A stretch of DNA of 49,540 bases from Chitinophagaceae bacterium (GTDB lineage: Bacteria > Bacteroidota > Bacteroidia > Chitinophagales > Chitinophagaceae), in NCBI GenBank assembly GCA_023251255.1, contig JAHEZD010000039.1, forward strand, positions 1 through 49,540, written 5' to 3'. The position numbers were made by a program, and so were the translations under genes. Below, piece by piece: positions 1-49,540 of this stretch. The notes beneath the pieces were generated by a model. That model made no database searches, had not been told where the DNA came from, and saw only the letters and a program-made list of their open reading frames with translations. Position 1 is the stretch's first letter; every line of letters starts with the position of its first letter.

Positions 1-1
1 C

Positions 2-43
2 AACTTTTATCAGGAAATTTACAATCAGAAGTTCAATAGCTAA
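2..43 (+). CDS. C-terminal end of an upstream gene (partial), possibly a glycosyltransferase
   Basis: Frame 2 is open from the window edge and stops with TAA at 41-43, one base before the ATG at 45. The residues read NFYQEIYNQKFNS, a typical helical tail of GT4-type glycosyltransferases, and the one-base spacing would fit an operon with the next gene. Frame 1 is also open to a TAG at 37-39, so the frame assignment is an inference. Confidence 0.4.
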   Translation, partial: NFYQEIYNQKFNS

Positions 44-44
44 C

Positions 45-1106
45 ATGCAAAACAAGCCTTGCTTCATTATCCTTTCACCAGGCTTTGCTGCCAACGAAGA
101 AGACAGTACGGTGCTGCCATTTTCTCAAAGTTTTGTGTTGAGTTTCAAGAAAATGTATCCTCATCTTAAATTGATTGTCATTAGTTTCCAGTATCCTCAT
201 CGATCACGGAGATACAAGTGGAACGGTGTCGATATTATTGCATTAGGGGGGGCGGATAAAGGAGGAATGCGCCGGAAAATAATTTGGCTAAAAGCATTGT
301 ATAACATTTATACAATCAGTAAAGAATATCAAGTAAAGGGTATATTCAGCTTCTGGCTAACTGAATGTGCACTGGTTGGGCAATATGCCTCAAGGATATT
401 TAAGCTGAAGCAGTTTAGTTGGATAATTGGACAGGATGCAAAGCCTGCCAATAAAGTTTTAAAGTGGTTGAAATTAAATAGAACAACCATTGTTTCAATG
501 TCACCCAATTTGATTGATCAATTGAATAGGACCTATTCCGTTAAAGATATTCTAGTAATTCCATCAGGAATCAATCAGGATTATTTTGATGCTATTCCTG
601 CCAACGGTAGCAGTTATGATATTTTAGGAGTGGGTTCGTTAATTGAGCTAAAAAATTATACGCTGTTTATTGAACTGATTGCTGCATTAAGGGAATTGTA
701 TCCTGCTATCAAAACTGCCATCATAGGGGATGGGCCACAGAAGAGTGCATTGCAACAACTGATCTGTGATGGGGGGTTGGAGGACAATATAGAACTAATG
801 GGGCCCCTTAAACATGAAGTAGTTATTGGTTATATGAAGGCTGCCTCTATTTTCTTGCACCCATCTTCTTACGAAGGTCAAGCAACCGTTTTTGTGGAAG
901 CTCTCTATTGTGGAATGAATGTGATATGTTTTAATGTAGGACGTTTGCATTCCGATGAAAACATGTTTGTTTGCAATACGAACAATGAAATGCTGGATAT
1001 CCTGAAACATTTGCTGACCAACAATAAATCGGCAAGAAAGCAAATTTTGATTAGGTCAATGGATGATACAGTTAAAGAAGTAATGGCATTGTATGGAATC
1101 TTATGA
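45..1106 (+). CDS. Glycosyltransferase family 4 (GT-B fold)
   Basis: Predicted cytoplasmic retaining glycosyltransferase that transfers a sugar from a nucleotide-sugar donor, probably for a surface polysaccharide or glycoconjugate. The 353-aa length is usual for the family. The C-terminal half carries the GT4 donor-binding features: a strand/loop with GVGSLIELKNY near residue 200, IGDGPQ near 230, and the E-x7-E type motif EGQATVFVEAL near 280. The N-terminal acceptor domain is less conserved, as expected. It starts one base after the stop of the partial upstream frame and overlaps the convergent next gene by 6 bp at its end, so both stop codons sit in the same few bases. Sugar specificity cannot be read from sequence. 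Confidence 0.85.
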   Translation: MQNKPCFIILSPGFAANEEDSTVLPFSQSFVLSFKKMYPHLKLIVISFQYPHRSRRYKWNGVDIIALGGADKGGMRRKIIWLKALYNIYTISKEYQVKGIFSFWLTECALVGQYASRIFKLKQFSWIIGQDAKPANKVLKWLKLNRTTIVSMSPNLIDQLNRTYSVKDILVIPSGINQDYFDAIPANGSSYDILGVGSLIELKNYTLFIELIAALRELYPAIKTAIIGDGPQKSALQQLICDGGLEDNIELMGPLKHEVVIGYMKAASIFLHPSSYEGQATVFVEALYCGMNVICFNVGRLHSDENMFVCNTNNEMLDILKHLLTNNKSARKQILIRSMDDTVKEVMALYGIL

Positions 1107-2222
1107 GTGGCGGTGGATTGCTTTTTGATAGTGCATTATGGCAGTTGAAGCAATGGCATCAAACGATAGATGGGTCTCAAAAAAATCAGTGCAAGCTTTT
1201 GATTCAATTTGAATATCCTTTTTCATAGCTGTTATGGATGCTTCCATAAACGATTGACTGTTTCCGGTTTGCCATAAAGCACCCAGTCTTGCATTGTCTG
1301 TCATCATGGTAAAGCTTGGAATGTTTGTAACTATTGGGATACAGCCACAGGCCAATGCTTCGCTTAGTGCATAGCCACTGCCTTCATGGTGGCTACCCAG
1401 TATAAAATAATCAGCACTGTTATAATAGGCTTGCAGTTCATTATGCGGGATGTTTCCAAGCAAATGGACAGATTTACTTAGCGTCATGGAACTATCTATT
1501 TTATGTTTGACAGCCTTCAACAAATTATCGTCACCATATACCATATAAAGCGAAATTGTTGGATACTTCTTAGCCAGCATTTCAAAACCCGTCAGCACAG
1601 TTAGGGGGTCTTTATTATTATCCAATCTTCCGACCCAAAGAAAAATTGGATTGCCTTTTAATTGGATTATTTCCCCTGCCGCGCTTTTTTTGCAACTTAC
1701 AAAATTATTGGAGCCCTCCATCACAGGCATGATTTTGCTTAACTGTTTTTTCTCGAACCATTCTTTTCCTTGTTGCATGGTAGTGAAAAAAAATCCATCA
1801 GCAGCAGAATTCATCATACCATATAGATAGCCTTTTATTCCCTTTGGAGGATTGCCCCCATGATGTTGAAGAATAAGGATTGTTTTTGGGGATAGCAACA
1901 ATTTCAGTAGCAAAACCTGCACCGGGAACATGAACCCATGTATATGGACCACATCAACGTGCAAGTTTTTAATCTTGTTCAAAAACTTAATTGGAATATG
2001 CCAAGGCCTTAATCTCCCTCCAAAAAAATCCTTTATAAAATGGTGCTGTACAGTATTTCTTTTAAAGGAACTTTCCTTGCTGAACCTTTTTAGAACGACT
2101 ATTTCAACACCTTGTTTCTGTAAAGCTTCTACCCAGCCCGTAATGGTATAGTGCTGCTGTAACAGATGTTCTTCCGTTGTAATACCTTCATCATAAGAAA
2201 ACGAAATATCTGCTACTTTCAT
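1101..2222 (-). CDS. Glycosyltransferase family 4 (GT-B fold)
   Basis: A second retaining GT4-type enzyme (373 aa), only distantly similar to its convergent neighbour. Visible features are DVVHIHGF near residue 95 (acceptor-domain HxHG), the start of the donor domain at FLWVGRLDNNKDP near 200, and the donor-binding EGSGYALSEAL near 290. Its ATG overlaps the stop of the upstream flavin-reductase-like gene in an ATGA arrangement (2219-2222), which points to translational coupling and co-expression on the minus strand. Likely role: building a glycan or glycosylating a product of this neighbourhood (inference). Confidence 0.85.
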   Translation of the reverse strand: MKVADISFSYDEGITTEEHLLQQHYTITGWVEALQKQGVEIVVLKRFSKESSFKRNTVQHHFIKDFFGGRLRPWHIPIKFLNKIKNLHVDVVHIHGFMFPVQVLLLKLLLSPKTILILQHHGGNPPKGIKGYLYGMMNSAADGFFFTTMQQGKEWFEKKQLSKIMPVMEGSNNFVSCKKSAAGEIIQLKGNPIFLWVGRLDNNKDPLTVLTGFEMLAKKYPTISLYMVYGDDNLLKAVKHKIDSSMTLSKSVHLLGNIPHNELQAYYNSADYFILGSHHEGSGYALSEALACGCIPIVTNIPSFTMMTDNARLGALWQTGNSQSFMEASITAMKKDIQIESKACTDFFETHLSFDAIASTAIMHYQKAIHRHS

Positions 2223-3139
2223 GAGCTTAAGTTATAGAGCTTTGCTGCAAACCAGGGAATATGTGCCATGCTTTTTTCATTGCTTCCTTTGTACTGATGT
2301 ATAATTTGTGTAATGAACAATGTATGCGAACCGTAAACTTTCACATCCCTTACTTCCAATTCCTTTACCTCAATGAAAAAACTTGGCACTGCATAACCAA
2401 ATTTTTCTGAAATAACAGTTGAAAAGCCAAGTTCAGCCAGATTGACCTTCCCATCTTTATGATGGGTACCCAATTTATAAGCCTGCCCACGTTCCTCATA
2501 CGGTATATGGCTAATGCAGACCTTCTTGGTTTCCTTTATTTTATGGATTGATGGACTGGTATTCCTTAAACCCAATAGAAACAGGTTGTCAGAAATATGC
2601 CCAATATTATCCATTGGAAACAGGTCATAGTAGCCTTCATGGAAAACACTAACCAGAACAACTGGTTTGGGAATCAAATAAAAAGTATAGAGTTTATACA
2701 ATTCAAATGGTGGCAAAACTGTATTGTAGGCAATGAAACTGGTTTTGTTTTGCAACCATAAATAGAAATATCCCCAAGTAAGCTTTAAGGGGCTTATTAA
2801 ACTGGTTTTGAAGTCAATGATTTTAAAAATGCAGAAAATTTGGTTATTAAGGTTTACCTCTTCTATTAATTCAAGCGACAGCATCCCCACTTTTTTCTTC
2901 AAATGGTAAATTTCAAGCAGGGGCATTGATCCTTTAATGACTTCCATTTTTGAAACAGCTACAGCAATGGTAATGGGTACCAATGCCACCAATGTGTTTC
3001 TATTGGTAATAACAATTTTTTCCCCATTGGCATTAAAAAAAACGATTGGCCGGTCACTGTTCAGCGGAACCGCAACCGCAACAGTGTTCTTTTTCCTATA
3101 AATAAATTTTGATAGGGCAATTTTTAAAGGCTTGAACAT
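2219..3139 (-). CDS. Flavin reductase-like (FMN-binding split barrel) protein with extra N-terminal domain
   Basis: 306 aa. Residues from about 155 to the end resemble the flavin reductase-like split-barrel family: KPVVLVSVFHEGYYDLFP at the start of the barrel, LGLRNTSPSIHKIKETKKV in the middle (compare the family pattern ...T..NI.ET..F) and ELGFSTV..... followed by a strand ending LFITQIIHQ. Such proteins bind FMN and act as NAD(P)H:flavin oxidoreductases or supply reduced flavin to a partner. The first 150 residues are unassigned and read as beta-rich. It is the first gene of a coupled minus-strand pair with a glycosyltransferase and is divergent from the radical SAM operon (147 bp apart), so a redox-partner role for that pathway is possible but unproven. 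Confidence 0.6.
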   Translation of the reverse strand: MFKPLKIALSKFIYRKKNTVAVAVPLNSDRPIVFFNANGEKIVITNRNTLVALVPITIAVAVSKMEVIKGSMPLLEIYHLKKKVGMLSLELIEEVNLNNQIFCIFKIIDFKTSLISPLKLTWGYFYLWLQNKTSFIAYNTVLPPFELYKLYTFYLIPKPVVLVSVFHEGYYDLFPMDNIGHISDNLFLLGLRNTSPSIHKIKETKKVCISHIPYEERGQAYKLGTHHKDGKVNLAELGFSTVISEKFGYAVPSFFIEVKELEVRDVKVYGSHTLFITQIIHQYKGSNEKSMAHIPWFAAKLYNLSS

Positions 3140-3286
3140 AAATGCGTTAATAAGCAGTAAAGTTTATCTGGTAATTGGCAATGTACATATTGATAAACAT
3201 TTTTTTACACAAGCTTACACAATAATTGATTAATGACGCAGCATTTCCTGAAATCCACTTATCTTACCCCTGTAATCTGAAAATGC

Positions 3287-4273
3287 ATGCTGCAAACTAA
3301 CGCTTATGCCCATATAGTATCGCAACCTGTTTTTAGCGAAAATGCTAAGCACGTCCTATGTACGCTTATTTATTTTGATATTTTCAGCTACCCCCTTACA
3401 GCGCAGGAGATATTTGAGCGTTGCACGTTGAACAATTTCAACCAAGTAGGAGAAGGGCTGGAAGAACTTCTTGCAAACGGGACCGTTTTTTTTATCAAGG
3501 ATTTTTTCTGTTTGCACAACAATGAATCACTTATTGAGAAAAGGCTCGCTGGCAATAATGCTGCAGACAAATCATTGGAAATAGCCAAACGTATCACCAA
3601 CATTATCAAACGTTTTCCTTATGTAAAAGGAGTAATGCTTTCTGGTTCCATTTCCAAGAACTATATGGATAAGGATAGCGATATTGATTATTTCATTATC
3701 ACATCAACCAATAGGTTATGGGTAAGCCGCTTATTTTTTGTACTGTTCCAAAAAATGGTGTTTTTTAACCGTAGCAAGTATTTATGCTATAACTATATGG
3801 TTGATGAAGAACATATGGCAATTGGTGATAAAAGCTTTTATACGGCCATTGAAGCATCTACTTTGATTCCAGTATATAATTTTGAAGCATACAACGGATT
3901 CTGTAAAAGCAACTTATGGATACAGGCTTATTACCCCAACTATCCAATGGCGGAAGATGCTTTATTGGACAATAAGCAAAGCTTAACGCAGCGGGTATTG
4001 GAGAAACTGTTCAATAATGATTTTGGCGATTGGCTAGATCAATGGCTAATGAAGAAAATTGAAGCCAAATGGCGACGGCGGTATTCGCCGAACATGTTTG
4101 CAGGAACAAAAAACCTGCACCTGAAAAGGCACACAGCAAAAGCCCATACGGATGGCCATTACAATAGGATCATGGACATGTACGATAAGAAGAAAAAGGA
4201 GTATGAGCAGCTTTACAATGTTCAACTAGAAATCAAAACACATTTAATAACATCCATAAAACTTAATGCCTAA
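3287..4273 (+). CDS. Nucleotidyltransferase-fold protein (MNT/Pol-beta-like)
   Basis: 328 aa. The central region shows the minimal nucleotidyltransferase signature: GS at residues 120-121 (LSGSISKNYMDKDSDIDYF) followed by the metal-binding Asp pair at D132 and D134. An N-terminal segment of about 90 residues looks like a winged-helix (LCTLIYFDIFSYPLTAQEI). The C-terminus is rich in Lys/Arg/His. Family members transfer nucleotidyl groups to small molecules or proteins; the substrate is unknown here. It is the first gene of the plus-strand radical SAM operon and overlaps the next ATG by 8 bp. An in-frame-shifted ATG at 3283 belongs to another frame, so 3287 is the start. Not part of an obvious HEPN/MNT toxin pair, because no HEPN partner is adjacent. 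Confidence 0.7.
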   Translation: MLQTNAYAHIVSQPVFSENAKHVLCTLIYFDIFSYPLTAQEIFERCTLNNFNQVGEGLEELLANGTVFFIKDFFCLHNNESLIEKRLAGNNAADKSLEIAKRITNIIKRFPYVKGVMLSGSISKNYMDKDSDIDYFIITSTNRLWVSRLFFVLFQKMVFFNRSKYLCYNYMVDEEHMAIGDKSFYTAIEASTLIPVYNFEAYNGFCKSNLWIQAYYPNYPMAEDALLDNKQSLTQRVLEKLFNNDFGDWLDQWLMKKIEAKWRRRYSPNMFAGTKNLHLKRHTAKAHTDGHYNRIMDMYDKKKKEYEQLYNVQLEIKTHLITSIKLNA

Positions 4274-5714
4274 GCGAATACTTTTTACACCTTCCTATTT
4301 TTATCGGTTTGATGAAAAACAATGGCGGAACAAGCAGCCTTATCCGCCTTATGGCACTTTGCTGGCTGCATCGTACCTGCGTAGTACAGGATTTGATGTA
4401 CAGCTATTTGATAGCAACCTAAAGCAGTCACCTAAGGAAATTAATGCGGTATTGGAAGCATTCAGACCAGATTATGTAGTAGTGTTTGATGATAGTTTTA
4501 ATTACCTCAGCAAGATGTGCTTGACCATTATGAGGGATGCCTGTTTCGATTTGATACATTACAGCAAGGCCTTTGGCTGTAAGGTATTAGTGAACAGTTC
4601 AGATGCTACGGACCATTCAAAACTGTATTTGGACAATGGGGCAGATATAGTTATAAAAGGTGAGGGCGAACTGACCCTGCATGAATTATTGACAACCGAT
4701 TGTTCCTCCTTGGAAAAATGTTTAGGCATTGCTTATTTGAAGGATACCAATTTGGTGACCAATGGCAAGCGTAACGTATTGACTGAATTGGATATTCTTC
4801 CGCAGCCGGCATGGGACCTGATTGATATAAATGCCTACAAACAAATTTGGTTGCAGGCTCATGGTAAATTCTCCTTGAACATTGCTACCACAAGAGGCTG
4901 TCCCTTTAAGTGCAATTGGTGTGCTAAGCCTATTTATGGCAACCGTTACAATTCACGGTCACCGCAATCTATTGTTAATGAATTGAAGCTATTAATGAAT
5001 GGCTTTGGTGCAACCCATTTTTGGGTATGTGATGATATTTTTGGCTTGAAACCTGGATGGGTAGAAGAGTTTAGCCAATTGCTGCAAAAAGAAAACCTGC
5101 ATCCAAAATTCAAGATACAATGCAGGGCCGATTTGTTGCTGAAAGAAAATACCATTCAGCACTTAGTGAATGCAGGATTGGATGAAGTGTGGATGGGTGC
5201 AGAAAGTGGCTCACAGCAGGTATTGGATGCCATGGACAAGGGAACAAAAGTGGAACAGATTTTTGAAGCAACGAGATTGCTTAAAAGGTATGGCATTAAA
5301 GTCTGTTTCTTCCTGCAATATGGATACTTGGGAGAAACAAAAAACGATATAGACAAAACCTTGAGCATGGTAAAGGAACTGATGCCTTATGATATTGGCA
5401 TTTCTGTTTCCTATCCATTGCCAGGCACTGGTTTTTACGAAAAAGTGAAAGCTCAATTGCAGGAAAAACAGAACTGGACAGATTCAGATGATTTGGCCAT
5501 GATGTACCAAGCTACTTATTCGCAGCAATTTTACAGGCACTTGCATAGACATACCCATAAGGTTTTCAGGAAACAGAAAAGCGTGCTCAATATGAAAAAG
5601 GTTTTCAGGAAACCAACCACTGTTAATGTACAGCAAATGAAATCCATTGCAAAATGGCCCTATCATTGGCTGTCGGAGATTTTAAGTGAACAAAAGTTAA
5701 AATCATTGGAATAA
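4266..5714 (+). CDS. B12-binding-domain radical SAM protein (1 of 4)
   Basis: 482 aa. N-terminal cobalamin-binding-type Rossmann domain (about 1-150) with the family start PPYGTLLAASYLRSTGFDV and VIKGEGELTLHELL near 130; the classic DxHxxG cobalamin ligand motif is not evident, as in BchE-like members. Radical SAM domain from about 195: cysteines C212, C216 and C219 (GCPFKCNWC) for the [4Fe-4S] cluster, then GAESGSQ and a TIM-barrel end. Members carry out methylation at unactivated carbons, ring formation or other radical chemistry. Overlaps the upstream nucleotidyltransferase gene by 8 bp and abuts the following methyltransferase (TAA directly followed by ATG), so it is translationally coupled. 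Substrate unknown. Confidence 0.85.
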   Translation: MPKRILFTPSYFYRFDEKQWRNKQPYPPYGTLLAASYLRSTGFDVQLFDSNLKQSPKEINAVLEAFRPDYVVVFDDSFNYLSKMCLTIMRDACFDLIHYSKAFGCKVLVNSSDATDHSKLYLDNGADIVIKGEGELTLHELLTTDCSSLEKCLGIAYLKDTNLVTNGKRNVLTELDILPQPAWDLIDINAYKQIWLQAHGKFSLNIATTRGCPFKCNWCAKPIYGNRYNSRSPQSIVNELKLLMNGFGATHFWVCDDIFGLKPGWVEEFSQLLQKENLHPKFKIQCRADLLLKENTIQHLVNAGLDEVWMGAESGSQQVLDAMDKGTKVEQIFEATRLLKRYGIKVCFFLQYGYLGETKNDIDKTLSMVKELMPYDIGISVSYPLPGTGFYEKVKAQLQEKQNWTDSDDLAMMYQATYSQQFYRHLHRHTHKVFRKQKSVLNMKKVFRKPTTVNVQQMKSIAKWPYHWLSEILSEQKLKSLE

Positions 5715-6524
5715 ATGGAAACAGCCTTTGATAGTGTAGCAGAAGGATATGATAATGGCTTTACCAATTCCGTAGTTGGAAAAGCTCAACGTGATCTTGT
5801 GTGGAATTATCTGGAGAAGATTTTAAGGAACCAGCCGGACGCAAAGGTGCTGGAACTGAATTGTGGTACAGGTGAGGATGCAAGATGGATGGCAGAAAAA
5901 GGTGCTACTGTCTTGGCCACAGATGTTTCAAGTCGGATGGTCCAAATAAGTAAGCTTAAAATGGACAGCAGTGAACTGCAGCAAAAAGTGGTCTGCAGGC
6001 AAATGGATGTAAACAATATTGACGCTGTAATTGGGATGGATAAATTTGATATCATCTTTTCCAATTTTGGGGGACTGAACTGTATTGAACCTGAACAATT
6101 TGACAATCTGCTGCAATATCAATTGCCTTCATTGCTGAATAAAAACGGCAAGATGATTTTTGTGGTGATGCCAACTTTTTGTTTATGGGAAAGCTTCTAC
6201 CATACGCTCCTCCTGAAAAGGAAAAATATTTTCAGGAGGTTTTCAAATAAACCATTAGAGGCATCAATTGGTAGCGGTGAAACAATACAGACTTGGTACT
6301 ATTCACCCAATTGGATAAAAAAGCATTTGCCCGGTAATATCGAATTGCAATCAGTGAAGCCAATTGGTTTTTTTGTGCCACCATCTTATTTGAACCATTT
6401 CTTTTCAAGGCGGGCCGGCTTTTTCAATATTCTTCAGCGCATGGAAAAGAAGGTATCGAACCTTCAATTACTGGCTTCTGCATCCGACCATTATTTAATT
6501 CACTTGCAAAAAACGGAAGGATGA
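5715..6524 (+). CDS. Class I SAM-dependent methyltransferase
   Basis: 269 aa. The Rossmann-fold SAM-binding motif I is VLELNCGTGEDARWMAEKG at about residues 42-60, followed by an acidic residue after the second strand (ATDVSSRMV) and a motif near IIFSNFGGLNC at about 120. The C-terminal half has a cap-like region typical of small-molecule methyltransferases. It sits between two radical SAM genes with no intergenic space: ATG follows the previous TAA, and its TGA overlaps the next ATG (ATGA, 6521-6524). This argues that it modifies the same pathway intermediate as the radical SAM enzymes (inference). Confidence 0.8.
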   Translation: METAFDSVAEGYDNGFTNSVVGKAQRDLVWNYLEKILRNQPDAKVLELNCGTGEDARWMAEKGATVLATDVSSRMVQISKLKMDSSELQQKVVCRQMDVNNIDAVIGMDKFDIIFSNFGGLNCIEPEQFDNLLQYQLPSLLNKNGKMIFVVMPTFCLWESFYHTLLLKRKNIFRRFSNKPLEASIGSGETIQTWYYSPNWIKKHLPGNIELQSVKPIGFFVPPSYLNHFFSRRAGFFNILQRMEKKVSNLQLLASASDHYLIHLQKTEG

Positions 6525-7921
6525 TTGTATTGACCCATGGATATTTTTTGCAGGACGACGAAAAGGAAAAGGCTATCATGAAGCCCTATCCTCCATTGGG
6601 CATTTTGTACCTCTCTGCTTATATGGAAGAGAAAATGATTGAGCATGACGTATTTGATACAACTTTTTCTTCAAGGGAAAAGTTCAATGATTACCTTTTG
6701 GAAAAGAAGCCATCCATCTTGGCTGTTTACATCAACTTGATGACGAAGGTAAATGTGGTGAAGACCATTCAATTTGTCCGTTCAGAACCAAGTTTGCAGC
6801 ATACCAAAATTATCCTTGGCGGACCGGATGTTCGTTACAACAAAGAAAACCTCCTGCACCGTGGAGCAGACTTCTTGGTAATAGGAGAAGGGGAAGAAAC
6901 ATTTTATGAACTGGTGACTGCTTTGTACACCGACCAATCGTATCAGGCCATTGCTGGTATTTCGTTTAGGATGGCAGATGGAACAATCATCATCAATCCG
7001 GAAAGGGGTTTACGAAAGAACCTGGATGAGCTTCCCTTCCCTAACAGGAAAAAAATTGACCTTGACACATACTTGCAAACATGGAAAAAGCATCATGGGT
7101 TCAGTTCAGTAACTGTTAGTACCATGCGTGGATGCCCCTATAGTTGCCATTGGTGCAGTAGGGGTGTTTATGGAAAAAGTTACAGAAGACGTTCACCACA
7201 AAGTGTGGTAGATGAAATGAAGCTCATTCAGCAAACATACAACCCTGACAATATTTGGTTTGTGGACGATGTATTTACCGTAAGCCATAAATGGTTGGAA
7301 GAATTTACTTTATTGGTTGAACAGCAGAACTTGAGATTGAATTATGAATGCATTACCCGTGCCGATAGGTTGAACGAGGAGGTAATTCAATTACTGAAGC
7401 GCTCAGGTTGTTTCCGTGTATGGATTGGTGCAGAAAGTGGCAGCCAGAAAATTATTGATTTAATGGATAGGAGGGTAGATGTGAAGATTGTTCAGCAAAT
7501 GATTAATGCTGCACAGAAAGCAGGTATCCAAGCGGGTACATTCATTATGCTTGGCTATCCAACAGAAACTGAAACAGACATCAAGCAGACATTGCGGCAC
7601 CTGAAAAATTCCAATCCCGAATGGTTTACGATTACCATCACTTATCCTATTCGGGGTACGGAACTCTTTGAAGAAGTGGAAGCAGTGAGCAATGCACATG
7701 AAATTAATTGGGCGGAGAATACGGACCGTGACATTGATTTTAAAAGGACGTACAACAAGCAATACTACCATTATGCTGTGCAGTGGATAATCAATGAAAT
7801 GGCATTTTACCAACGCAAGGATAAGAACCTCGGAATCATTGGTTCTTCAAAAACAAAATTGAAAGCAATAAGAGCGAGACTGGGCATGATGATGGAAAAA
7901 AGAAAAACAGCAATGGCATAA
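6521..7921 (+). CDS. B12-binding-domain radical SAM protein (2 of 4)
   Basis: 466 aa, same architecture as the 4266 gene: N-terminal cobalamin-type domain beginning PPLGILYLSAYMEE, GADFLVIGEGEETFYELV near residue 115, then the radical SAM barrel with C205, C209 and C212 (GCPYSCHWC), FVDDVF and GAESGSQ. The region around the cysteines is clearly paralogous to the first radical SAM protein (both have WC, VYG/IYG, and R..SPQS[VI]V.E.KL), pointing to local duplication. ATGA overlap with the upstream methyltransferase and 2 bp to the next gene. Reaction unknown; a methylation or oxidative step on a shared intermediate is the simplest guess. Confidence 0.85.
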   Translation: MIVLTHGYFLQDDEKEKAIMKPYPPLGILYLSAYMEEKMIEHDVFDTTFSSREKFNDYLLEKKPSILAVYINLMTKVNVVKTIQFVRSEPSLQHTKIILGGPDVRYNKENLLHRGADFLVIGEGEETFYELVTALYTDQSYQAIAGISFRMADGTIIINPERGLRKNLDELPFPNRKKIDLDTYLQTWKKHHGFSSVTVSTMRGCPYSCHWCSRGVYGKSYRRRSPQSVVDEMKLIQQTYNPDNIWFVDDVFTVSHKWLEEFTLLVEQQNLRLNYECITRADRLNEEVIQLLKRSGCFRVWIGAESGSQKIIDLMDRRVDVKIVQQMINAAQKAGIQAGTFIMLGYPTETETDIKQTLRHLKNSNPEWFTITITYPIRGTELFEEVEAVSNAHEINWAENTDRDIDFKRTYNKQYYHYAVQWIINEMAFYQRKDKNLGIIGSSKTKLKAIRARLGMMMEKRKTAMA

Positions 7922-7923
7922 CA

Positions 7924-8595
7924 ATGAAGCAATGGCGCAAGAAAATATTCAAGAAGGTGAGTTACGCATTGTTATTGCCAATTAGTAAATGGTATGCAGG
8001 TAGTGAAAGAAAAGCAATGATTGAAGGCATATCTTTAACGGTTAAAGCAGGTGTTTTCCATCCAGCATTGTTCTTCAGTACAAAATATTTGCTTGGATGG
8101 TTGAAGGTGCAGCCGTTAGCAGGTCTTGTTGTAATTGAGCTGGGAGCTGGTGCCGGTTTGCTGTCAATTTATGCCGCAAAGCAAGGTGCTACTGTTATAT
8201 CATCCGATATTAGCGAGAATGCTTGTAACAATGTAAAGGAAAATTGTAGGAGGAACAATGTAACGGTAGAAGTTCTTCAATCGGATCTGTTCACGGATAT
8301 TCCCTGGCAGCAATTTGATTTGATGTTGCTCAATCCTCCTTACTATCCAAGGAATCCCGTTAGTGAAAGTGAGTATGCTTGGTTTTGTGGGGAAGATTTT
8401 GATTACTTCCAAAAATTATTCTTTCAGATGGGGAGGTTTATGAAAAGTACCAGCAAAGCCATCATGGTATTAAGCGAGGATTGCAATATCGAAGTCATCC
8501 AATCATTGGCCCTGCAAAATAATTTCAAGTGGCGTTTGATGGAACAGAAGAAAATATGGTTCGAGGAAAATTATTTATTTGAAATCACATTTTAA
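7924..8595 (+). CDS. Class I methyltransferase of the PrmC/RlmG-like 'small' type
   Basis: 223 aa. SAM-binding motif I is VIELGAGAGLLSIYAAKQG near residues 70-88, with SSDIS after strand 2, and motif IV LMLLNPPYYP near 137. The NPPY motif is characteristic of methyltransferases acting on planar nitrogens (glutamine N5, adenine N6, guanine N2). That could mean a protein or nucleic-acid target, but its position inside a coupled radical SAM operon suggests a small-molecule or peptide amide substrate instead (inference). Two bases separate it from the upstream gene; 72 bp holding a repeat fragment follow it. Confidence 0.75.
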   Translation: MKQWRKKIFKKVSYALLLPISKWYAGSERKAMIEGISLTVKAGVFHPALFFSTKYLLGWLKVQPLAGLVVIELGAGAGLLSIYAAKQGATVISSDISENACNNVKENCRRNNVTVEVLQSDLFTDIPWQQFDLMLLNPPYYPRNPVSESEYAWFCGEDFDYFQKLFFQMGRFMKSTSKAIMVLSEDCNIEVIQSLALQNNFKWRLMEQKKIWFEENYLFEITF

Positions 8596-8604
8596 AAGCA
8601 GAAT

Positions 8605-8633
8605 GTCAGGTTGAACCTGTCGGAACCTGTTTT
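8605..8633 (+). repeat. Half copy of the CTTCGACAGGCT palindromic element
   Basis: The stretch GTCAGGTTGAACCTGTCGGA closely matches the left arm of the complete element at 31177-31283 (GTCAGGTTGAGCCTGTCGAA; two differences). It lies in the only real gap of the radical SAM operon and supplies a TTG that could be mistaken for a start codon. Confidence 0.6.
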
Positions 8634-8667
8634 CAAACGGATCCTATTAAAGAGTTATCAATTCAGC

Positions 8668-10191
8668 ATGAACAACAAGGTTATCATATTCAATCCACGA
8701 AGCGCAAAAGCAAAACATCGCTTGCCCACCACCATTTTGCAGGTAGGTGCTGCTATACATGGTAAGTGGGACTATGTTTTTGTGGACGGGAATATGGAAA
8801 ATGACCCTTGGGCAATAATTGAAAAATACCTGCTTACAGGCGAGTTCAAATATTTTGGTTCAACTGTTATGCCCGGCCCACAATTGAGGCAAGCGATACC
8901 TTTTACCAAGAAAGTCAAGGAGAAATTTCCCAGCGTTATCACTATTTGGGGCGGATATTTTGCTACGAATCAACATAAAGTGGCGCTGCAGTCTGGTTAT
9001 GTTGATTATGTAATCAATGGTATTGGTGATATTGCTTTTCCAGCTTTGTTGGATGCGTTGGACAATAATAAACCCACCATTCCCATTATCAACAATTTGA
9101 TTTTTAAAGAGGGTGATGCCATTGTTAAAACAGCCAAGACAACTTTGGTTGACCTGGATGAACTGCCCAAGCTTCCTTACGATTACCTCAATACATTTTA
9201 TCCATTAAAAAAATACTTGGGAAGGACCTATTTGGGAAAGCACACTGCCAGTTACAATTCAAGTATGGGCTGTCCATTTACCTGTTCCTTCTGTGCAGTG
9301 GTGCCAATTTTTGAAGCAAGGTGGAAAGGTAGGAATGCCCAGAATGTTTATAGTGATGTGAAGCATTTGATAGATAAATATGGTGCAGACTCCTTTGAAT
9401 TTTTTGACAATAATTTCTTTGTTTCGGAAAAAAGGACAGTGGAGTTCTCCAAGTTGATCATGAATGAGAACATTGTTTGGTGGGGCGAAGGAAGGATTGA
9501 CACCATTGATAAATATTCCGACGAATCGTTGGCCATCATGCGTAAAAGTGGTTGCAAGATGATTTTCTTCGGTGCAGAAAGCGGTAATGACTCCATCTTG
9601 AAACAGGTAGATAAGGGCGGCACCCAAACTGCTGCACAGATGCTGCGGTTTGCTGAGCGGATGAAACGTTTTGATATTATCCCTGAATATTCCTTTGTGC
9701 TTGGCTTTCCTGCCGAGACAGAAAAGCAGGTAATGGCACAAATTGATTTCGACATTGATTTTATCAAGCAGATTAAGAAGGCAAATCCCCAAACTGAAAT
9801 CATCATTTATGTGTACAGTCCTGTCCCAACAGAAGGTTCTGAAATGTACGAACAGGTAAAAGCAACAGGTTTCCGTTTTCCTGAAACATTGGACGATTGG
9901 CTAAATGAGGAATGGACAAATTTTGATTTAAGGAAAAACCCGTTAACGCCTTGGCTCACTGCTGAAATGATCGATAAGATCCAGAATTTTGAAGTGGTGT
10001 TGAATGCACGTTATCCAACCAACTCTGATATCAAGTTAAGCAGTTTCCAAAGGAAAACCATAGCCAATATTGCCAAGCTTCGGTACAACAATAATCTGTT
10101 CAAAGCGCCTTATGAACTGAAGTTCCTGCAAAGGTTTTGGCTCAAGTATAGGCAGCCTGAAATTGATGGGGCGGAAGTGGTGTATGAGTAA
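8668..10191 (+). CDS. B12-binding-domain radical SAM protein (3 of 4)
   Basis: 507 aa from the ATG at 8668. The open frame extends upstream to a TTG at 8611, but that part overlaps an intergenic repeat, and the family begins with a strand like NNKVIIFNPRSAKAK. An N-terminal cobalamin-type domain is followed by GYVDYVINGIGDIAFPALL near 115, C202, C206 and C209 (GCPFTCSFC), FFDNNFF, FFGAESGND and a long C-terminal region with YVYSPVPTEGSEMY. It is more divergent from radical SAM proteins 1 and 2 than they are from each other, and more like the convergent protein 4. Last gene of the operon; ends against a convergent minus-strand pair with an inverted repeat between them. Confidence 0.85.
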   Translation: MNNKVIIFNPRSAKAKHRLPTTILQVGAAIHGKWDYVFVDGNMENDPWAIIEKYLLTGEFKYFGSTVMPGPQLRQAIPFTKKVKEKFPSVITIWGGYFATNQHKVALQSGYVDYVINGIGDIAFPALLDALDNNKPTIPIINNLIFKEGDAIVKTAKTTLVDLDELPKLPYDYLNTFYPLKKYLGRTYLGKHTASYNSSMGCPFTCSFCAVVPIFEARWKGRNAQNVYSDVKHLIDKYGADSFEFFDNNFFVSEKRTVEFSKLIMNENIVWWGEGRIDTIDKYSDESLAIMRKSGCKMIFFGAESGNDSILKQVDKGGTQTAAQMLRFAERMKRFDIIPEYSFVLGFPAETEKQVMAQIDFDIDFIKQIKKANPQTEIIIYVYSPVPTEGSEMYEQVKATGFRFPETLDDWLNEEWTNFDLRKNPLTPWLTAEMIDKIQNFEVVLNARYPTNSDIKLSSFQRKTIANIAKLRYNNNLFKAPYELKFLQRFWLKYRQPEIDGAEVVYE

Positions 10192-10195
10192 TCGC

Positions 10196-10242
10196 CTTCG
10201 ACAGGCTTGGGCTCACATTGTTTGTCATACTGTTTGTCGAAG
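10196..10242. terminator. Inverted repeat between convergent genes (repeat-derived, possible bidirectional terminator)
   Basis: CTTCGACA at 10196-10203 pairs exactly with TGTCGAAG at 10235-10242. The left arm is part of the CTTCGACAGGCT repeat family. It sits between the stops of two convergent radical SAM genes (10191 and 10262). No U-run follows, so intrinsic termination is not certain. Confidence 0.4.
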
Positions 10243-10261
10243 TATAGACAAGCTAACGTCA

Positions 10262-11677
10262 TCATGCCATCCTTTGCCTTGGCATCAACAATTCCTTCAA
10301 CTTTTTCTCAACAGGAAATTTGTACAGCTTGTTTTCAACCCTCCATTTGGCCACTTGCTGAACTAGGTATTTTGCAGGCGTGGATTTATTATAGGCTAGT
10401 TGCTGATAGAACTTGAAACCTTCAATTTCCCTTATCTTTTTGTCGCTTATCCAATCACTTTTTTGTGTGTCCACAAAATCAAAGTCGCTCCATTCTTCCA
10501 GCGTTGCTGGGAAGCGGTAATTTTCTGCAAGTAGTTTGTCAGCAATCTTGTTGCCAGGGTAAGGCTTGTAATAAAAGATGCCCATGTTGAACGTACTGCT
10601 CATCTTTCTTAGTTCCTTCACCATGCGTAAGGTTTCGGAAATACTTTCTTCGGTTTCTCCAGGAAAGCCAACAATGATACTGAAGTTGATGGCAATGCCA
10701 TATCGGATGCATTTTTCAGCAGTTTCATAAATATGATGGAGCTTGATGTCCTTCTGTATCCAGTCAAGCATTTCTTGAGTACCAGCTTCCATGCCAATCA
10801 TCACACGTTCAAGACCGGATTTTTTGCAGAGTTCCCATACACTGTCATCCAATCTCACGCCTTGATCGGCACGCATGGTGCCGAACCAGCTAATGGGTAA
10901 TTGCCGTTTAATAAACTCTTCTGCTACGCCTTTTACACGTTTGGCATTGGTAAAGAAAGTTTCATCCTGCAAGTGAACGTGGTTGAATTTGTATTTGTTC
11001 CAAAGGATTTCAATTTCATAGCCCATACGTTCCGGATCATAACCATACCATCCCCGTTTGTACATGGTGGGGTCTGCACAGAATGCACACCTGAACCTGC
11101 ATCCTTGAGAGGAAATATAATCCAGTTGTTTTCTGCCACTCAGTTTCATATAGCCTTCTACATCTATCAGGTCATAATTGAAAGCAGGAAAATTGTTCAG
11201 GTCCTGCATATGGCGTTCCTCATTCATTACCACAATGCCATTTTCTTTGTAAGCAATGCCTTGTAAACCCTTTAGCGATTCTTTGTTGATGAACCTTTCC
11301 AGTAGTTCCGCAAAGCTTACTTCACCCTGGCCCTTTACCACCACATCCACACTGGTTTCTTCCAATGTTTGATGGGGAAATAACGAAGGGTGCCATCCGC
11401 CCCAAACAATCGGTACCAATGGAAATTGCTTTTTTACTGCCCTTGAAATTTTCAGGGCATCCTTTATTGGCCCACCTGTTAAAACAGTTGTAGCAAAACA
11501 TAAAGTACCCTGTTCAAGTGCTGCACTTATTTTAAGCATTGGTTCTTTTTCCAAGCGGCCATCAATGATGATCACATTGTACTTGGTTGCATCTAGGTAA
11601 CTGCCAATAGCAATCAGTGCCAGTGGCATGGTATAGAAAACTGCGTAAGGATTGTAAAGTACAACTGTATGCTTCAT
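10262..11677 (-). CDS. B12-binding-domain radical SAM protein (4 of 4)
   Basis: 471 aa. Starts KHTVVLYNPYAVFYTMPLALIAIG-like (cobalamin-type domain), with SVDVVVKGQGEVSFAELL near 110. Radical SAM cluster cysteines are C193, C197 and C200 (GCRFRCAFC), followed by LQDETFF and GMEAGTQ. Its C-terminal features (WSDFDFVDTQKSDW, then a Phe-rich helix) parallel those of the third radical SAM protein, suggesting an anciently duplicated pair. Encoded 7 bp downstream of a sulfotransferase gene on the minus strand, so probably co-transcribed with it and convergent with the main radical SAM operon. Chemistry unknown. Confidence 0.85.
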   Translation of the reverse strand: MKHTVVLYNPYAVFYTMPLALIAIGSYLDATKYNVIIIDGRLEKEPMLKISAALEQGTLCFATTVLTGGPIKDALKISRAVKKQFPLVPIVWGGWHPSLFPHQTLEETSVDVVVKGQGEVSFAELLERFINKESLKGLQGIAYKENGIVVMNEERHMQDLNNFPAFNYDLIDVEGYMKLSGRKQLDYISSQGCRFRCAFCADPTMYKRGWYGYDPERMGYEIEILWNKYKFNHVHLQDETFFTNAKRVKGVAEEFIKRQLPISWFGTMRADQGVRLDDSVWELCKKSGLERVMIGMEAGTQEMLDWIQKDIKLHHIYETAEKCIRYGIAINFSIIVGFPGETEESISETLRMVKELRKMSSTFNMGIFYYKPYPGNKIADKLLAENYRFPATLEEWSDFDFVDTQKSDWISDKKIREIEGFKFYQQLAYNKSTPAKYLVQQVAKWRVENKLYKFPVEKKLKELLMPRQRMA

Positions 11678-11684
11678 TGTTTCA

Positions 11685-12875
11685 TTAGTGGTTGCTGGAA
11701 GCCGTTCTTTTTATTTTGTTGAAAACCCTTGTAACAAAGGTTTCTGCTATAAGTGTTTGCTTACGCAATATACCAATTGGTGGCAAGTGATAGCCAAAAG
11801 GTCCAGTCAATTTATAGAGGCTTGCAGACAAAAGTTCAAGATCTTTTTGGGTTAGTTTGTCTTCTTGCCTATGTTCTTTGGCATTCATTATTTTTCCAAG
11901 CGTGCCTTTTTGTTTGAAAGAACTGTTCGAATCTGCCAACTGCCCAACAACTGTTGGTGTTAATAAGCAAGGTAAATAGGCTATTTCAAGGAATGCGGCT
12001 ATTTGCAATGTCACTGAGTCTGGATCTTTACAAAGGTCTTCATAGCGTATAACCAAATGTTGCTTATTTCTTTTAATCACTTCTTTGTTTGCGACAGTAA
12101 AAGAGATTTTTAAATTCTTTATTAAACCCTGTGAACTAATACTCGATATAGGTTCATAAGGTTTTAATGATCTAAGTACATCAATTGGATTGCGTATTAC
12201 ATGAATGACTTTGGCTTTGGGGAAATCATTCCATAACCTTTTTAGGTACTGTTCGTTTCTAGGAGTTTTTTCTGCCCAATAAATTTGTTTCACATCGCTG
12301 TTCATTTTGTTTTGTACTGTCGCAAAAGCCAACTGCAAAACAAGGAATGGCCATTGCTTATTTTTCTCGCTAAGCTTTGCTTCAACAATATCCCACCAAG
12401 TAATGAAAGCCCTTGTAAAATCTATATATGGCGAATGTGTCAAACTGCTTTTTCCCAACAACCAATAAGGCTGCACATGCATGGACATAACCAAACGCCA
12501 GAGCCATTCCCTACACAGGAATTCTGCTCTTCCCTCTATTGGTAAAGCCAATATTTGCTTCTCTTGATTGGTAATATATGTTCCCTCAGATGGAAGCACT
12601 GAAAGCTGCGGATGTGCATCCAGCAGGTTCCTCAGCAATGTTGTGCCGCTTCTTTCGGAGCCACAAACAAATATTGCACGTTCAGTAAACTGCAGGGCGT
12701 TTTCAATTTGTTCTTCGGTAAAGGATAATTTGCCTGATTGCCTTGCTGTTTCCCAAATGGTACCTGACCATTTACTGCCTGCTTCAATTAATGATTTAGA
12801 CGTTGGGCCCTGCTGTTGCCTAAAGGGCAGCAGGTTATCGAACGCCCTCTCCAGTTCCAATATCCTTGCAAGCAT
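11685..12875 (-). CDS. Sulfotransferase family protein
   Basis: 396 aa. The PAPS-binding 5'-phosphosulfate loop is CGSERSGTTLLRNLLDAHPQ near residues 70-90, and the 3'-phosphate-binding segment is VIHVIRNPIDVLRSL near 225, followed by RYEDLCKDP near 275. These are the standard sulfotransferase motifs, so it is expected to move a sulfonate from PAPS to a hydroxyl or amine on a glycan, lipid or small molecule. The upstream gene in a two-gene unit with radical SAM protein 4. With glycosyltransferases and methyltransferases nearby, the neighbourhood looks like a pathway for a decorated glycan or lipid (inference). Confidence 0.8.
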   Translation of the reverse strand: MLARILELERAFDNLLPFRQQQGPTSKSLIEAGSKWSGTIWETARQSGKLSFTEEQIENALQFTERAIFVCGSERSGTTLLRNLLDAHPQLSVLPSEGTYITNQEKQILALPIEGRAEFLCREWLWRLVMSMHVQPYWLLGKSSLTHSPYIDFTRAFITWWDIVEAKLSEKNKQWPFLVLQLAFATVQNKMNSDVKQIYWAEKTPRNEQYLKRLWNDFPKAKVIHVIRNPIDVLRSLKPYEPISSISSQGLIKNLKISFTVANKEVIKRNKQHLVIRYEDLCKDPDSVTLQIAAFLEIAYLPCLLTPTVVGQLADSNSSFKQKGTLGKIMNAKEHRQEDKLTQKDLELLSASLYKLTGPFGYHLPPIGILRKQTLIAETFVTRVFNKIKRTASSNH

Positions 12876-13075
12876 CAGTCTATTTATTTAAAGCCTGTAA
12901 GATAGATAAAGTTTGTTTTTATTGCTAACGAACAGTTGACCAAAAAAGCTTCTCCCGACCATCTCGGAGATGACCGAAGACATGCTTGTATTATATCGTT
13001 ATTCAAAAATTGTTTCTTCAAGACATAATTTTCATCCACGTAACTCGTGGTTGAAACTTTACCTACATTTAGAGC

Positions 13076-14494
13076 ATGAACAGAAAGGATTTCCTCAAGC
13101 AAACATCCTTGGCAGCAGCAAGCGTCATGCTTTCAAAATATGCAGTTGCAGGGGCAGAAACTCCATTCCCAATAGTTCGGGTTGCAGAAGCAAAACGTAA
13201 GTTCAGAAGTGCGGCCGTGGAGCGCGTTATTGCAGAAGTCAAAAATAAGATTGGCAATAAGGAAATTGCTTGGATGTTTGAAAACTGTTTCCCCAATACA
13301 CTGGATACAACGGTTGATTTTGAAATGATGGACGGCAGGCCGGATACCTATGTAATTACTGGCGATATTGATGCCATGTGGCTGCGGGATTCATCGGCAC
13401 AGGTTTGGCCATACCTACCCCTGTGCAAGGAAGACAAGGAACTGCAGCAGTTGATTAAAGGTGTCATCAACCGTCAGGTCAAATGTATTTTATTGGACCC
13501 TTATGCCAATGCTTTTTACAAGGACCCAACAAAGGTCAGCGAATGGAAAAATGACCTGACTGAAATGAAGCCGGGTATCCATGAGCGGAAATGGGAGATT
13601 GACAGCCTTTGTTATCCCATACGTTTAAGTTATGGTTACTGGAAAGAAACAGGAGACTGGACAGTCTTCAGTGATCAATGGATAAAAGCAGTGCAGCTCA
13701 TCCTGCAAACGTTCAAGGAACAGCAAAGACTGGAAACGAAGGGGCCATACCATTTTCAACGGACAACAGCATGGGCTACAGATGGTGTGCCATTAGGTGG
13801 ATACGGCTATCCAGTAAAACCCAATGGGTTAATCTGTTCCATGTTCAGGCCAAGCGATGATGCCACTGTTTTTCCTTATTTGGTGCCAAGTAATTTATTT
13901 GCAGCTCAAAGCCTTTTACAGTTGGACGATATATTCAGGTATGTCAAGCATGATATAAAGACCGGGAATGAGATAATGAAACTATACGATAAAATAGCTG
14001 CTAGAATCAAGGATACCTGCATCATTAAACATCCAAATTTTGGGGAGCTACTGGCTTATGAGGTAAATGGTTTTGGTAGCCACCATTTCATGGATGACGC
14101 CAATGTTCCCTCTTTGCTTTCCTTGCCTTATCTCAACTGCCTGAAGCCCGAAAAGGAAATTTACGTCAATACTAAAAAGTTCGTTCTTTCGGAAAACAAT
14201 CCGTTCTTTTTTAAAGGCAAGGCTGCTGAGGGTATTGGCGGCCCACATTGTGGCATGGACATGATCTGGCCAATGGGCATCATCATGCGTGGGCTTACCA
14301 GTACTGATGACAAGGAAATAAAACTATGTTTGGACATGCTGCAAAAAACACATGCTGGCACAGGCTTTATGCATGAAAGTTTCCATAAGGATGATCCCAC
14401 TAATTATACACGTAAATGGTTTGCATGGGCCAATACTTTGTTTGGGGAATTCGTTTGGAAAACCTTCAGGGAAAAGCCGCATTTACTGAACTAG
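13076..14494 (+). CDS. Glycoside hydrolase family 125 (exo-alpha-1,6-mannosidase-like), exported
   Basis: 472 aa. The N-terminus NRKDFLKQTSLAAASVML resembles a twin-arginine signal with Arg-Lys in place of Arg-Arg, ending near AVAGAE, so export is likely. GH125 hallmarks are MWLRDSSAQVWPYL near 100, FRPSDD with D261/D262 (expected general acid region), HHFMDDANVPSLL near 340 and FMHESF with E434 (expected general base). Family members remove terminal non-reducing alpha-mannose, usually alpha-1,6, by an inverting mechanism. Next gene (SGNH hydrolase) starts 34 bp downstream, so a deacylating plus demannosylating pair is plausible. Upstream 200 bp separate it from the divergent sulfotransferase gene. 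Confidence 0.85.
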   Translation: MNRKDFLKQTSLAAASVMLSKYAVAGAETPFPIVRVAEAKRKFRSAAVERVIAEVKNKIGNKEIAWMFENCFPNTLDTTVDFEMMDGRPDTYVITGDIDAMWLRDSSAQVWPYLPLCKEDKELQQLIKGVINRQVKCILLDPYANAFYKDPTKVSEWKNDLTEMKPGIHERKWEIDSLCYPIRLSYGYWKETGDWTVFSDQWIKAVQLILQTFKEQQRLETKGPYHFQRTTAWATDGVPLGGYGYPVKPNGLICSMFRPSDDATVFPYLVPSNLFAAQSLLQLDDIFRYVKHDIKTGNEIMKLYDKIAARIKDTCIIKHPNFGELLAYEVNGFGSHHFMDDANVPSLLSLPYLNCLKPEKEIYVNTKKFVLSENNPFFFKGKAAEGIGGPHCGMDMIWPMGIIMRGLTSTDDKEIKLCLDMLQKTHAGTGFMHESFHKDDPTNYTRKWFAWANTLFGEFVWKTFREKPHLLN

Positions 14495-14528
14495 CTAATG
14501 ACAATTGGGTTGTTAAGGGAAATCAATT

Positions 14529-15218
14529 ATGGATATAATTACACAGCTACTATTATTATGCGTGTTTGTTGCATTACTGATCATGTTATCTTATATGAAG
14601 ACCGGGAAGAAGAAAAAGGTCATTTTCTTTGGTGATTCAATTACTGATCAAGGCACTTCGAGAGGTGGGTACATTGGTCAAATAGAAGCTATTGTGAAAA
14701 GCGATGTGGCCAATGTGGATTATCAATTGGTGGGTGCCGGCATTGGTGGGAATACGGTGACCGATTTGCGCTTTCGCTTGGACCGGGACGTGTTGAGCAA
14801 GGAACCCTATATTACAGTTGTTTATATTGGCATAAACGATGTTTGGCATAACCCAAATGCCGGGGATGAAAAATATATAGCAAGTTTTGAAGAGAGCTAC
14901 CGGCATATTATTCGTGAGTTGTTAAGGCATGGCAGCAGGATTATTTTATGTACGCCCACAGTAATTGGCGAGCAAATAAGCGGATATAATGGACAGGATA
15001 GGGACCTGGACCTATATGCTGCCATTGTTCGCAAACTCTCGCTCGAATACAGTTTGCGTTTGGTTGATTTAAGAAAGGCATTTATGGATTATTATGCAGA
15101 AGCCAATCACGAAAATCTATCTTCTGGTATTCTGACTACCGATGGTGTCCATTTAAACAATCAAGGGAATACAGTAGTAGCCGATGCCATCTGGACTGTG
15201 TTAAAGCAAATACAATAA
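14529..15218 (+). CDS. SGNH/GDSL-type hydrolase, membrane anchored
   Basis: 229 aa. An N-terminal hydrophobic segment (about residues 3-22, LLLLCVFVALLIML) followed by KTGKKKK is a probable membrane anchor. SGNH blocks in order: block I FFGDSITDQG (nucleophile Ser), block II GAGIGGNTVTDL (Gly), block III YIGINDVWHNP (Asn), block V TTDGVHLNNQG (Asp and His). Such enzymes are esterases or lipases, often deacetylating polysaccharides. It follows the GH125 gene closely, which supports a polysaccharide or glycoconjugate substrate. Length and motif order are normal. Confidence 0.85.
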   Translation: MDIITQLLLLCVFVALLIMLSYMKTGKKKKVIFFGDSITDQGTSRGGYIGQIEAIVKSDVANVDYQLVGAGIGGNTVTDLRFRLDRDVLSKEPYITVVYIGINDVWHNPNAGDEKYIASFEESYRHIIRELLRHGSRIILCTPTVIGEQISGYNGQDRDLDLYAAIVRKLSLEYSLRLVDLRKAFMDYYAEANHENLSSGILTTDGVHLNNQGNTVVADAIWTVLKQIQ

Positions 15219-15650
15219 CAGGCAGCGCTCAGGTTGATTGTTGGCCCTATCTTGTCATAGTGAGGACCCTCATAGGAGCCATTTAACATTTTCTATACAT
15301 TATTGATTTCTCCAGCCACTTATTCACACAGTGCCGCTGTATGTAAGTACCCCCTTTTTAATTGCGGCTATGTTTATCAACGCATTGAAAAACCTGCCTT
15401 TTGCACCTATAATTGATTAAGGATGCCAATTATTGCAGTCATCACAAAACATGCATTGGAAACCGTGCATTGAAAATGCGACAAATAAAATGAGACAATT
15501 TAAATTGTCTCAAAAAAATTGTCTCAAAAATTGGACAAAAAAAATGAGACAATTTAAAATGTCACAAAAAAAATGTCTCATTTTTTTGGCAGTGGAAAAA
15601 ATGCATATTAAATAAACGGGTGCTTTAGGTAATTCAATTAGTAGAAGGCA
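15219..15650. other. Intergenic region, 432 bp
   Basis: No convincing gene. It contains the AT-rich palindromic repeat patch at 15487-15587. A 60-codon frame at 15433-15615 only reads through that repeat. The remainder shows no recognisable promoter or RNA. Confidence 0.6.
15487..15587. repeat. Palindromic GTCTC/GAGAC tandem repeat patch
   Basis: Two copies of a unit starting AAAATGAGACAATTTAAA occur at 15487 and 15541 (54-bp period). The first copy contains the perfect palindrome GAGACAATTTAAATTGTCTC. The second ends in an exact 14-bp inverted repeat, A7-TGAGACA at 15538-15551 against TGTCTCA-T7 at 15574-15587, which could act as a terminator on either strand. A related patch lies at 42725-42825. 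Confidence 0.8.
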
Positions 15651-16295
15651 TTACCCCACAACCAATTTTTTTAGCAGGACTGAAATTTCGCCTGCCTTGT
15701 CCATCACCATCAAATGCTCGCCTCCTTCAATGGTGTGATCGGGTTTTACATAACGGTAGGGTAGCAGCTTATCGGCTGTGCCGTGTATATGGGTAATATT
15801 GGTAGGTGCGGTTTTGTTTTGCCAATGCAAAATGGCTCCAATGGCCCATTTGGTGAATACAGGGTCACTATCCTGTATCAATTGCTGCCTTATTTTTCTT
15901 TGCTCCGTTCCTTTTACACCAAGGAACCAACTGAAGGTCTGGTTGAACTTCTTATTGAAACTGCCCGAGGTCCATTTGTAAACAGGGAGGATTTTGCCAA
16001 GTTTCAATAAAGTTGGAAACTCTGTGGGCAGTTTATTACTGGAAATGATGATGCCCCTGATGTTGGGATTTGCTTTGGCCATTTCGGTGGTGAGCATCCC
16101 CCCAAATGATAAACCGACAATTACTGGGTCCTTTTCGGGAATTTGTTGGTACATCCTTAAGGCATATTGTTCTAAAGTCTCTTTTGGTAAAGCATCTAGC
16201 CAATCAATGAAAATGGGGTTGCAAAAAGAGAGGTCCAAAAAACTGAAAGCCCTCCTGTCTGCACCCAGCCCTGAAATGAAGTAAACATTTTGCAT
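15651..16295 (-). CDS. Alpha/beta hydrolase (small, esterase-like)
   Basis: 214 aa from the ATG at 16295 (an upstream in-frame TTG at 16301 falls inside the tyrS terminator and is rejected). Begins with a strand and the oxyanion-type loop ISGLGADRRAF. The nucleophile elbow is GLSFGG near residue 64, with an acid/His region THIHGTADKLLP and EGGEHLMVMDKAGEIS near the end (catalytic His in GGEH). Sequence suggests a soluble serine hydrolase, substrate unknown. Lies 35 bp downstream of tyrS on the same strand but behind a good terminator, so its expression is probably partly independent. Confidence 0.75.
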   Translation of the reverse strand: MQNVYFISGLGADRRAFSFLDLSFCNPIFIDWLDALPKETLEQYALRMYQQIPEKDPVIVGLSFGGMLTTEMAKANPNIRGIIISSNKLPTEFPTLLKLGKILPVYKWTSGSFNKKFNQTFSWFLGVKGTEQRKIRQQLIQDSDPVFTKWAIGAILHWQNKTAPTNITHIHGTADKLLPYRYVKPDHTIEGGEHLMVMDKAGEISVLLKKLVVG

Positions 16296-16299
16296 AAAC

Positions 16300-16327
16300 A
16301 AAAAAGCACCGCTTATTGCAGTGCTTT
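16300..16327 (-). terminator. Rho-independent terminator of tyrS
   Basis: On the minus strand AAAGCAC (from 16327-16321) pairs with GTGCTTT (16309-16303) around an 11-nt loop, followed by a run of T. It begins 3 bases after the tyrS stop. Confidence 0.75.
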
Positions 16328-16330
16328 ATA

Positions 16331-17608
16331 TCATATAGCCTGAATGAGGTAATAATTTTTTTTGCCCTTCTGTGCCAGCAGGTACTTCCCATGAAGGAGC
16401 AAACTGCTGTTAACTGGCATGAGCAGGTTATCAACTTTGTTCCTGTTGATACTTACACCGCCTCCCTGCACCATTTTCCTTGCTTCGCCCTTACTGGAAA
16501 AGATATTGGTTTCTGCAAGAAAGGAAACCACGTCAATGCCTGCATCCAGTTTATCCCTTTCAAAATCTATTTTGAGTACACCATCCATGTTTTCCAGATC
16601 TTCCACGCTTAAGCTTTCTGCTGGGGCATTTGTATTGGCAAATAATTTTTCCGTTGTTTCAACAGCCTTGTTGTATTCATCCTCACCATGAACAAAAATG
16701 GTCACCTCTTTGGCCAATGTTTTCTGCAAAGTTCTCGATGCAGGATTCAAGCTATGTTCTGCAATTAGGCCATCAATGGATTCCTTGTTCAAAAAAGTAA
16801 AAATAGGAACCCATTTTTCCGCATCCGCATCACTGGCATTCAGCCAGAATTGGTAAAACTGGTAAGGAGTCGTCCTATTTGTATCCAACCAAACATTCCC
16901 ACTTTCTGTTTTGCCAAACTTCCCACCATCTGCCTTGGTAATCAATGGGCAGGTAAACACAAAAGCTTCACCCGCACACTTCCTTCTAATTAGTTCAGTA
17001 CCTGTGGTCATGTTGCCCCATTGGTCGCTTCCCCCAAATTGCAGCTTGCAGTTGAGGTTATTGTACAACCAATAAAAGTCATAACCCTGCATCAATTGGT
17101 AAGCAAATTCCGTATAGCTGATGCCCGTATCACCTTCAATTCTTTTCTTCACGCTGTCCTTTGCCATCATGTAGTTCACCGTGATATGCTTCCCCGTATC
17201 CCTCAAAAAATCAATAAATGAAATGGTTTTGAACCAATCGTAGTTATTGGTCATCAGGGCTGCATTGGGTTTGCTGGCATCAAAATCAAGGAACTGCTCC
17301 AATTGGCGCTTTATCCCAGCTATGTTTTTGTTCAGTGTCTCTTCGTCCAGCAGGTTCCTTTCGGCACTTTTTCCACTTGGATCACCCACCATTCCTGTGG
17401 CCCCACCCACCAATGCTACAGGTTTGTGGCCGGCTTTCTGCATGTGTACCAATAAAATAATGGGTACAAGGCTTCCAATATGCAGGCTATCGGCGGTTGG
17501 GTCAAAACCAACATAACCAGTGGTCATTTCTTTTAGCAATTGTTCTTCGGTGCCCGGCATAATGTCTGCAATCATGCCCCTCCAACGTAATTCTTCAATT
17601 AAATTCAT
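16331..17608 (-). CDS. tyrS: Tyrosine--tRNA ligase
   Basis: 425 aa from the ATG at 17608 (NLIEELRWRG), the typical bacterial length. The open frame continues upstream by 29 codons, but that extension would include the promoter and resembles no TyrS N-terminus. Class I synthetase motifs are visible: HIGH variant HIGS in TADSLHIGSLVPI near residue 50 and KMSKS variant KFGKTES near 235. The C-terminal S4 RNA-binding domain occupies the last 70 residues (FSSKGEARKMVQGGGVSINRNKV). Charges tRNA-Tyr with tyrosine in the cytoplasm. A TATTTTTG -7-like box lies just upstream and a strong terminator downstream. Confidence 0.95.
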   Translation of the reverse strand: MNLIEELRWRGMIADIMPGTEEQLLKEMTTGYVGFDPTADSLHIGSLVPIILLVHMQKAGHKPVALVGGATGMVGDPSGKSAERNLLDEETLNKNIAGIKRQLEQFLDFDASKPNAALMTNNYDWFKTISFIDFLRDTGKHITVNYMMAKDSVKKRIEGDTGISYTEFAYQLMQGYDFYWLYNNLNCKLQFGGSDQWGNMTTGTELIRRKCAGEAFVFTCPLITKADGGKFGKTESGNVWLDTNRTTPYQFYQFWLNASDADAEKWVPIFTFLNKESIDGLIAEHSLNPASRTLQKTLAKEVTIFVHGEDEYNKAVETTEKLFANTNAPAESLSVEDLENMDGVLKIDFERDKLDAGIDVVSFLAETNIFSSKGEARKMVQGGGVSINRNKVDNLLMPVNSSLLLHGKYLLAQKGKKNYYLIQAI

Positions 17609-17627
17609 CTGTTTTTTACTATTTGGG

Positions 17628-17635
17628 CAAAAATA
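17628..17635 (-). promoter_or_regulatory. Candidate -7 box of tyrS
   Basis: TATTTTTG on the minus strand matches the Bacteroidota TAnnTTTG consensus about 20 bp upstream of the ATG at 17608. No convincing TTG -33 element is present at the right spacing. Confidence 0.35.
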
Positions 17636-17800
17636 ACGTAACTGGAAACAGTTTTTTATGGCAATAAGCGCCAGGGAATAATTTATGGGGAACAATTTCG
17701 TTTAGCAGTCGATAGTTTTAATGGTGCCGGCAGCATTAAAATTTGGTTACTAGGCAACTAAAAACAGTGCAAAGAGGTCTGATAGTTATTGTTTTATAAC

Positions 17801-17808
17801 TATTTTTG
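17801..17808 (+). promoter_or_regulatory. Candidate -7 box of the C25 sortase-like gene
   Basis: TATTTTTG matches TAnnTTTG, 45 bp upstream of the ATG at 17853. The -33 position reads CTG rather than TTG, so this is a weak call. Confidence 0.3.
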
Positions 17809-17852
17809 GCCACCCTCGCCGCAAAGAGCACCTACAATTTTACCTATCAACT

Positions 17853-20800
17853 ATGAAGCGACTGATTCTTCTACTTATTATTACATTTTCCTTATTGTCT
17901 GGCATTGCGGCACAGTCCTTCAGGAATGAATGGATTGATTACGGTAAAACCTACCAAAAATTCCAGTTGCATTTCGGATTTGACAATATGGGTTATCCTA
18001 TCAGGAAGGGATTGGTCAGGATCTACCAGCCTGCACTTGCTTCAGCAGGATTTAGCTCAACGCCAGCAGAAGATTTCCAGTTATGGAAAGATGGTTCTGA
18101 AGTGGCGGTTTACACTTCAATCCCTACTGGTATATTTTCAGCATCCGATTATATTGAATTCTGGGGAGAAATAAACAACGGGAAGCTGGACAATGACCTT
18201 TACCGCGACCCTAATTTCCAGTTGAGCGATATATGGAGCCTGCAAACAGATACCGCTTCTTATTTTCTCACAATTAACAGCGGCCAACCAAATAGGAGGC
18301 TTGCGGATGTTTCCAATAATGTTTCGGGAAACAGTCTGCCACCAACGGAGTATTTCATGGCTTCTGAAGCTTTTACGCACAGGGATGGAATTAACCTGGG
18401 CTTTGCGGCACAGTCTGCGCAGCCGCTATATTCTTCTTCCTATGACAGGGGAGAAGGGTACATGAGTATTCCCATTGGTCCCATAGGAAGCAGTTGTGGA
18501 CTTGAGTCATTGCAACTTACTTTTAACGACCTCAAGCCATATTTGAGCGGGCCATCCATGGTATTGAGAATAAATGCCACCGGTAATGCACCCAATGCCA
18601 GGACTGTTCTTGTAAAGATGAATGGTGACATGGTTAGCAATTTCCAGATGGATTATTCCTATGACGCCAAGATTGAGGAATTCGGGATTCCAGTAAGCAA
18701 AATAAGCTCAGGGACTGCTGCTTTTGAATTCATCAATGAAAGCCAGGTAGACTGCGACGAGTTTAAATTGGCAAAGACCGAATTGATTTATCCAAGGACC
18801 CTGGATGGCAACAATGCACAGCGTTTGGAACTGCAACTTCCAATATCTTATACCGGCTATTACCTGAAGTTCTACAATTTTAATCATGGGGGCAGTCCCC
18901 CGGTTCTTTATGACCTTACAAACAACAAAAGGTACGTTGGGGACCTCTCCATGACAGATACTATACAGTTTGTTACAGAAGCCAATTTCACGGCTTCGTC
19001 TTTTGTTTTGGTGAGCAATGATAACGGTTATGCAAAATCCATCAGCACATTCCAGCAGCGGAACTTTATAGACTATAGTAATGTTGCCAATCAGGGCGAT
19101 TACCTCATTGTTTCCAACCCAATTATTTATGGGAATGCCCCGAATGATTACGTGGAGCAGTACAGGCAGTACAGGTCATCCGCAAATGGGGGAGGCTTCA
19201 ATGCCAAAATAATTGACATCAATCAACTTACCGACCAGTTTGCTTATGGGGTAAAAAAACACCCTTTATCAATCAGGAACTTCCTGCGGTATGCAAGGAG
19301 TAGTTTTGCTGCTCAGCCAAGGTTTGTATTCCTAATTGGCAAAGCGGTTACCTACAATGAATCCAGGAACCATGAAGGTTCGGCTATAATAGACTTGTTG
19401 AACCTGGTACCTACATGGGGCACTCCTGCTTCTGACAACCTGTTAAGTGCCGATAATAACCTCAATGCCACCCCCATAACGCCAATTGGGAGGTTGAATG
19501 CTGTAACAGCTAATGAAGTAGGGGATTACTTATTGAAAGTAAAGCAATATGATTCCGTTCAAAGAACGCCAAGTGTTTCCATTGCAGACAAGGCTTGGAT
19601 GAAGAATGTACTGCAGGTAGCAGGCGCTAATGACCATACAATTGGCAATCAATTGAATGGCTTCATGAACAGGTACAAAGCAATTGTTGAGGACAGTATT
19701 TTTGGTGGCAGGGCCAAGAATTACGATAAGATAGACGACCCTTCTGGTTATTCCGCATCCTTAAGGGATTTCAAGAACAAATATGAAACTGGCGCATCTA
19801 TTGTTACCTATTTTGGTCACTCATCTTCTTCCAACCTCGATTTCAGTTTGGATAATCCGGATGCTTACAGCAACCAGTACCGCTATCCATTGTTTATTGT
19901 AAATGGTTGTGATGCAGGTAACTTTTTCACCTACGACCCGCAACGTTTCAATTTCAAATCAACCATCTCAGAAAAGTTCATTTTTGAACCTGAACGTGGT
20001 GCAATTGGCTACATGGCTTCAACAGGTTTTGGTGTAATCAATTATTTGGATTCTTTCACAAGGAAATTTTATAGGAACCTGTCTAGGGAGCAATACAACC
20101 AGCCATTTGGTGAAATAGTCAAGCAGAGCATTACCGATGTGCTTGCATCCACAGGGTCGGCAGATTATTTTGCCAGGATACATGCAGAGCAGTTTACTTT
20201 TCATGGCGACCCTGCCATTAAAATAAATGGCTTTGACAAACCGGATTATGCAATCGAACCACCGGAAATAATAGCAAGCCCCTCTTATATTTCTGTAGCA
20301 GATGATTCTTTTTATGTAAAGGCACGTGTTTATAATATAGGCAGGAAATCGGCAGATTCGCTTCCTTTCAAGCTGACCCGTCAATATCCCGATGGCAGCT
20401 CCGCAGTAGCCTACACCAAAAGGATGGCACCTATAACCTCAGTTGATTCGGTGATTATTTCATTGCCCATTATTGCCAATAGGGACAAAGGCACAAGTAT
20501 ATTAACCGTGACCCTGGATGATGGCAACACATTGGATGAAATTACCAAGGCCAATAACAGTGCAAGTATCAATGTAACCATCAACGACGATGAAATTAGG
20601 CCTGTTTATCCTTACAAATACGCAATAGTAAACAACCCAACATTCAAGCTGGCAGCTTCTACTGCCAATCCATTGGCAGTAAGTAAAACCTATGTTGTTG
20701 AAGTGGATACTTCGGCACTGTTCAATTCTCCCATCAAGTACACACAAAGCAAAACATCAATTGGGGGCATAATTGAATTTGATAATGGCATTGTACCACA

Positions 20801-23800
20801 GGACAATACAACATATTACTGGCGTGTGGCACCACAGGGCAGTGGACAGCATTGGAACACATCATCATTCTCTTACAGGAATATTGTAAATGTTGGTTTT
20901 GAGCAGCGGCATTTTTACCAGCATACAGAGAGCCAGTTGTCAAGACTGATGCTGGATACGGCTACAAGGGCCTATCAATACCCGGATAAAATAAACAACC
21001 TGTTTGTGCTTCATTCCATTTATCCAACAAGCGGTACCGAGGACCAGCAGTTCAGCATACAAGTAAATGGTTCCGGTATTATTGCCAGTGCCTGTTTGGG
21101 GGAGTCTGTTATCATCAATGTGTTTGATACATTAACTTTTAAACCTTGGGAAAACACCACCAATCCCTTTAACGCAGAACCTACTTGCGATGTAACAAGG
21201 AAATATAATTTTGAGTACTGGTATTACAACTATGACGATTATGGCAAGGGACGTAAGTCTGCCAATCAATTTCTCGAATCGATACCCAATGGAATGTTTG
21301 TAGCTGTAAGGTTAGTCTATGACCAGGATCCGGTATGGGCCAGTGAATGGGCAAATGATAGTTTAATTACTGGTAATCAAAGTACACTTTACCACTTCCT
21401 AAAAAATCAGGGGTTACCAATAGATTCTTTCAATAGGCCTAGAACATTCGGCTTTATTTTCAAGAAAAATGATTCAACACATTTTGCCCCGCGTTACCAA
21501 TTTACCCAAGGCGTTTACGATCGTGTGGTCATGAGCGTGGACTGCAACACAAAGGATACATTAGGCTATGTTACCTCGCCGAAATTTGGTCCAGCGAAGA
21601 CTTGGAAAAAGGTGAAGTGGAATGGCAATGCCAGCACGAACGATGTGGCAACGGTTGACGTACTGGGTATAAACAGTACCGGTGCCGAAACCAAATTGTA
21701 CACACTTACCGCAGCGCAGCAAGATGTTGATATCAGTGCGGTGAACCCATTGCAATACCCCTACATCAAGTTGAAGCTAACGAATCAGGATTCCATTACA
21801 GCCAAGCCCTATCAATTAAGTAATTGGTCTGTTGAATATGATGCAGTGCCCGAAGGTGCCATTGCACCAAATCTGTATTTCAATATGCCCGATACAGTAG
21901 GAACAGCATTTGGCGATTCATTGAAAGTAGGTATCGCATTCAAGAATGTGAGCAAGGTGGATTTTGATAGCCTTAGTGCAAGGCTCATTATTTATAATGA
22001 ACAAGGTGTGAGGGATACGTTCAACCTCCCTAAAATGAGGCCATTGGCTGTTGGCGACACAATAAATATCAATGCAGCCATTAACATAGCATCCAGGTAC
22101 CAGGGCAAGTACAATGTTTATTTGGTGGTAAATCCTGACAACGCCCAATTGGAACAGTATGCATTCAATAACTACCTCTTCAAGTATGTATATTTCAAAA
22201 CAGGATATGTGGATGCCAACCATTATTATTCATCCGCTGCTGGGGATTTACAGGTAAACAGTAGCTGGGGAGTTAATGCAGATGGAAGTGGCGGGCGGCC
22301 ATTGAACTTTGCAGGTGCAAATAAGGTATTTGAACTGGCCAACAGGGGTAGCCTCTATACTTTGCCTTCCAATTTGTCAATTGAAGGTTCTGTTATTATT
22401 CCATCGGCCGCAGTACTGGATATTGGCGGCAACATCTTTTCCATTGGTTCAAACATGACCAATTACGGAACAGTGATCGGTAATGGTTCAATTGTATTGA
22501 ATGGCAGTTCCAATCAATTGATCAGTGGAACAGGTGCCATCAACAATTTGGAACTGAACGACGTTGCAGGTGCAACTATTGCTCCTGCAGCAATAAACAA
22601 ATTGACTATTACAGGAACTTTGAAGCCAACAGCAGGCTTGTTGAAAACCAATGGTAACCTTGTGCTGTTCAGTGACATGAACCTTACAGCAAGGGTTGCT
22701 CCTGGCAGTTCTGGTGGGAACTATATTCTTGGTAGCGCACAGGTACAACGGTATATCCCCGGTGGGTACAGGAAATACCGGTTCATAGGGCATCCTTTTG
22801 TGGAGCAGCTCAATCTTAGTGAACTTACCGATGATATTGATATTACGGGCAGCATTACGGGCAGCAATGCAAACAGCTTTACCCCTACAGGGTCCAACAA
22901 TCCATCTGCTTTTACTTTCAATGAGGCCAATGATAATGGTGTGCTGTACGGTAATGGAAACAATGCAGGGTGGGATGCCTTCATAAGTGGGAATACTGCT
23001 TCCTCAATTAATCCCGGTCAAGGAATTAGGGTATTGATAAGGGGCAGTAAAGGGCAGCCGGGTTCGCTAACTGGAAATAATTATACCCCTGCACCTGTTA
23101 CCATAAAAATAAATGGGTCATTACAGCAGGGCGATTTCAACCAGACATTGGCATTTAGTTCATTGAGTAATGGCTGGAACCTGATTGCAAACCCATACCC
23201 ATCCAATATTGACTGGGAAACCGTTACTAAATCAGATGTTGATGTGGCGCTTTATACTTACCGGCCTTCATTTAATGGGGGAGTATATGCTTCTTATGTA
23301 AACGGGTCATCTACCAATGGTGGCAGCAATATCATTGAAAGCTGTAGTGGTTTTTTTGTGAGGGCAACTGATGTAACGGCACATTTGGGCTTCCATGAAA
23401 CGGACAAGGTTGGAGCCGAACCGCTCAACACCATGTTCCGGAACTATACGATTATCAATAACAGGTTATTGCTGCAATTGAAATCGGACAGTACACAGGT
23501 AACCGATGACGTGGTTATTAGGTTTGGTAGTGATAATGCCACCGACCAATTTGATGCTAAACTGGATGCCTATAACTTGGCAAATTCGATTAATGACCTG
23601 TATGTACTGGATGCCGAACAGAAAAGGTATTCCATTTTTCATGGCAGCGAACTCAAAGCGCCTTCACTGGAAAAAAGGGAAATTAATTTGGGGCTTATGC
23701 TCACTTCAACTGGAAAATATTCCCTCACCGCAAAAACATTGAATGCTTTTGTAGGTGGCAATAAAGTTTACCTGAAAGACAAGGAGCAAAATATATTGAC

Positions 23801-24173
23801 CGAAATTGCCGATTCAACAGTGTACAGTTTTAATGTTAATAATCTTGCAACTGCACAAAACCGTTTCAGTATTGTGTTCAATGCAAAAGAAAAACCTGTA
23901 ACCGTTGCAGCAGTACCTTTTGGTATTAAGGTTTCGCCTAACCCTGCAAGGGATAACTTGCAGGTTGGTTTTGCGGGTGCTGATGAAACTGCTGCAACTA
24001 CTATCAGGATTACAAGCAGCAATGGTGTTGTAATGAAGACCATTAATGCAGGTCGTGTGCCAAGTGGTAAGCATGATGTGGACATAAGTTCATGGGCAAG
24101 TGGTTTGTACATTGTTGAAGTGGCCAATGGGGCCAACAAGCAGACCTTATCCATAACAAAGCAGGGCAATTAG
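17853..24173 (+). CDS. T9SS C25-family sortase-like protein (PorU-type) fused to a cargo-like C-terminal region
   Basis: 2106 aa, about twice the size of classical PorU. Signal peptide at 1-20 (LLLIITFSLLSGIAAQ). The N-terminal domain begins NEWIDYGKTYQKF, shared with the 1713-aa paralog. The gingipain-type C25 domain spans about 440-800: catalytic His656 in YFGHSSSSNLDF and Cys686 in IVNGCDAGNFF. CARDB-like beta domains follow (TLDDGNTLDEITKANN and a second near 1400). Residues about 1630-2106 resemble the C-terminus of the 1873-aa adhesin (RYIPGG, FIGHPF, GIRVLIRG, WNLIANPYPS). It ends in a T9SS type A sorting domain (KVSPNPARDNLQV ... GLYIVEV). PorU acts on the cell surface, cleaving CTD signals and attaching cargo to A-LPS. 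This paralog may be a specialised sortase or a secreted C25 protease; sequence cannot separate the two. Confidence 0.8.
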   Translation: MKRLILLLIITFSLLSGIAAQSFRNEWIDYGKTYQKFQLHFGFDNMGYPIRKGLVRIYQPALASAGFSSTPAEDFQLWKDGSEVAVYTSIPTGIFSASDYIEFWGEINNGKLDNDLYRDPNFQLSDIWSLQTDTASYFLTINSGQPNRRLADVSNNVSGNSLPPTEYFMASEAFTHRDGINLGFAAQSAQPLYSSSYDRGEGYMSIPIGPIGSSCGLESLQLTFNDLKPYLSGPSMVLRINATGNAPNARTVLVKMNGDMVSNFQMDYSYDAKIEEFGIPVSKISSGTAAFEFINESQVDCDEFKLAKTELIYPRTLDGNNAQRLELQLPISYTGYYLKFYNFNHGGSPPVLYDLTNNKRYVGDLSMTDTIQFVTEANFTASSFVLVSNDNGYAKSISTFQQRNFIDYSNVANQGDYLIVSNPIIYGNAPNDYVEQYRQYRSSANGGGFNAKIIDINQLTDQFAYGVKKHPLSIRNFLRYARSSFAAQPRFVFLIGKAVTYNESRNHEGSAIIDLLNLVPTWGTPASDNLLSADNNLNATPITPIGRLNAVTANEVGDYLLKVKQYDSVQRTPSVSIADKAWMKNVLQVAGANDHTIGNQLNGFMNRYKAIVEDSIFGGRAKNYDKIDDPSGYSASLRDFKNKYETGASIVTYFGHSSSSNLDFSLDNPDAYSNQYRYPLFIVNGCDAGNFFTYDPQRFNFKSTISEKFIFEPERGAIGYMASTGFGVINYLDSFTRKFYRNLSREQYNQPFGEIVKQSITDVLASTGSADYFARIHAEQFTFHGDPAIKINGFDKPDYAIEPPEIIASPSYISVADDSFYVKARVYNIGRKSADSLPFKLTRQYPDGSSAVAYTKRMAPITSVDSVIISLPIIANRDKGTSILTVTLDDGNTLDEITKANNSASINVTINDDEIRPVYPYKYAIVNNPTFKLAASTANPLAVSKTYVVEVDTSALFNSPIKYTQSKTSIGGIIEFDNGIVPQDNTTYYWRVAPQGSGQHWNTSSFSYRNIVNVGFEQRHFYQHTESQLSRLMLDTATRAYQYPDKINNLFVLHSIYPTSGTEDQQFSIQVNGSGIIASACLGESVIINVFDTLTFKPWENTTNPFNAEPTCDVTRKYNFEYWYYNYDDYGKGRKSANQFLESIPNGMFVAVRLVYDQDPVWASEWANDSLITGNQSTLYHFLKNQGLPIDSFNRPRTFGFIFKKNDSTHFAPRYQFTQGVYDRVVMSVDCNTKDTLGYVTSPKFGPAKTWKKVKWNGNASTNDVATVDVLGINSTGAETKLYTLTAAQQDVDISAVNPLQYPYIKLKLTNQDSITAKPYQLSNWSVEYDAVPEGAIAPNLYFNMPDTVGTAFGDSLKVGIAFKNVSKVDFDSLSARLIIYNEQGVRDTFNLPKMRPLAVGDTININAAINIASRYQGKYNVYLVVNPDNAQLEQYAFNNYLFKYVYFKTGYVDANHYYSSAAGDLQVNSSWGVNADGSGGRPLNFAGANKVFELANRGSLYTLPSNLSIEGSVIIPSAAVLDIGGNIFSIGSNMTNYGTVIGNGSIVLNGSSNQLISGTGAINNLELNDVAGATIAPAAINKLTITGTLKPTAGLLKTNGNLVLFSDMNLTARVAPGSSGGNYILGSAQVQRYIPGGYRKYRFIGHPFVEQLNLSELTDDIDITGSITGSNANSFTPTGSNNPSAFTFNEANDNGVLYGNGNNAGWDAFISGNTASSINPGQGIRVLIRGSKGQPGSLTGNNYTPAPVTIKINGSLQQGDFNQTLAFSSLSNGWNLIANPYPSNIDWETVTKSDVDVALYTYRPSFNGGVYASYVNGSSTNGGSNIIESCSGFFVRATDVTAHLGFHETDKVGAEPLNTMFRNYTIINNRLLLQLKSDSTQVTDDVVIRFGSDNATDQFDAKLDAYNLANSINDLYVLDAEQKRYSIFHGSELKAPSLEKREINLGLMLTSTGKYSLTAKTLNAFVGGNKVYLKDKEQNILTEIADSTVYSFNVNNLATAQNRFSIVFNAKEKPVTVAAVPFGIKVSPNPARDNLQVGFAGADETAATTIRITSSNGVVMKTINAGRVPSGKHDVDISSWASGLYIVEVANGANKQTLSITKQGN

Positions 24174-24224
24174 ATGCTGTTTGAATTTATTGGGGAAACC
24201 AGTGAATTGAATTTAAACAGCATC
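24173..24224 (+). terminator. Long hairpin after the sortase-like gene
   Basis: A 15-bp stem (one G-U pair) formed by 24173-24187 and 24210-24224, starting at the last base of the stop codon. There is no U-run, so it may stabilise the 3' end or attenuate transcription rather than terminate it. Confidence 0.5.
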
Positions 24225-24252
24225 ATGAGTCACTACTGCTTCTTGGAAATAA

Positions 24253-24282
24253 TTTGTTAGTGCAGCGTTTCATGTACATTTG
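24253..24282 (+). promoter_or_regulatory. Candidate promoter of the PorV2-like gene
   Basis: TTTG at 24253-24256 and TACATTTG at 24275-24282, separated by 18 bp, match the Bacteroidota -33/-7 consensus (TTTG, TAnnTTTG; usual spacing about 19). It lies about 80 bp upstream of the ATG at 24361. Confidence 0.5.
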
Positions 24283-24360
24283 AGGGTCATTGTTATTATT
24301 ATATCCCATTCGTAAACTATACTGCTATATTGTTGGAACTCTACATAAAGCAATCTTTTA

Positions 24361-25470
24361 ATGAAGCTATTTATCAAGGGGCTGGTTACTGTATCAATAA
24401 TGGCATCATGTGCAAATGTGCATGCACAATTCCGTAAGTATTCCAATGAATTTTTAAACATCGGTGCCGGCGCCAGGGGCTTGGGCATGGGTGGTGCCAC
24501 GGTAGCAAGTGTTACTGATGCCACTGCTGCTTATTGGAACCCGGCAGCATTGGTCCATGTTACGGACCATCCAAGTTTGTGCGTTATGCATGCAGAATAT
24601 TTTGCGGGCATTGGAAAGTATGACTATGCCTCGCTTGCCATACCCACTAAAAATGGCAATAGGACCTTGGGAATAAGCTTTATGCGTTTTGCAGTGGATG
24701 ATATCCCCAACACTTTGTACCTAGTTGAACCGGATGGTTCCATCAACTACAACAATATCACCACTTTCTCCTCAGCCGATTACGCCGTACTGTTGTCTTA
24801 CGCACAAGTGTTCAAGAAGACGGACAATATGCAGATAAACTTTGGTGGCAATGCCAAGGTCATTTACCGGAGTGTGGGAACATTTGCGAAAGCCTGGGGA
24901 TTTGGCCTGGATGCCGCTTTGCAGATGCGGAAAGACAATTGGCGTTTTGGCCTGGTGGCAAGGGATGTTACTACCACTTTCAATGCTTGGTCATTCACCT
25001 TCAGTGAAAAGGAAAAAGAAATACTCTACCTCACAAAAAATGATATTCCCGTAAAAAGCACGGAGCTAACAGCACCGAGGCTGATAGCAGCGGCTGGGTA
25101 CAATTTTGTGTTCAATAAGAAGTTCAGCTTGCTTGCAGAAGCCGATTTGCATTTTACGTTTGATGGGAAACGGAATACCGTAATCAGCACCAATGCTATA
25201 AGCATAGACCCCAATATTGGTGTGGAAGCAAACATCAACAACAGCGTTTTTCTCAGGGCCGGTATCTCCAATTTCCAGAAGGCACTGGAAGATGGCGACA
25301 CTACCAACCAGAAGAAAGTATGGATTTACCAACCAAGTTTGGGGGCAGGTTTCAAGTTTGGCAATGTGGGCATTGACTATGCCTTTACCAATTTGGCCAA
25401 TCAGGCAAACCCATTGTACACGCATGTTTTTTCTTTGCGGATTGATTTGGTGAAAAAGGAAACGAAATAA
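24361..25470 (+). CDS. PorV-family outer membrane protein (PorV2-like), T9SS-associated
   Basis: 369 aa. Signal peptide (LVTVSIMASCANVHAQ) followed by the diagnostic N-terminal plug-like sequence FLNIGAGARGLGMGGATVAS...AAYWNPAAL, the hallmark of the PorV/PorQ (FadL-like) beta-barrel family. The rest reads as alternating beta strands and ends in a strand with a penultimate basic segment. In known T9SSs PorV binds the CTD of secreted cargo and shuttles it from the SprA translocon to the PorU sortase on the outer membrane. Its place between two C25 sortase-type genes suggests the three act together as a second attachment module (inference); the next gene starts 38 bp downstream. Confidence 0.8.
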   Translation: MKLFIKGLVTVSIMASCANVHAQFRKYSNEFLNIGAGARGLGMGGATVASVTDATAAYWNPAALVHVTDHPSLCVMHAEYFAGIGKYDYASLAIPTKNGNRTLGISFMRFAVDDIPNTLYLVEPDGSINYNNITTFSSADYAVLLSYAQVFKKTDNMQINFGGNAKVIYRSVGTFAKAWGFGLDAALQMRKDNWRFGLVARDVTTTFNAWSFTFSEKEKEILYLTKNDIPVKSTELTAPRLIAAAGYNFVFNKKFSLLAEADLHFTFDGKRNTVISTNAISIDPNIGVEANINNSVFLRAGISNFQKALEDGDTTNQKKVWIYQPSLGAGFKFGNVGIDYAFTNLANQANPLYTHVFSLRIDLVKKETK

Positions 25471-25508
25471 GTTGAGCCTAGAATGTACTTCTACATAAAT
25501 AATATTGA

Positions 25509-28500
25509 ATGAGAAAGCTGATAACTATACTGCTTGTGTTTTTTTCAACATTTGCCCTGGCACAGCAGTACAATAATGAATGGATAGACTATAACAAAAC
25601 CTACTACAAGTTTAAAGTGGGTGCCACTGGTTTGTACCGTATTGGGCAATCTGTTTTACCTGCTGATATCAATGCCACGCCAGTACAGAATTTCCAGTTA
25701 TGGCGTAATGGCAAGCAAGTGCCTTTATATACAAGTGTGGCTACTGGGGCCTTGCCATCTAATGGTTTTATTGAATTTTGGGGGGAGAAGAATGATGGTA
25801 TCCCTGATAAGGTAATGTACAGGAACCCATCCTTCCAATTGAACGATAAGCTGAGCCTACAAACAGATACTGCCTCTTTTTTCCTTACAATAAATCCTAA
25901 CCCAACCCTTGCAAACCCCAATCTCCGCTACGAAGATGCACTGAATGATGGGGTGCAGGGAGCATTGCCACTGGAAACATCTTTCACGTACACCAAACAT
26001 TTGGATTTTAAGGAACAGATAAACAGGGGCTATGGTGAGGATGTAACGGAAAGGGTAACCTCCTCCTCCTATGATACTGGTGAAGGCTGGGGCACAAGGG
26101 ATATCTACCAATCGTCGCCCTATACCTTTTCAATGGCCAGTTTATATCCGGCATCTTCTGGTACGGCATCCCTTTCAGTGGCAGTGGATGGCGTATCCTA
26201 TAGAAGTAGGAACGTTACATTTAAAATGAATGGAATAGCCTATGTGGACCAACAATTACTGAATACACAGGATATTCAAGTGTTCAATAATACAGGCTCC
26301 ATTTCAGCATCTGCTGTATCAAGTGGTACCAATAATTTCAGTATAGAAGTGGTACCCATTTCCTCAAATGGTGATGCTGCCACAAACCGGATCAGTGCTG
26401 CCTACGTGGAACTCGTATACCCAAGATTGTACAACTTTGCAGGGCTTTCTAATTTTGTTTTCTCACTGCCAGCCACTGCGCAGGGCAATTATATTGAAAT
26501 ACCAGTAGCCAATTTCTCGGGCAGTTCACCAGTGTTGTTTGATGCCACCAATTTAAAGAGATATGTAGCTGTTTTGTCCGGTGCTGTTTACAGGTTCAAA
26601 TTGCAGGCATCACCTGTTGACAGGAACCTGATCCTGGTCAACGACAATGTGTCGAATGCCATAGCAGTCAGTACATTGACCCAAAGGGTTTTTACCAACT
26701 ATAACCTGGCAGCTAACCAGGCCACTTATTTGATTGTTTCCCATAAAATATTGTTTGGTGACGGTATCAGTACATCCAATCCTGTTGTTCAATATAAACA
26801 GTATAGGCAATCATCAATTGGCGGAAGCTTCAATACCAAAATTTACGATATAGATGAGCTGGTAGACCAGTTTGGCTTTGGCATAAAAAAGCATCCACTA
26901 AGCATCAAGAATTTTGTGCGCTTTGCCAAGCAGTATTTTGTTGTTAGTCCAACACATATGTTCCTGATAGGGAAAGGAACGACCTATGAAGACTACTGTT
27001 ACCATGAAAGCTCAGCTTATATAGAACAATTGGATCTGGTGCCAACATGGGGCTGGCCCGCATCTGATGTCTTGATGGTTTCACCGGGCATTGACCCATC
27101 ACCCTCTGTTAGCATCGGTAGGTTGTCAGCCGTTAGCCAGCAGGAAGTAGCCATTTATTTGGATAAGATAAAGTCCTATGACCTGCAAAAAGTAAATGCT
27201 GCGCAGGATATAGCAGGTAAGTTATGGATGAAGCAGGTGGTGCATGTAGCAGGCAGTAATGATGCAAGTATCGAAGGGTTATTGATTTATTATTTAAACG
27301 GGTATAAAGCCATTATCCAGCAGCCCCTTTTTGGTGGCCATGTAGCAGATTTCAATACACAGGCCACAGGAGGCCCAGCAACACCCGCTGTAACGGATTA
27401 TTTGAAATCCCTGTTTCAAAACGGGATTGCACTGCTCACTTATTTTGGGCACTCCGCTGCGACGCAGTTGGACTACCAAATGGACAATCCCAATGACTAT
27501 AACAATCCCGATAAATATCCATTGTTCTTATTGAATGGGTGCAATGCAGGTAACTTTTTTGACTATGATATCACAAGGCTTTCATCCATAACCTCCTTTT
27601 CGGAGAAATTTGTACTCGCACAGCAACGGGGCGCCATTGGTGTAATAGCCAGTTCGCATTTTGGGTTGACAAGCCTGCTCGATGCCTATACAACTGGCTT
27701 TTACAAATCAGTAAGTGGTACGGACGGTTATAACAACTATGTAGGAAAGAACATGCAGGATGCAATTGTAGCATTAAGCAACTATTCACCATTTACCCAG
27801 CTTACCACGCGTATGCATGCAGAACAGTTCATGTTGCATGGCGATCCGGCTTTAAAAGTATATGCTAGCACTCAGCCAGATTTTACTGTGGAGCCACAAA
27901 CGGTAAGTATCAGCCCTTCAGTTATTACGGTGGCCGATACCAAGTTCATATTGAATGCCAATTTCTATAATATTGGTAAAGCCCCAAGCAGTGCAAACGA
28001 CTCCCTCTCCATATTGGTGAAATGGAAACATGGTGATGGCTCTGTTGATACCGTGGTTAGGAAGAAGATAAAACCATTGCTTTACCTTGATTCCTTGGTA
28101 CAGGACCTGCTCATTGTACCAACAAGGGATGGTGGCAACAATACCATTACGGTTACTGTTGACTATCTCAATGAGTTCCCCAATGAGTTAAGCGAAACCA
28201 ATAATACGGTCAGTAAGGATTTTGTCATTTTCACGGACAATGCTAGGCCCGTTTACCCCTACAATTTTTCCATCATTAACAAAAGCAGTTCCAAACTATA
28301 TGCTTCCACGGCCAATCCAGTACCATTGCTGGTAGCAAGGACCTATGAAATGCAGATGGACACGACCGAGCTGTTCAGCTCGCCCTTCAAAATAACAAAA
28401 ACAGTATCAAGTTTCGGCGGCTTATTGGAGTTTGATCCCGCTGTCACTTATAAGGACTCCACAGTTTATTATTGGAGGGTGGCACCTGTGCCAACAAGTG

Positions 28501-30650
28501 GTCCTTATATATGGAGCACAACAAGTTTTGTTTATTTGAATGGAACGGAGACAGGCTTCAACCAATCGCACCTGTATCAACATTTTAAAAGTGATATCAG
28601 CAGGATTAAATTGGACAGTACTTCACGCGAATGGGATTACAAGAAAACGACCCATAATGTAACCATAGAACAAGCAATCTATCCATTTAGCAATGAAGAC
28701 TCGCATTTTTCAATAAAAGTGGATGGCTTTTTAGCTGCACAATCTGCTTGCTTGGGCCACTCCTTGATATTTTCTGTTTTTGATCCCGTTAGTTTGAAGC
28801 CTTGGTACAATCAGCAGCCTCAACCAGGTGTAATTCAATCTGGTACCCAAGGCAATTATATGGGAAGTGCCAGCAGTACATGTTTGCCCAATAGGGCCTG
28901 GAATTTTGAATTTTCCTATCTGAATGCTACGGAAAGGAACAAAATGGCCGCATTTATGGATGCAGTACCAAATGGTTACATAATTGCTGCAAGGTTAAAT
29001 TTGGACCAGGATGCCAATGGCCTGTTTTCAAATGAACCATTGGTGGATACTTGGAAAACCGATGGTGCCAATTCTGTTTACAGCAAGTTGAAAGCAGCCG
29101 GTTTCGCTGATATCGATTCGTTTAACCGGCCTAGGACCTGGGCATTCATGTATAAGAAAGGGGTAGCGTCATTCGTGCCAAAATGGGCCTTCAGCCATGA
29201 TACCACAGATGCCGCCATATTGAACTCAGTGGTCGAAACGACCGATACCCTAGGCTACATTACTTCTCCCGCATTTGGTCCTGCCGCTGCATGGAAGCAA
29301 TTGAAATGGAGGGGCGCTTCCTTGGAAACGGCTGCTGGTGATTTGCCAACTGTTGATGTGATAGGAGTGAACAATGCAGGAATCGAAACAACATTGTATA
29401 CCAATTTGAACCTTGCCCAACAAGATTTCAATATTAGCAGCATCAATGCATCCAGCTATCCTTATGTAAAACTAAAAATGACCAATCTGGATAGGGTAAA
29501 CCTCACACCTTATCAGTTACGTTACTGGAGATTGATTGCTGATATGGTACCAGAAGGAGCATTGGCCCCCAGTATCAAATACAGTTTCAAGGATACATTG
29601 GAAGCTGGTGAGAAACTGAATTTTTCCATTGCCTTCAAGAATGTTGGCGATGTGGCTTTCAGCAAGGACAGCATTGCGGTTAAGCTACAGGTGGTAGATA
29701 AAAGCAATGTAACCAGGACCATTCTGGTTCCGAGGATCAAGAAGCCTGCAGTAGCCGATACCACAAGCTTTAACGTAAGCATCGATACCAAGGATTTTAC
29801 AGGGGCCAATACCATGTCGGTTGATATCAACCCTAACAATGACCAACCGGAACAGTACCATTTCAATAACTTCCTCTTCAAGAATTTTTATGTGAACGCA
29901 GACAAAACAAACCCTTTGGTAGACGTTACCTTTGATGGTACGCATATCCTGAATGGGGACATCGTTTCTGCAAAACCTGCTATCCGCATCAAGTTGAAGG
30001 ACGAATCGAAATACCTTGCATTGAACGATACCGCAGGTGTTACTGTTCAGCTCCGGTATCCAGATAATAGTATCAGGCGTTATAAATATGGAACGGATAC
30101 CTTGCGTTTCACCCCTGCAACATTAAGTGGGGGGGATAATTCAGCCACGGTTGATTTCACCCCAACACTTGATGGTGAGGGCGATGAATATGAACTGATT
30201 GTTAAGGGCAAGGACATTAGCGAGAACAGCACAGGTACGCAGGATTACCGGGTTACCTTCAATGTTTACAACAAGCCCGCCATATCAGAAGTGTTCAATT
30301 ATCCGAACCCGTTCACAACCTCAACGGCATTTGTATTTACACTCACCGGTAGCCAGTTGCCCAGCAACATAAGGATACAGATATTAACGGTAACCGGCAA
30401 AGTGGTGAAGGAAATCAACCAGAATGAGCTTGGCCCAATCCGTATTGGTAGGAACATTACAGAGTACAAGTGGGACGGTACGGATATGTACGGGGCAAAA
30501 CTGGGCAATGGTGTTTACCTTTACCGTGTCATCACCAATTTGAATGGGAACAGTTTGGACAAGTTTACCATTAAGGACAGGGATGGCAATAAAGTGGATA
30601 TTGATAAATACTTCAAAGCGGGCTATGGCAAAATGTATTTAATGCGATAA
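25509..30650 (+). CDS. T9SS sortase-like C25 protein (PorU2-like)
   Basis: 1713 aa. Signal peptide at 1-18 (LITILLVFFSTFALAQ), then NEWIDYNKTYYKF as in the 2106-aa paralog. C25 domain with His648 (TYFGHSAATQLDY) and Cys678 (LLNGCNAGNFF), the same 30-residue spacing as the paralog. Beta-sandwich/CARDB-like repeats follow (VTVDYLNEFPNELSETNN near 890, then SIAFKNVGDVAF near 1380). A C-terminal module begins FNYPNPFTTSTAFVFTL with VYLYRV near the end and finishes DKYFKAGYGKMYLMR, without the simple type A CTD ending. This long layout fits the proteins named PorU2 in Bacteroidota. Expected to be a surface transpeptidase/peptidase processing T9SS cargo. Followed by a strong terminator, so it is probably the last gene of the porV2-porU2 unit. 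Confidence 0.8.
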   Translation: MRKLITILLVFFSTFALAQQYNNEWIDYNKTYYKFKVGATGLYRIGQSVLPADINATPVQNFQLWRNGKQVPLYTSVATGALPSNGFIEFWGEKNDGIPDKVMYRNPSFQLNDKLSLQTDTASFFLTINPNPTLANPNLRYEDALNDGVQGALPLETSFTYTKHLDFKEQINRGYGEDVTERVTSSSYDTGEGWGTRDIYQSSPYTFSMASLYPASSGTASLSVAVDGVSYRSRNVTFKMNGIAYVDQQLLNTQDIQVFNNTGSISASAVSSGTNNFSIEVVPISSNGDAATNRISAAYVELVYPRLYNFAGLSNFVFSLPATAQGNYIEIPVANFSGSSPVLFDATNLKRYVAVLSGAVYRFKLQASPVDRNLILVNDNVSNAIAVSTLTQRVFTNYNLAANQATYLIVSHKILFGDGISTSNPVVQYKQYRQSSIGGSFNTKIYDIDELVDQFGFGIKKHPLSIKNFVRFAKQYFVVSPTHMFLIGKGTTYEDYCYHESSAYIEQLDLVPTWGWPASDVLMVSPGIDPSPSVSIGRLSAVSQQEVAIYLDKIKSYDLQKVNAAQDIAGKLWMKQVVHVAGSNDASIEGLLIYYLNGYKAIIQQPLFGGHVADFNTQATGGPATPAVTDYLKSLFQNGIALLTYFGHSAATQLDYQMDNPNDYNNPDKYPLFLLNGCNAGNFFDYDITRLSSITSFSEKFVLAQQRGAIGVIASSHFGLTSLLDAYTTGFYKSVSGTDGYNNYVGKNMQDAIVALSNYSPFTQLTTRMHAEQFMLHGDPALKVYASTQPDFTVEPQTVSISPSVITVADTKFILNANFYNIGKAPSSANDSLSILVKWKHGDGSVDTVVRKKIKPLLYLDSLVQDLLIVPTRDGGNNTITVTVDYLNEFPNELSETNNTVSKDFVIFTDNARPVYPYNFSIINKSSSKLYASTANPVPLLVARTYEMQMDTTELFSSPFKITKTVSSFGGLLEFDPAVTYKDSTVYYWRVAPVPTSGPYIWSTTSFVYLNGTETGFNQSHLYQHFKSDISRIKLDSTSREWDYKKTTHNVTIEQAIYPFSNEDSHFSIKVDGFLAAQSACLGHSLIFSVFDPVSLKPWYNQQPQPGVIQSGTQGNYMGSASSTCLPNRAWNFEFSYLNATERNKMAAFMDAVPNGYIIAARLNLDQDANGLFSNEPLVDTWKTDGANSVYSKLKAAGFADIDSFNRPRTWAFMYKKGVASFVPKWAFSHDTTDAAILNSVVETTDTLGYITSPAFGPAAAWKQLKWRGASLETAAGDLPTVDVIGVNNAGIETTLYTNLNLAQQDFNISSINASSYPYVKLKMTNLDRVNLTPYQLRYWRLIADMVPEGALAPSIKYSFKDTLEAGEKLNFSIAFKNVGDVAFSKDSIAVKLQVVDKSNVTRTILVPRIKKPAVADTTSFNVSIDTKDFTGANTMSVDINPNNDQPEQYHFNNFLFKNFYVNADKTNPLVDVTFDGTHILNGDIVSAKPAIRIKLKDESKYLALNDTAGVTVQLRYPDNSIRRYKYGTDTLRFTPATLSGGDNSATVDFTPTLDGEGDEYELIVKGKDISENSTGTQDYRVTFNVYNKPAISEVFNYPNPFTTSTAFVFTLTGSQLPSNIRIQILTVTGKVVKEINQNELGPIRIGRNITEYKWDGTDMYGAKLGNGVYLYRVITNLNGNSLDKFTIKDRDGNKVDIDKYFKAGYGKMYLMR

Positions 30651-30672
30651 TCCCCATACGGAATTTGATGTT

Positions 30673-30709
30673 GGATGCCACGCTGTGAAAAGCATGGCAT
30701 CCATTTTTT
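30673..30709 (+). terminator. Rho-independent terminator after the PorU2-like gene
   Basis: GGATGCCA (30673-30680) pairs with TGGCATCC (30695-30702), with inner GCT/AGC pairing, followed directly by ATTTTTTT. Confidence 0.85.
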
Positions 30710-30736
30710 ATGGTATAATTGAAATAAGTTTGCAGC

Positions 30737-31120
30737 ATGAACCTAAAAGGAACAGGGGTTGGCACCAGGGCCATCAACTTTGTTATAGACAATATATTTG
30801 TTTTTGCAATTGCCTATATAGGATTTAAAGTGTACAAATGGTATGTATACTATTACCACATCGCCTACTTTAATTTTGGTTGGTTCTTTGCTGCAAGCAT
30901 TGTTGTTTACTACACTGTATTGGAAAGTATTTTTGCACGCACACCGGGTAAATGGTTCAGTCACAGCAAAGTGGTCAATCAACAAGGCTTCAGGCCAAGC
31001 TTTGTAGCTATACTCATCAGGAGCTTGGTAAGGCTTACCGTAATTGATATGTTTTTCATTCCGTTCTTGGATAAGACCCTACACGATTTCGTAAGTAAAA
31101 CGGAAGTTGTACAGGCTTGA
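30737..31120 (+). CDS. RDD family membrane protein
   Basis: 127 aa with three hydrophobic segments (about 12-34, 50-65 and 95-110). RDD features are RAINFVIDN near residue 11 (Arg-Asp of the first helix), TPGKWFSHSKVVNQQGFRPS near 70-90 and IRSLVR followed by LHDFVSKTEVV at the end. Family proteins are small polytopic inner-membrane proteins of uncertain function; some affect ion or Na+/H+ exchange. Single gene behind the PorU2 terminator, with no visible link to the T9SS genes. Confidence 0.85.
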   Translation: MNLKGTGVGTRAINFVIDNIFVFAIAYIGFKVYKWYVYYYHIAYFNFGWFFAASIVVYYTVLESIFARTPGKWFSHSKVVNQQGFRPSFVAILIRSLVRLTVIDMFFIPFLDKTLHDFVSKTEVVQA

Positions 31121-31176
31121 TATACAGCTTTTTAAAAAAACGAGTGCAACCAGTGCAATAGTTGCCAATAAGGTGG

Positions 31177-31283
31177 ACTAAGTTTGAGTTATTGTCAGGT
31201 TGAGCCTGTCGAAACCAATTAGAATTACGATACAAAATCGCCTTCGACAGGCTCAGGCTGACACTTACTTTTCAAACTGAGTC
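31177..31283. mobile_element. MITE/REP-like palindromic element, complete copy
   Basis: An imperfect 107-bp palindrome. Outer arms are GACTAAGTTTGA (31177-31188) and TCAAACTGAGTC (31272-31283), 11 of 12 complementary. Inner arms are GTCAGGTTGAGCCTGTCGAA (31194-31213) and TTCGACAGGCTCAGGCTGAC (31243-31262), 18 of 20 complementary. No open frame inside. Related copies or fragments occur at 8605, 10194 and, inverted, at 37743-37825. Short transposon-derived or REP-like elements of this form are non-autonomous. Confidence 0.75.
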
Positions 31284-31303
31284 ACTACTACCAATAAAAA
31301 CAA

Positions 31304-31333
31304 TTGTTTTTCTGGAACAATTTATTACTTTCA
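31304..31333 (+). promoter_or_regulatory. Candidate promoter of the giant adhesin gene
   Basis: TTG at 31304-31306, 19 bp, then TACTTTCA at 31326-31333: exact spacing and a 4-of-6 match to TAnnTTTG. It lies about 500 bp upstream of the ATG, so it would give a very long leader. Confidence 0.3.
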
Positions 31334-31839
31334 CCCTGCTTTATCTAACGGTTTATCCATGCTTGCTCCATTTATGTATGATTGCTACAGAAGCGGTCAA
31401 TAGGTACACAACTAAATGAAGCCATATGAATCCTTTTTATTCAAATGCAATTGCATTGCATCTTTCCAACAGTTATACTGTTGTCTCCAACCATTGTACA
31501 CAGTACGGATCAGGTTTATCAAACAACCTAGCTGGTCAATCATCGCGTCATTTCTTTGTCCCGGAGCTATTTAACAAGCATTGAATAAGTACCCTTGTTG
31601 CCATTGGCTCCCCCATTGAGCATATCGCATCTCAAATACCCTTTTAAATACCCATATCAACGATTGCTTTATGCAAGAAATAGTCACGATAGTATTGTTG
31701 GTTGTACCCGGTAATACAAGGCAGTTGGCAAATGGTTCAATAGCAAACAAAAATGCAAAGCCAATATTGATTGAATGGCCCAAACAATAATCTCCATTAT
31801 ATAAAACGCGCTCCTCAAAATTTCTTAAACGATTGCCTT

Positions 31840-34800
31840 ATGAAAAAATTAATTACGCTTATAGTTGTTCTCTGCGCTTTTTATGCAGTGTCTGCAACTA
31901 CCTATTATTCAAAAAATAACAGTAACCCTGCAACTGCTGCTAACTGGGCACCTACTCGGGGCGGCACTGGAACGGCACCATCAAATTTTACCACTAGTGG
32001 TGATGTTTTTGTTATTCAAAGCCCTAATAATATGGCCACTACTGGTACATGGACATTGGGCGCAAGTGTTACACTCCAAATTGAAAATGGTGCCACCTTA
32101 ACTGCAAACAATGCTGTTACCATAAATGCGGCGGGTACTTTCCAGATTGATAACGGCGGCACTTATGTTCATAACAATAGCACTACGACGGCTGTTTTCA
32201 ATGGTACCTGTACGTTTGGTGCATCCAGCCAGTTTACAGTAACGGCCAGCGCTAGTACCTTAATCGCAGCATCAAAATCCATCGATTTTGGTAACCTCAC
32301 AATCAATACTGCCTCGGGCGATATTACTTGCAATGGTAGCGTGCATTCGGTGCAGGGTAACCTGCTGGTTCAGGCGACAGGTACAGGTTCGTTCAGGTTA
32401 GGGGCAGCCAGTTTCCCTATTGCTACCACCATCAGTGGAAACCTCACTGTTCAGGCGGGCATCTTTACTTTTAATACATCTTCGGGTGGAACCCCCACTG
32501 TCACCGTTAACGGGAATGTGATTCTTAGTGGGGGTGTTTTAAATGCTTGCGGATCTTCAGGCACCAGCATTTTCAATATTACGGGAGATATGACTTTGAG
32601 CGGAGGATCTTTTAATGGAAGCAGCAATAGCAGTGGTATATCCACTACAACAATTGGTGGTAATCTAGCAATTAGCAGTGGCACCTTTGGTATGAACAGC
32701 AGTACCGCAAGCAATACAGTTGCCAATATAACGGGCAATGTAACCATTTCTGGAACGGGTATTATGGGCAACTCAACTGGTGGCGGTGGTGGTTATACCA
32801 TCAACATCACTGGTAACCTAAACATTCAAACTGGTGGCAGTGTGGTACTTACAGGAACTGCTAATAGTACCAGGGTAATGAATATTTGGTTAGGTGGTAA
32901 CTTTAATATGACTGGCGGAACCTTTGATTGTTCTTCGGTACTTAGTTCGACCACACCTTTTTTCAGGTTTGCAGGTGGTCAGCCAACTGCCACATTCACG
33001 CAAAGTGGGGGTACATTTACCACCTTCTATTCAACCAATAGCAATAGGGGCTTTGACTGGTCAATAGCAACAGGAAAAACAGTCACTTTCAACAATGCAT
33101 TCACCTTGCCAACAGGAAGGTCCTTTAAGGACAGCGGCACATTGGTAACCACGGTTCCCATTACCAATAACGGAACCTTTACCATCGGCGGTGCTGCAGT
33201 TACGGGCACATTCCAATTGAATGATGGCGGCTCTGTTACGGGCACTGCACTAACTTATGCGGCATTGGGCAGGTTAAGTTACAATGGCACTTCAGCAGCA
33301 CAAACAACAACCGATTTGGAGCTTCCAACAACTGCTGCACCCAATGATATCATCATCAACAACAGCAATGGGGTCACGCTCCATGCATCAAAAGCAATAG
33401 CGGGTGCCCTCACCATGACCGCAGGCAAATTGGCCCTAGGGGCCAATACCCTAACCGTCGGTTCGGCCACGGGCAGTGCATCAAGTTATGTGAATGCCAG
33501 CAGTGCGGGCAAATTGAAGCAGGGTGTTGGCGGCAGTGCGGTACTGTACCCTATTGGTACATCATCAACCTATAATCCCGTTACGCTCACCAATGCAGGA
33601 ACATTGGATAATTACAGTGTTGGCGTTATAAGCGGCGCTCCTGCCAACTTAACTGATGCAACCCAGCAGGTGCAGGATACATGGACCATTGCAGAAGATG
33701 TGAACGGAGCGAGCAACTTGACCGTTCAAACACAATGGTCATTGACCGATGAAGGTCCCTCCTTCAATAGGAACAGCAATTTAAAAGTAGGCAGGTACAC
33801 AGGTGCCGGAACAAGCTGGGAAAAGTATGCAGCGGTGCTAGCTGGCGCTAATCCCTATACAGCAACCGCTTCGGGCTTTACCGCTATTGGTACGGCTGGT
33901 GTGGCATTTTCCACAGGTAACTTTTTTGTGAATACTGCTGATGTGGCACTCTCCTCACCTGCACAGGTTGCAGCGGGGAACATAGGGCAGGGTACCACCA
34001 ACAATGTCATATACAGTTTCCAGGTTGCAGCCAGCACTGCTGATGCAACATTGAACGCCGTTGCATTTACAACAGTAGGCACCTACACGGCCACTGACAT
34101 AGTGAACTATAAACTATGGTACAGTGCCACAAACATATTCGGTGCCGCGGTGCAGGTGGGTTCAGCTATCACCACATCCCTAGGGGCGGGCGCACATACT
34201 TTCAATAGTATGATAGCTGTTGTGCCCAACGGCAGCACTGGCTATTTCTTCATTACGGCAGACATCGCATTTACAGCCACTACAGGCAACATCAATATAG
34301 CGGCCATCGCACCAAGCGATTTGACATTTGAAGCCGCAAATGTTACGGGCAGCACTACGGTAGGTGGGGCCCAAACCATTGTAGCCACCACGGTTATGCT
34401 TGCATCTGCTAACCCAGCGGTGGCGGCATCCACCATTAGCAGGACCATCAATAAGAACCCCATTTATAAATTTACCTTGACACCCGCTACTGCAGGAGCA
34501 CTGTTGAACCAAGTTGATTTTACTACAGGCGGCACTTATGCAGCCGCAGATCTGAGCAGGTTCCAGCTCTGGTACAAGGCATCGGATGATTTATCAACTG
34601 CTGTACAGATTGGCACCGATATAAATACCTCCTTGGGTACGGGTACACATTCATTTACGGGATTGTCACAGAGCATCAATTTGGGCGCAACAGGCTTTTT
34701 CTGGATTACAACCGATGTGCCCGTAAGCGCAACATTGCTCAATACAGTGAATGTGTCAGCTTTAACAATGGCAGACATTACCCTGGCATCCGGTAGCAAA

Positions 34801-37461
34801 ACAGGAACAGCCTTTGCAGGGGGCGACCAAACAATAACCGCCGCATCCGATGCAACAAAATATTTCAGGTCCAAAGCAACAGGTAACTGGAGCGACTATA
34901 CCACTTGGGAATCATCGGATGATAACATTTCCTGGTTCAATGCCACGCTTTCACCAACAAGTGCAGCCACTGCTATTACGGTACTGTCTGGACATACAGT
35001 TACGGTAACAGCAGGCGTTACGATTGATGACCTAACGGTGAATGCTGGAGGTCAGGTAACTGTGAACAGCAGCGTTACCCTTATAATAGCCAATGGTGCT
35101 GCTGACCCTGATGTAACCATCAACGGCAAACTGGTAAGCGCTGGTACCATTACCACCACAGGTACATTGACCATCGGTGCAACAGGCGAATACCAACATG
35201 CCCAAAATGGCGGCACCATCCCAACTGCCACATGGGCCACAGGCTCAACGGCAAACATCACTGGTCTGACCACCACATCGCCAGGTGGCCGTGGGCAGGT
35301 GTTCAGCAATTTCATTTTTGATTGCAGTGGCCTGACTGCCCAAATTGTTTGGGGCTCAAGCCTGCCAACTGGCCCTACAGGAGCTGGAACCTTCCAGGTC
35401 ACCAATACCATGACCGTAAAACGGACCGGCTCAAGTACACTGCAACTGCATTCATCAGGAGGTCAGGAAAGAATAACGGTTGGGAATTATGTGCAGAATG
35501 GCGGTAGCGTTTATTTAATAAATGGCTACGGCGGAACATCGGGTGGTGCAGACAGGATCTTTACTGTGAACGGCACTTTCACCATAGACAATTCCGTTGC
35601 TGCCAGCCCATTATTTTCTATCTCAAACGGAACAGCAGCTTCGGTTAAGCCGTTTACGTTGAATGTGGGAGGTGATATGACCATTGGTACAGGTGCAACA
35701 GTTCAGGCTGATATTACCAACATTCCCAGTAGCAGTCTCATATTCAATGGTACAGGAACGCAGGTACTCACCGTGAATGGCATATTGGGCGATGAGGTCA
35801 TTACTGTGAACAAAGCATCTGGTACAGTGAACCTAGCTAGCGATATCTCCGTTACCAATGCCCTTAACATGACGGCTGGCCAATTGGCATTGGGCAGTTT
35901 CAATGTAACATTGGTATCCACAGCAACCAGAACAGCAAGTATCCCCGCTACAGCACTAGCTACGCCATTCACTTATACAAGTGGCAGGTTCATTGTGCAG
36001 CGTTACATAGCAGGGGGTGCATCCAGCGGTACGCCCGGTAGGCGGGCCTTCCGTTTCCTGGGCCATCCTTTCAATAATTACTTGGATCTCACGCAGCTTA
36101 CCAATCAAATAGATATTACCGGTACAGGAGCCACCACCGCACCCACCGCAGCAAACTTTACACAGTCTGGTACCAATGCACCATCCGCATTCTGGTTCAA
36201 TCCCTTGTTGGCAGACAATGCCACCAATGATGCTGGCTGGCAGCCCTTCACCAATGCACTGCCTGTGAGTGGAAGCGATGCCAACGCTTGGAAACTTGCC
36301 CAGGGTATAAGGGTACTGGTAAGGGGAGCAAAAGGGGAGGGCCTTACAGGCGGCACTTACACCGCAAGCAATGTTACCCTTAGCATGGCTGGCCAGGTCA
36401 ATGTGGCCACCACTCCCATTGGCGTAACATTGGCCACCAACGCTGTGCCCGGAGCAGGCTGGAACCTAGTAGCCAACCCATTGCCATCAACCATAGAAAT
36501 ACAGGCAAAGCTTAAAGCATTGCGTACAGCCGCAATAGGTGGGGCCAATAGCAACCTCGGCGCCGTGGCCTATGTATGGAACCCCAACAAGGCAGCCACA
36601 GTAAGGGGTGGTTACGATGCCATTGACCTAACAGCGGCAACCAGCTATTACCTGCCCATGAGCAGTGTGGTGCTGGTACAAACAACCACCGATGGTAATA
36701 CGGCACTCACATTCTCCGAGTCCGATAAAAGCACCAGTGCAGCAGCTTCACTGTTCAGGACAACAGGCATCAACAATGCCATCGTACTGCAGTTGATGGA
36801 TGCAGGCAATAACCAACTGGATGAAACATTCATCCGTTTCAACAATGGTGCCGCCACAAAGTTTGAGTCCAGCGATGGAGGCAAATTGTTGAATGACTAT
36901 GCCCTGTACAGCGTAACAAACGATAACGTAAAAACCTACATCAACAGCCAGCCCGAACCATCCAATGACACCAAAATTCGATTGGGGATCTATAGCGGTG
37001 CAGCAAAGGATTTCACGATCAAAGCAACTGAACTTAACCTGCCCATTGGCATGGATGTTTACCTGAAGGACAACTTCACCAACAAGCTGGAACTGGTAAC
37101 CGGAACAAATTATACCTATACGTTCAGCACCACTTCCAATGCTGCAAGCAGTGGTGCAGGTAGGTTTGAACTCCTGTTCTCCAAATCAGTGGTACCAATG
37201 CCATTGCCAACAGGTTTCTCCATTAAGTTGAGCCCCAATCCAGCTACCGATAAGCTGCTTGTTACATTCAGCAATGAAGAGCAGGCAGGTACCATACTTA
37301 CCATCACCAATGCAGAAGGTAAGCTGGTAAAAACAATCAATGCAGGCAATGTACTAACAGGCCAGCTAAGTATTGATGTAAAGGGGCTTGCCAAAGGCAC
37401 TTACTATGTTACATTGAACAATGGCAAGCAAAAGAAAACAGAGAAATTGCAGGTGCAGTAA
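31840..37461 (+). CDS. Giant secreted T9SS cargo protein, adhesin-like
   Basis: 1873 aa from the ATG at 31840, which starts a clear signal peptide (KKLITLIVVLCAFYAVSA); a 23-codon upstream extension is rejected. Residues about 20-690 are Gly/Ser/Thr/Asn-rich strand repeats (GNLTISGGTF-type), typical of a parallel beta-helix. Two tandem beta-sandwich-like repeats of 150 residues begin near 702 and 852 (QVG.AITTSLG.GAHTF against QIG.DINTSLG.GTHSF). A second beta-helix-like block begins with KATGNWSDYTTWES near 1010. A C-terminal module (from about 1384) is shared with the 2106-aa sortase-like protein, and the last 80 residues are a type A sorting domain (KLSPNPATDKLLV ... GTYYVTL). Predicted to cross the outer membrane by the T9SS and be attached to the surface. 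Function, probably adhesion or biofilm, is inferred. Confidence 0.85.
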   Translation: MKKLITLIVVLCAFYAVSATTYYSKNNSNPATAANWAPTRGGTGTAPSNFTTSGDVFVIQSPNNMATTGTWTLGASVTLQIENGATLTANNAVTINAAGTFQIDNGGTYVHNNSTTTAVFNGTCTFGASSQFTVTASASTLIAASKSIDFGNLTINTASGDITCNGSVHSVQGNLLVQATGTGSFRLGAASFPIATTISGNLTVQAGIFTFNTSSGGTPTVTVNGNVILSGGVLNACGSSGTSIFNITGDMTLSGGSFNGSSNSSGISTTTIGGNLAISSGTFGMNSSTASNTVANITGNVTISGTGIMGNSTGGGGGYTINITGNLNIQTGGSVVLTGTANSTRVMNIWLGGNFNMTGGTFDCSSVLSSTTPFFRFAGGQPTATFTQSGGTFTTFYSTNSNRGFDWSIATGKTVTFNNAFTLPTGRSFKDSGTLVTTVPITNNGTFTIGGAAVTGTFQLNDGGSVTGTALTYAALGRLSYNGTSAAQTTTDLELPTTAAPNDIIINNSNGVTLHASKAIAGALTMTAGKLALGANTLTVGSATGSASSYVNASSAGKLKQGVGGSAVLYPIGTSSTYNPVTLTNAGTLDNYSVGVISGAPANLTDATQQVQDTWTIAEDVNGASNLTVQTQWSLTDEGPSFNRNSNLKVGRYTGAGTSWEKYAAVLAGANPYTATASGFTAIGTAGVAFSTGNFFVNTADVALSSPAQVAAGNIGQGTTNNVIYSFQVAASTADATLNAVAFTTVGTYTATDIVNYKLWYSATNIFGAAVQVGSAITTSLGAGAHTFNSMIAVVPNGSTGYFFITADIAFTATTGNINIAAIAPSDLTFEAANVTGSTTVGGAQTIVATTVMLASANPAVAASTISRTINKNPIYKFTLTPATAGALLNQVDFTTGGTYAAADLSRFQLWYKASDDLSTAVQIGTDINTSLGTGTHSFTGLSQSINLGATGFFWITTDVPVSATLLNTVNVSALTMADITLASGSKTGTAFAGGDQTITAASDATKYFRSKATGNWSDYTTWESSDDNISWFNATLSPTSAATAITVLSGHTVTVTAGVTIDDLTVNAGGQVTVNSSVTLIIANGAADPDVTINGKLVSAGTITTTGTLTIGATGEYQHAQNGGTIPTATWATGSTANITGLTTTSPGGRGQVFSNFIFDCSGLTAQIVWGSSLPTGPTGAGTFQVTNTMTVKRTGSSTLQLHSSGGQERITVGNYVQNGGSVYLINGYGGTSGGADRIFTVNGTFTIDNSVAASPLFSISNGTAASVKPFTLNVGGDMTIGTGATVQADITNIPSSSLIFNGTGTQVLTVNGILGDEVITVNKASGTVNLASDISVTNALNMTAGQLALGSFNVTLVSTATRTASIPATALATPFTYTSGRFIVQRYIAGGASSGTPGRRAFRFLGHPFNNYLDLTQLTNQIDITGTGATTAPTAANFTQSGTNAPSAFWFNPLLADNATNDAGWQPFTNALPVSGSDANAWKLAQGIRVLVRGAKGEGLTGGTYTASNVTLSMAGQVNVATTPIGVTLATNAVPGAGWNLVANPLPSTIEIQAKLKALRTAAIGGANSNLGAVAYVWNPNKAATVRGGYDAIDLTAATSYYLPMSSVVLVQTTTDGNTALTFSESDKSTSAAASLFRTTGINNAIVLQLMDAGNNQLDETFIRFNNGAATKFESSDGGKLLNDYALYSVTNDNVKTYINSQPEPSNDTKIRLGIYSGAAKDFTIKATELNLPIGMDVYLKDNFTNKLELVTGTNYTYTFSTTSNAASSGAGRFELLFSKSVVPMPLPTGFSIKLSPNPATDKLLVTFSNEEQAGTILTITNAEGKLVKTINAGNVLTGQLSIDVKGLAKGTYYVTLNNGKQKKTEKLQVQ

Positions 37462-37472
37462 ACAGCTTCTTG

Positions 37473-37503
37473 AAATGCCCAACCATATTATGGTTGGGCA
37501 TTT
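37473..37503 (+). terminator. Perfect hairpin after the giant adhesin gene
   Basis: A 14-bp perfect stem, AAATGCCCAACCAT (37473-37486) and its complement at 37490-37503, with a 3-nt loop. Only TTT of the right arm and AAT follow, so it may terminate or attenuate before the 65-aa gene. Confidence 0.65.
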
Positions 37504-37548
37504 AATACCAAAGAGTGAAACATACATTCAGAAAATAAAATATAAAAA

Positions 37549-37746
37549 ATGAAAATTAGGATATCAACTATTGCAATGGCCTTCCTGCTGATTGCTTTTT
37601 TCCTGCCAACCCTGCTACATGCCCAGGTGCCGGGCTTTACTGACGATGTTACGGATGACGTGCCCATTGATGGGGGACTGTCCTTATTGGTAGCCGCAGG
37701 TGTAGGTTATGGGGCTAAGAAATTAAGGTCAAGAAAAAAGGGGTAG
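37549..37746 (+). CDS. Short exported protein with PID-CTERM-like sorting tail
   Basis: 65 aa. An N-terminal signal peptide (IAMAFLLIAFFLPTLLHAQ) leaves a mature part of under 40 residues. That part has a short acidic stretch (FTDDVTDDV), then PIDGGLSLLVAAGVGYGAKK, a hydrophobic segment and a basic end (LRSRKKG). The order PIDGG, membrane helix, Arg/Lys cluster is the layout of the short Bacteroidota C-terminal sorting tails called PID-CTERM, thought to be processed by an exosortase-type enzyme. No exosortase gene is in this window. It follows the giant adhesin gene behind a hairpin, and its TAG lies inside an inverted copy of the palindromic element. Role unknown. Confidence 0.7.
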   Translation: MKIRISTIAMAFLLIAFFLPTLLHAQVPGFTDDVTDDVPIDGGLSLLVAAGVGYGAKKLRSRKKG

Positions 37747-37825
37747 TGACCCAGTTTGAAAAGTAAGTGTCAGCCTGGCCCCCGAATAGTCGGGATTTTC
37801 AACTTGTCGAAGGCGATTTTGTATC
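37743..37825 (-). mobile_element. Inverted partial copy of the palindromic element, with inserted hairpin
   Basis: Read on the minus strand it reproduces the right half of the 31177-31283 element and its flank (GATACAAAATCGCCTTCGAC, then CTGACACTTACTTTTCAAAC and GTCACTAC), but about 25 bases including the small hairpin CCCGAATAGTCGGG are inserted in the middle. It begins within the stop codon of the 65-aa gene and is opposite in orientation to the 31.2 kb copy. Confidence 0.7.
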
Positions 37826-38630
37826 GCCAATAAAGATACTTTGGAAGCCACATCCGATAATTATCCGATACGGCAGTTACGGGAATATGAAGCAAAGCCA
37901 CCTGCTTTTGAGCAGTAAATGATTCGATAGCCAATAATTGTCCATTTACCTAAAAATCATTGTTTTATAACCTTTTGTTCCTACCTTGGGGTTAGTCTGG
38001 ATTTGATTGGTGGAATTCCCCATCGTATAATTTTTGCCCGCCTGACCATTCGGGCAGGAGTGGAACAAGGTGGAGTAGATGGCTATCGGCTTGCAGCCAA
38101 AAAAATTGTAGGGGAAAGCAGCGAATTGAATTTGGGCAGCTTCTTAACGTCTTCAAAAACTTGCTTTATGAAAATGCTTTTCCTCGTTGGATGCGTAATA
38201 GTTGCCGTTGTTTATATATATGAACGTACTTACAATTCCATCATAGGGATACGGTAAAGGAACAACGGTTTCCTCCCCACGCACCCGTTGGAAATGATAC
38301 AACGAAAGCGTCTCCGGTAACTATCGGATGCGGACGGGAACGGTTTTCTCATCATCCTAACAGATTGGATGAAAAAGGTTGCATAGTAAGCAGCAAAGCA
38401 ATCTTCATTATAAAAGTTCACTTCAAGGTTCCCGACCCAATCAGGCCCCACCGACATTTGTTCGGTTACCATTGCAGTATGCCTGCGGGGCATTATATCC
38501 ACAACAAGGAATTAACAAAAAAACATCGGGCTGCATAGCGCCAGTAGGATAGGCTGGAACAGTAATTGCATAAGTTGTCCATTAAACCTATTGTAAGCAG
38601 TACCATCATACCAGCACAAAATCGCATACC
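37747..38630. other. Gene-poor region, 884 bp
   Basis: Contains the inverted element and several short GC-rich hairpins (for example GCCCG...CGGGC near 38027-38050). No gene is convincing. The end of an 84-codon frame encodes a possible 29-aa hydrophobic peptide (ATG at 38168: KMLFLVGCVIVAVVYIYERT), which I would not call without expression data. It may be decayed or regulatory sequence. Confidence 0.5.
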
Positions 38631-38924
38631 ATGAAAAAAGGAATAATCATCGCAGCATTCACCGCAATACTGGCTGTTGTTTCAGCAAGGAGTGAGGCAC
38701 AGGTCATTGTAAAAGTAAGGCCAACAGTGGTAGTGAGGGCAAGGCCAGCAGCCCCATCCAGTGCACATATATGGATAGAACCTGAATATGTGTACCGAAA
38801 CGGTAACTATGTAATGGTAGACGGCTATTGGACCCCAGCAAGACCGGGCTTCAGGCATGTACCAGGCCATTGGCAACGCAGGCGAGGCGGCTATGTTTGG
38901 ATACCCGGACATTGGAGAAGGTAA
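38631..38924 (+). CDS. Small secreted YXWGXW-repeat-type protein
   Basis: 97 aa. Signal peptide (GIIIAAFTAILAVVSARSEAQ) followed by a Val/Arg-rich stretch (VRPTVVVRARPAAP) and aromatic-rich repeats: YVMVDGYWTPARPGFRHVPG and YVWIPGHWRR. The W.PG.W spacing is that of the YXWGXW repeat family, small exported proteins of unknown function common in Bacteroidota and Proteobacteria. Monocistronic by appearance: about 880 bp of sparse sequence precede it and a terminator-like hairpin follows, shared with the convergent PaaK-like gene. Confidence 0.75.
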   Translation: MKKGIIIAAFTAILAVVSARSEAQVIVKVRPTVVVRARPAAPSSAHIWIEPEYVYRNGNYVMVDGYWTPARPGFRHVPGHWQRRRGGYVWIPGHWRR

Positions 38925-38956
38925 GGCCAAATTTTTTGTAGTGAATCGTTAAAATT

Positions 38957-38988
38957 AAGGCTCCGTCCAGTTATGGATGGGGCTTTTT
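38957..38988. terminator. Shared terminator between convergent genes
   Basis: AAGGCTCCGTCCA pairs (with G-U pairs) with TGGATGGGGCTT around a 4-nt loop, followed by TTTTAA on the plus strand. The loop contains the stop codon of the minus-strand PaaK-like gene. Confidence 0.6.
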
Positions 38989-40401
38989 AATGGTGGAAAT
39001 CACCGCCTTGATCTTCCCATTGTTCGTTTTGGGCAAATCGTCCACTTCTTCAATGATCACTTCCACATCACCCAATTGGCTATGCACCCTGGCAATGATC
39101 ATTTTCCGCTCCTCCGCTGCAAGCTTATCATCAGGCACTATTTTAAGGGTGATGGTTTCTAGGGAATTTTGTACCACCTGCGCCATCTTCACCGTCTTCA
39201 GTCCCACGAAAATGCCATGGAAGCGTACCATTTCCCTGCCATCCCTCCCATACACCACATCCTCTATACGGCCCACAATTTCCTGCACCACGGGCATCTG
39301 CCTGCCGCAATTGCATGGCTTATCGCTCAATACAATCTGGTCACCAATCCTGTAACGTATCAATGGCTGGTCATGGTTTAAAAAGCCCGTGCAGTAAACA
39401 GTACCTATTTCGCCAGCGGCCACGGGTTGCAGTGCATCGTCCAGCACTTCAATGATACCGCAATCCGGACTGATGTGCAGGCTGCCATGTTCACATTCAG
39501 AAATCAGCCCGCAGTATTCCATCCCGCTCCAGCTATCAAACACTTTGCATTGGTAAACCTCGCCCATCACCTTCCGCATGTCAGCAGTCAGTTTCTCGCT
39601 TGAGGTAAGCACGGCCTTCAATGGTGGTGGCACCAGCCCCGCCTGCTGGAACATCCTCGCCAGTATATAGTTGCTCATGGCATACCCCGTCATGTAATCA
39701 ATCCGGTATTTGCTGAAAGCCTCAAAATAGTCCCCGATGTTTGCAGGACTGATATGGTAGGCAGAAAAGTACACCTGCTTCTCAAAGTAATTGTAGCGGT
39801 AGAAAGGCGCCCTGCCCTCCCCATCTGTCACCACCCTGCGCCCACCGATCATGCCACGGCTATTGTTCCTGCCCACGCCTGCCCAGTTCTTGATCCTGGC
39901 CTCGCTAAGGGCAAAATAGCGCTGGTGCATATCGTCCGAATAGCAGATCTGTACGGGCGTGCCCGTACTGCCACTGGAACTGTGGAAGCTGCCGTTCTTT
40001 TCCCTTGTATGCGCCATTAGGGTGGTAGTGCCAAATTTCCGCACATCCTCCTTTGACGTGATGGGCAACCGGTCCAGTTTGCTGGGGTCTATATTTTCCA
40101 GCATGGCCTCGGTAAGTCCCGCCTCCTGGAATTTTTGCTGGTAGTAGGGTACTTGCTTAAAAGCATGGAGCAGTATTTTTTTCAATTGCATGGCTTCATA
40201 ATCCGCCCATTCCTGCTGCGTAAAAGCCTCCCTTTCCTTGGCGGCATGGTATTCCCTTTCAAAAATGCCACCATAGCGCTTCTTCTTCCAGCCGTACCCA
40301 TAGGCCGACACCATAATGTTCTGGAACCAGACAGGGCTTAGGTCATAAATTTTATTGTAGATAGCCAAAGCAGGAAATTTAGGTATGAAAATACGGTACA
40401 A
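38971..40401 (-). CDS. PaaK/CapK-like adenylate-forming enzyme (phenylacetate--CoA ligase family)
   Basis: 476 aa. ANL-superfamily features: P-loop SSSGSTGTPVQ near residue 142, motif YMTGYAMSNYIL near 230, SWSGMEYCGLISECEHG near 295 (A5-type region), and LIRYRIGDQIVLSD near 345 with the conserved Asp. The last 90 residues form the small mobile domain, including the near-terminal lysine in TNNGKIKAVIS. Members adenylate aromatic or other carboxylic acids and often pass them to CoA; CapK-type relatives work in capsule or secondary metabolite pathways. The start at 40401 is a TTG with a stop just upstream (ATG alternative about 29 codons in). The first residues (IPKFPALAIYNKIYDLSPVW) look like real family sequence, so the long form is preferred. 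Confidence 0.8.
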   Translation of the reverse strand: MYRIFIPKFPALAIYNKIYDLSPVWFQNIMVSAYGYGWKKKRYGGIFEREYHAAKEREAFTQQEWADYEAMQLKKILLHAFKQVPYYQQKFQEAGLTEAMLENIDPSKLDRLPITSKEDVRKFGTTTLMAHTREKNGSFHSSSGSTGTPVQICYSDDMHQRYFALSEARIKNWAGVGRNNSRGMIGGRRVVTDGEGRAPFYRYNYFEKQVYFSAYHISPANIGDYFEAFSKYRIDYMTGYAMSNYILARMFQQAGLVPPPLKAVLTSSEKLTADMRKVMGEVYQCKVFDSWSGMEYCGLISECEHGSLHISPDCGIIEVLDDALQPVAAGEIGTVYCTGFLNHDQPLIRYRIGDQIVLSDKPCNCGRQMPVVQEIVGRIEDVVYGRDGREMVRFHGIFVGLKTVKMAQVVQNSLETITLKIVPDDKLAAEERKMIIARVHSQLGDVEVIIEEVDDLPKTNNGKIKAVISTIKKPHP

Positions 40402-40710
40402 ATAAAATGAATTGCTGATTAAATACTACAATGGAAACAAGCAAAGGGAAACAGGCAATGAAATACTCGCACACGAATTAACCTGTCAACCAATTTTTGC
40501 CAGATAACTGGATTATTCAAGGCCAGGGTTGCCTATAAGAAATTGCTTGAGGGCTTTAGGTGAGAGAATGAACGTTCATTACTAAAGTATTGCAAGGTTG
40601 TTCGCAATGCAGTAAATAGAAATTGGTATTTTATTAAATAGAAATAGCTGCCCTAGTTTGGAATAAGCCCCTGCTTAGCACAATTCAAAAGAGAATGTTC
40701 AACAACCGAG
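40402..40710. other. Intergenic region upstream of the PaaK-like gene, 309 bp
   Basis: AT-rich. Contains the 14-bp palindrome at 40567-40580; nothing else recognised. Confidence 0.5.
40567..40580. promoter_or_regulatory. 14-bp palindrome, TetR-family operator-like
   Basis: AATGAACGTTCATT is a perfect palindrome of the type bound by many TetR/AcrR regulators. On the minus strand it follows TACTTTAG (one mismatch from TAnnTTTG) by a few bases, a repressor-like position for the PaaK-like gene 166 bp downstream. No TetR gene is in the window. Confidence 0.4.
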
Positions 40711-42474
40711 CTATGTAATATTCAAAAACTCCCTCGGATTATACCTAGCTATCCTATCCAGTTCCCCTTCACTTAATGCTGCCTGCAAATAGGCCAGCAT
40801 TTCCTTTTCACTTTTGTGGTTGCGCACCACATAAAAATCCGTACCAAACAGCACCCGCTTTTGCAGCACAGGATGCTGCAATGTCTGCTTCAATAAGGGG
40901 AAAATAACAGGGCTGTGTACAATATAACTGATATCCGCATAGAGATTGGGGTATTGCAGCATCATGCTGCGGATAATGCTGTACCAGTCCACATGCTTCC
41001 ATACCTGCTCCAGCACAAACATGGAATCCTGGATAGGCCCCGGTTTGGTAAAGGCAAGCCCCTGCCCGGGTTTCCGCAATAGTTGGCTGGTTAGGTCATC
41101 TCTATCGTTCTCAAAGAACTTTTGCCATTCATCATCCCCGCCAAAATGCCCAAAGCAGAGTTTAAGTTTGGATAGGTCGTGCAGCAGTTTGGTATCATCG
41201 TTTGTGTAGCCAAACAGTTCCTGTATAGCCTTGCCCTCTTTGCTTACCACAATCCGCAACAGCGGTTCCTCCACCAAACATAGGTAGTTCAATGGGTGCG
41301 TAAAATTGTTGATGAAATCCCTGTTTTTCAGCTCCGGCAGCAGCAGTGGCCTGCAAGTGCTGTTACCATCCGCTTGTTGGAACACGGGATGGTGGCCCCA
41401 TTCCTTTTTCTTCGTGCCCCTATAAAAAATGGTGCCACGGATGGCATGGGTCATAATGGGCAGTTGGTGGTCGGCAGCATATTTCCATAAGGGCAATAAG
41501 GCCCCGTCAAAAGGGTAATAGCCCAATGCAGGATAGATCTTGAAGCCACTGAAGTTTTCCTTCTCCAGGTAGTCCTTGATAAAACAATCCTTTAATTCCA
41601 CTGTTCCTGGATTGCCCATCTTCCAATCAAAGAATACCTGTGTGCCCACCAGCTTCCTCCTTGGGTCAATAAAGATGAAAGGGTAGGCACAGTCCTTGTA
41701 TTTTTTGTTCCTTTTGATAACGGCCAGTTCCCGCATCTGCACAGCATAGTCCCCTTCATTGGGCACAGTGCCTGCATCCATGAAAGCCATGTCCATGGGC
41801 AGCAGTACAAAGCCCGAGCCTATAGGGTACTGGTCCTTTAGTTTAATGAATATCCTGCCCTGTTGCCGGTAGTAAGCAAAACGCCCGATATTGAGATAAC
41901 GGGCCATGAACTGTACCGTTTTTTCATTGGGCAATAAACTAAGGAACCCCCACATTTTCTTGAGCAGGAACCAGAGCAGTTTCCTTCCCCATGCAATAAA
42001 GAAAATGGTAAACAGTACCACCCCCAGCTTCAATAAAAAGCTATGCGGTAAAAAAAGCAGGCGCCTGTTATTTAACCAAATAACCGCTTTGGCAATGGCA
42101 TCCCTAGTTTGTGGATTGGGCTTGATGAAAAGATGGGTAAGCCAATTGAACACATACACCACCGCATGGTAGGAAATCACCAAATTGATCAGTGCATTGA
42201 TGAACGACAGGGGGGAGTGCCTCAGGATAAAGGAACGGTAAGTATAAAAAGTTTCCTGTAGCCGCTTGTACCATAGCTGGTGCTTCCATTGGTTGGGGCT
42301 GACTGGGCTGAGGTACCACCACCTGCAAAGCTTCAAGATGAACGGGATGGTCAGCCATTTGTACAAGGGGTAGGGCAGGAATGTTTTGGCTAGGTAGGGC
42401 GGAAGGTTGGCACCCACAAAAACATGCGTATGGCAGTTGATGATGGGCGGTTGGGTGCTGTTGGATAGGCTCAT
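40711..42474 (-). CDS. Membrane-associated amidohydrolase family protein with large insert
   Basis: 587 aa. Amidohydrolase_2-type metal-site motifs are present but far apart: IINCHTHVFV with H15 and H17 at the N-terminus, FKIYPALGYYPFDG near 310, PIMTHAIRGTIF near 345 (metal His), LCFGHFGG near 440 (metal His) and VLFGTDFYVV near 550 (catalytic Asp). Between H17 and about residue 250 lies an unusual insert with at least two hydrophobic segments (INALINLVISYHAVVYVF and LLKLGVVLFTIFFIAW), suggesting membrane attachment. Ordinary members of this family are soluble and about 300-350 aa. Acts probably by metal-dependent hydrolysis or decarboxylation; the substrate is unknown. It lies upstream of the PaaK-like gene on the same strand, 309 bp away. 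Confidence 0.75.
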   Translation of the reverse strand: MSLSNSTQPPIINCHTHVFVGANLPPYLAKTFLPYPLYKWLTIPFILKLCRWWYLSPVSPNQWKHQLWYKRLQETFYTYRSFILRHSPLSFINALINLVISYHAVVYVFNWLTHLFIKPNPQTRDAIAKAVIWLNNRRLLFLPHSFLLKLGVVLFTIFFIAWGRKLLWFLLKKMWGFLSLLPNEKTVQFMARYLNIGRFAYYRQQGRIFIKLKDQYPIGSGFVLLPMDMAFMDAGTVPNEGDYAVQMRELAVIKRNKKYKDCAYPFIFIDPRRKLVGTQVFFDWKMGNPGTVELKDCFIKDYLEKENFSGFKIYPALGYYPFDGALLPLWKYAADHQLPIMTHAIRGTIFYRGTKKKEWGHHPVFQQADGNSTCRPLLLPELKNRDFINNFTHPLNYLCLVEEPLLRIVVSKEGKAIQELFGYTNDDTKLLHDLSKLKLCFGHFGGDDEWQKFFENDRDDLTSQLLRKPGQGLAFTKPGPIQDSMFVLEQVWKHVDWYSIIRSMMLQYPNLYADISYIVHSPVIFPLLKQTLQHPVLQKRVLFGTDFYVVRNHKSEKEMLAYLQAALSEGELDRIARYNPREFLNIT

Positions 42475-42724
42475 AAGCTAGGTTGATGGCATTAAGGTAG
42501 TACTTAGTTCCCAAAAAAGAAAGCAATCAGCAGTTATTGTTGAATGGACCAATCTGTTAAGTAGGCAGGTTTTACCTGCCTTAACCATAGGTTCAATATT
42601 GATTGGCCTCCAATAAATGGAACAGGTTCCCCGGTAAAGAAGTAAATAGCGGATCATTACCGTCTTGGCTTCGTCACTGAAACACCATATTGCTGGGGGA
42701 CCGTCAAAAATTTGCCAAAAAAAG

Positions 42725-42825
42725 GGATGTCACCTAAAATTTTTTTTTGCAACCTGTCACCTAACCCAAGGTCACCAAAAATTTGTCACCAAAAAAAATG
42801 TGACTAAAAAATGTGACAAAAATGA
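42725..42825. repeat. GTCAC/GTGAC repeat patch with poly-A spacers
   Basis: GTCACC occurs four times in direct orientation and GTGAC twice inverted, separated by A/T runs. TTTGTCAC (42782-42789) pairs exactly with GTGACAAA (42813-42820). The core GTCACCAAAAAAAATGT is nearly the same as GTCACAAAAAAAATGT in the 15.5 kb patch, so the two belong to one repeat family. Confidence 0.65.
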
Positions 42826-42913
42826 TGTGCATCCCCAACATGGAACCTCCAACAATTTTCTCCTCCATCAATCCATCCCCGATAGGTAACCTCCCGCGTC
42901 CTCCTCCATCAAT

Positions 42914-42950
42914 CACCAATTAACCAGTTAACCAATTAACTAATTAACCC
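42914..42950 (+). repeat. AATTAACC-type short tandem tract
   Basis: Four imperfect 8-9 bp units built on (A/G)TTAAC(C/T)(A): a simple-sequence tract of unknown role. Confidence 0.5.
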
Positions 42951-42990
42951 CCTTCCAAACAGCATGTTTCCGTATAATTACGGCCCCCTT

Positions 42991-43071
42991 TAAGTGCTAC
43001 CACGCATACAAATAAGTACTGCCACGTATAGGCCATAAGTGGTGCCACTTACCCGGCATAAGTAGTACTAC
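42991..43071 (+). promoter_or_regulatory. Four-copy direct-repeat array upstream of the decarboxylase operon
   Basis: TAAGTGCTACCAC, TAAGTACTGCCAC, TAAGTGGTGCCAC and TAAGTAGTACTAC begin at 42991, 43013, 43036 and 43059, a regular 22-23 bp period (about two helical turns). Units 3 and 4 are also dyads (AAGTGGTGCCACTT and AGTAGTACTACT). The last copy ends about 160 bp before the ATG at 43232. The regular phasing suggests cooperative binding of a transcription factor. Confidence 0.6.
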
Positions 43072-43231
43072 TGAATTTTTGGTAACCCCTTTTAAAACCC
43101 AATATTAGCTACTATTTTACATCCGCAACCGGTAATATAGAAAGGATTATTGTAATGCTTTAAACAGCAGCCGAACCTTCCATTGGCCCAGTTGCAGTTA
43201 ACCAAAACTAAACACTTAACAAACTAGGACA

Positions 43232-44788
43232 ATGCTGAATGATGAACGCTTTTATGGGCACACTGCCTTGATAGACGAAGAGCACGGCGTTGAAACAAAG
43301 GAAGGCCCCAACCCCGCAATTTTTGACCCGCAGTTGTTCCGTGAACATGCAGAAGCCATCCTCCCCACACTGGAATCCCATTTGGCCGATCATTCCATCA
43401 GGGGGCTCAAGCTGGTGGAACCCGCTATACTGTTGAGCCTTGCCAAGGACCTCATGACAAAGGAACAAGGGGCCGTGGTTCCTTTCGACAGGGAAAAGTT
43501 CAAGGCCATCATCGATTTATATATAAAGACAGGCATACAGGTACATTCACCCGGCTTCATGGGAAGGCAGTTTTCCGGTGTGGTACCATTGGCAGGTGTG
43601 GTGGATATGGTCAGTTCAATTGTCAACCAGCCTTCCTCCTTTTATGAGGCAGGCCAGTTGCCCAATGTGGCCGAGCGCATCATGGCCAACGAGTTCAACC
43701 AGTTTATCGGTTACCAGCCCGACCGTTTTACCATGATTACCACATCGGGCGGTTCGCTGGCCAATTTAACGGCCCTGCTAGCTGCCCGCAACGATAAGTT
43801 CCCAACCGTATGGAACGAGGGCCTTTGGGCATTCGAAGGGCAGCTCCGGCCCGCCATCGCCATAAGCGAGGAAGCCCATTACAGTGTCAGCAGGGCTGCA
43901 GGCATATTGGGCATAGGGGAGAACCAATTGGTGCGCCTGCCCATTAACCAGGCAGGGCAGATAGATATAACCAAAGTGCCACAAGCATTGGAAGCTGCCG
44001 AACAACGTGGCCTCAAGGTATTCTGCATGGTTGCTTCTGCAGGTACCACTTCCATGGGTGCTTTCGATGATATAGACCAACTGGCAGATATTGCTGGCAC
44101 CAAGGATATTTGGCTGCACATAGATGGGGCCCATGGCGGCAGCCTACTGGTATCCGATGAACTGCGGCACAAGCTCAAGGGCATCCAGAAGGCAGATTCC
44201 CTTACTTGGGATGCCCATAAAATGCTCTTTGTACCATCGCCCTGTTCGCTGCTCTTCTACAGGAACAAGGAAAAAAGCTATGCGGCATTCAAGCAGGTGG
44301 CCAGTTATGTATTTGAGAAGGAACCGAATATCTATACCGAATTCGATAGTGCCGAAAAGAATTTCGAATGCACCAAAAGGCCCATGATCATGAACCTCTG
44401 GGTACTATGGGCACTGCATGGAAGGGCCCTGTTTTCCAATAAGGTGGACCACCTTTGCAAGTTGGCCAGGCATGCCTGCCGCATACTGGAAAAGGAGCCG
44501 GATTTCCAGGTACTGCACCAACCGGAGTCCAACATACTCTGCTTCAGGTACCTACCGAAGGAACTGGACAATTACAGTATTGCCGATTTCCAAGTGGAGA
44601 TCAGGAACAGGGTATGCAAGCACGGCCAGTTCTTCATTTCAAAAGTGGACATCCATGGTGAAAGTGCATTGAGGGTAGTGTTCATGAACCACGAAATAAA
44701 AATGTCGCATTTCCGCATGCTGCTGCAGGCAGTGGTGAAATCCGGACAGCAGGTCATCAATGAATATCAACAGCATCCAAAACAATAA
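43232..44788 (+). CDS. PLP-dependent group II amino acid decarboxylase
   Basis: 518 aa. Fold-type I features: TTSGGSLANLTALLAARN near 170 (phosphate-binding Gly-rich segment), WLHIDGAHGGSLL near 290 with the Asp that pairs with the pyridine nitrogen, and SLTWDAHKMLFVPSPCSLL with K330 as the PLP lysine. These place it with aromatic amino acid, glutamate and diaminobutyrate decarboxylases; substrate cannot be fixed from sequence. Likely cytoplasmic homodimer making an amine from an amino acid. First gene of an apparent six-gene operon (21 bp to the next gene) behind the TAAGT array. Pairing with an adenylate-forming enzyme suggests the amine, or an acid joined to it, enters a conjugation step (inference). 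Confidence 0.9.
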   Translation: MLNDERFYGHTALIDEEHGVETKEGPNPAIFDPQLFREHAEAILPTLESHLADHSIRGLKLVEPAILLSLAKDLMTKEQGAVVPFDREKFKAIIDLYIKTGIQVHSPGFMGRQFSGVVPLAGVVDMVSSIVNQPSSFYEAGQLPNVAERIMANEFNQFIGYQPDRFTMITTSGGSLANLTALLAARNDKFPTVWNEGLWAFEGQLRPAIAISEEAHYSVSRAAGILGIGENQLVRLPINQAGQIDITKVPQALEAAEQRGLKVFCMVASAGTTSMGAFDDIDQLADIAGTKDIWLHIDGAHGGSLLVSDELRHKLKGIQKADSLTWDAHKMLFVPSPCSLLFYRNKEKSYAAFKQVASYVFEKEPNIYTEFDSAEKNFECTKRPMIMNLWVLWALHGRALFSNKVDHLCKLARHACRILEKEPDFQVLHQPESNILCFRYLPKELDNYSIADFQVEIRNRVCKHGQFFISKVDIHGESALRVVFMNHEIKMSHFRMLLQAVVKSGQQVINEYQQHPKQ

Positions 44789-44809
44789 AACAAACGATTC
44801 AATCAAGCA

Positions 44810-46351
44810 ATGGCACAAGGAAAATTGACCACTAAAGCTATAGAGAAACTGGTAAACGGATGGATACCCGAAACCGAAATGAAACCGGGTTCCATTGAGG
44901 CAGTACTGGAACTGCCCGCATTTGTGGACAAGCTAAACGCATGTAGTAAGCATTTCAATACCAACTATGCCGAAGTGGACCTGAAAGTGCAGGACGCACT
45001 GGTGATGAGGCGACTGGAGCAATTGACCAATATCTGCCTGCTGAACCCCCTGTGGAAGGAACTCATAGAAAAATCGGGGCTGGAAGCAGCACCCAGGAAC
45101 TGGGAAGAATGGCAGCAACTGCCCGTGTCAGATAAGGCTTCCCTCAATGCCTTCTTTTCAGGTAATAGACCCGGCATGGTGGTACCGCTGAACCGTGGCG
45201 GCTTTGAAATAGTGGCCAGCGGCGGCACCAGCAGTGGTATGCCTTCCGAAACCGTGTATGCCATCAAGGAACTGCATACCACTTACAGGATAGCGGGCGA
45301 CTTCATGGGCAGGTACATGCTGGACAGGTACCTAGCTGGGGATGCCCCCAAATGGATGGCCACCACATTGGCAGATTACCAGATGTGGAGCAGCGGCACC
45401 ATGGTAGGTGGTGTGCTCCAGAATATACCCGGTGTTAACTATATCGGTGCTGGGCCAGTAATGAAAGATGTGTACCAGCACATGATGGGCTACGAAGGAC
45501 CAAAAGCCATCATGGGCATTTCGCAGGGCATTGCCATCTTGAAGGACCTAGGCATAGGCATGGCAGAAGAAGCAAGGAACAGTTTCCGCGTGGGCATGTA
45601 CGGCAGTGGTGTATTGTCGCAGCGCAAGCGGGCAGAATTGCTGGAAGTATATCCCAATCTCGTGTTCCTCAGCTACTTTGCTGCCACACAGGCTGAAACC
45701 ATTGGCCTGCAACTGGACCACGCTTTACCCTACCTGGCAACCATTCCGGGCCTGCACCTCATAGAGATTGTGGACAGTGAAGGCAAGTGGGTGGCCGAAG
45801 GTGAAGAAGGCGAACTGGTGGTAACCAGGCTGCATGCAAATGAAGCCCCCGTGCTGCGGTTCAAACTGGGCGACAGGATGGTACGCCGTCCCCTATTGGA
45901 CGGCCCGGGACTGAAGACACAGCAAATGGAATTTTCTGGCAGGAGCGGGGACGTACTGCATATCTGCGATTCCCAATACCCGCTCAAGCTGGTATATGCT
46001 TCCCTGCAAGCAGAACTGAAAAAGGCTGGTATCATCGATTTGGAAGCAACAGCACACGAAATACAGTTCGTTAACCTCAGGCAGTCAAGGATACTCACCC
46101 TGCTGGCAGCAGTGGACGATCCCTTCTATACGGATACCAGAATGAGGGGCATATTTGGGCCTGAAGGGGGCAGTTTCCTCTTTGCACAGGCCCTCATGTC
46201 TTCCCTGTCCATATTCAACAGCGGGGAAGCCAATCCCGTATCATTGGAGAAAACAGGCTATAGGTTCGACATCAGGTTCGTGAACAAGCTGTCGAAAGAG
46301 GTCCACAGAACAGAAGTGGGGAAAGTGCCATTATTGAGGGATGTTTTTTAA
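44810..46351 (+). CDS. PaaK-like adenylate-forming enzyme (ANL superfamily), divergent
   Basis: 513 aa. The ATP-binding P-loop is EIVASGGTSSGMPSETVYAI near residue 135. The region LVFLSYFAATQAETIGLQ near 280 takes the A5 aromatic/acid position, and GELVVTRLHANEAPVLRFKLGDRM near 330-355 carries the conserved Asp of the adenylating family (compare vvT....pliRyrtGD). The C-terminal 120 residues would be the mobile subdomain. It is clearly distant from the other PaaK-like protein at 38971. Expected to activate a carboxylic acid as an acyl-adenylate. It lies 21 bp after the decarboxylase gene and 48 bp before the first AidA/PixA-type gene, which ties the enzymes to those proteins. Product unknown. 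Confidence 0.75.
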   Translation: MAQGKLTTKAIEKLVNGWIPETEMKPGSIEAVLELPAFVDKLNACSKHFNTNYAEVDLKVQDALVMRRLEQLTNICLLNPLWKELIEKSGLEAAPRNWEEWQQLPVSDKASLNAFFSGNRPGMVVPLNRGGFEIVASGGTSSGMPSETVYAIKELHTTYRIAGDFMGRYMLDRYLAGDAPKWMATTLADYQMWSSGTMVGGVLQNIPGVNYIGAGPVMKDVYQHMMGYEGPKAIMGISQGIAILKDLGIGMAEEARNSFRVGMYGSGVLSQRKRAELLEVYPNLVFLSYFAATQAETIGLQLDHALPYLATIPGLHLIEIVDSEGKWVAEGEEGELVVTRLHANEAPVLRFKLGDRMVRRPLLDGPGLKTQQMEFSGRSGDVLHICDSQYPLKLVYASLQAELKKAGIIDLEATAHEIQFVNLRQSRILTLLAAVDDPFYTDTRMRGIFGPEGGSFLFAQALMSSLSIFNSGEANPVSLEKTGYRFDIRFVNKLSKEVHRTEVGKVPLLRDVF

Positions 46352-46399
46352 AGGGACCCGGAACTGACTATTATATAAAGCATCGATAACAGTGTACAA

Positions 46400-46828
46400 A
46401 TGAAAAAGATAAACATCAACATAGCAGTGGATACGGTAGAGGCACTTTCCAAGGAAACCTTGGTGAACCATATTTACGTGATGGACGACAGCACCTTCAA
46501 CAGCAAGGGGCAGGGCACCGGTCACTTGGAAACCACCTGCCAGCCCGGGCAGGTGATCCATTGGGTAGCCACGGCCATTGACCTGCAGACACCCGTATGC
46601 ATCAGGAACATCTCCTTTCTGGCCCCGCACACTGGTGAGGAAAAGCCCAGCCACCCAAGCCCGGCCACCTGTACCATGAGCGAACTGGACCTCCTTACCT
46701 GGAGTGGCACGGTGCCCTATTACATGGAACCCGGCGTGCATTACAGGTACAGGTTGGAACTGCAGATAGGGAACGGCAAATTGAGCGTGATGTATGTGGA
46801 TACCCTTTCCCTGATATATGAATATTAA
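46400..46828 (+). CDS. AidA/PixA (inclusion body family) protein, copy 1
   Basis: 142 aa, no signal peptide. Family pattern visible: an N-terminal strand INIAVDTVEALSKE, then NHIYVMDDST, GQGTGHLETTCQPGQVIHW near 35-55, and a C-terminal part WSGTVPYY...HYRYRLELQIG...YVDTLSLIY. PixA of Xenorhabdus forms intracellular inclusions, and AidA of Ralstonia/Burkholderia is quorum-regulated; biochemical function is not established. First of four paralogs that share D-x2-x-AL, IY-[LVI]-[MDL]-D, a GT-L motif and a final Y-x-Y strand. Probably cytoplasmic. Confidence 0.8.
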   Translation: MKKININIAVDTVEALSKETLVNHIYVMDDSTFNSKGQGTGHLETTCQPGQVIHWVATAIDLQTPVCIRNISFLAPHTGEEKPSHPSPATCTMSELDLLTWSGTVPYYMEPGVHYRYRLELQIGNGKLSVMYVDTLSLIYEY

Positions 46829-46900
46829 ACAGTCAACAATGACCATATACCCAATGGCAGCGGTGCCGGGGGACAATGGTCAAACCATAAAACCGAAAAA

Positions 46901-47695
46901 ATGAGCCAGGAAATAACAATCATTGTAATGGTAGATGTGGAAGCCGCTTTAAAGGACAACAAGCTGGACGGTAATATCTACTTGATTGATAACCTCAGGA
47001 CCGATGGTTCGGAAGGGGTAGGCACGGACCACCTGACCACTGTAATCAATGGCAGCTACTGGAGCGATGGTTCGCAGGCCACCGAAGTCATTACCAATTG
47101 GCTCACGGGAGCACTGGGTTCCTTGCCACCAACACTTCCCAGGAACTTCCATGTGGAGCGTACCAAGAGCATCAACGAAGGGTTGCTGCAAACAATCAAG
47201 AACCTGCCGGCCCGCAAGACAACAGCCGCGGCCAAAGCAAATGCACCTGCATTGTTGTCGGACGTGGTCAATAAGCTTACCAAGACCACTTTTATCAAGG
47301 ACCCGGAAGGCAACACAAGGGATTTTGGCATCAAGCCACTTACTGTTACTGGTGACCATTTTGAGAAGGGCAAGGACGATCCCTCCGAACAAAGTTACCT
47401 GGCGCCTGTGATTACAGACATTACCGGGGAAGCAGTAGACAAAAATGTGTTCTTCACCTGCCAACTGGGTACACCCGTGTATATCAAGGATGGTTGGTAC
47501 TGGTGTGCCACTGCAGACACCAGTAAAGTGGGCGAGTACAGTTATACGATGCACATCACCCTGTACAAATTAGTGAACAATGTGTACGAACCCGTGAAAA
47601 TGACGCATGATGCCAAAATAAAAGTGAGCACCGCTCCACAAAGGAACGGTTTCACAGGAGCAGGTATGGGCATCATCCCATTGCCGCAAGCGTAG
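46901..47695 (+). CDS. AidA/PixA-family protein, copy 2, with internal expansion
   Basis: 264 aa, nearly twice its siblings. Residues 1-50 match the family (ITIIVMVDVEAALKDNKLDG, IYLIDN, GVGTDHLTTV). Then a segment of about 110 residues follows with no family counterpart: helical and rich in K/A, with ARKTTAAAKANAPALL. The C-terminal half resumes the pattern at GWYWCATADTSKVGEYSYTM and ends in IKVSTAPQRNGFTGAGMG. The insert might be an oligomerisation or partner-binding segment. Start at 46901 follows 72 bp after copy 1. Same operon; function unknown. Confidence 0.65.
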   Translation: MSQEITIIVMVDVEAALKDNKLDGNIYLIDNLRTDGSEGVGTDHLTTVINGSYWSDGSQATEVITNWLTGALGSLPPTLPRNFHVERTKSINEGLLQTIKNLPARKTTAAAKANAPALLSDVVNKLTKTTFIKDPEGNTRDFGIKPLTVTGDHFEKGKDDPSEQSYLAPVITDITGEAVDKNVFFTCQLGTPVYIKDGWYWCATADTSKVGEYSYTMHITLYKLVNNVYEPVKMTHDAKIKVSTAPQRNGFTGAGMGIIPLPQA

Positions 47696-47733
47696 CAGCA
47701 TTCAATCGATAACAAAGGACAATCAATAACAAC

Positions 47734-48129
47734 ATGGCAAATAGAACAATCACCATCATCTCTGTTATAGACGTGGTAAGTGCCTTGGCAGAAGGTACCC
47801 TCGACAAGAACATCTACCTGCTGGACAACAACAAGGCCCATGGCAGCACGGATGAGGGTACCAGTGAGCTCAAGACAAAGGTCAGGCCCGGTGACGTGCT
47901 CGTCTGGACGGTGAGCCCCATTGAACCCGAAGTGTACGTGGGCATCACCGAAATTACCATGGACAAAGAGTTCTGTGAGCCGGAGAAGCAGTACTATGAA
48001 GGAACCGATGTAGCCTATTGGGTGGGGCAAGTGAAGAAGGAAGTGGACAATCTCCAGTACCACGCAAAGTACAAAGTGGGTACCCGGAAGGATGAGTTCC
48101 CATGGCATTTAACGTTGATAGGAAGCTAA
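47734..48129 (+). CDS. AidA/PixA-family protein, copy 3
   Basis: 131 aa. Family core: ITIISVIDVVSALAEGTLDK, NIYLLDNNKAHGS, GTSELKTKVRPGDVLVWTV near 45-65, then VGITEITMD, VAYWVGQVKKEVDNLQYHAK and the closing strand WHLTLIGS. The N-terminal half is the one most like copy 2. The C-terminal dimer-type strand is shorter than in copies 1 and 4. It follows copy 2 by 38 bp and precedes copy 4 by 27 bp, so it is surely in the same transcript. No signal peptide or membrane segment. Confidence 0.8.
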   Translation: MANRTITIISVIDVVSALAEGTLDKNIYLLDNNKAHGSTDEGTSELKTKVRPGDVLVWTVSPIEPEVYVGITEITMDKEFCEPEKQYYEGTDVAYWVGQVKKEVDNLQYHAKYKVGTRKDEFPWHLTLIGS

Positions 48130-48156
48130 TTAATTGAACAAATTATAATACCCGAT

Positions 48157-48702
48157 ATGGCAACAGCAGCTACAAAAAAGGAAGGGAGCTGGGATTCCAG
48201 TTCCGTGCAATTAAATATCGTCACGTTTGTTGATGTGCAGAAAGCGGTGGCCAAAGGTTCTACTGAAGGCTGTGCTTACATAATGGACAATAGTCCCAAC
48301 AGCAGGAACCAGGGCACACCACACCTGCAAACCGTATGCAAGCAGGGGCAGGTACTCAACTGGATCATTTATGCCATGGATATGGACAGGAAGCCCGATG
48401 GTACCTGGCCACCATCTGTACGCATCAACAATATTGTTTTCCTGGACAGCGAGGGCAATGATGTGTCCATGATCAGGGTCATGGACGAAATGAAGATATT
48501 GGGTGGTCCCGACAAGATACGCTCCAAGTCTACCCCCGTTTATTACTATTGGGCAGGCATCGTGGAAGGTAGCCTGCCTGTGGGTACTTACAAGTACAGG
48601 TTTGTACTGGAGTTTGATCCCATCAGCCCTTCCACCCAAAAAACCTATCTCAACTTAGATGGCCAATCACTCGAAGTGCGCAACACCGTTGTGTTTTCCT
48701 GA
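48157..48702 (+). CDS. AidA/PixA-family protein, copy 4
   Basis: 181 aa. A 16-residue Ser/Lys-rich leader (ATAATKKEGSWDSSSVQ) precedes the family core: LNIVTFVDVQKAVAKGSTEG, AYIMDNSPNSRNQGTPHLQTV, CKQGQVLNWIIYAMD near 60-85. The C-terminal sandwich contains YYYWAGIVEGSLPVGTYKYR near 130-150 and a final strand YLNLDGQSLEVRN. Most similar to copy 1 (GQV[IL][HN]W, LETTC/LQTVC). Last gene of the operon; a hairpin terminator follows about 150 bp downstream. Confidence 0.8.
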   Translation: MATAATKKEGSWDSSSVQLNIVTFVDVQKAVAKGSTEGCAYIMDNSPNSRNQGTPHLQTVCKQGQVLNWIIYAMDMDRKPDGTWPPSVRINNIVFLDSEGNDVSMIRVMDEMKILGGPDKIRSKSTPVYYYWAGIVEGSLPVGTYKYRFVLEFDPISPSTQKTYLNLDGQSLEVRNTVVFS

Positions 48703-48858
48703 TAGCCAACAATCGTTTTCTTACAGCAATCTTTAATGGGTTCGTGCTTTCCGTCCTGGTATTCTTACCGGGACTTGTTTTTTATTGTGGTCATGTAGCT
48801 AATTGTCATGTGGCAATAACGTTTGGACCAATCCGGTTCGTGAACCCCTACCAAGCAA

Positions 48859-48894
48859 AATGCCCCACTTTTCAGCAGGGCATTCTTAGTTTTT
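48859..48894. terminator. Terminator between the AidA operon and the OmpA-family gene
   Basis: AATGCCC (48859-48865) pairs with GGGCATT (48878-48884), followed on the plus strand by CTTAGTTTTT. On the minus strand it is followed by a short T-run, so it may serve both convergent units. Confidence 0.6.
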
Positions 48895-48917
48895 CAGGAG
48901 GGTTTCTATATTTTTCT

Positions 48918-49540
48918 TTACCTTATGAGTATGATCTTGAACTCGACGCGCCTGTTTGCCTGGCGCCCGTCGGGGTTGTCGCTGCCGTTGATGGTATCGG
49001 GCTTCACGGGGCAGCATTCGCCCTTGCCCGTTGCCTTGAGCCTTGCTGCTGCCACGCCCCTGCTGATGAGGTAGTCGCGGCATGCACCGGCCCGCTGCTG
49101 GCTGAGGTGGAGGTTGTATTCCACGGTTCCCTGTGCATCGGTGTACCCAATGATTTCCAGTCCGAGGCCCTTCTCACGTTTCAGTATGCCCGCGAGTGTA
49201 TCGAGCACCGCAGCGGTTTCCTTCCTCAAACTGTACTTCGCAAAGTCGAAGAGCGCCACCTGTTCCCCCGGTCCCGGTGTGACGGTAACGGGCACGGCAG
49301 TGTCCATTGGCACCACCTTCTCCACGGGCACCAGGCACACCACGGTGTTCACCAAAGTGTCCGCAGCATCACCTGCTGGCCCGGAAAAGGCCAGGGAGCC
49401 ATTGCTGTATTCCCCTTTGGATGCATCCAGTTGCATGGCCCCGAAGGCCTTCACCTCGAAGAAGTACCTACCGCCCGCATCGGTGTTCTGCGTTGCCACC
49501 GCCCTGCTGCCGGCAGTGACCCTTACGGTGGCACCTTCCA
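48918..49540 (-). CDS. OmpA-family protein with beta repeat, N-terminus beyond the window (partial)
   Basis: The frame is open to the window edge, so the gene is truncated; a GTG at 49499 is an unlikely start. The extra upstream residues (GATVRVTAGSRA then ATQNTDAGGRYFFEV) look like a carboxypeptidase-regulatory or CNA-B-like beta repeat. An OmpA-type peptidoglycan-binding domain follows: QVALFDFAKYSLRKETAAVL, IIGYTDAQGTVEYNLHLSQQ with the conserved D/R-type positions, SRGVAAARLKATGKGE and NRRVEFKIIL at the end. Likely outer-membrane anchored, periplasmic OmpA end. It is the most GC-rich gene here. Whether it belongs to a T9SS PorE-like or PD40-OmpA protein cannot be told without its N-terminus. 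Confidence 0.75.
   Translation of the reverse strand, partial: EGATVRVTAGSRAVATQNTDAGGRYFFEVKAFGAMQLDASKGEYSNGSLAFSGPAGDAADTLVNTVVCLVPVEKVVPMDTAVPVTVTPGPGEQVALFDFAKYSLRKETAAVLDTLAGILKREKGLGLEIIGYTDAQGTVEYNLHLSQQRAGACRDYLISRGVAAARLKATGKGECCPVKPDTINGSDNPDGRQANRRVEFKIILIR

What the first reader, a model, noticed from the sequence alone, without database searches (positions are those of the whole stretch)
43232..48702. Six-gene operon joining a PLP decarboxylase and a PaaK-like ligase to four AidA/PixA-type proteins
Seen: six same-strand genes with gaps of 21, 48, 72, 38 and 27 bp and a terminator after the last. Family knowledge: group II decarboxylases make amines; PaaK-like enzymes adenylate acids; AidA/PixA proteins form inclusions or are quorum-regulated but have no known activity. 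Inference: a dedicated small-molecule plus inclusion-protein system, in which the four paralogs may bind, store or present an amine/acyl product. I know of no described system with this composition.
Basis: partly seen in the sequence, partly recalled or inferred. Interest (0 to 1): 0.85.

Follow-up and report, generated by a model that had tools for sequence, protein, structure and literature searches.

The report
Conserved six-gene enzyme-plus-AidA-protein cassette
Two enzymes that probably make a small molecule and four related small proteins of unknown job are encoded together as one fixed six-gene unit that turns up, rarely but unchanged in layout, in very different bacteria, and we found no description of it.

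Summary
They are not a local accident. A scan of a collection of 84,980 species' genomes with the ligase found 71 loci. With the window and one relative that makes 73, of which 72 carry all six genes on one strand in the same order; the 73rd stops at a contig end. Five named phyla are represented. The four small proteins form four groups by position (one weakly supported), so the set of four is old. In the samples tested, close AidA-type genes occur only where the ligase does: the same 5 of 199 Streptomyces genomes and the same 7 of 72,556 plasmid records.

Gene 1 is a GAD/CSAD-like PLP decarboxylase. Gene 2 is a divergent PaaK-fold ligase. Genes 3-6 are AidA/PixA/MakCD-like.

Best reading: a dedicated small-molecule pathway joined to a four-subunit cytoplasmic AidA-fold assembly. 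Unity is well supported; the chemistry, the assembly and product binding are inferred. Nine paper searches found no such system.

The parts
43232..44788 (+). dec: group II PLP-dependent decarboxylase (GAD/CSAD/PanP-like), 518 aa
   Evidence: PF00282 E 2.2e-56; best solved relative human GAD1, E 1.6e-55; K330, H216 and D298 conserved in 70 aligned sequences
44810..46351 (+). lig: stand-alone PaaK-fold adenylate-forming ligase of a distinct subfamily, 513 aa
   Evidence: No Pfam match; AlphaFold2 model pLDDT 85.7 matches BT_0428 4rvo E 2.8e-23 and PaaK1 2y27 E 1.2e-21; 118 positions at least 97% conserved (weighted) in 72 sequences, K505 among them
46400..46828 (+). aid1: AidA/PixA/MakCD-type protein, 142 aa
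   Evidence: NF049870 E 2.4e-14; PF12306 16.1 bits, below the cut-off of 21
46901..47695 (+). aid2: AidA/PixA/MakCD-type protein with a long mid-protein insertion, 264 aa
   Evidence: NF049870 E 1.1e-8 over residues 5-50; model pLDDT 86.0 matches MakD 6tct E 8.5e-7, 8rqy E 7.5e-6 and PixA 4lzk E 7.9e-5
47734..48129 (+). aid3: AidA/PixA/MakCD-type protein, closest to MakC/MakD, 131 aa
   Evidence: NF049870 E 2.5e-24; phmmer to 8rqy E 2.8e-16 and MakD 6tct E 7e-10
48157..48702 (+). aid4: AidA/PixA/MakCD-type protein, 181 aa
   Evidence: NF049870 E 3.5e-12
48753..48774 (+). terminator-like stem-loop followed by a T-rich tail
   Evidence: 9 pairs, 5 of them G-C; number of such sites in the region not above shuffles, so suggestive only

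Best explanation
A conserved six-gene cassette that works as one unit. SHOWN: fixed gene content and order, parallel divergence of the six proteins, co-occurrence without exception in the samples tested, enzyme folds or families and most expected catalytic residues. INFERRED: the decarboxylase turns an amino acid (probably an acidic or diamino one, by nearest families) into an amine or omega-amino acid. The PaaK-fold ligase adenylates a carboxylic acid and couples it, to that amine or to CoA, without a carrier protein. The four AidA-fold proteins, each with its own fixed place, form a hetero-oligomeric cytoplasmic beta-sandwich assembly that binds, stores or shields the product or its makers. 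A nicotinamidase-like hydrolase, present beside some cassettes, may release or recycle it. The likely use is a survival or anti-grazer trait, since known family members are tied to stationary phase and to virulence in nematodes; this last step is the weakest.
For: Order dec-lig-aid1-aid2-aid3-aid4 on one strand in 72 of 73 loci. Tenacibaculum (L069, L074) has dec-lig-dec-lig-aid1-4: the enzyme pair is doubled as a pair beside one aid set. Pairwise distances of the six proteins correlate at r 0.84-0.95. The four aid paralogs are four separate sides of a 285-row tree (aid1 with support 21 only). Co-occurrence. Catalytic features. Extra enzymes: a class I aminotransferase between lig and aid1 in 3 of 72 loci (one of the three scanned with Pfam), an isochorismatase-fold cysteine hydrolase within 636 bp in 13 of 72, and such a hydrolase after the cassette on three rhizobial plasmids. 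MakC and MakD are beta-sandwich proteins, dimeric in crystals, that stay in the cell (PMC11484084, section 3.1 and passages).
Against: No substrate, product or assembly was observed. The mobile-loop tyrosine expected of these decarboxylases (recalled) is Tyr368 here but present in only 55 of 70 sequences, so the reaction may differ in some. The ligase could use CoA or another acceptor. MakC/MakD are described as toxin-operon accessories of unknown function, not storage proteins. The extra hydrolase was found beside 13 of 72 cassettes only, belongs to a common superfamily, and no chance level for its adjacency was computed. In 6 of 72 loci one gene is matched over under 70% of the usual length (dec of L016 at a contig end; aid1 of L039; aid2 of L014, L071, L080, L083), so not every copy is proven whole. 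No promoter-like signal above background, and none of a Bacteroidota-type motif (recalled) on the + strand at 42475-48702.
Confidence: 0.45

Rival explanations
1. The four AidA-type proteins are chaperones or regulators of the two enzymes (or of their expression), not binders of a product; the output is an ordinary secreted or diffusible metabolite.
For: MakC/MakD are intracellular accessory proteins whose deletion lowers other Mak proteins, in part put down to polar effects (PMC11484084, passages). Deletion of the Burkholderia PixA-type protein Bnr1 lowers all five PixA proteins (PMC9060813, passages).
Against: Four distinct paralogs recognised in 72 of 72 loci with complete context is more than a simple chaperone seems to need. 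No DNA-binding family was matched above cut-off by the four.
Confidence: 0.2
2. The ligase uses an acyl- or aminoacyl-adenylate to tag the AidA-type proteins themselves; the cassette is a protein-modification system.
For: A ligase with no carrier protein in the cassette sits beside the same four proteins in 72 of 73 loci.
Against: No Lys, Ser or Cys is among the 97%-conserved positions of any of the four; Thr59 of aid4 and some tyrosines are.
Confidence: 0.08
3. A small-molecule counterpart of the mak operon: an anti-predator trait in which a metabolite takes the place of the pore-forming proteins and the AidA-type proteins handle it inside the cell.
For: The only PDB sequence matches of aid3 are MakC/MakD. 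AidA is required for virulence in C. elegans (cited in PMC9060813, passages). Many carriers belong to soil genera (genus names; habitat recalled).
Against: No pore-forming gene in the operon. The HBL family model found nothing in the window's genome, but that search had no genome in which the family is known as control. No phenotype known.
Confidence: 0.2
4. A chance operon: metabolic enzymes and unrelated AidA genes that happen to adjoin.
For: None beyond the function being unknown.
Against: Same order in 72 of 73 loci in five named phyla and matched presence/absence.
Confidence: 0.02

Closest known systems
makDCBAE operon of Vibrio cholerae (MakC/MakD accessory proteins)
   Same: MakC and MakD are the only PDB sequence matches of aid3 (E 2.8e-16 and 7e-10) and the nearest folds to aid2; paralogs side by side in one operon; no signal peptide by eye (not computed).
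   Different: mak joins two such proteins to three pore-forming proteins (PMC11484084, passages); the cassette joins four to a decarboxylase and a ligase and has no pore-forming gene. All four score below the MakCD cut-off of 110 bits.
AidA / PixA inclusion-body proteins (Pfam PF12306; Burkholderia, Xenorhabdus, Ralstonia)
   Same: Fold of aid2 matches PixA 4lzk (E 7.9e-5) and, weakly, 4q52 from Chitinophaga pinensis (E 6.1e-3); neighbouring paralogs are on record in Burkholderia and Ralstonia (passages).
   Different: Pfam PixA cut-off not reached by any of the four. In the passages read the genes adjoin LuxR-type regulators or each other, not these enzymes (PMC9060813, PMC10143992).
PaaK-like aryl-acid ligases (BT_0428, PaaK1, NatL2, AjiA1, ClxA)
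   Same: Same fold, with a conserved glycine/threonine-rich motif, acidic motif and C-terminal lysine (motif roles recalled).
   Different: 513 aa against about 396-437 aa; 12-17% identity; weak in the curated PaaK model (26.5 bits against 646.3).
Group II decarboxylases of acidic or diamino acids (GAD65/67, CSAD, GADL1, PanP, DABA decarboxylase)
   Same: Long homology, PLP lysine, stacking His and Asp conserved (roles recalled).
   Different: Family-own motifs RQFS, QP(S/A)xxYEA and ECTKRP, nearly invariant; loop tyrosine not universal; below the cut-off of all 15 NCBIfam models listed.

Membership tests
Group II PLP decarboxylase (PF00282), gene 1 | Score above the family cut-off | tested here: met
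   191.7 bits against 27
Group II PLP decarboxylase (PF00282), gene 1 | PLP-binding lysine, stacking histidine and aspartate | tested here: met
   K330, H216 and D298 at or above 97% (weighted) in 70 sequences; roles recalled, placed by the GAD1 alignment
Group II PLP decarboxylase (PF00282), gene 1 | Catalytic tyrosine in the mobile loop | tested here: inconclusive
   Y368 in 55 of 70; Met, His or other in the rest; lies one column from the GAD1 loop tyrosine in the pairwise alignment (role recalled)
PaaK-like adenylate-forming ligase, gene 2 | Fold | tested here: met
   Foldseek E 2.8e-23 to 4rvo, TM 0.79 by target length
PaaK-like adenylate-forming ligase, gene 2 | Curated PaaK model cut-off | tested here: not met
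   TIGR02155 26.5 bits against 646.3: a relative, not a PaaK
PaaK-like adenylate-forming ligase, gene 2 | Adenylation activity | not testable with these tools
   Needs an ATP-pyrophosphate exchange or product assay
AidA/PixA family (PF12306), genes 3-6 | Score above Pfam cut-off | tested here: not met
   aid1 16.1 bits against 21; aid2-aid4 not listed; genome-wide search with PF12306 also empty, with no control ringing
AidA/PixA/MakCD superfamily, genes 3-6 | Common fold | tested here: met
   Only aid2 was modelled: MakD 8.5e-7, PixA 4lzk 7.9e-5; aid1, aid3 and aid4 by sequence to MakCD only
MakCD subfamily (NF049870), genes 3-6 | Curated cut-off of 110 bits | tested here: not met
   Best 85.7 bits; over the cut-off in 0 of 30 cassette genomes
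mak operon | Adjacent pore-forming toxin genes | tested here: not met
   None among the six genes; PF05791 not found in the genome, weak test
PixA-type inclusion bodies | Visible cytoplasmic inclusions in late growth | not testable with these tools
   Needs microscopy
Anti-phage defence system | Match to a known defence-system model | tested here: not met
   PADLOC: only weak matches of the decarboxylase to SspA and DndA, PLP desulfurases; none for the other five

The most novel reading that the evidence does not exclude
An undescribed bacterial organelle-like body: four AidA-fold subunits, each irreplaceable, assemble in the cytoplasm into a lattice that is loaded with, or made around, a dedicated amide or amine made by the cassette's own decarboxylase and carrier-free ligase, kept as a store or as a deterrent released when the cell is eaten; the unit is carried between species on genomic islands and plasmids.
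Probability: 0.2. Interest if true: 0.92.

Novelty: categorically new. Interest (0 to 1): 0.78.

Why it matters
AidA/PixA proteins have been on record for about two decades as quorum-controlled, inclusion-forming or nematode-related proteins, described as poorly understood (PMC9060813, passages). Here close relatives are tied, in the samples tested without exception, to two enzymes whose reactions can be assayed. Finding the enzymes' product would give an AidA-type protein a candidate ligand, and would describe a six-gene system found in five named phyla whose ligase and AidA-type genes are labelled hypothetical proteins in the three annotated plasmid records read.

Tried and rejected
Chance operon: rejected (72 of 73 loci in the same order). 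Anti-phage system: no PADLOC match beyond weak PLP-enzyme matches. Phage origin: the ligase finds only weak hits in 3 of 50,697 phage records, none covering 80% of it. Toxin operon of the mak type: no pore-forming gene in the six, none found in the genome, weak control. Covalent tagging of the aid proteins: no conserved Lys, Ser or Cys. High expression as the cause of the odd base composition: ORFs that read as ribosomal proteins by eye have GC3 0.34-0.48, the cassette genes 0.58-0.71, against 185 mechanical background ORFs with mean 0.47, sd 0.09. This favours foreign origin, but the cassette lies only in the upper 1-10% tail, and the two - strand neighbours (38971-40401, 40711-42474) share it. 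Frequent recent cross-phylum transfer: the ligase tree (quick method) does not show it. Phylum labels need 5 changes against a minimum of 4, so spread is old or rare, with patchy presence now.

Rows dropped: from the conservation counts dec of L016, L080 and L081, lig of L081, aid1 of L039, aid2 of L014 and L071 (cut genes or doubtful frames or starts); from the 285-row tree the same three aid rows, of 288; from the ligase tree L081, of 73. Aid2 of L080 and L083 were kept although matched over a short part. Alignments A4 and A5 used 31 and 33 of 72. One search covered 30 of the 71 scan genomes. The genome scan used two short peptide patterns, so more distant ligases would be missed. Plasmid and phage searches used single window proteins: ligase, aid3 and aid4 against plasmids, ligase alone against phages. 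Of the 7 plasmid records, one is an 11.85-Mb Nonomuraea record, by its size a chromosome, and four are Bradyrhizobium elkanii plasmids with equal match scores, so they are not 7 independent cases. In the 274-genome class sample the ligase itself was not searched.
Full report
OBSERVATION. A terminator-like hairpin follows at 48753-48774; terminator-like sites in the region are no more frequent than in shuffles, so it is only suggestive. The window is a whole 49,540-base contig of a 6.1 Mb draft genome in 188 contigs. Its family is inferred to be Chitinophagaceae: genome G1094, with the same family code, has its match at the coordinates of the Filimonas zeae contig.

PROTEINS. Gene 1 is a group II PLP decarboxylase (PF00282, E 2.2e-56). 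Its best curated model is PanP (aspartate decarboxylase), far below that model's cut-off, and its best solved relatives are GAD1, GAD2 and CSAD. Gene 2 has no Pfam match and only weak PaaK-like hits. Its AlphaFold2 model (mean pLDDT 85.7) matches PaaK-like ligases, first BT_0428 (E 2.8e-23), then PaaK1. Genes 3-6 all match the MakCD model below its cut-off; gene 5 matches MakC and MakD in the PDB. Gene 4, the least obvious, was modelled (pLDDT 86.0) and matches MakD (E 8.5e-7), MakC and PixA 4lzk, so the AidA/PixA fold call stands for it. Genes 3, 5 and 6 were not modelled.

DISTRIBUTION. A first look at 59 genomes, the window's own included, found MakCD-type genes in 2: the own genome and G023. 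G023 has all six genes in the same order, with dec 60% and lig 62% identical. A scan of a collection of 84,980 species' genomes with the ligase gave 71 loci. Of the 73 loci including the window and G023, 72 carry dec-lig-aid1-aid2-aid3-aid4 on one strand in this order by domain coordinates; L081 ends inside the ligase at its contig end. In 6 of the 72 one gene is matched over under 70% of its usual length: L016 at a contig end, the other five broken, misassembled or diverged, not resolved. Median gaps between matched domains are 38, 41, 32, 42 and 33 bp. Rows by phylum in the ligase tree of 72: Actinomycetota 49, Pseudomonadota 12, Bacteroidota 6, Acidobacteriota 1, Chloroflexota 1, and 3 without a label: the window, G023 and an Aminicenantes bin that may be misbinned.

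The cassette is rare and patchy. The ligase is in 1 of 395 Bacteroidota genomes (the own one; phylum name inferred), 3 of 394 of the window's family (own, G023 and the probable Filimonas zeae) and 5 of 199 Streptomyces (the seed genome included). At E 1e-15 one search lists no further ligase relative in the family; its first look scores only a few candidates per genome.

CO-OCCURRENCE. MakCD-type genes at E 1e-5 were found in the same 5 of 199 Streptomyces genomes as the ligase, in the same 1 of 395 of the phylum, and in 1 of 274 genomes of the class of G449, that one being G449 itself, which carries the cassette. In 30 cassette genomes the MakCD matches of each genome, two to four, lie together on one contig, read by eye. 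Among 72,556 plasmid records the same 7 hold the ligase, aid3 and aid4; 4 of the 7 are typed conjugative, and one record is by its size a chromosome. In three annotated plasmids the ligase and the four small genes are 'hypothetical protein'. These samples are centred on genomes with the cassette. More distant AidA/PixA genes without the enzymes are on record (PMC11484084, PMC9060813; passages read).

EVOLUTION. The 285 AidA-type rows fall into four groups that match gene position, with 3 label changes, the least possible; support is 95-99 for aid2, aid3 and aid4 and 21 for aid1 (FastTree, with warnings of long branches). So four roles were probably fixed before the cassette spread. Pairwise distances of the six proteins correlate at 0.84-0.95, which shared descent raises in any case. 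dN/dS is below 1 for all six genes in five of the six pairs examined; in the pair L051/L066, with few changes, aid1 and aid3 are 1.07 and 1.14. In the window the cassette has higher GC and GC3 than most genes sampled, unlike the ribosomal-protein genes, which fits foreign origin without proving it.

EXTRA GENES. L013, L015 and L018 have a class I aminotransferase-like gene between lig and aid1 (L013's scanned, PF00155 E 2.4e-63). An isochorismatase-fold cysteine hydrolase lies within 636 bp of the cassette in 13 of 72 loci, on either side and either strand, and 2 kb away in one more; in L065 its start overlaps aid4 as read. It also follows the cassette on three rhizobial plasmids. Three of these hydrolases were scanned: the curated models listed are biuret amidohydrolase, a generic hydrolase, nicotinamidase and RutB, all below cut-off. 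No chance level was computed for this adjacency. Tenacibaculum has two dec-lig pairs before one aid set. These additions point to small-molecule chemistry.

CATALYTIC FEATURES. In dec, K330, H216 and D298 are conserved, matching the PLP lysine, stacking histidine and aspartate of GAD1 in the alignment (roles recalled). The loop tyrosine is present in 55 of 70. In lig, 118 positions are at least 97% conserved (weighted) in 72 sequences, and conserved stretches include VASGGTsxG, SYFAATQAE, GD and a C-terminal GKxPL lysine, which resemble adenylation motifs of the ANL superfamily (recalled). None of the aid proteins has a Lys, Ser or Cys at that level.

INTERPRETATION. Best supported: a functional unit of a small-molecule pathway plus a four-subunit AidA-fold assembly. 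Shown: unity, folds or families, conservation. Inferred: chemistry, assembly, product binding, ecological role. MakC and MakD are beta-sandwich proteins that form dimers in crystals and stay in the cell (PMC11484084, section 3.1 and passages), which fits a cytoplasmic assembly. Deletion of the PixA-type protein Bnr1 lowers all five PixA proteins of B. cenocepacia (PMC9060813, passages), which fits mutual dependence within the family.

PRINT. Nine searches of the open PMC library listed no paper whose title or shown abstract joins an AidA/PixA protein to a PLP decarboxylase and a PaaK-like ligase as a system; four of the listed papers were opened, in passages or one section, and subscription papers and preprints are not in that library. 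One lead: an AidA-annotated inclusion body family protein of Jeongeupia is up on chitin (PMC10455584, passages); whether it lies in a cassette is unknown. Two name clashes to avoid: AidA of A. baumannii and PixA/PixB of M. xanthus appear by their titles to be different proteins (search listing).

Noticed in passing
window 17853-24173, 24361-25470, 25509-30650, 31771-37461: Two giant C25 (gingipain-type) peptidase genes flank a gene with weak, below-cut-off outer-membrane-barrel/PorV matches; the first and a third giant ORF carry type IX secretion sorting domains.
   Followed up: no
window 3287-11677: Four radical SAM proteins with B12-binding-domain matches (4266-5714, 6521-7921, 8611-10191, 10262-11677; two of the four over the B12 cut-off) with a methyltransferase and a nucleotidyltransferase-like gene.
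   Followed up: no
window 38971-42474, - strand: A second, ordinary-size PaaK/CapK-like protein (476 aa; family by eye, only a below-cut-off AMP-binding C-domain match) and a 587-aa amidohydrolase-family protein sit just upstream on the other strand and share the cassette's raised GC3.
   Followed up: partly
window 48918-49499 and L117: The OmpA-family gene at the contig end has a copy on another contig (C140) of the same genome, nearly identical over the first 50 residues seen; the repeat may be why the contig ends there.
   Followed up: no
L010 4680-6579 and 12915-14882: In G023 the cassette lies between three genes that look alike, the one scanned having a phage tail collar domain, and a collagen-repeat gene.
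   Followed up: no
L085, L086, L087: Rhizobial plasmids, the Bradyrhizobium elkanii one (L087) typed conjugative, carry the cassette with a cysteine hydrolase as seventh gene, amid transposases and, on two of the three, toxin-antitoxin genes.
   Followed up: partly
model of window 46901-47695: Below the MakCD/PixA hits the fold search lists SO1698, a Shewanella protein described as an aspartic peptidase (E 9.3e-3, TM 0.66 by target); all four aid groups keep an invariant or near-invariant Asp, so an enzymatic past is conceivable.
   Followed up: no
G000:C113:34771-34911: A very weak further MakCD-like match (E 0.42) in a 375-aa frame elsewhere in the genome, probably chance.
   Followed up: no
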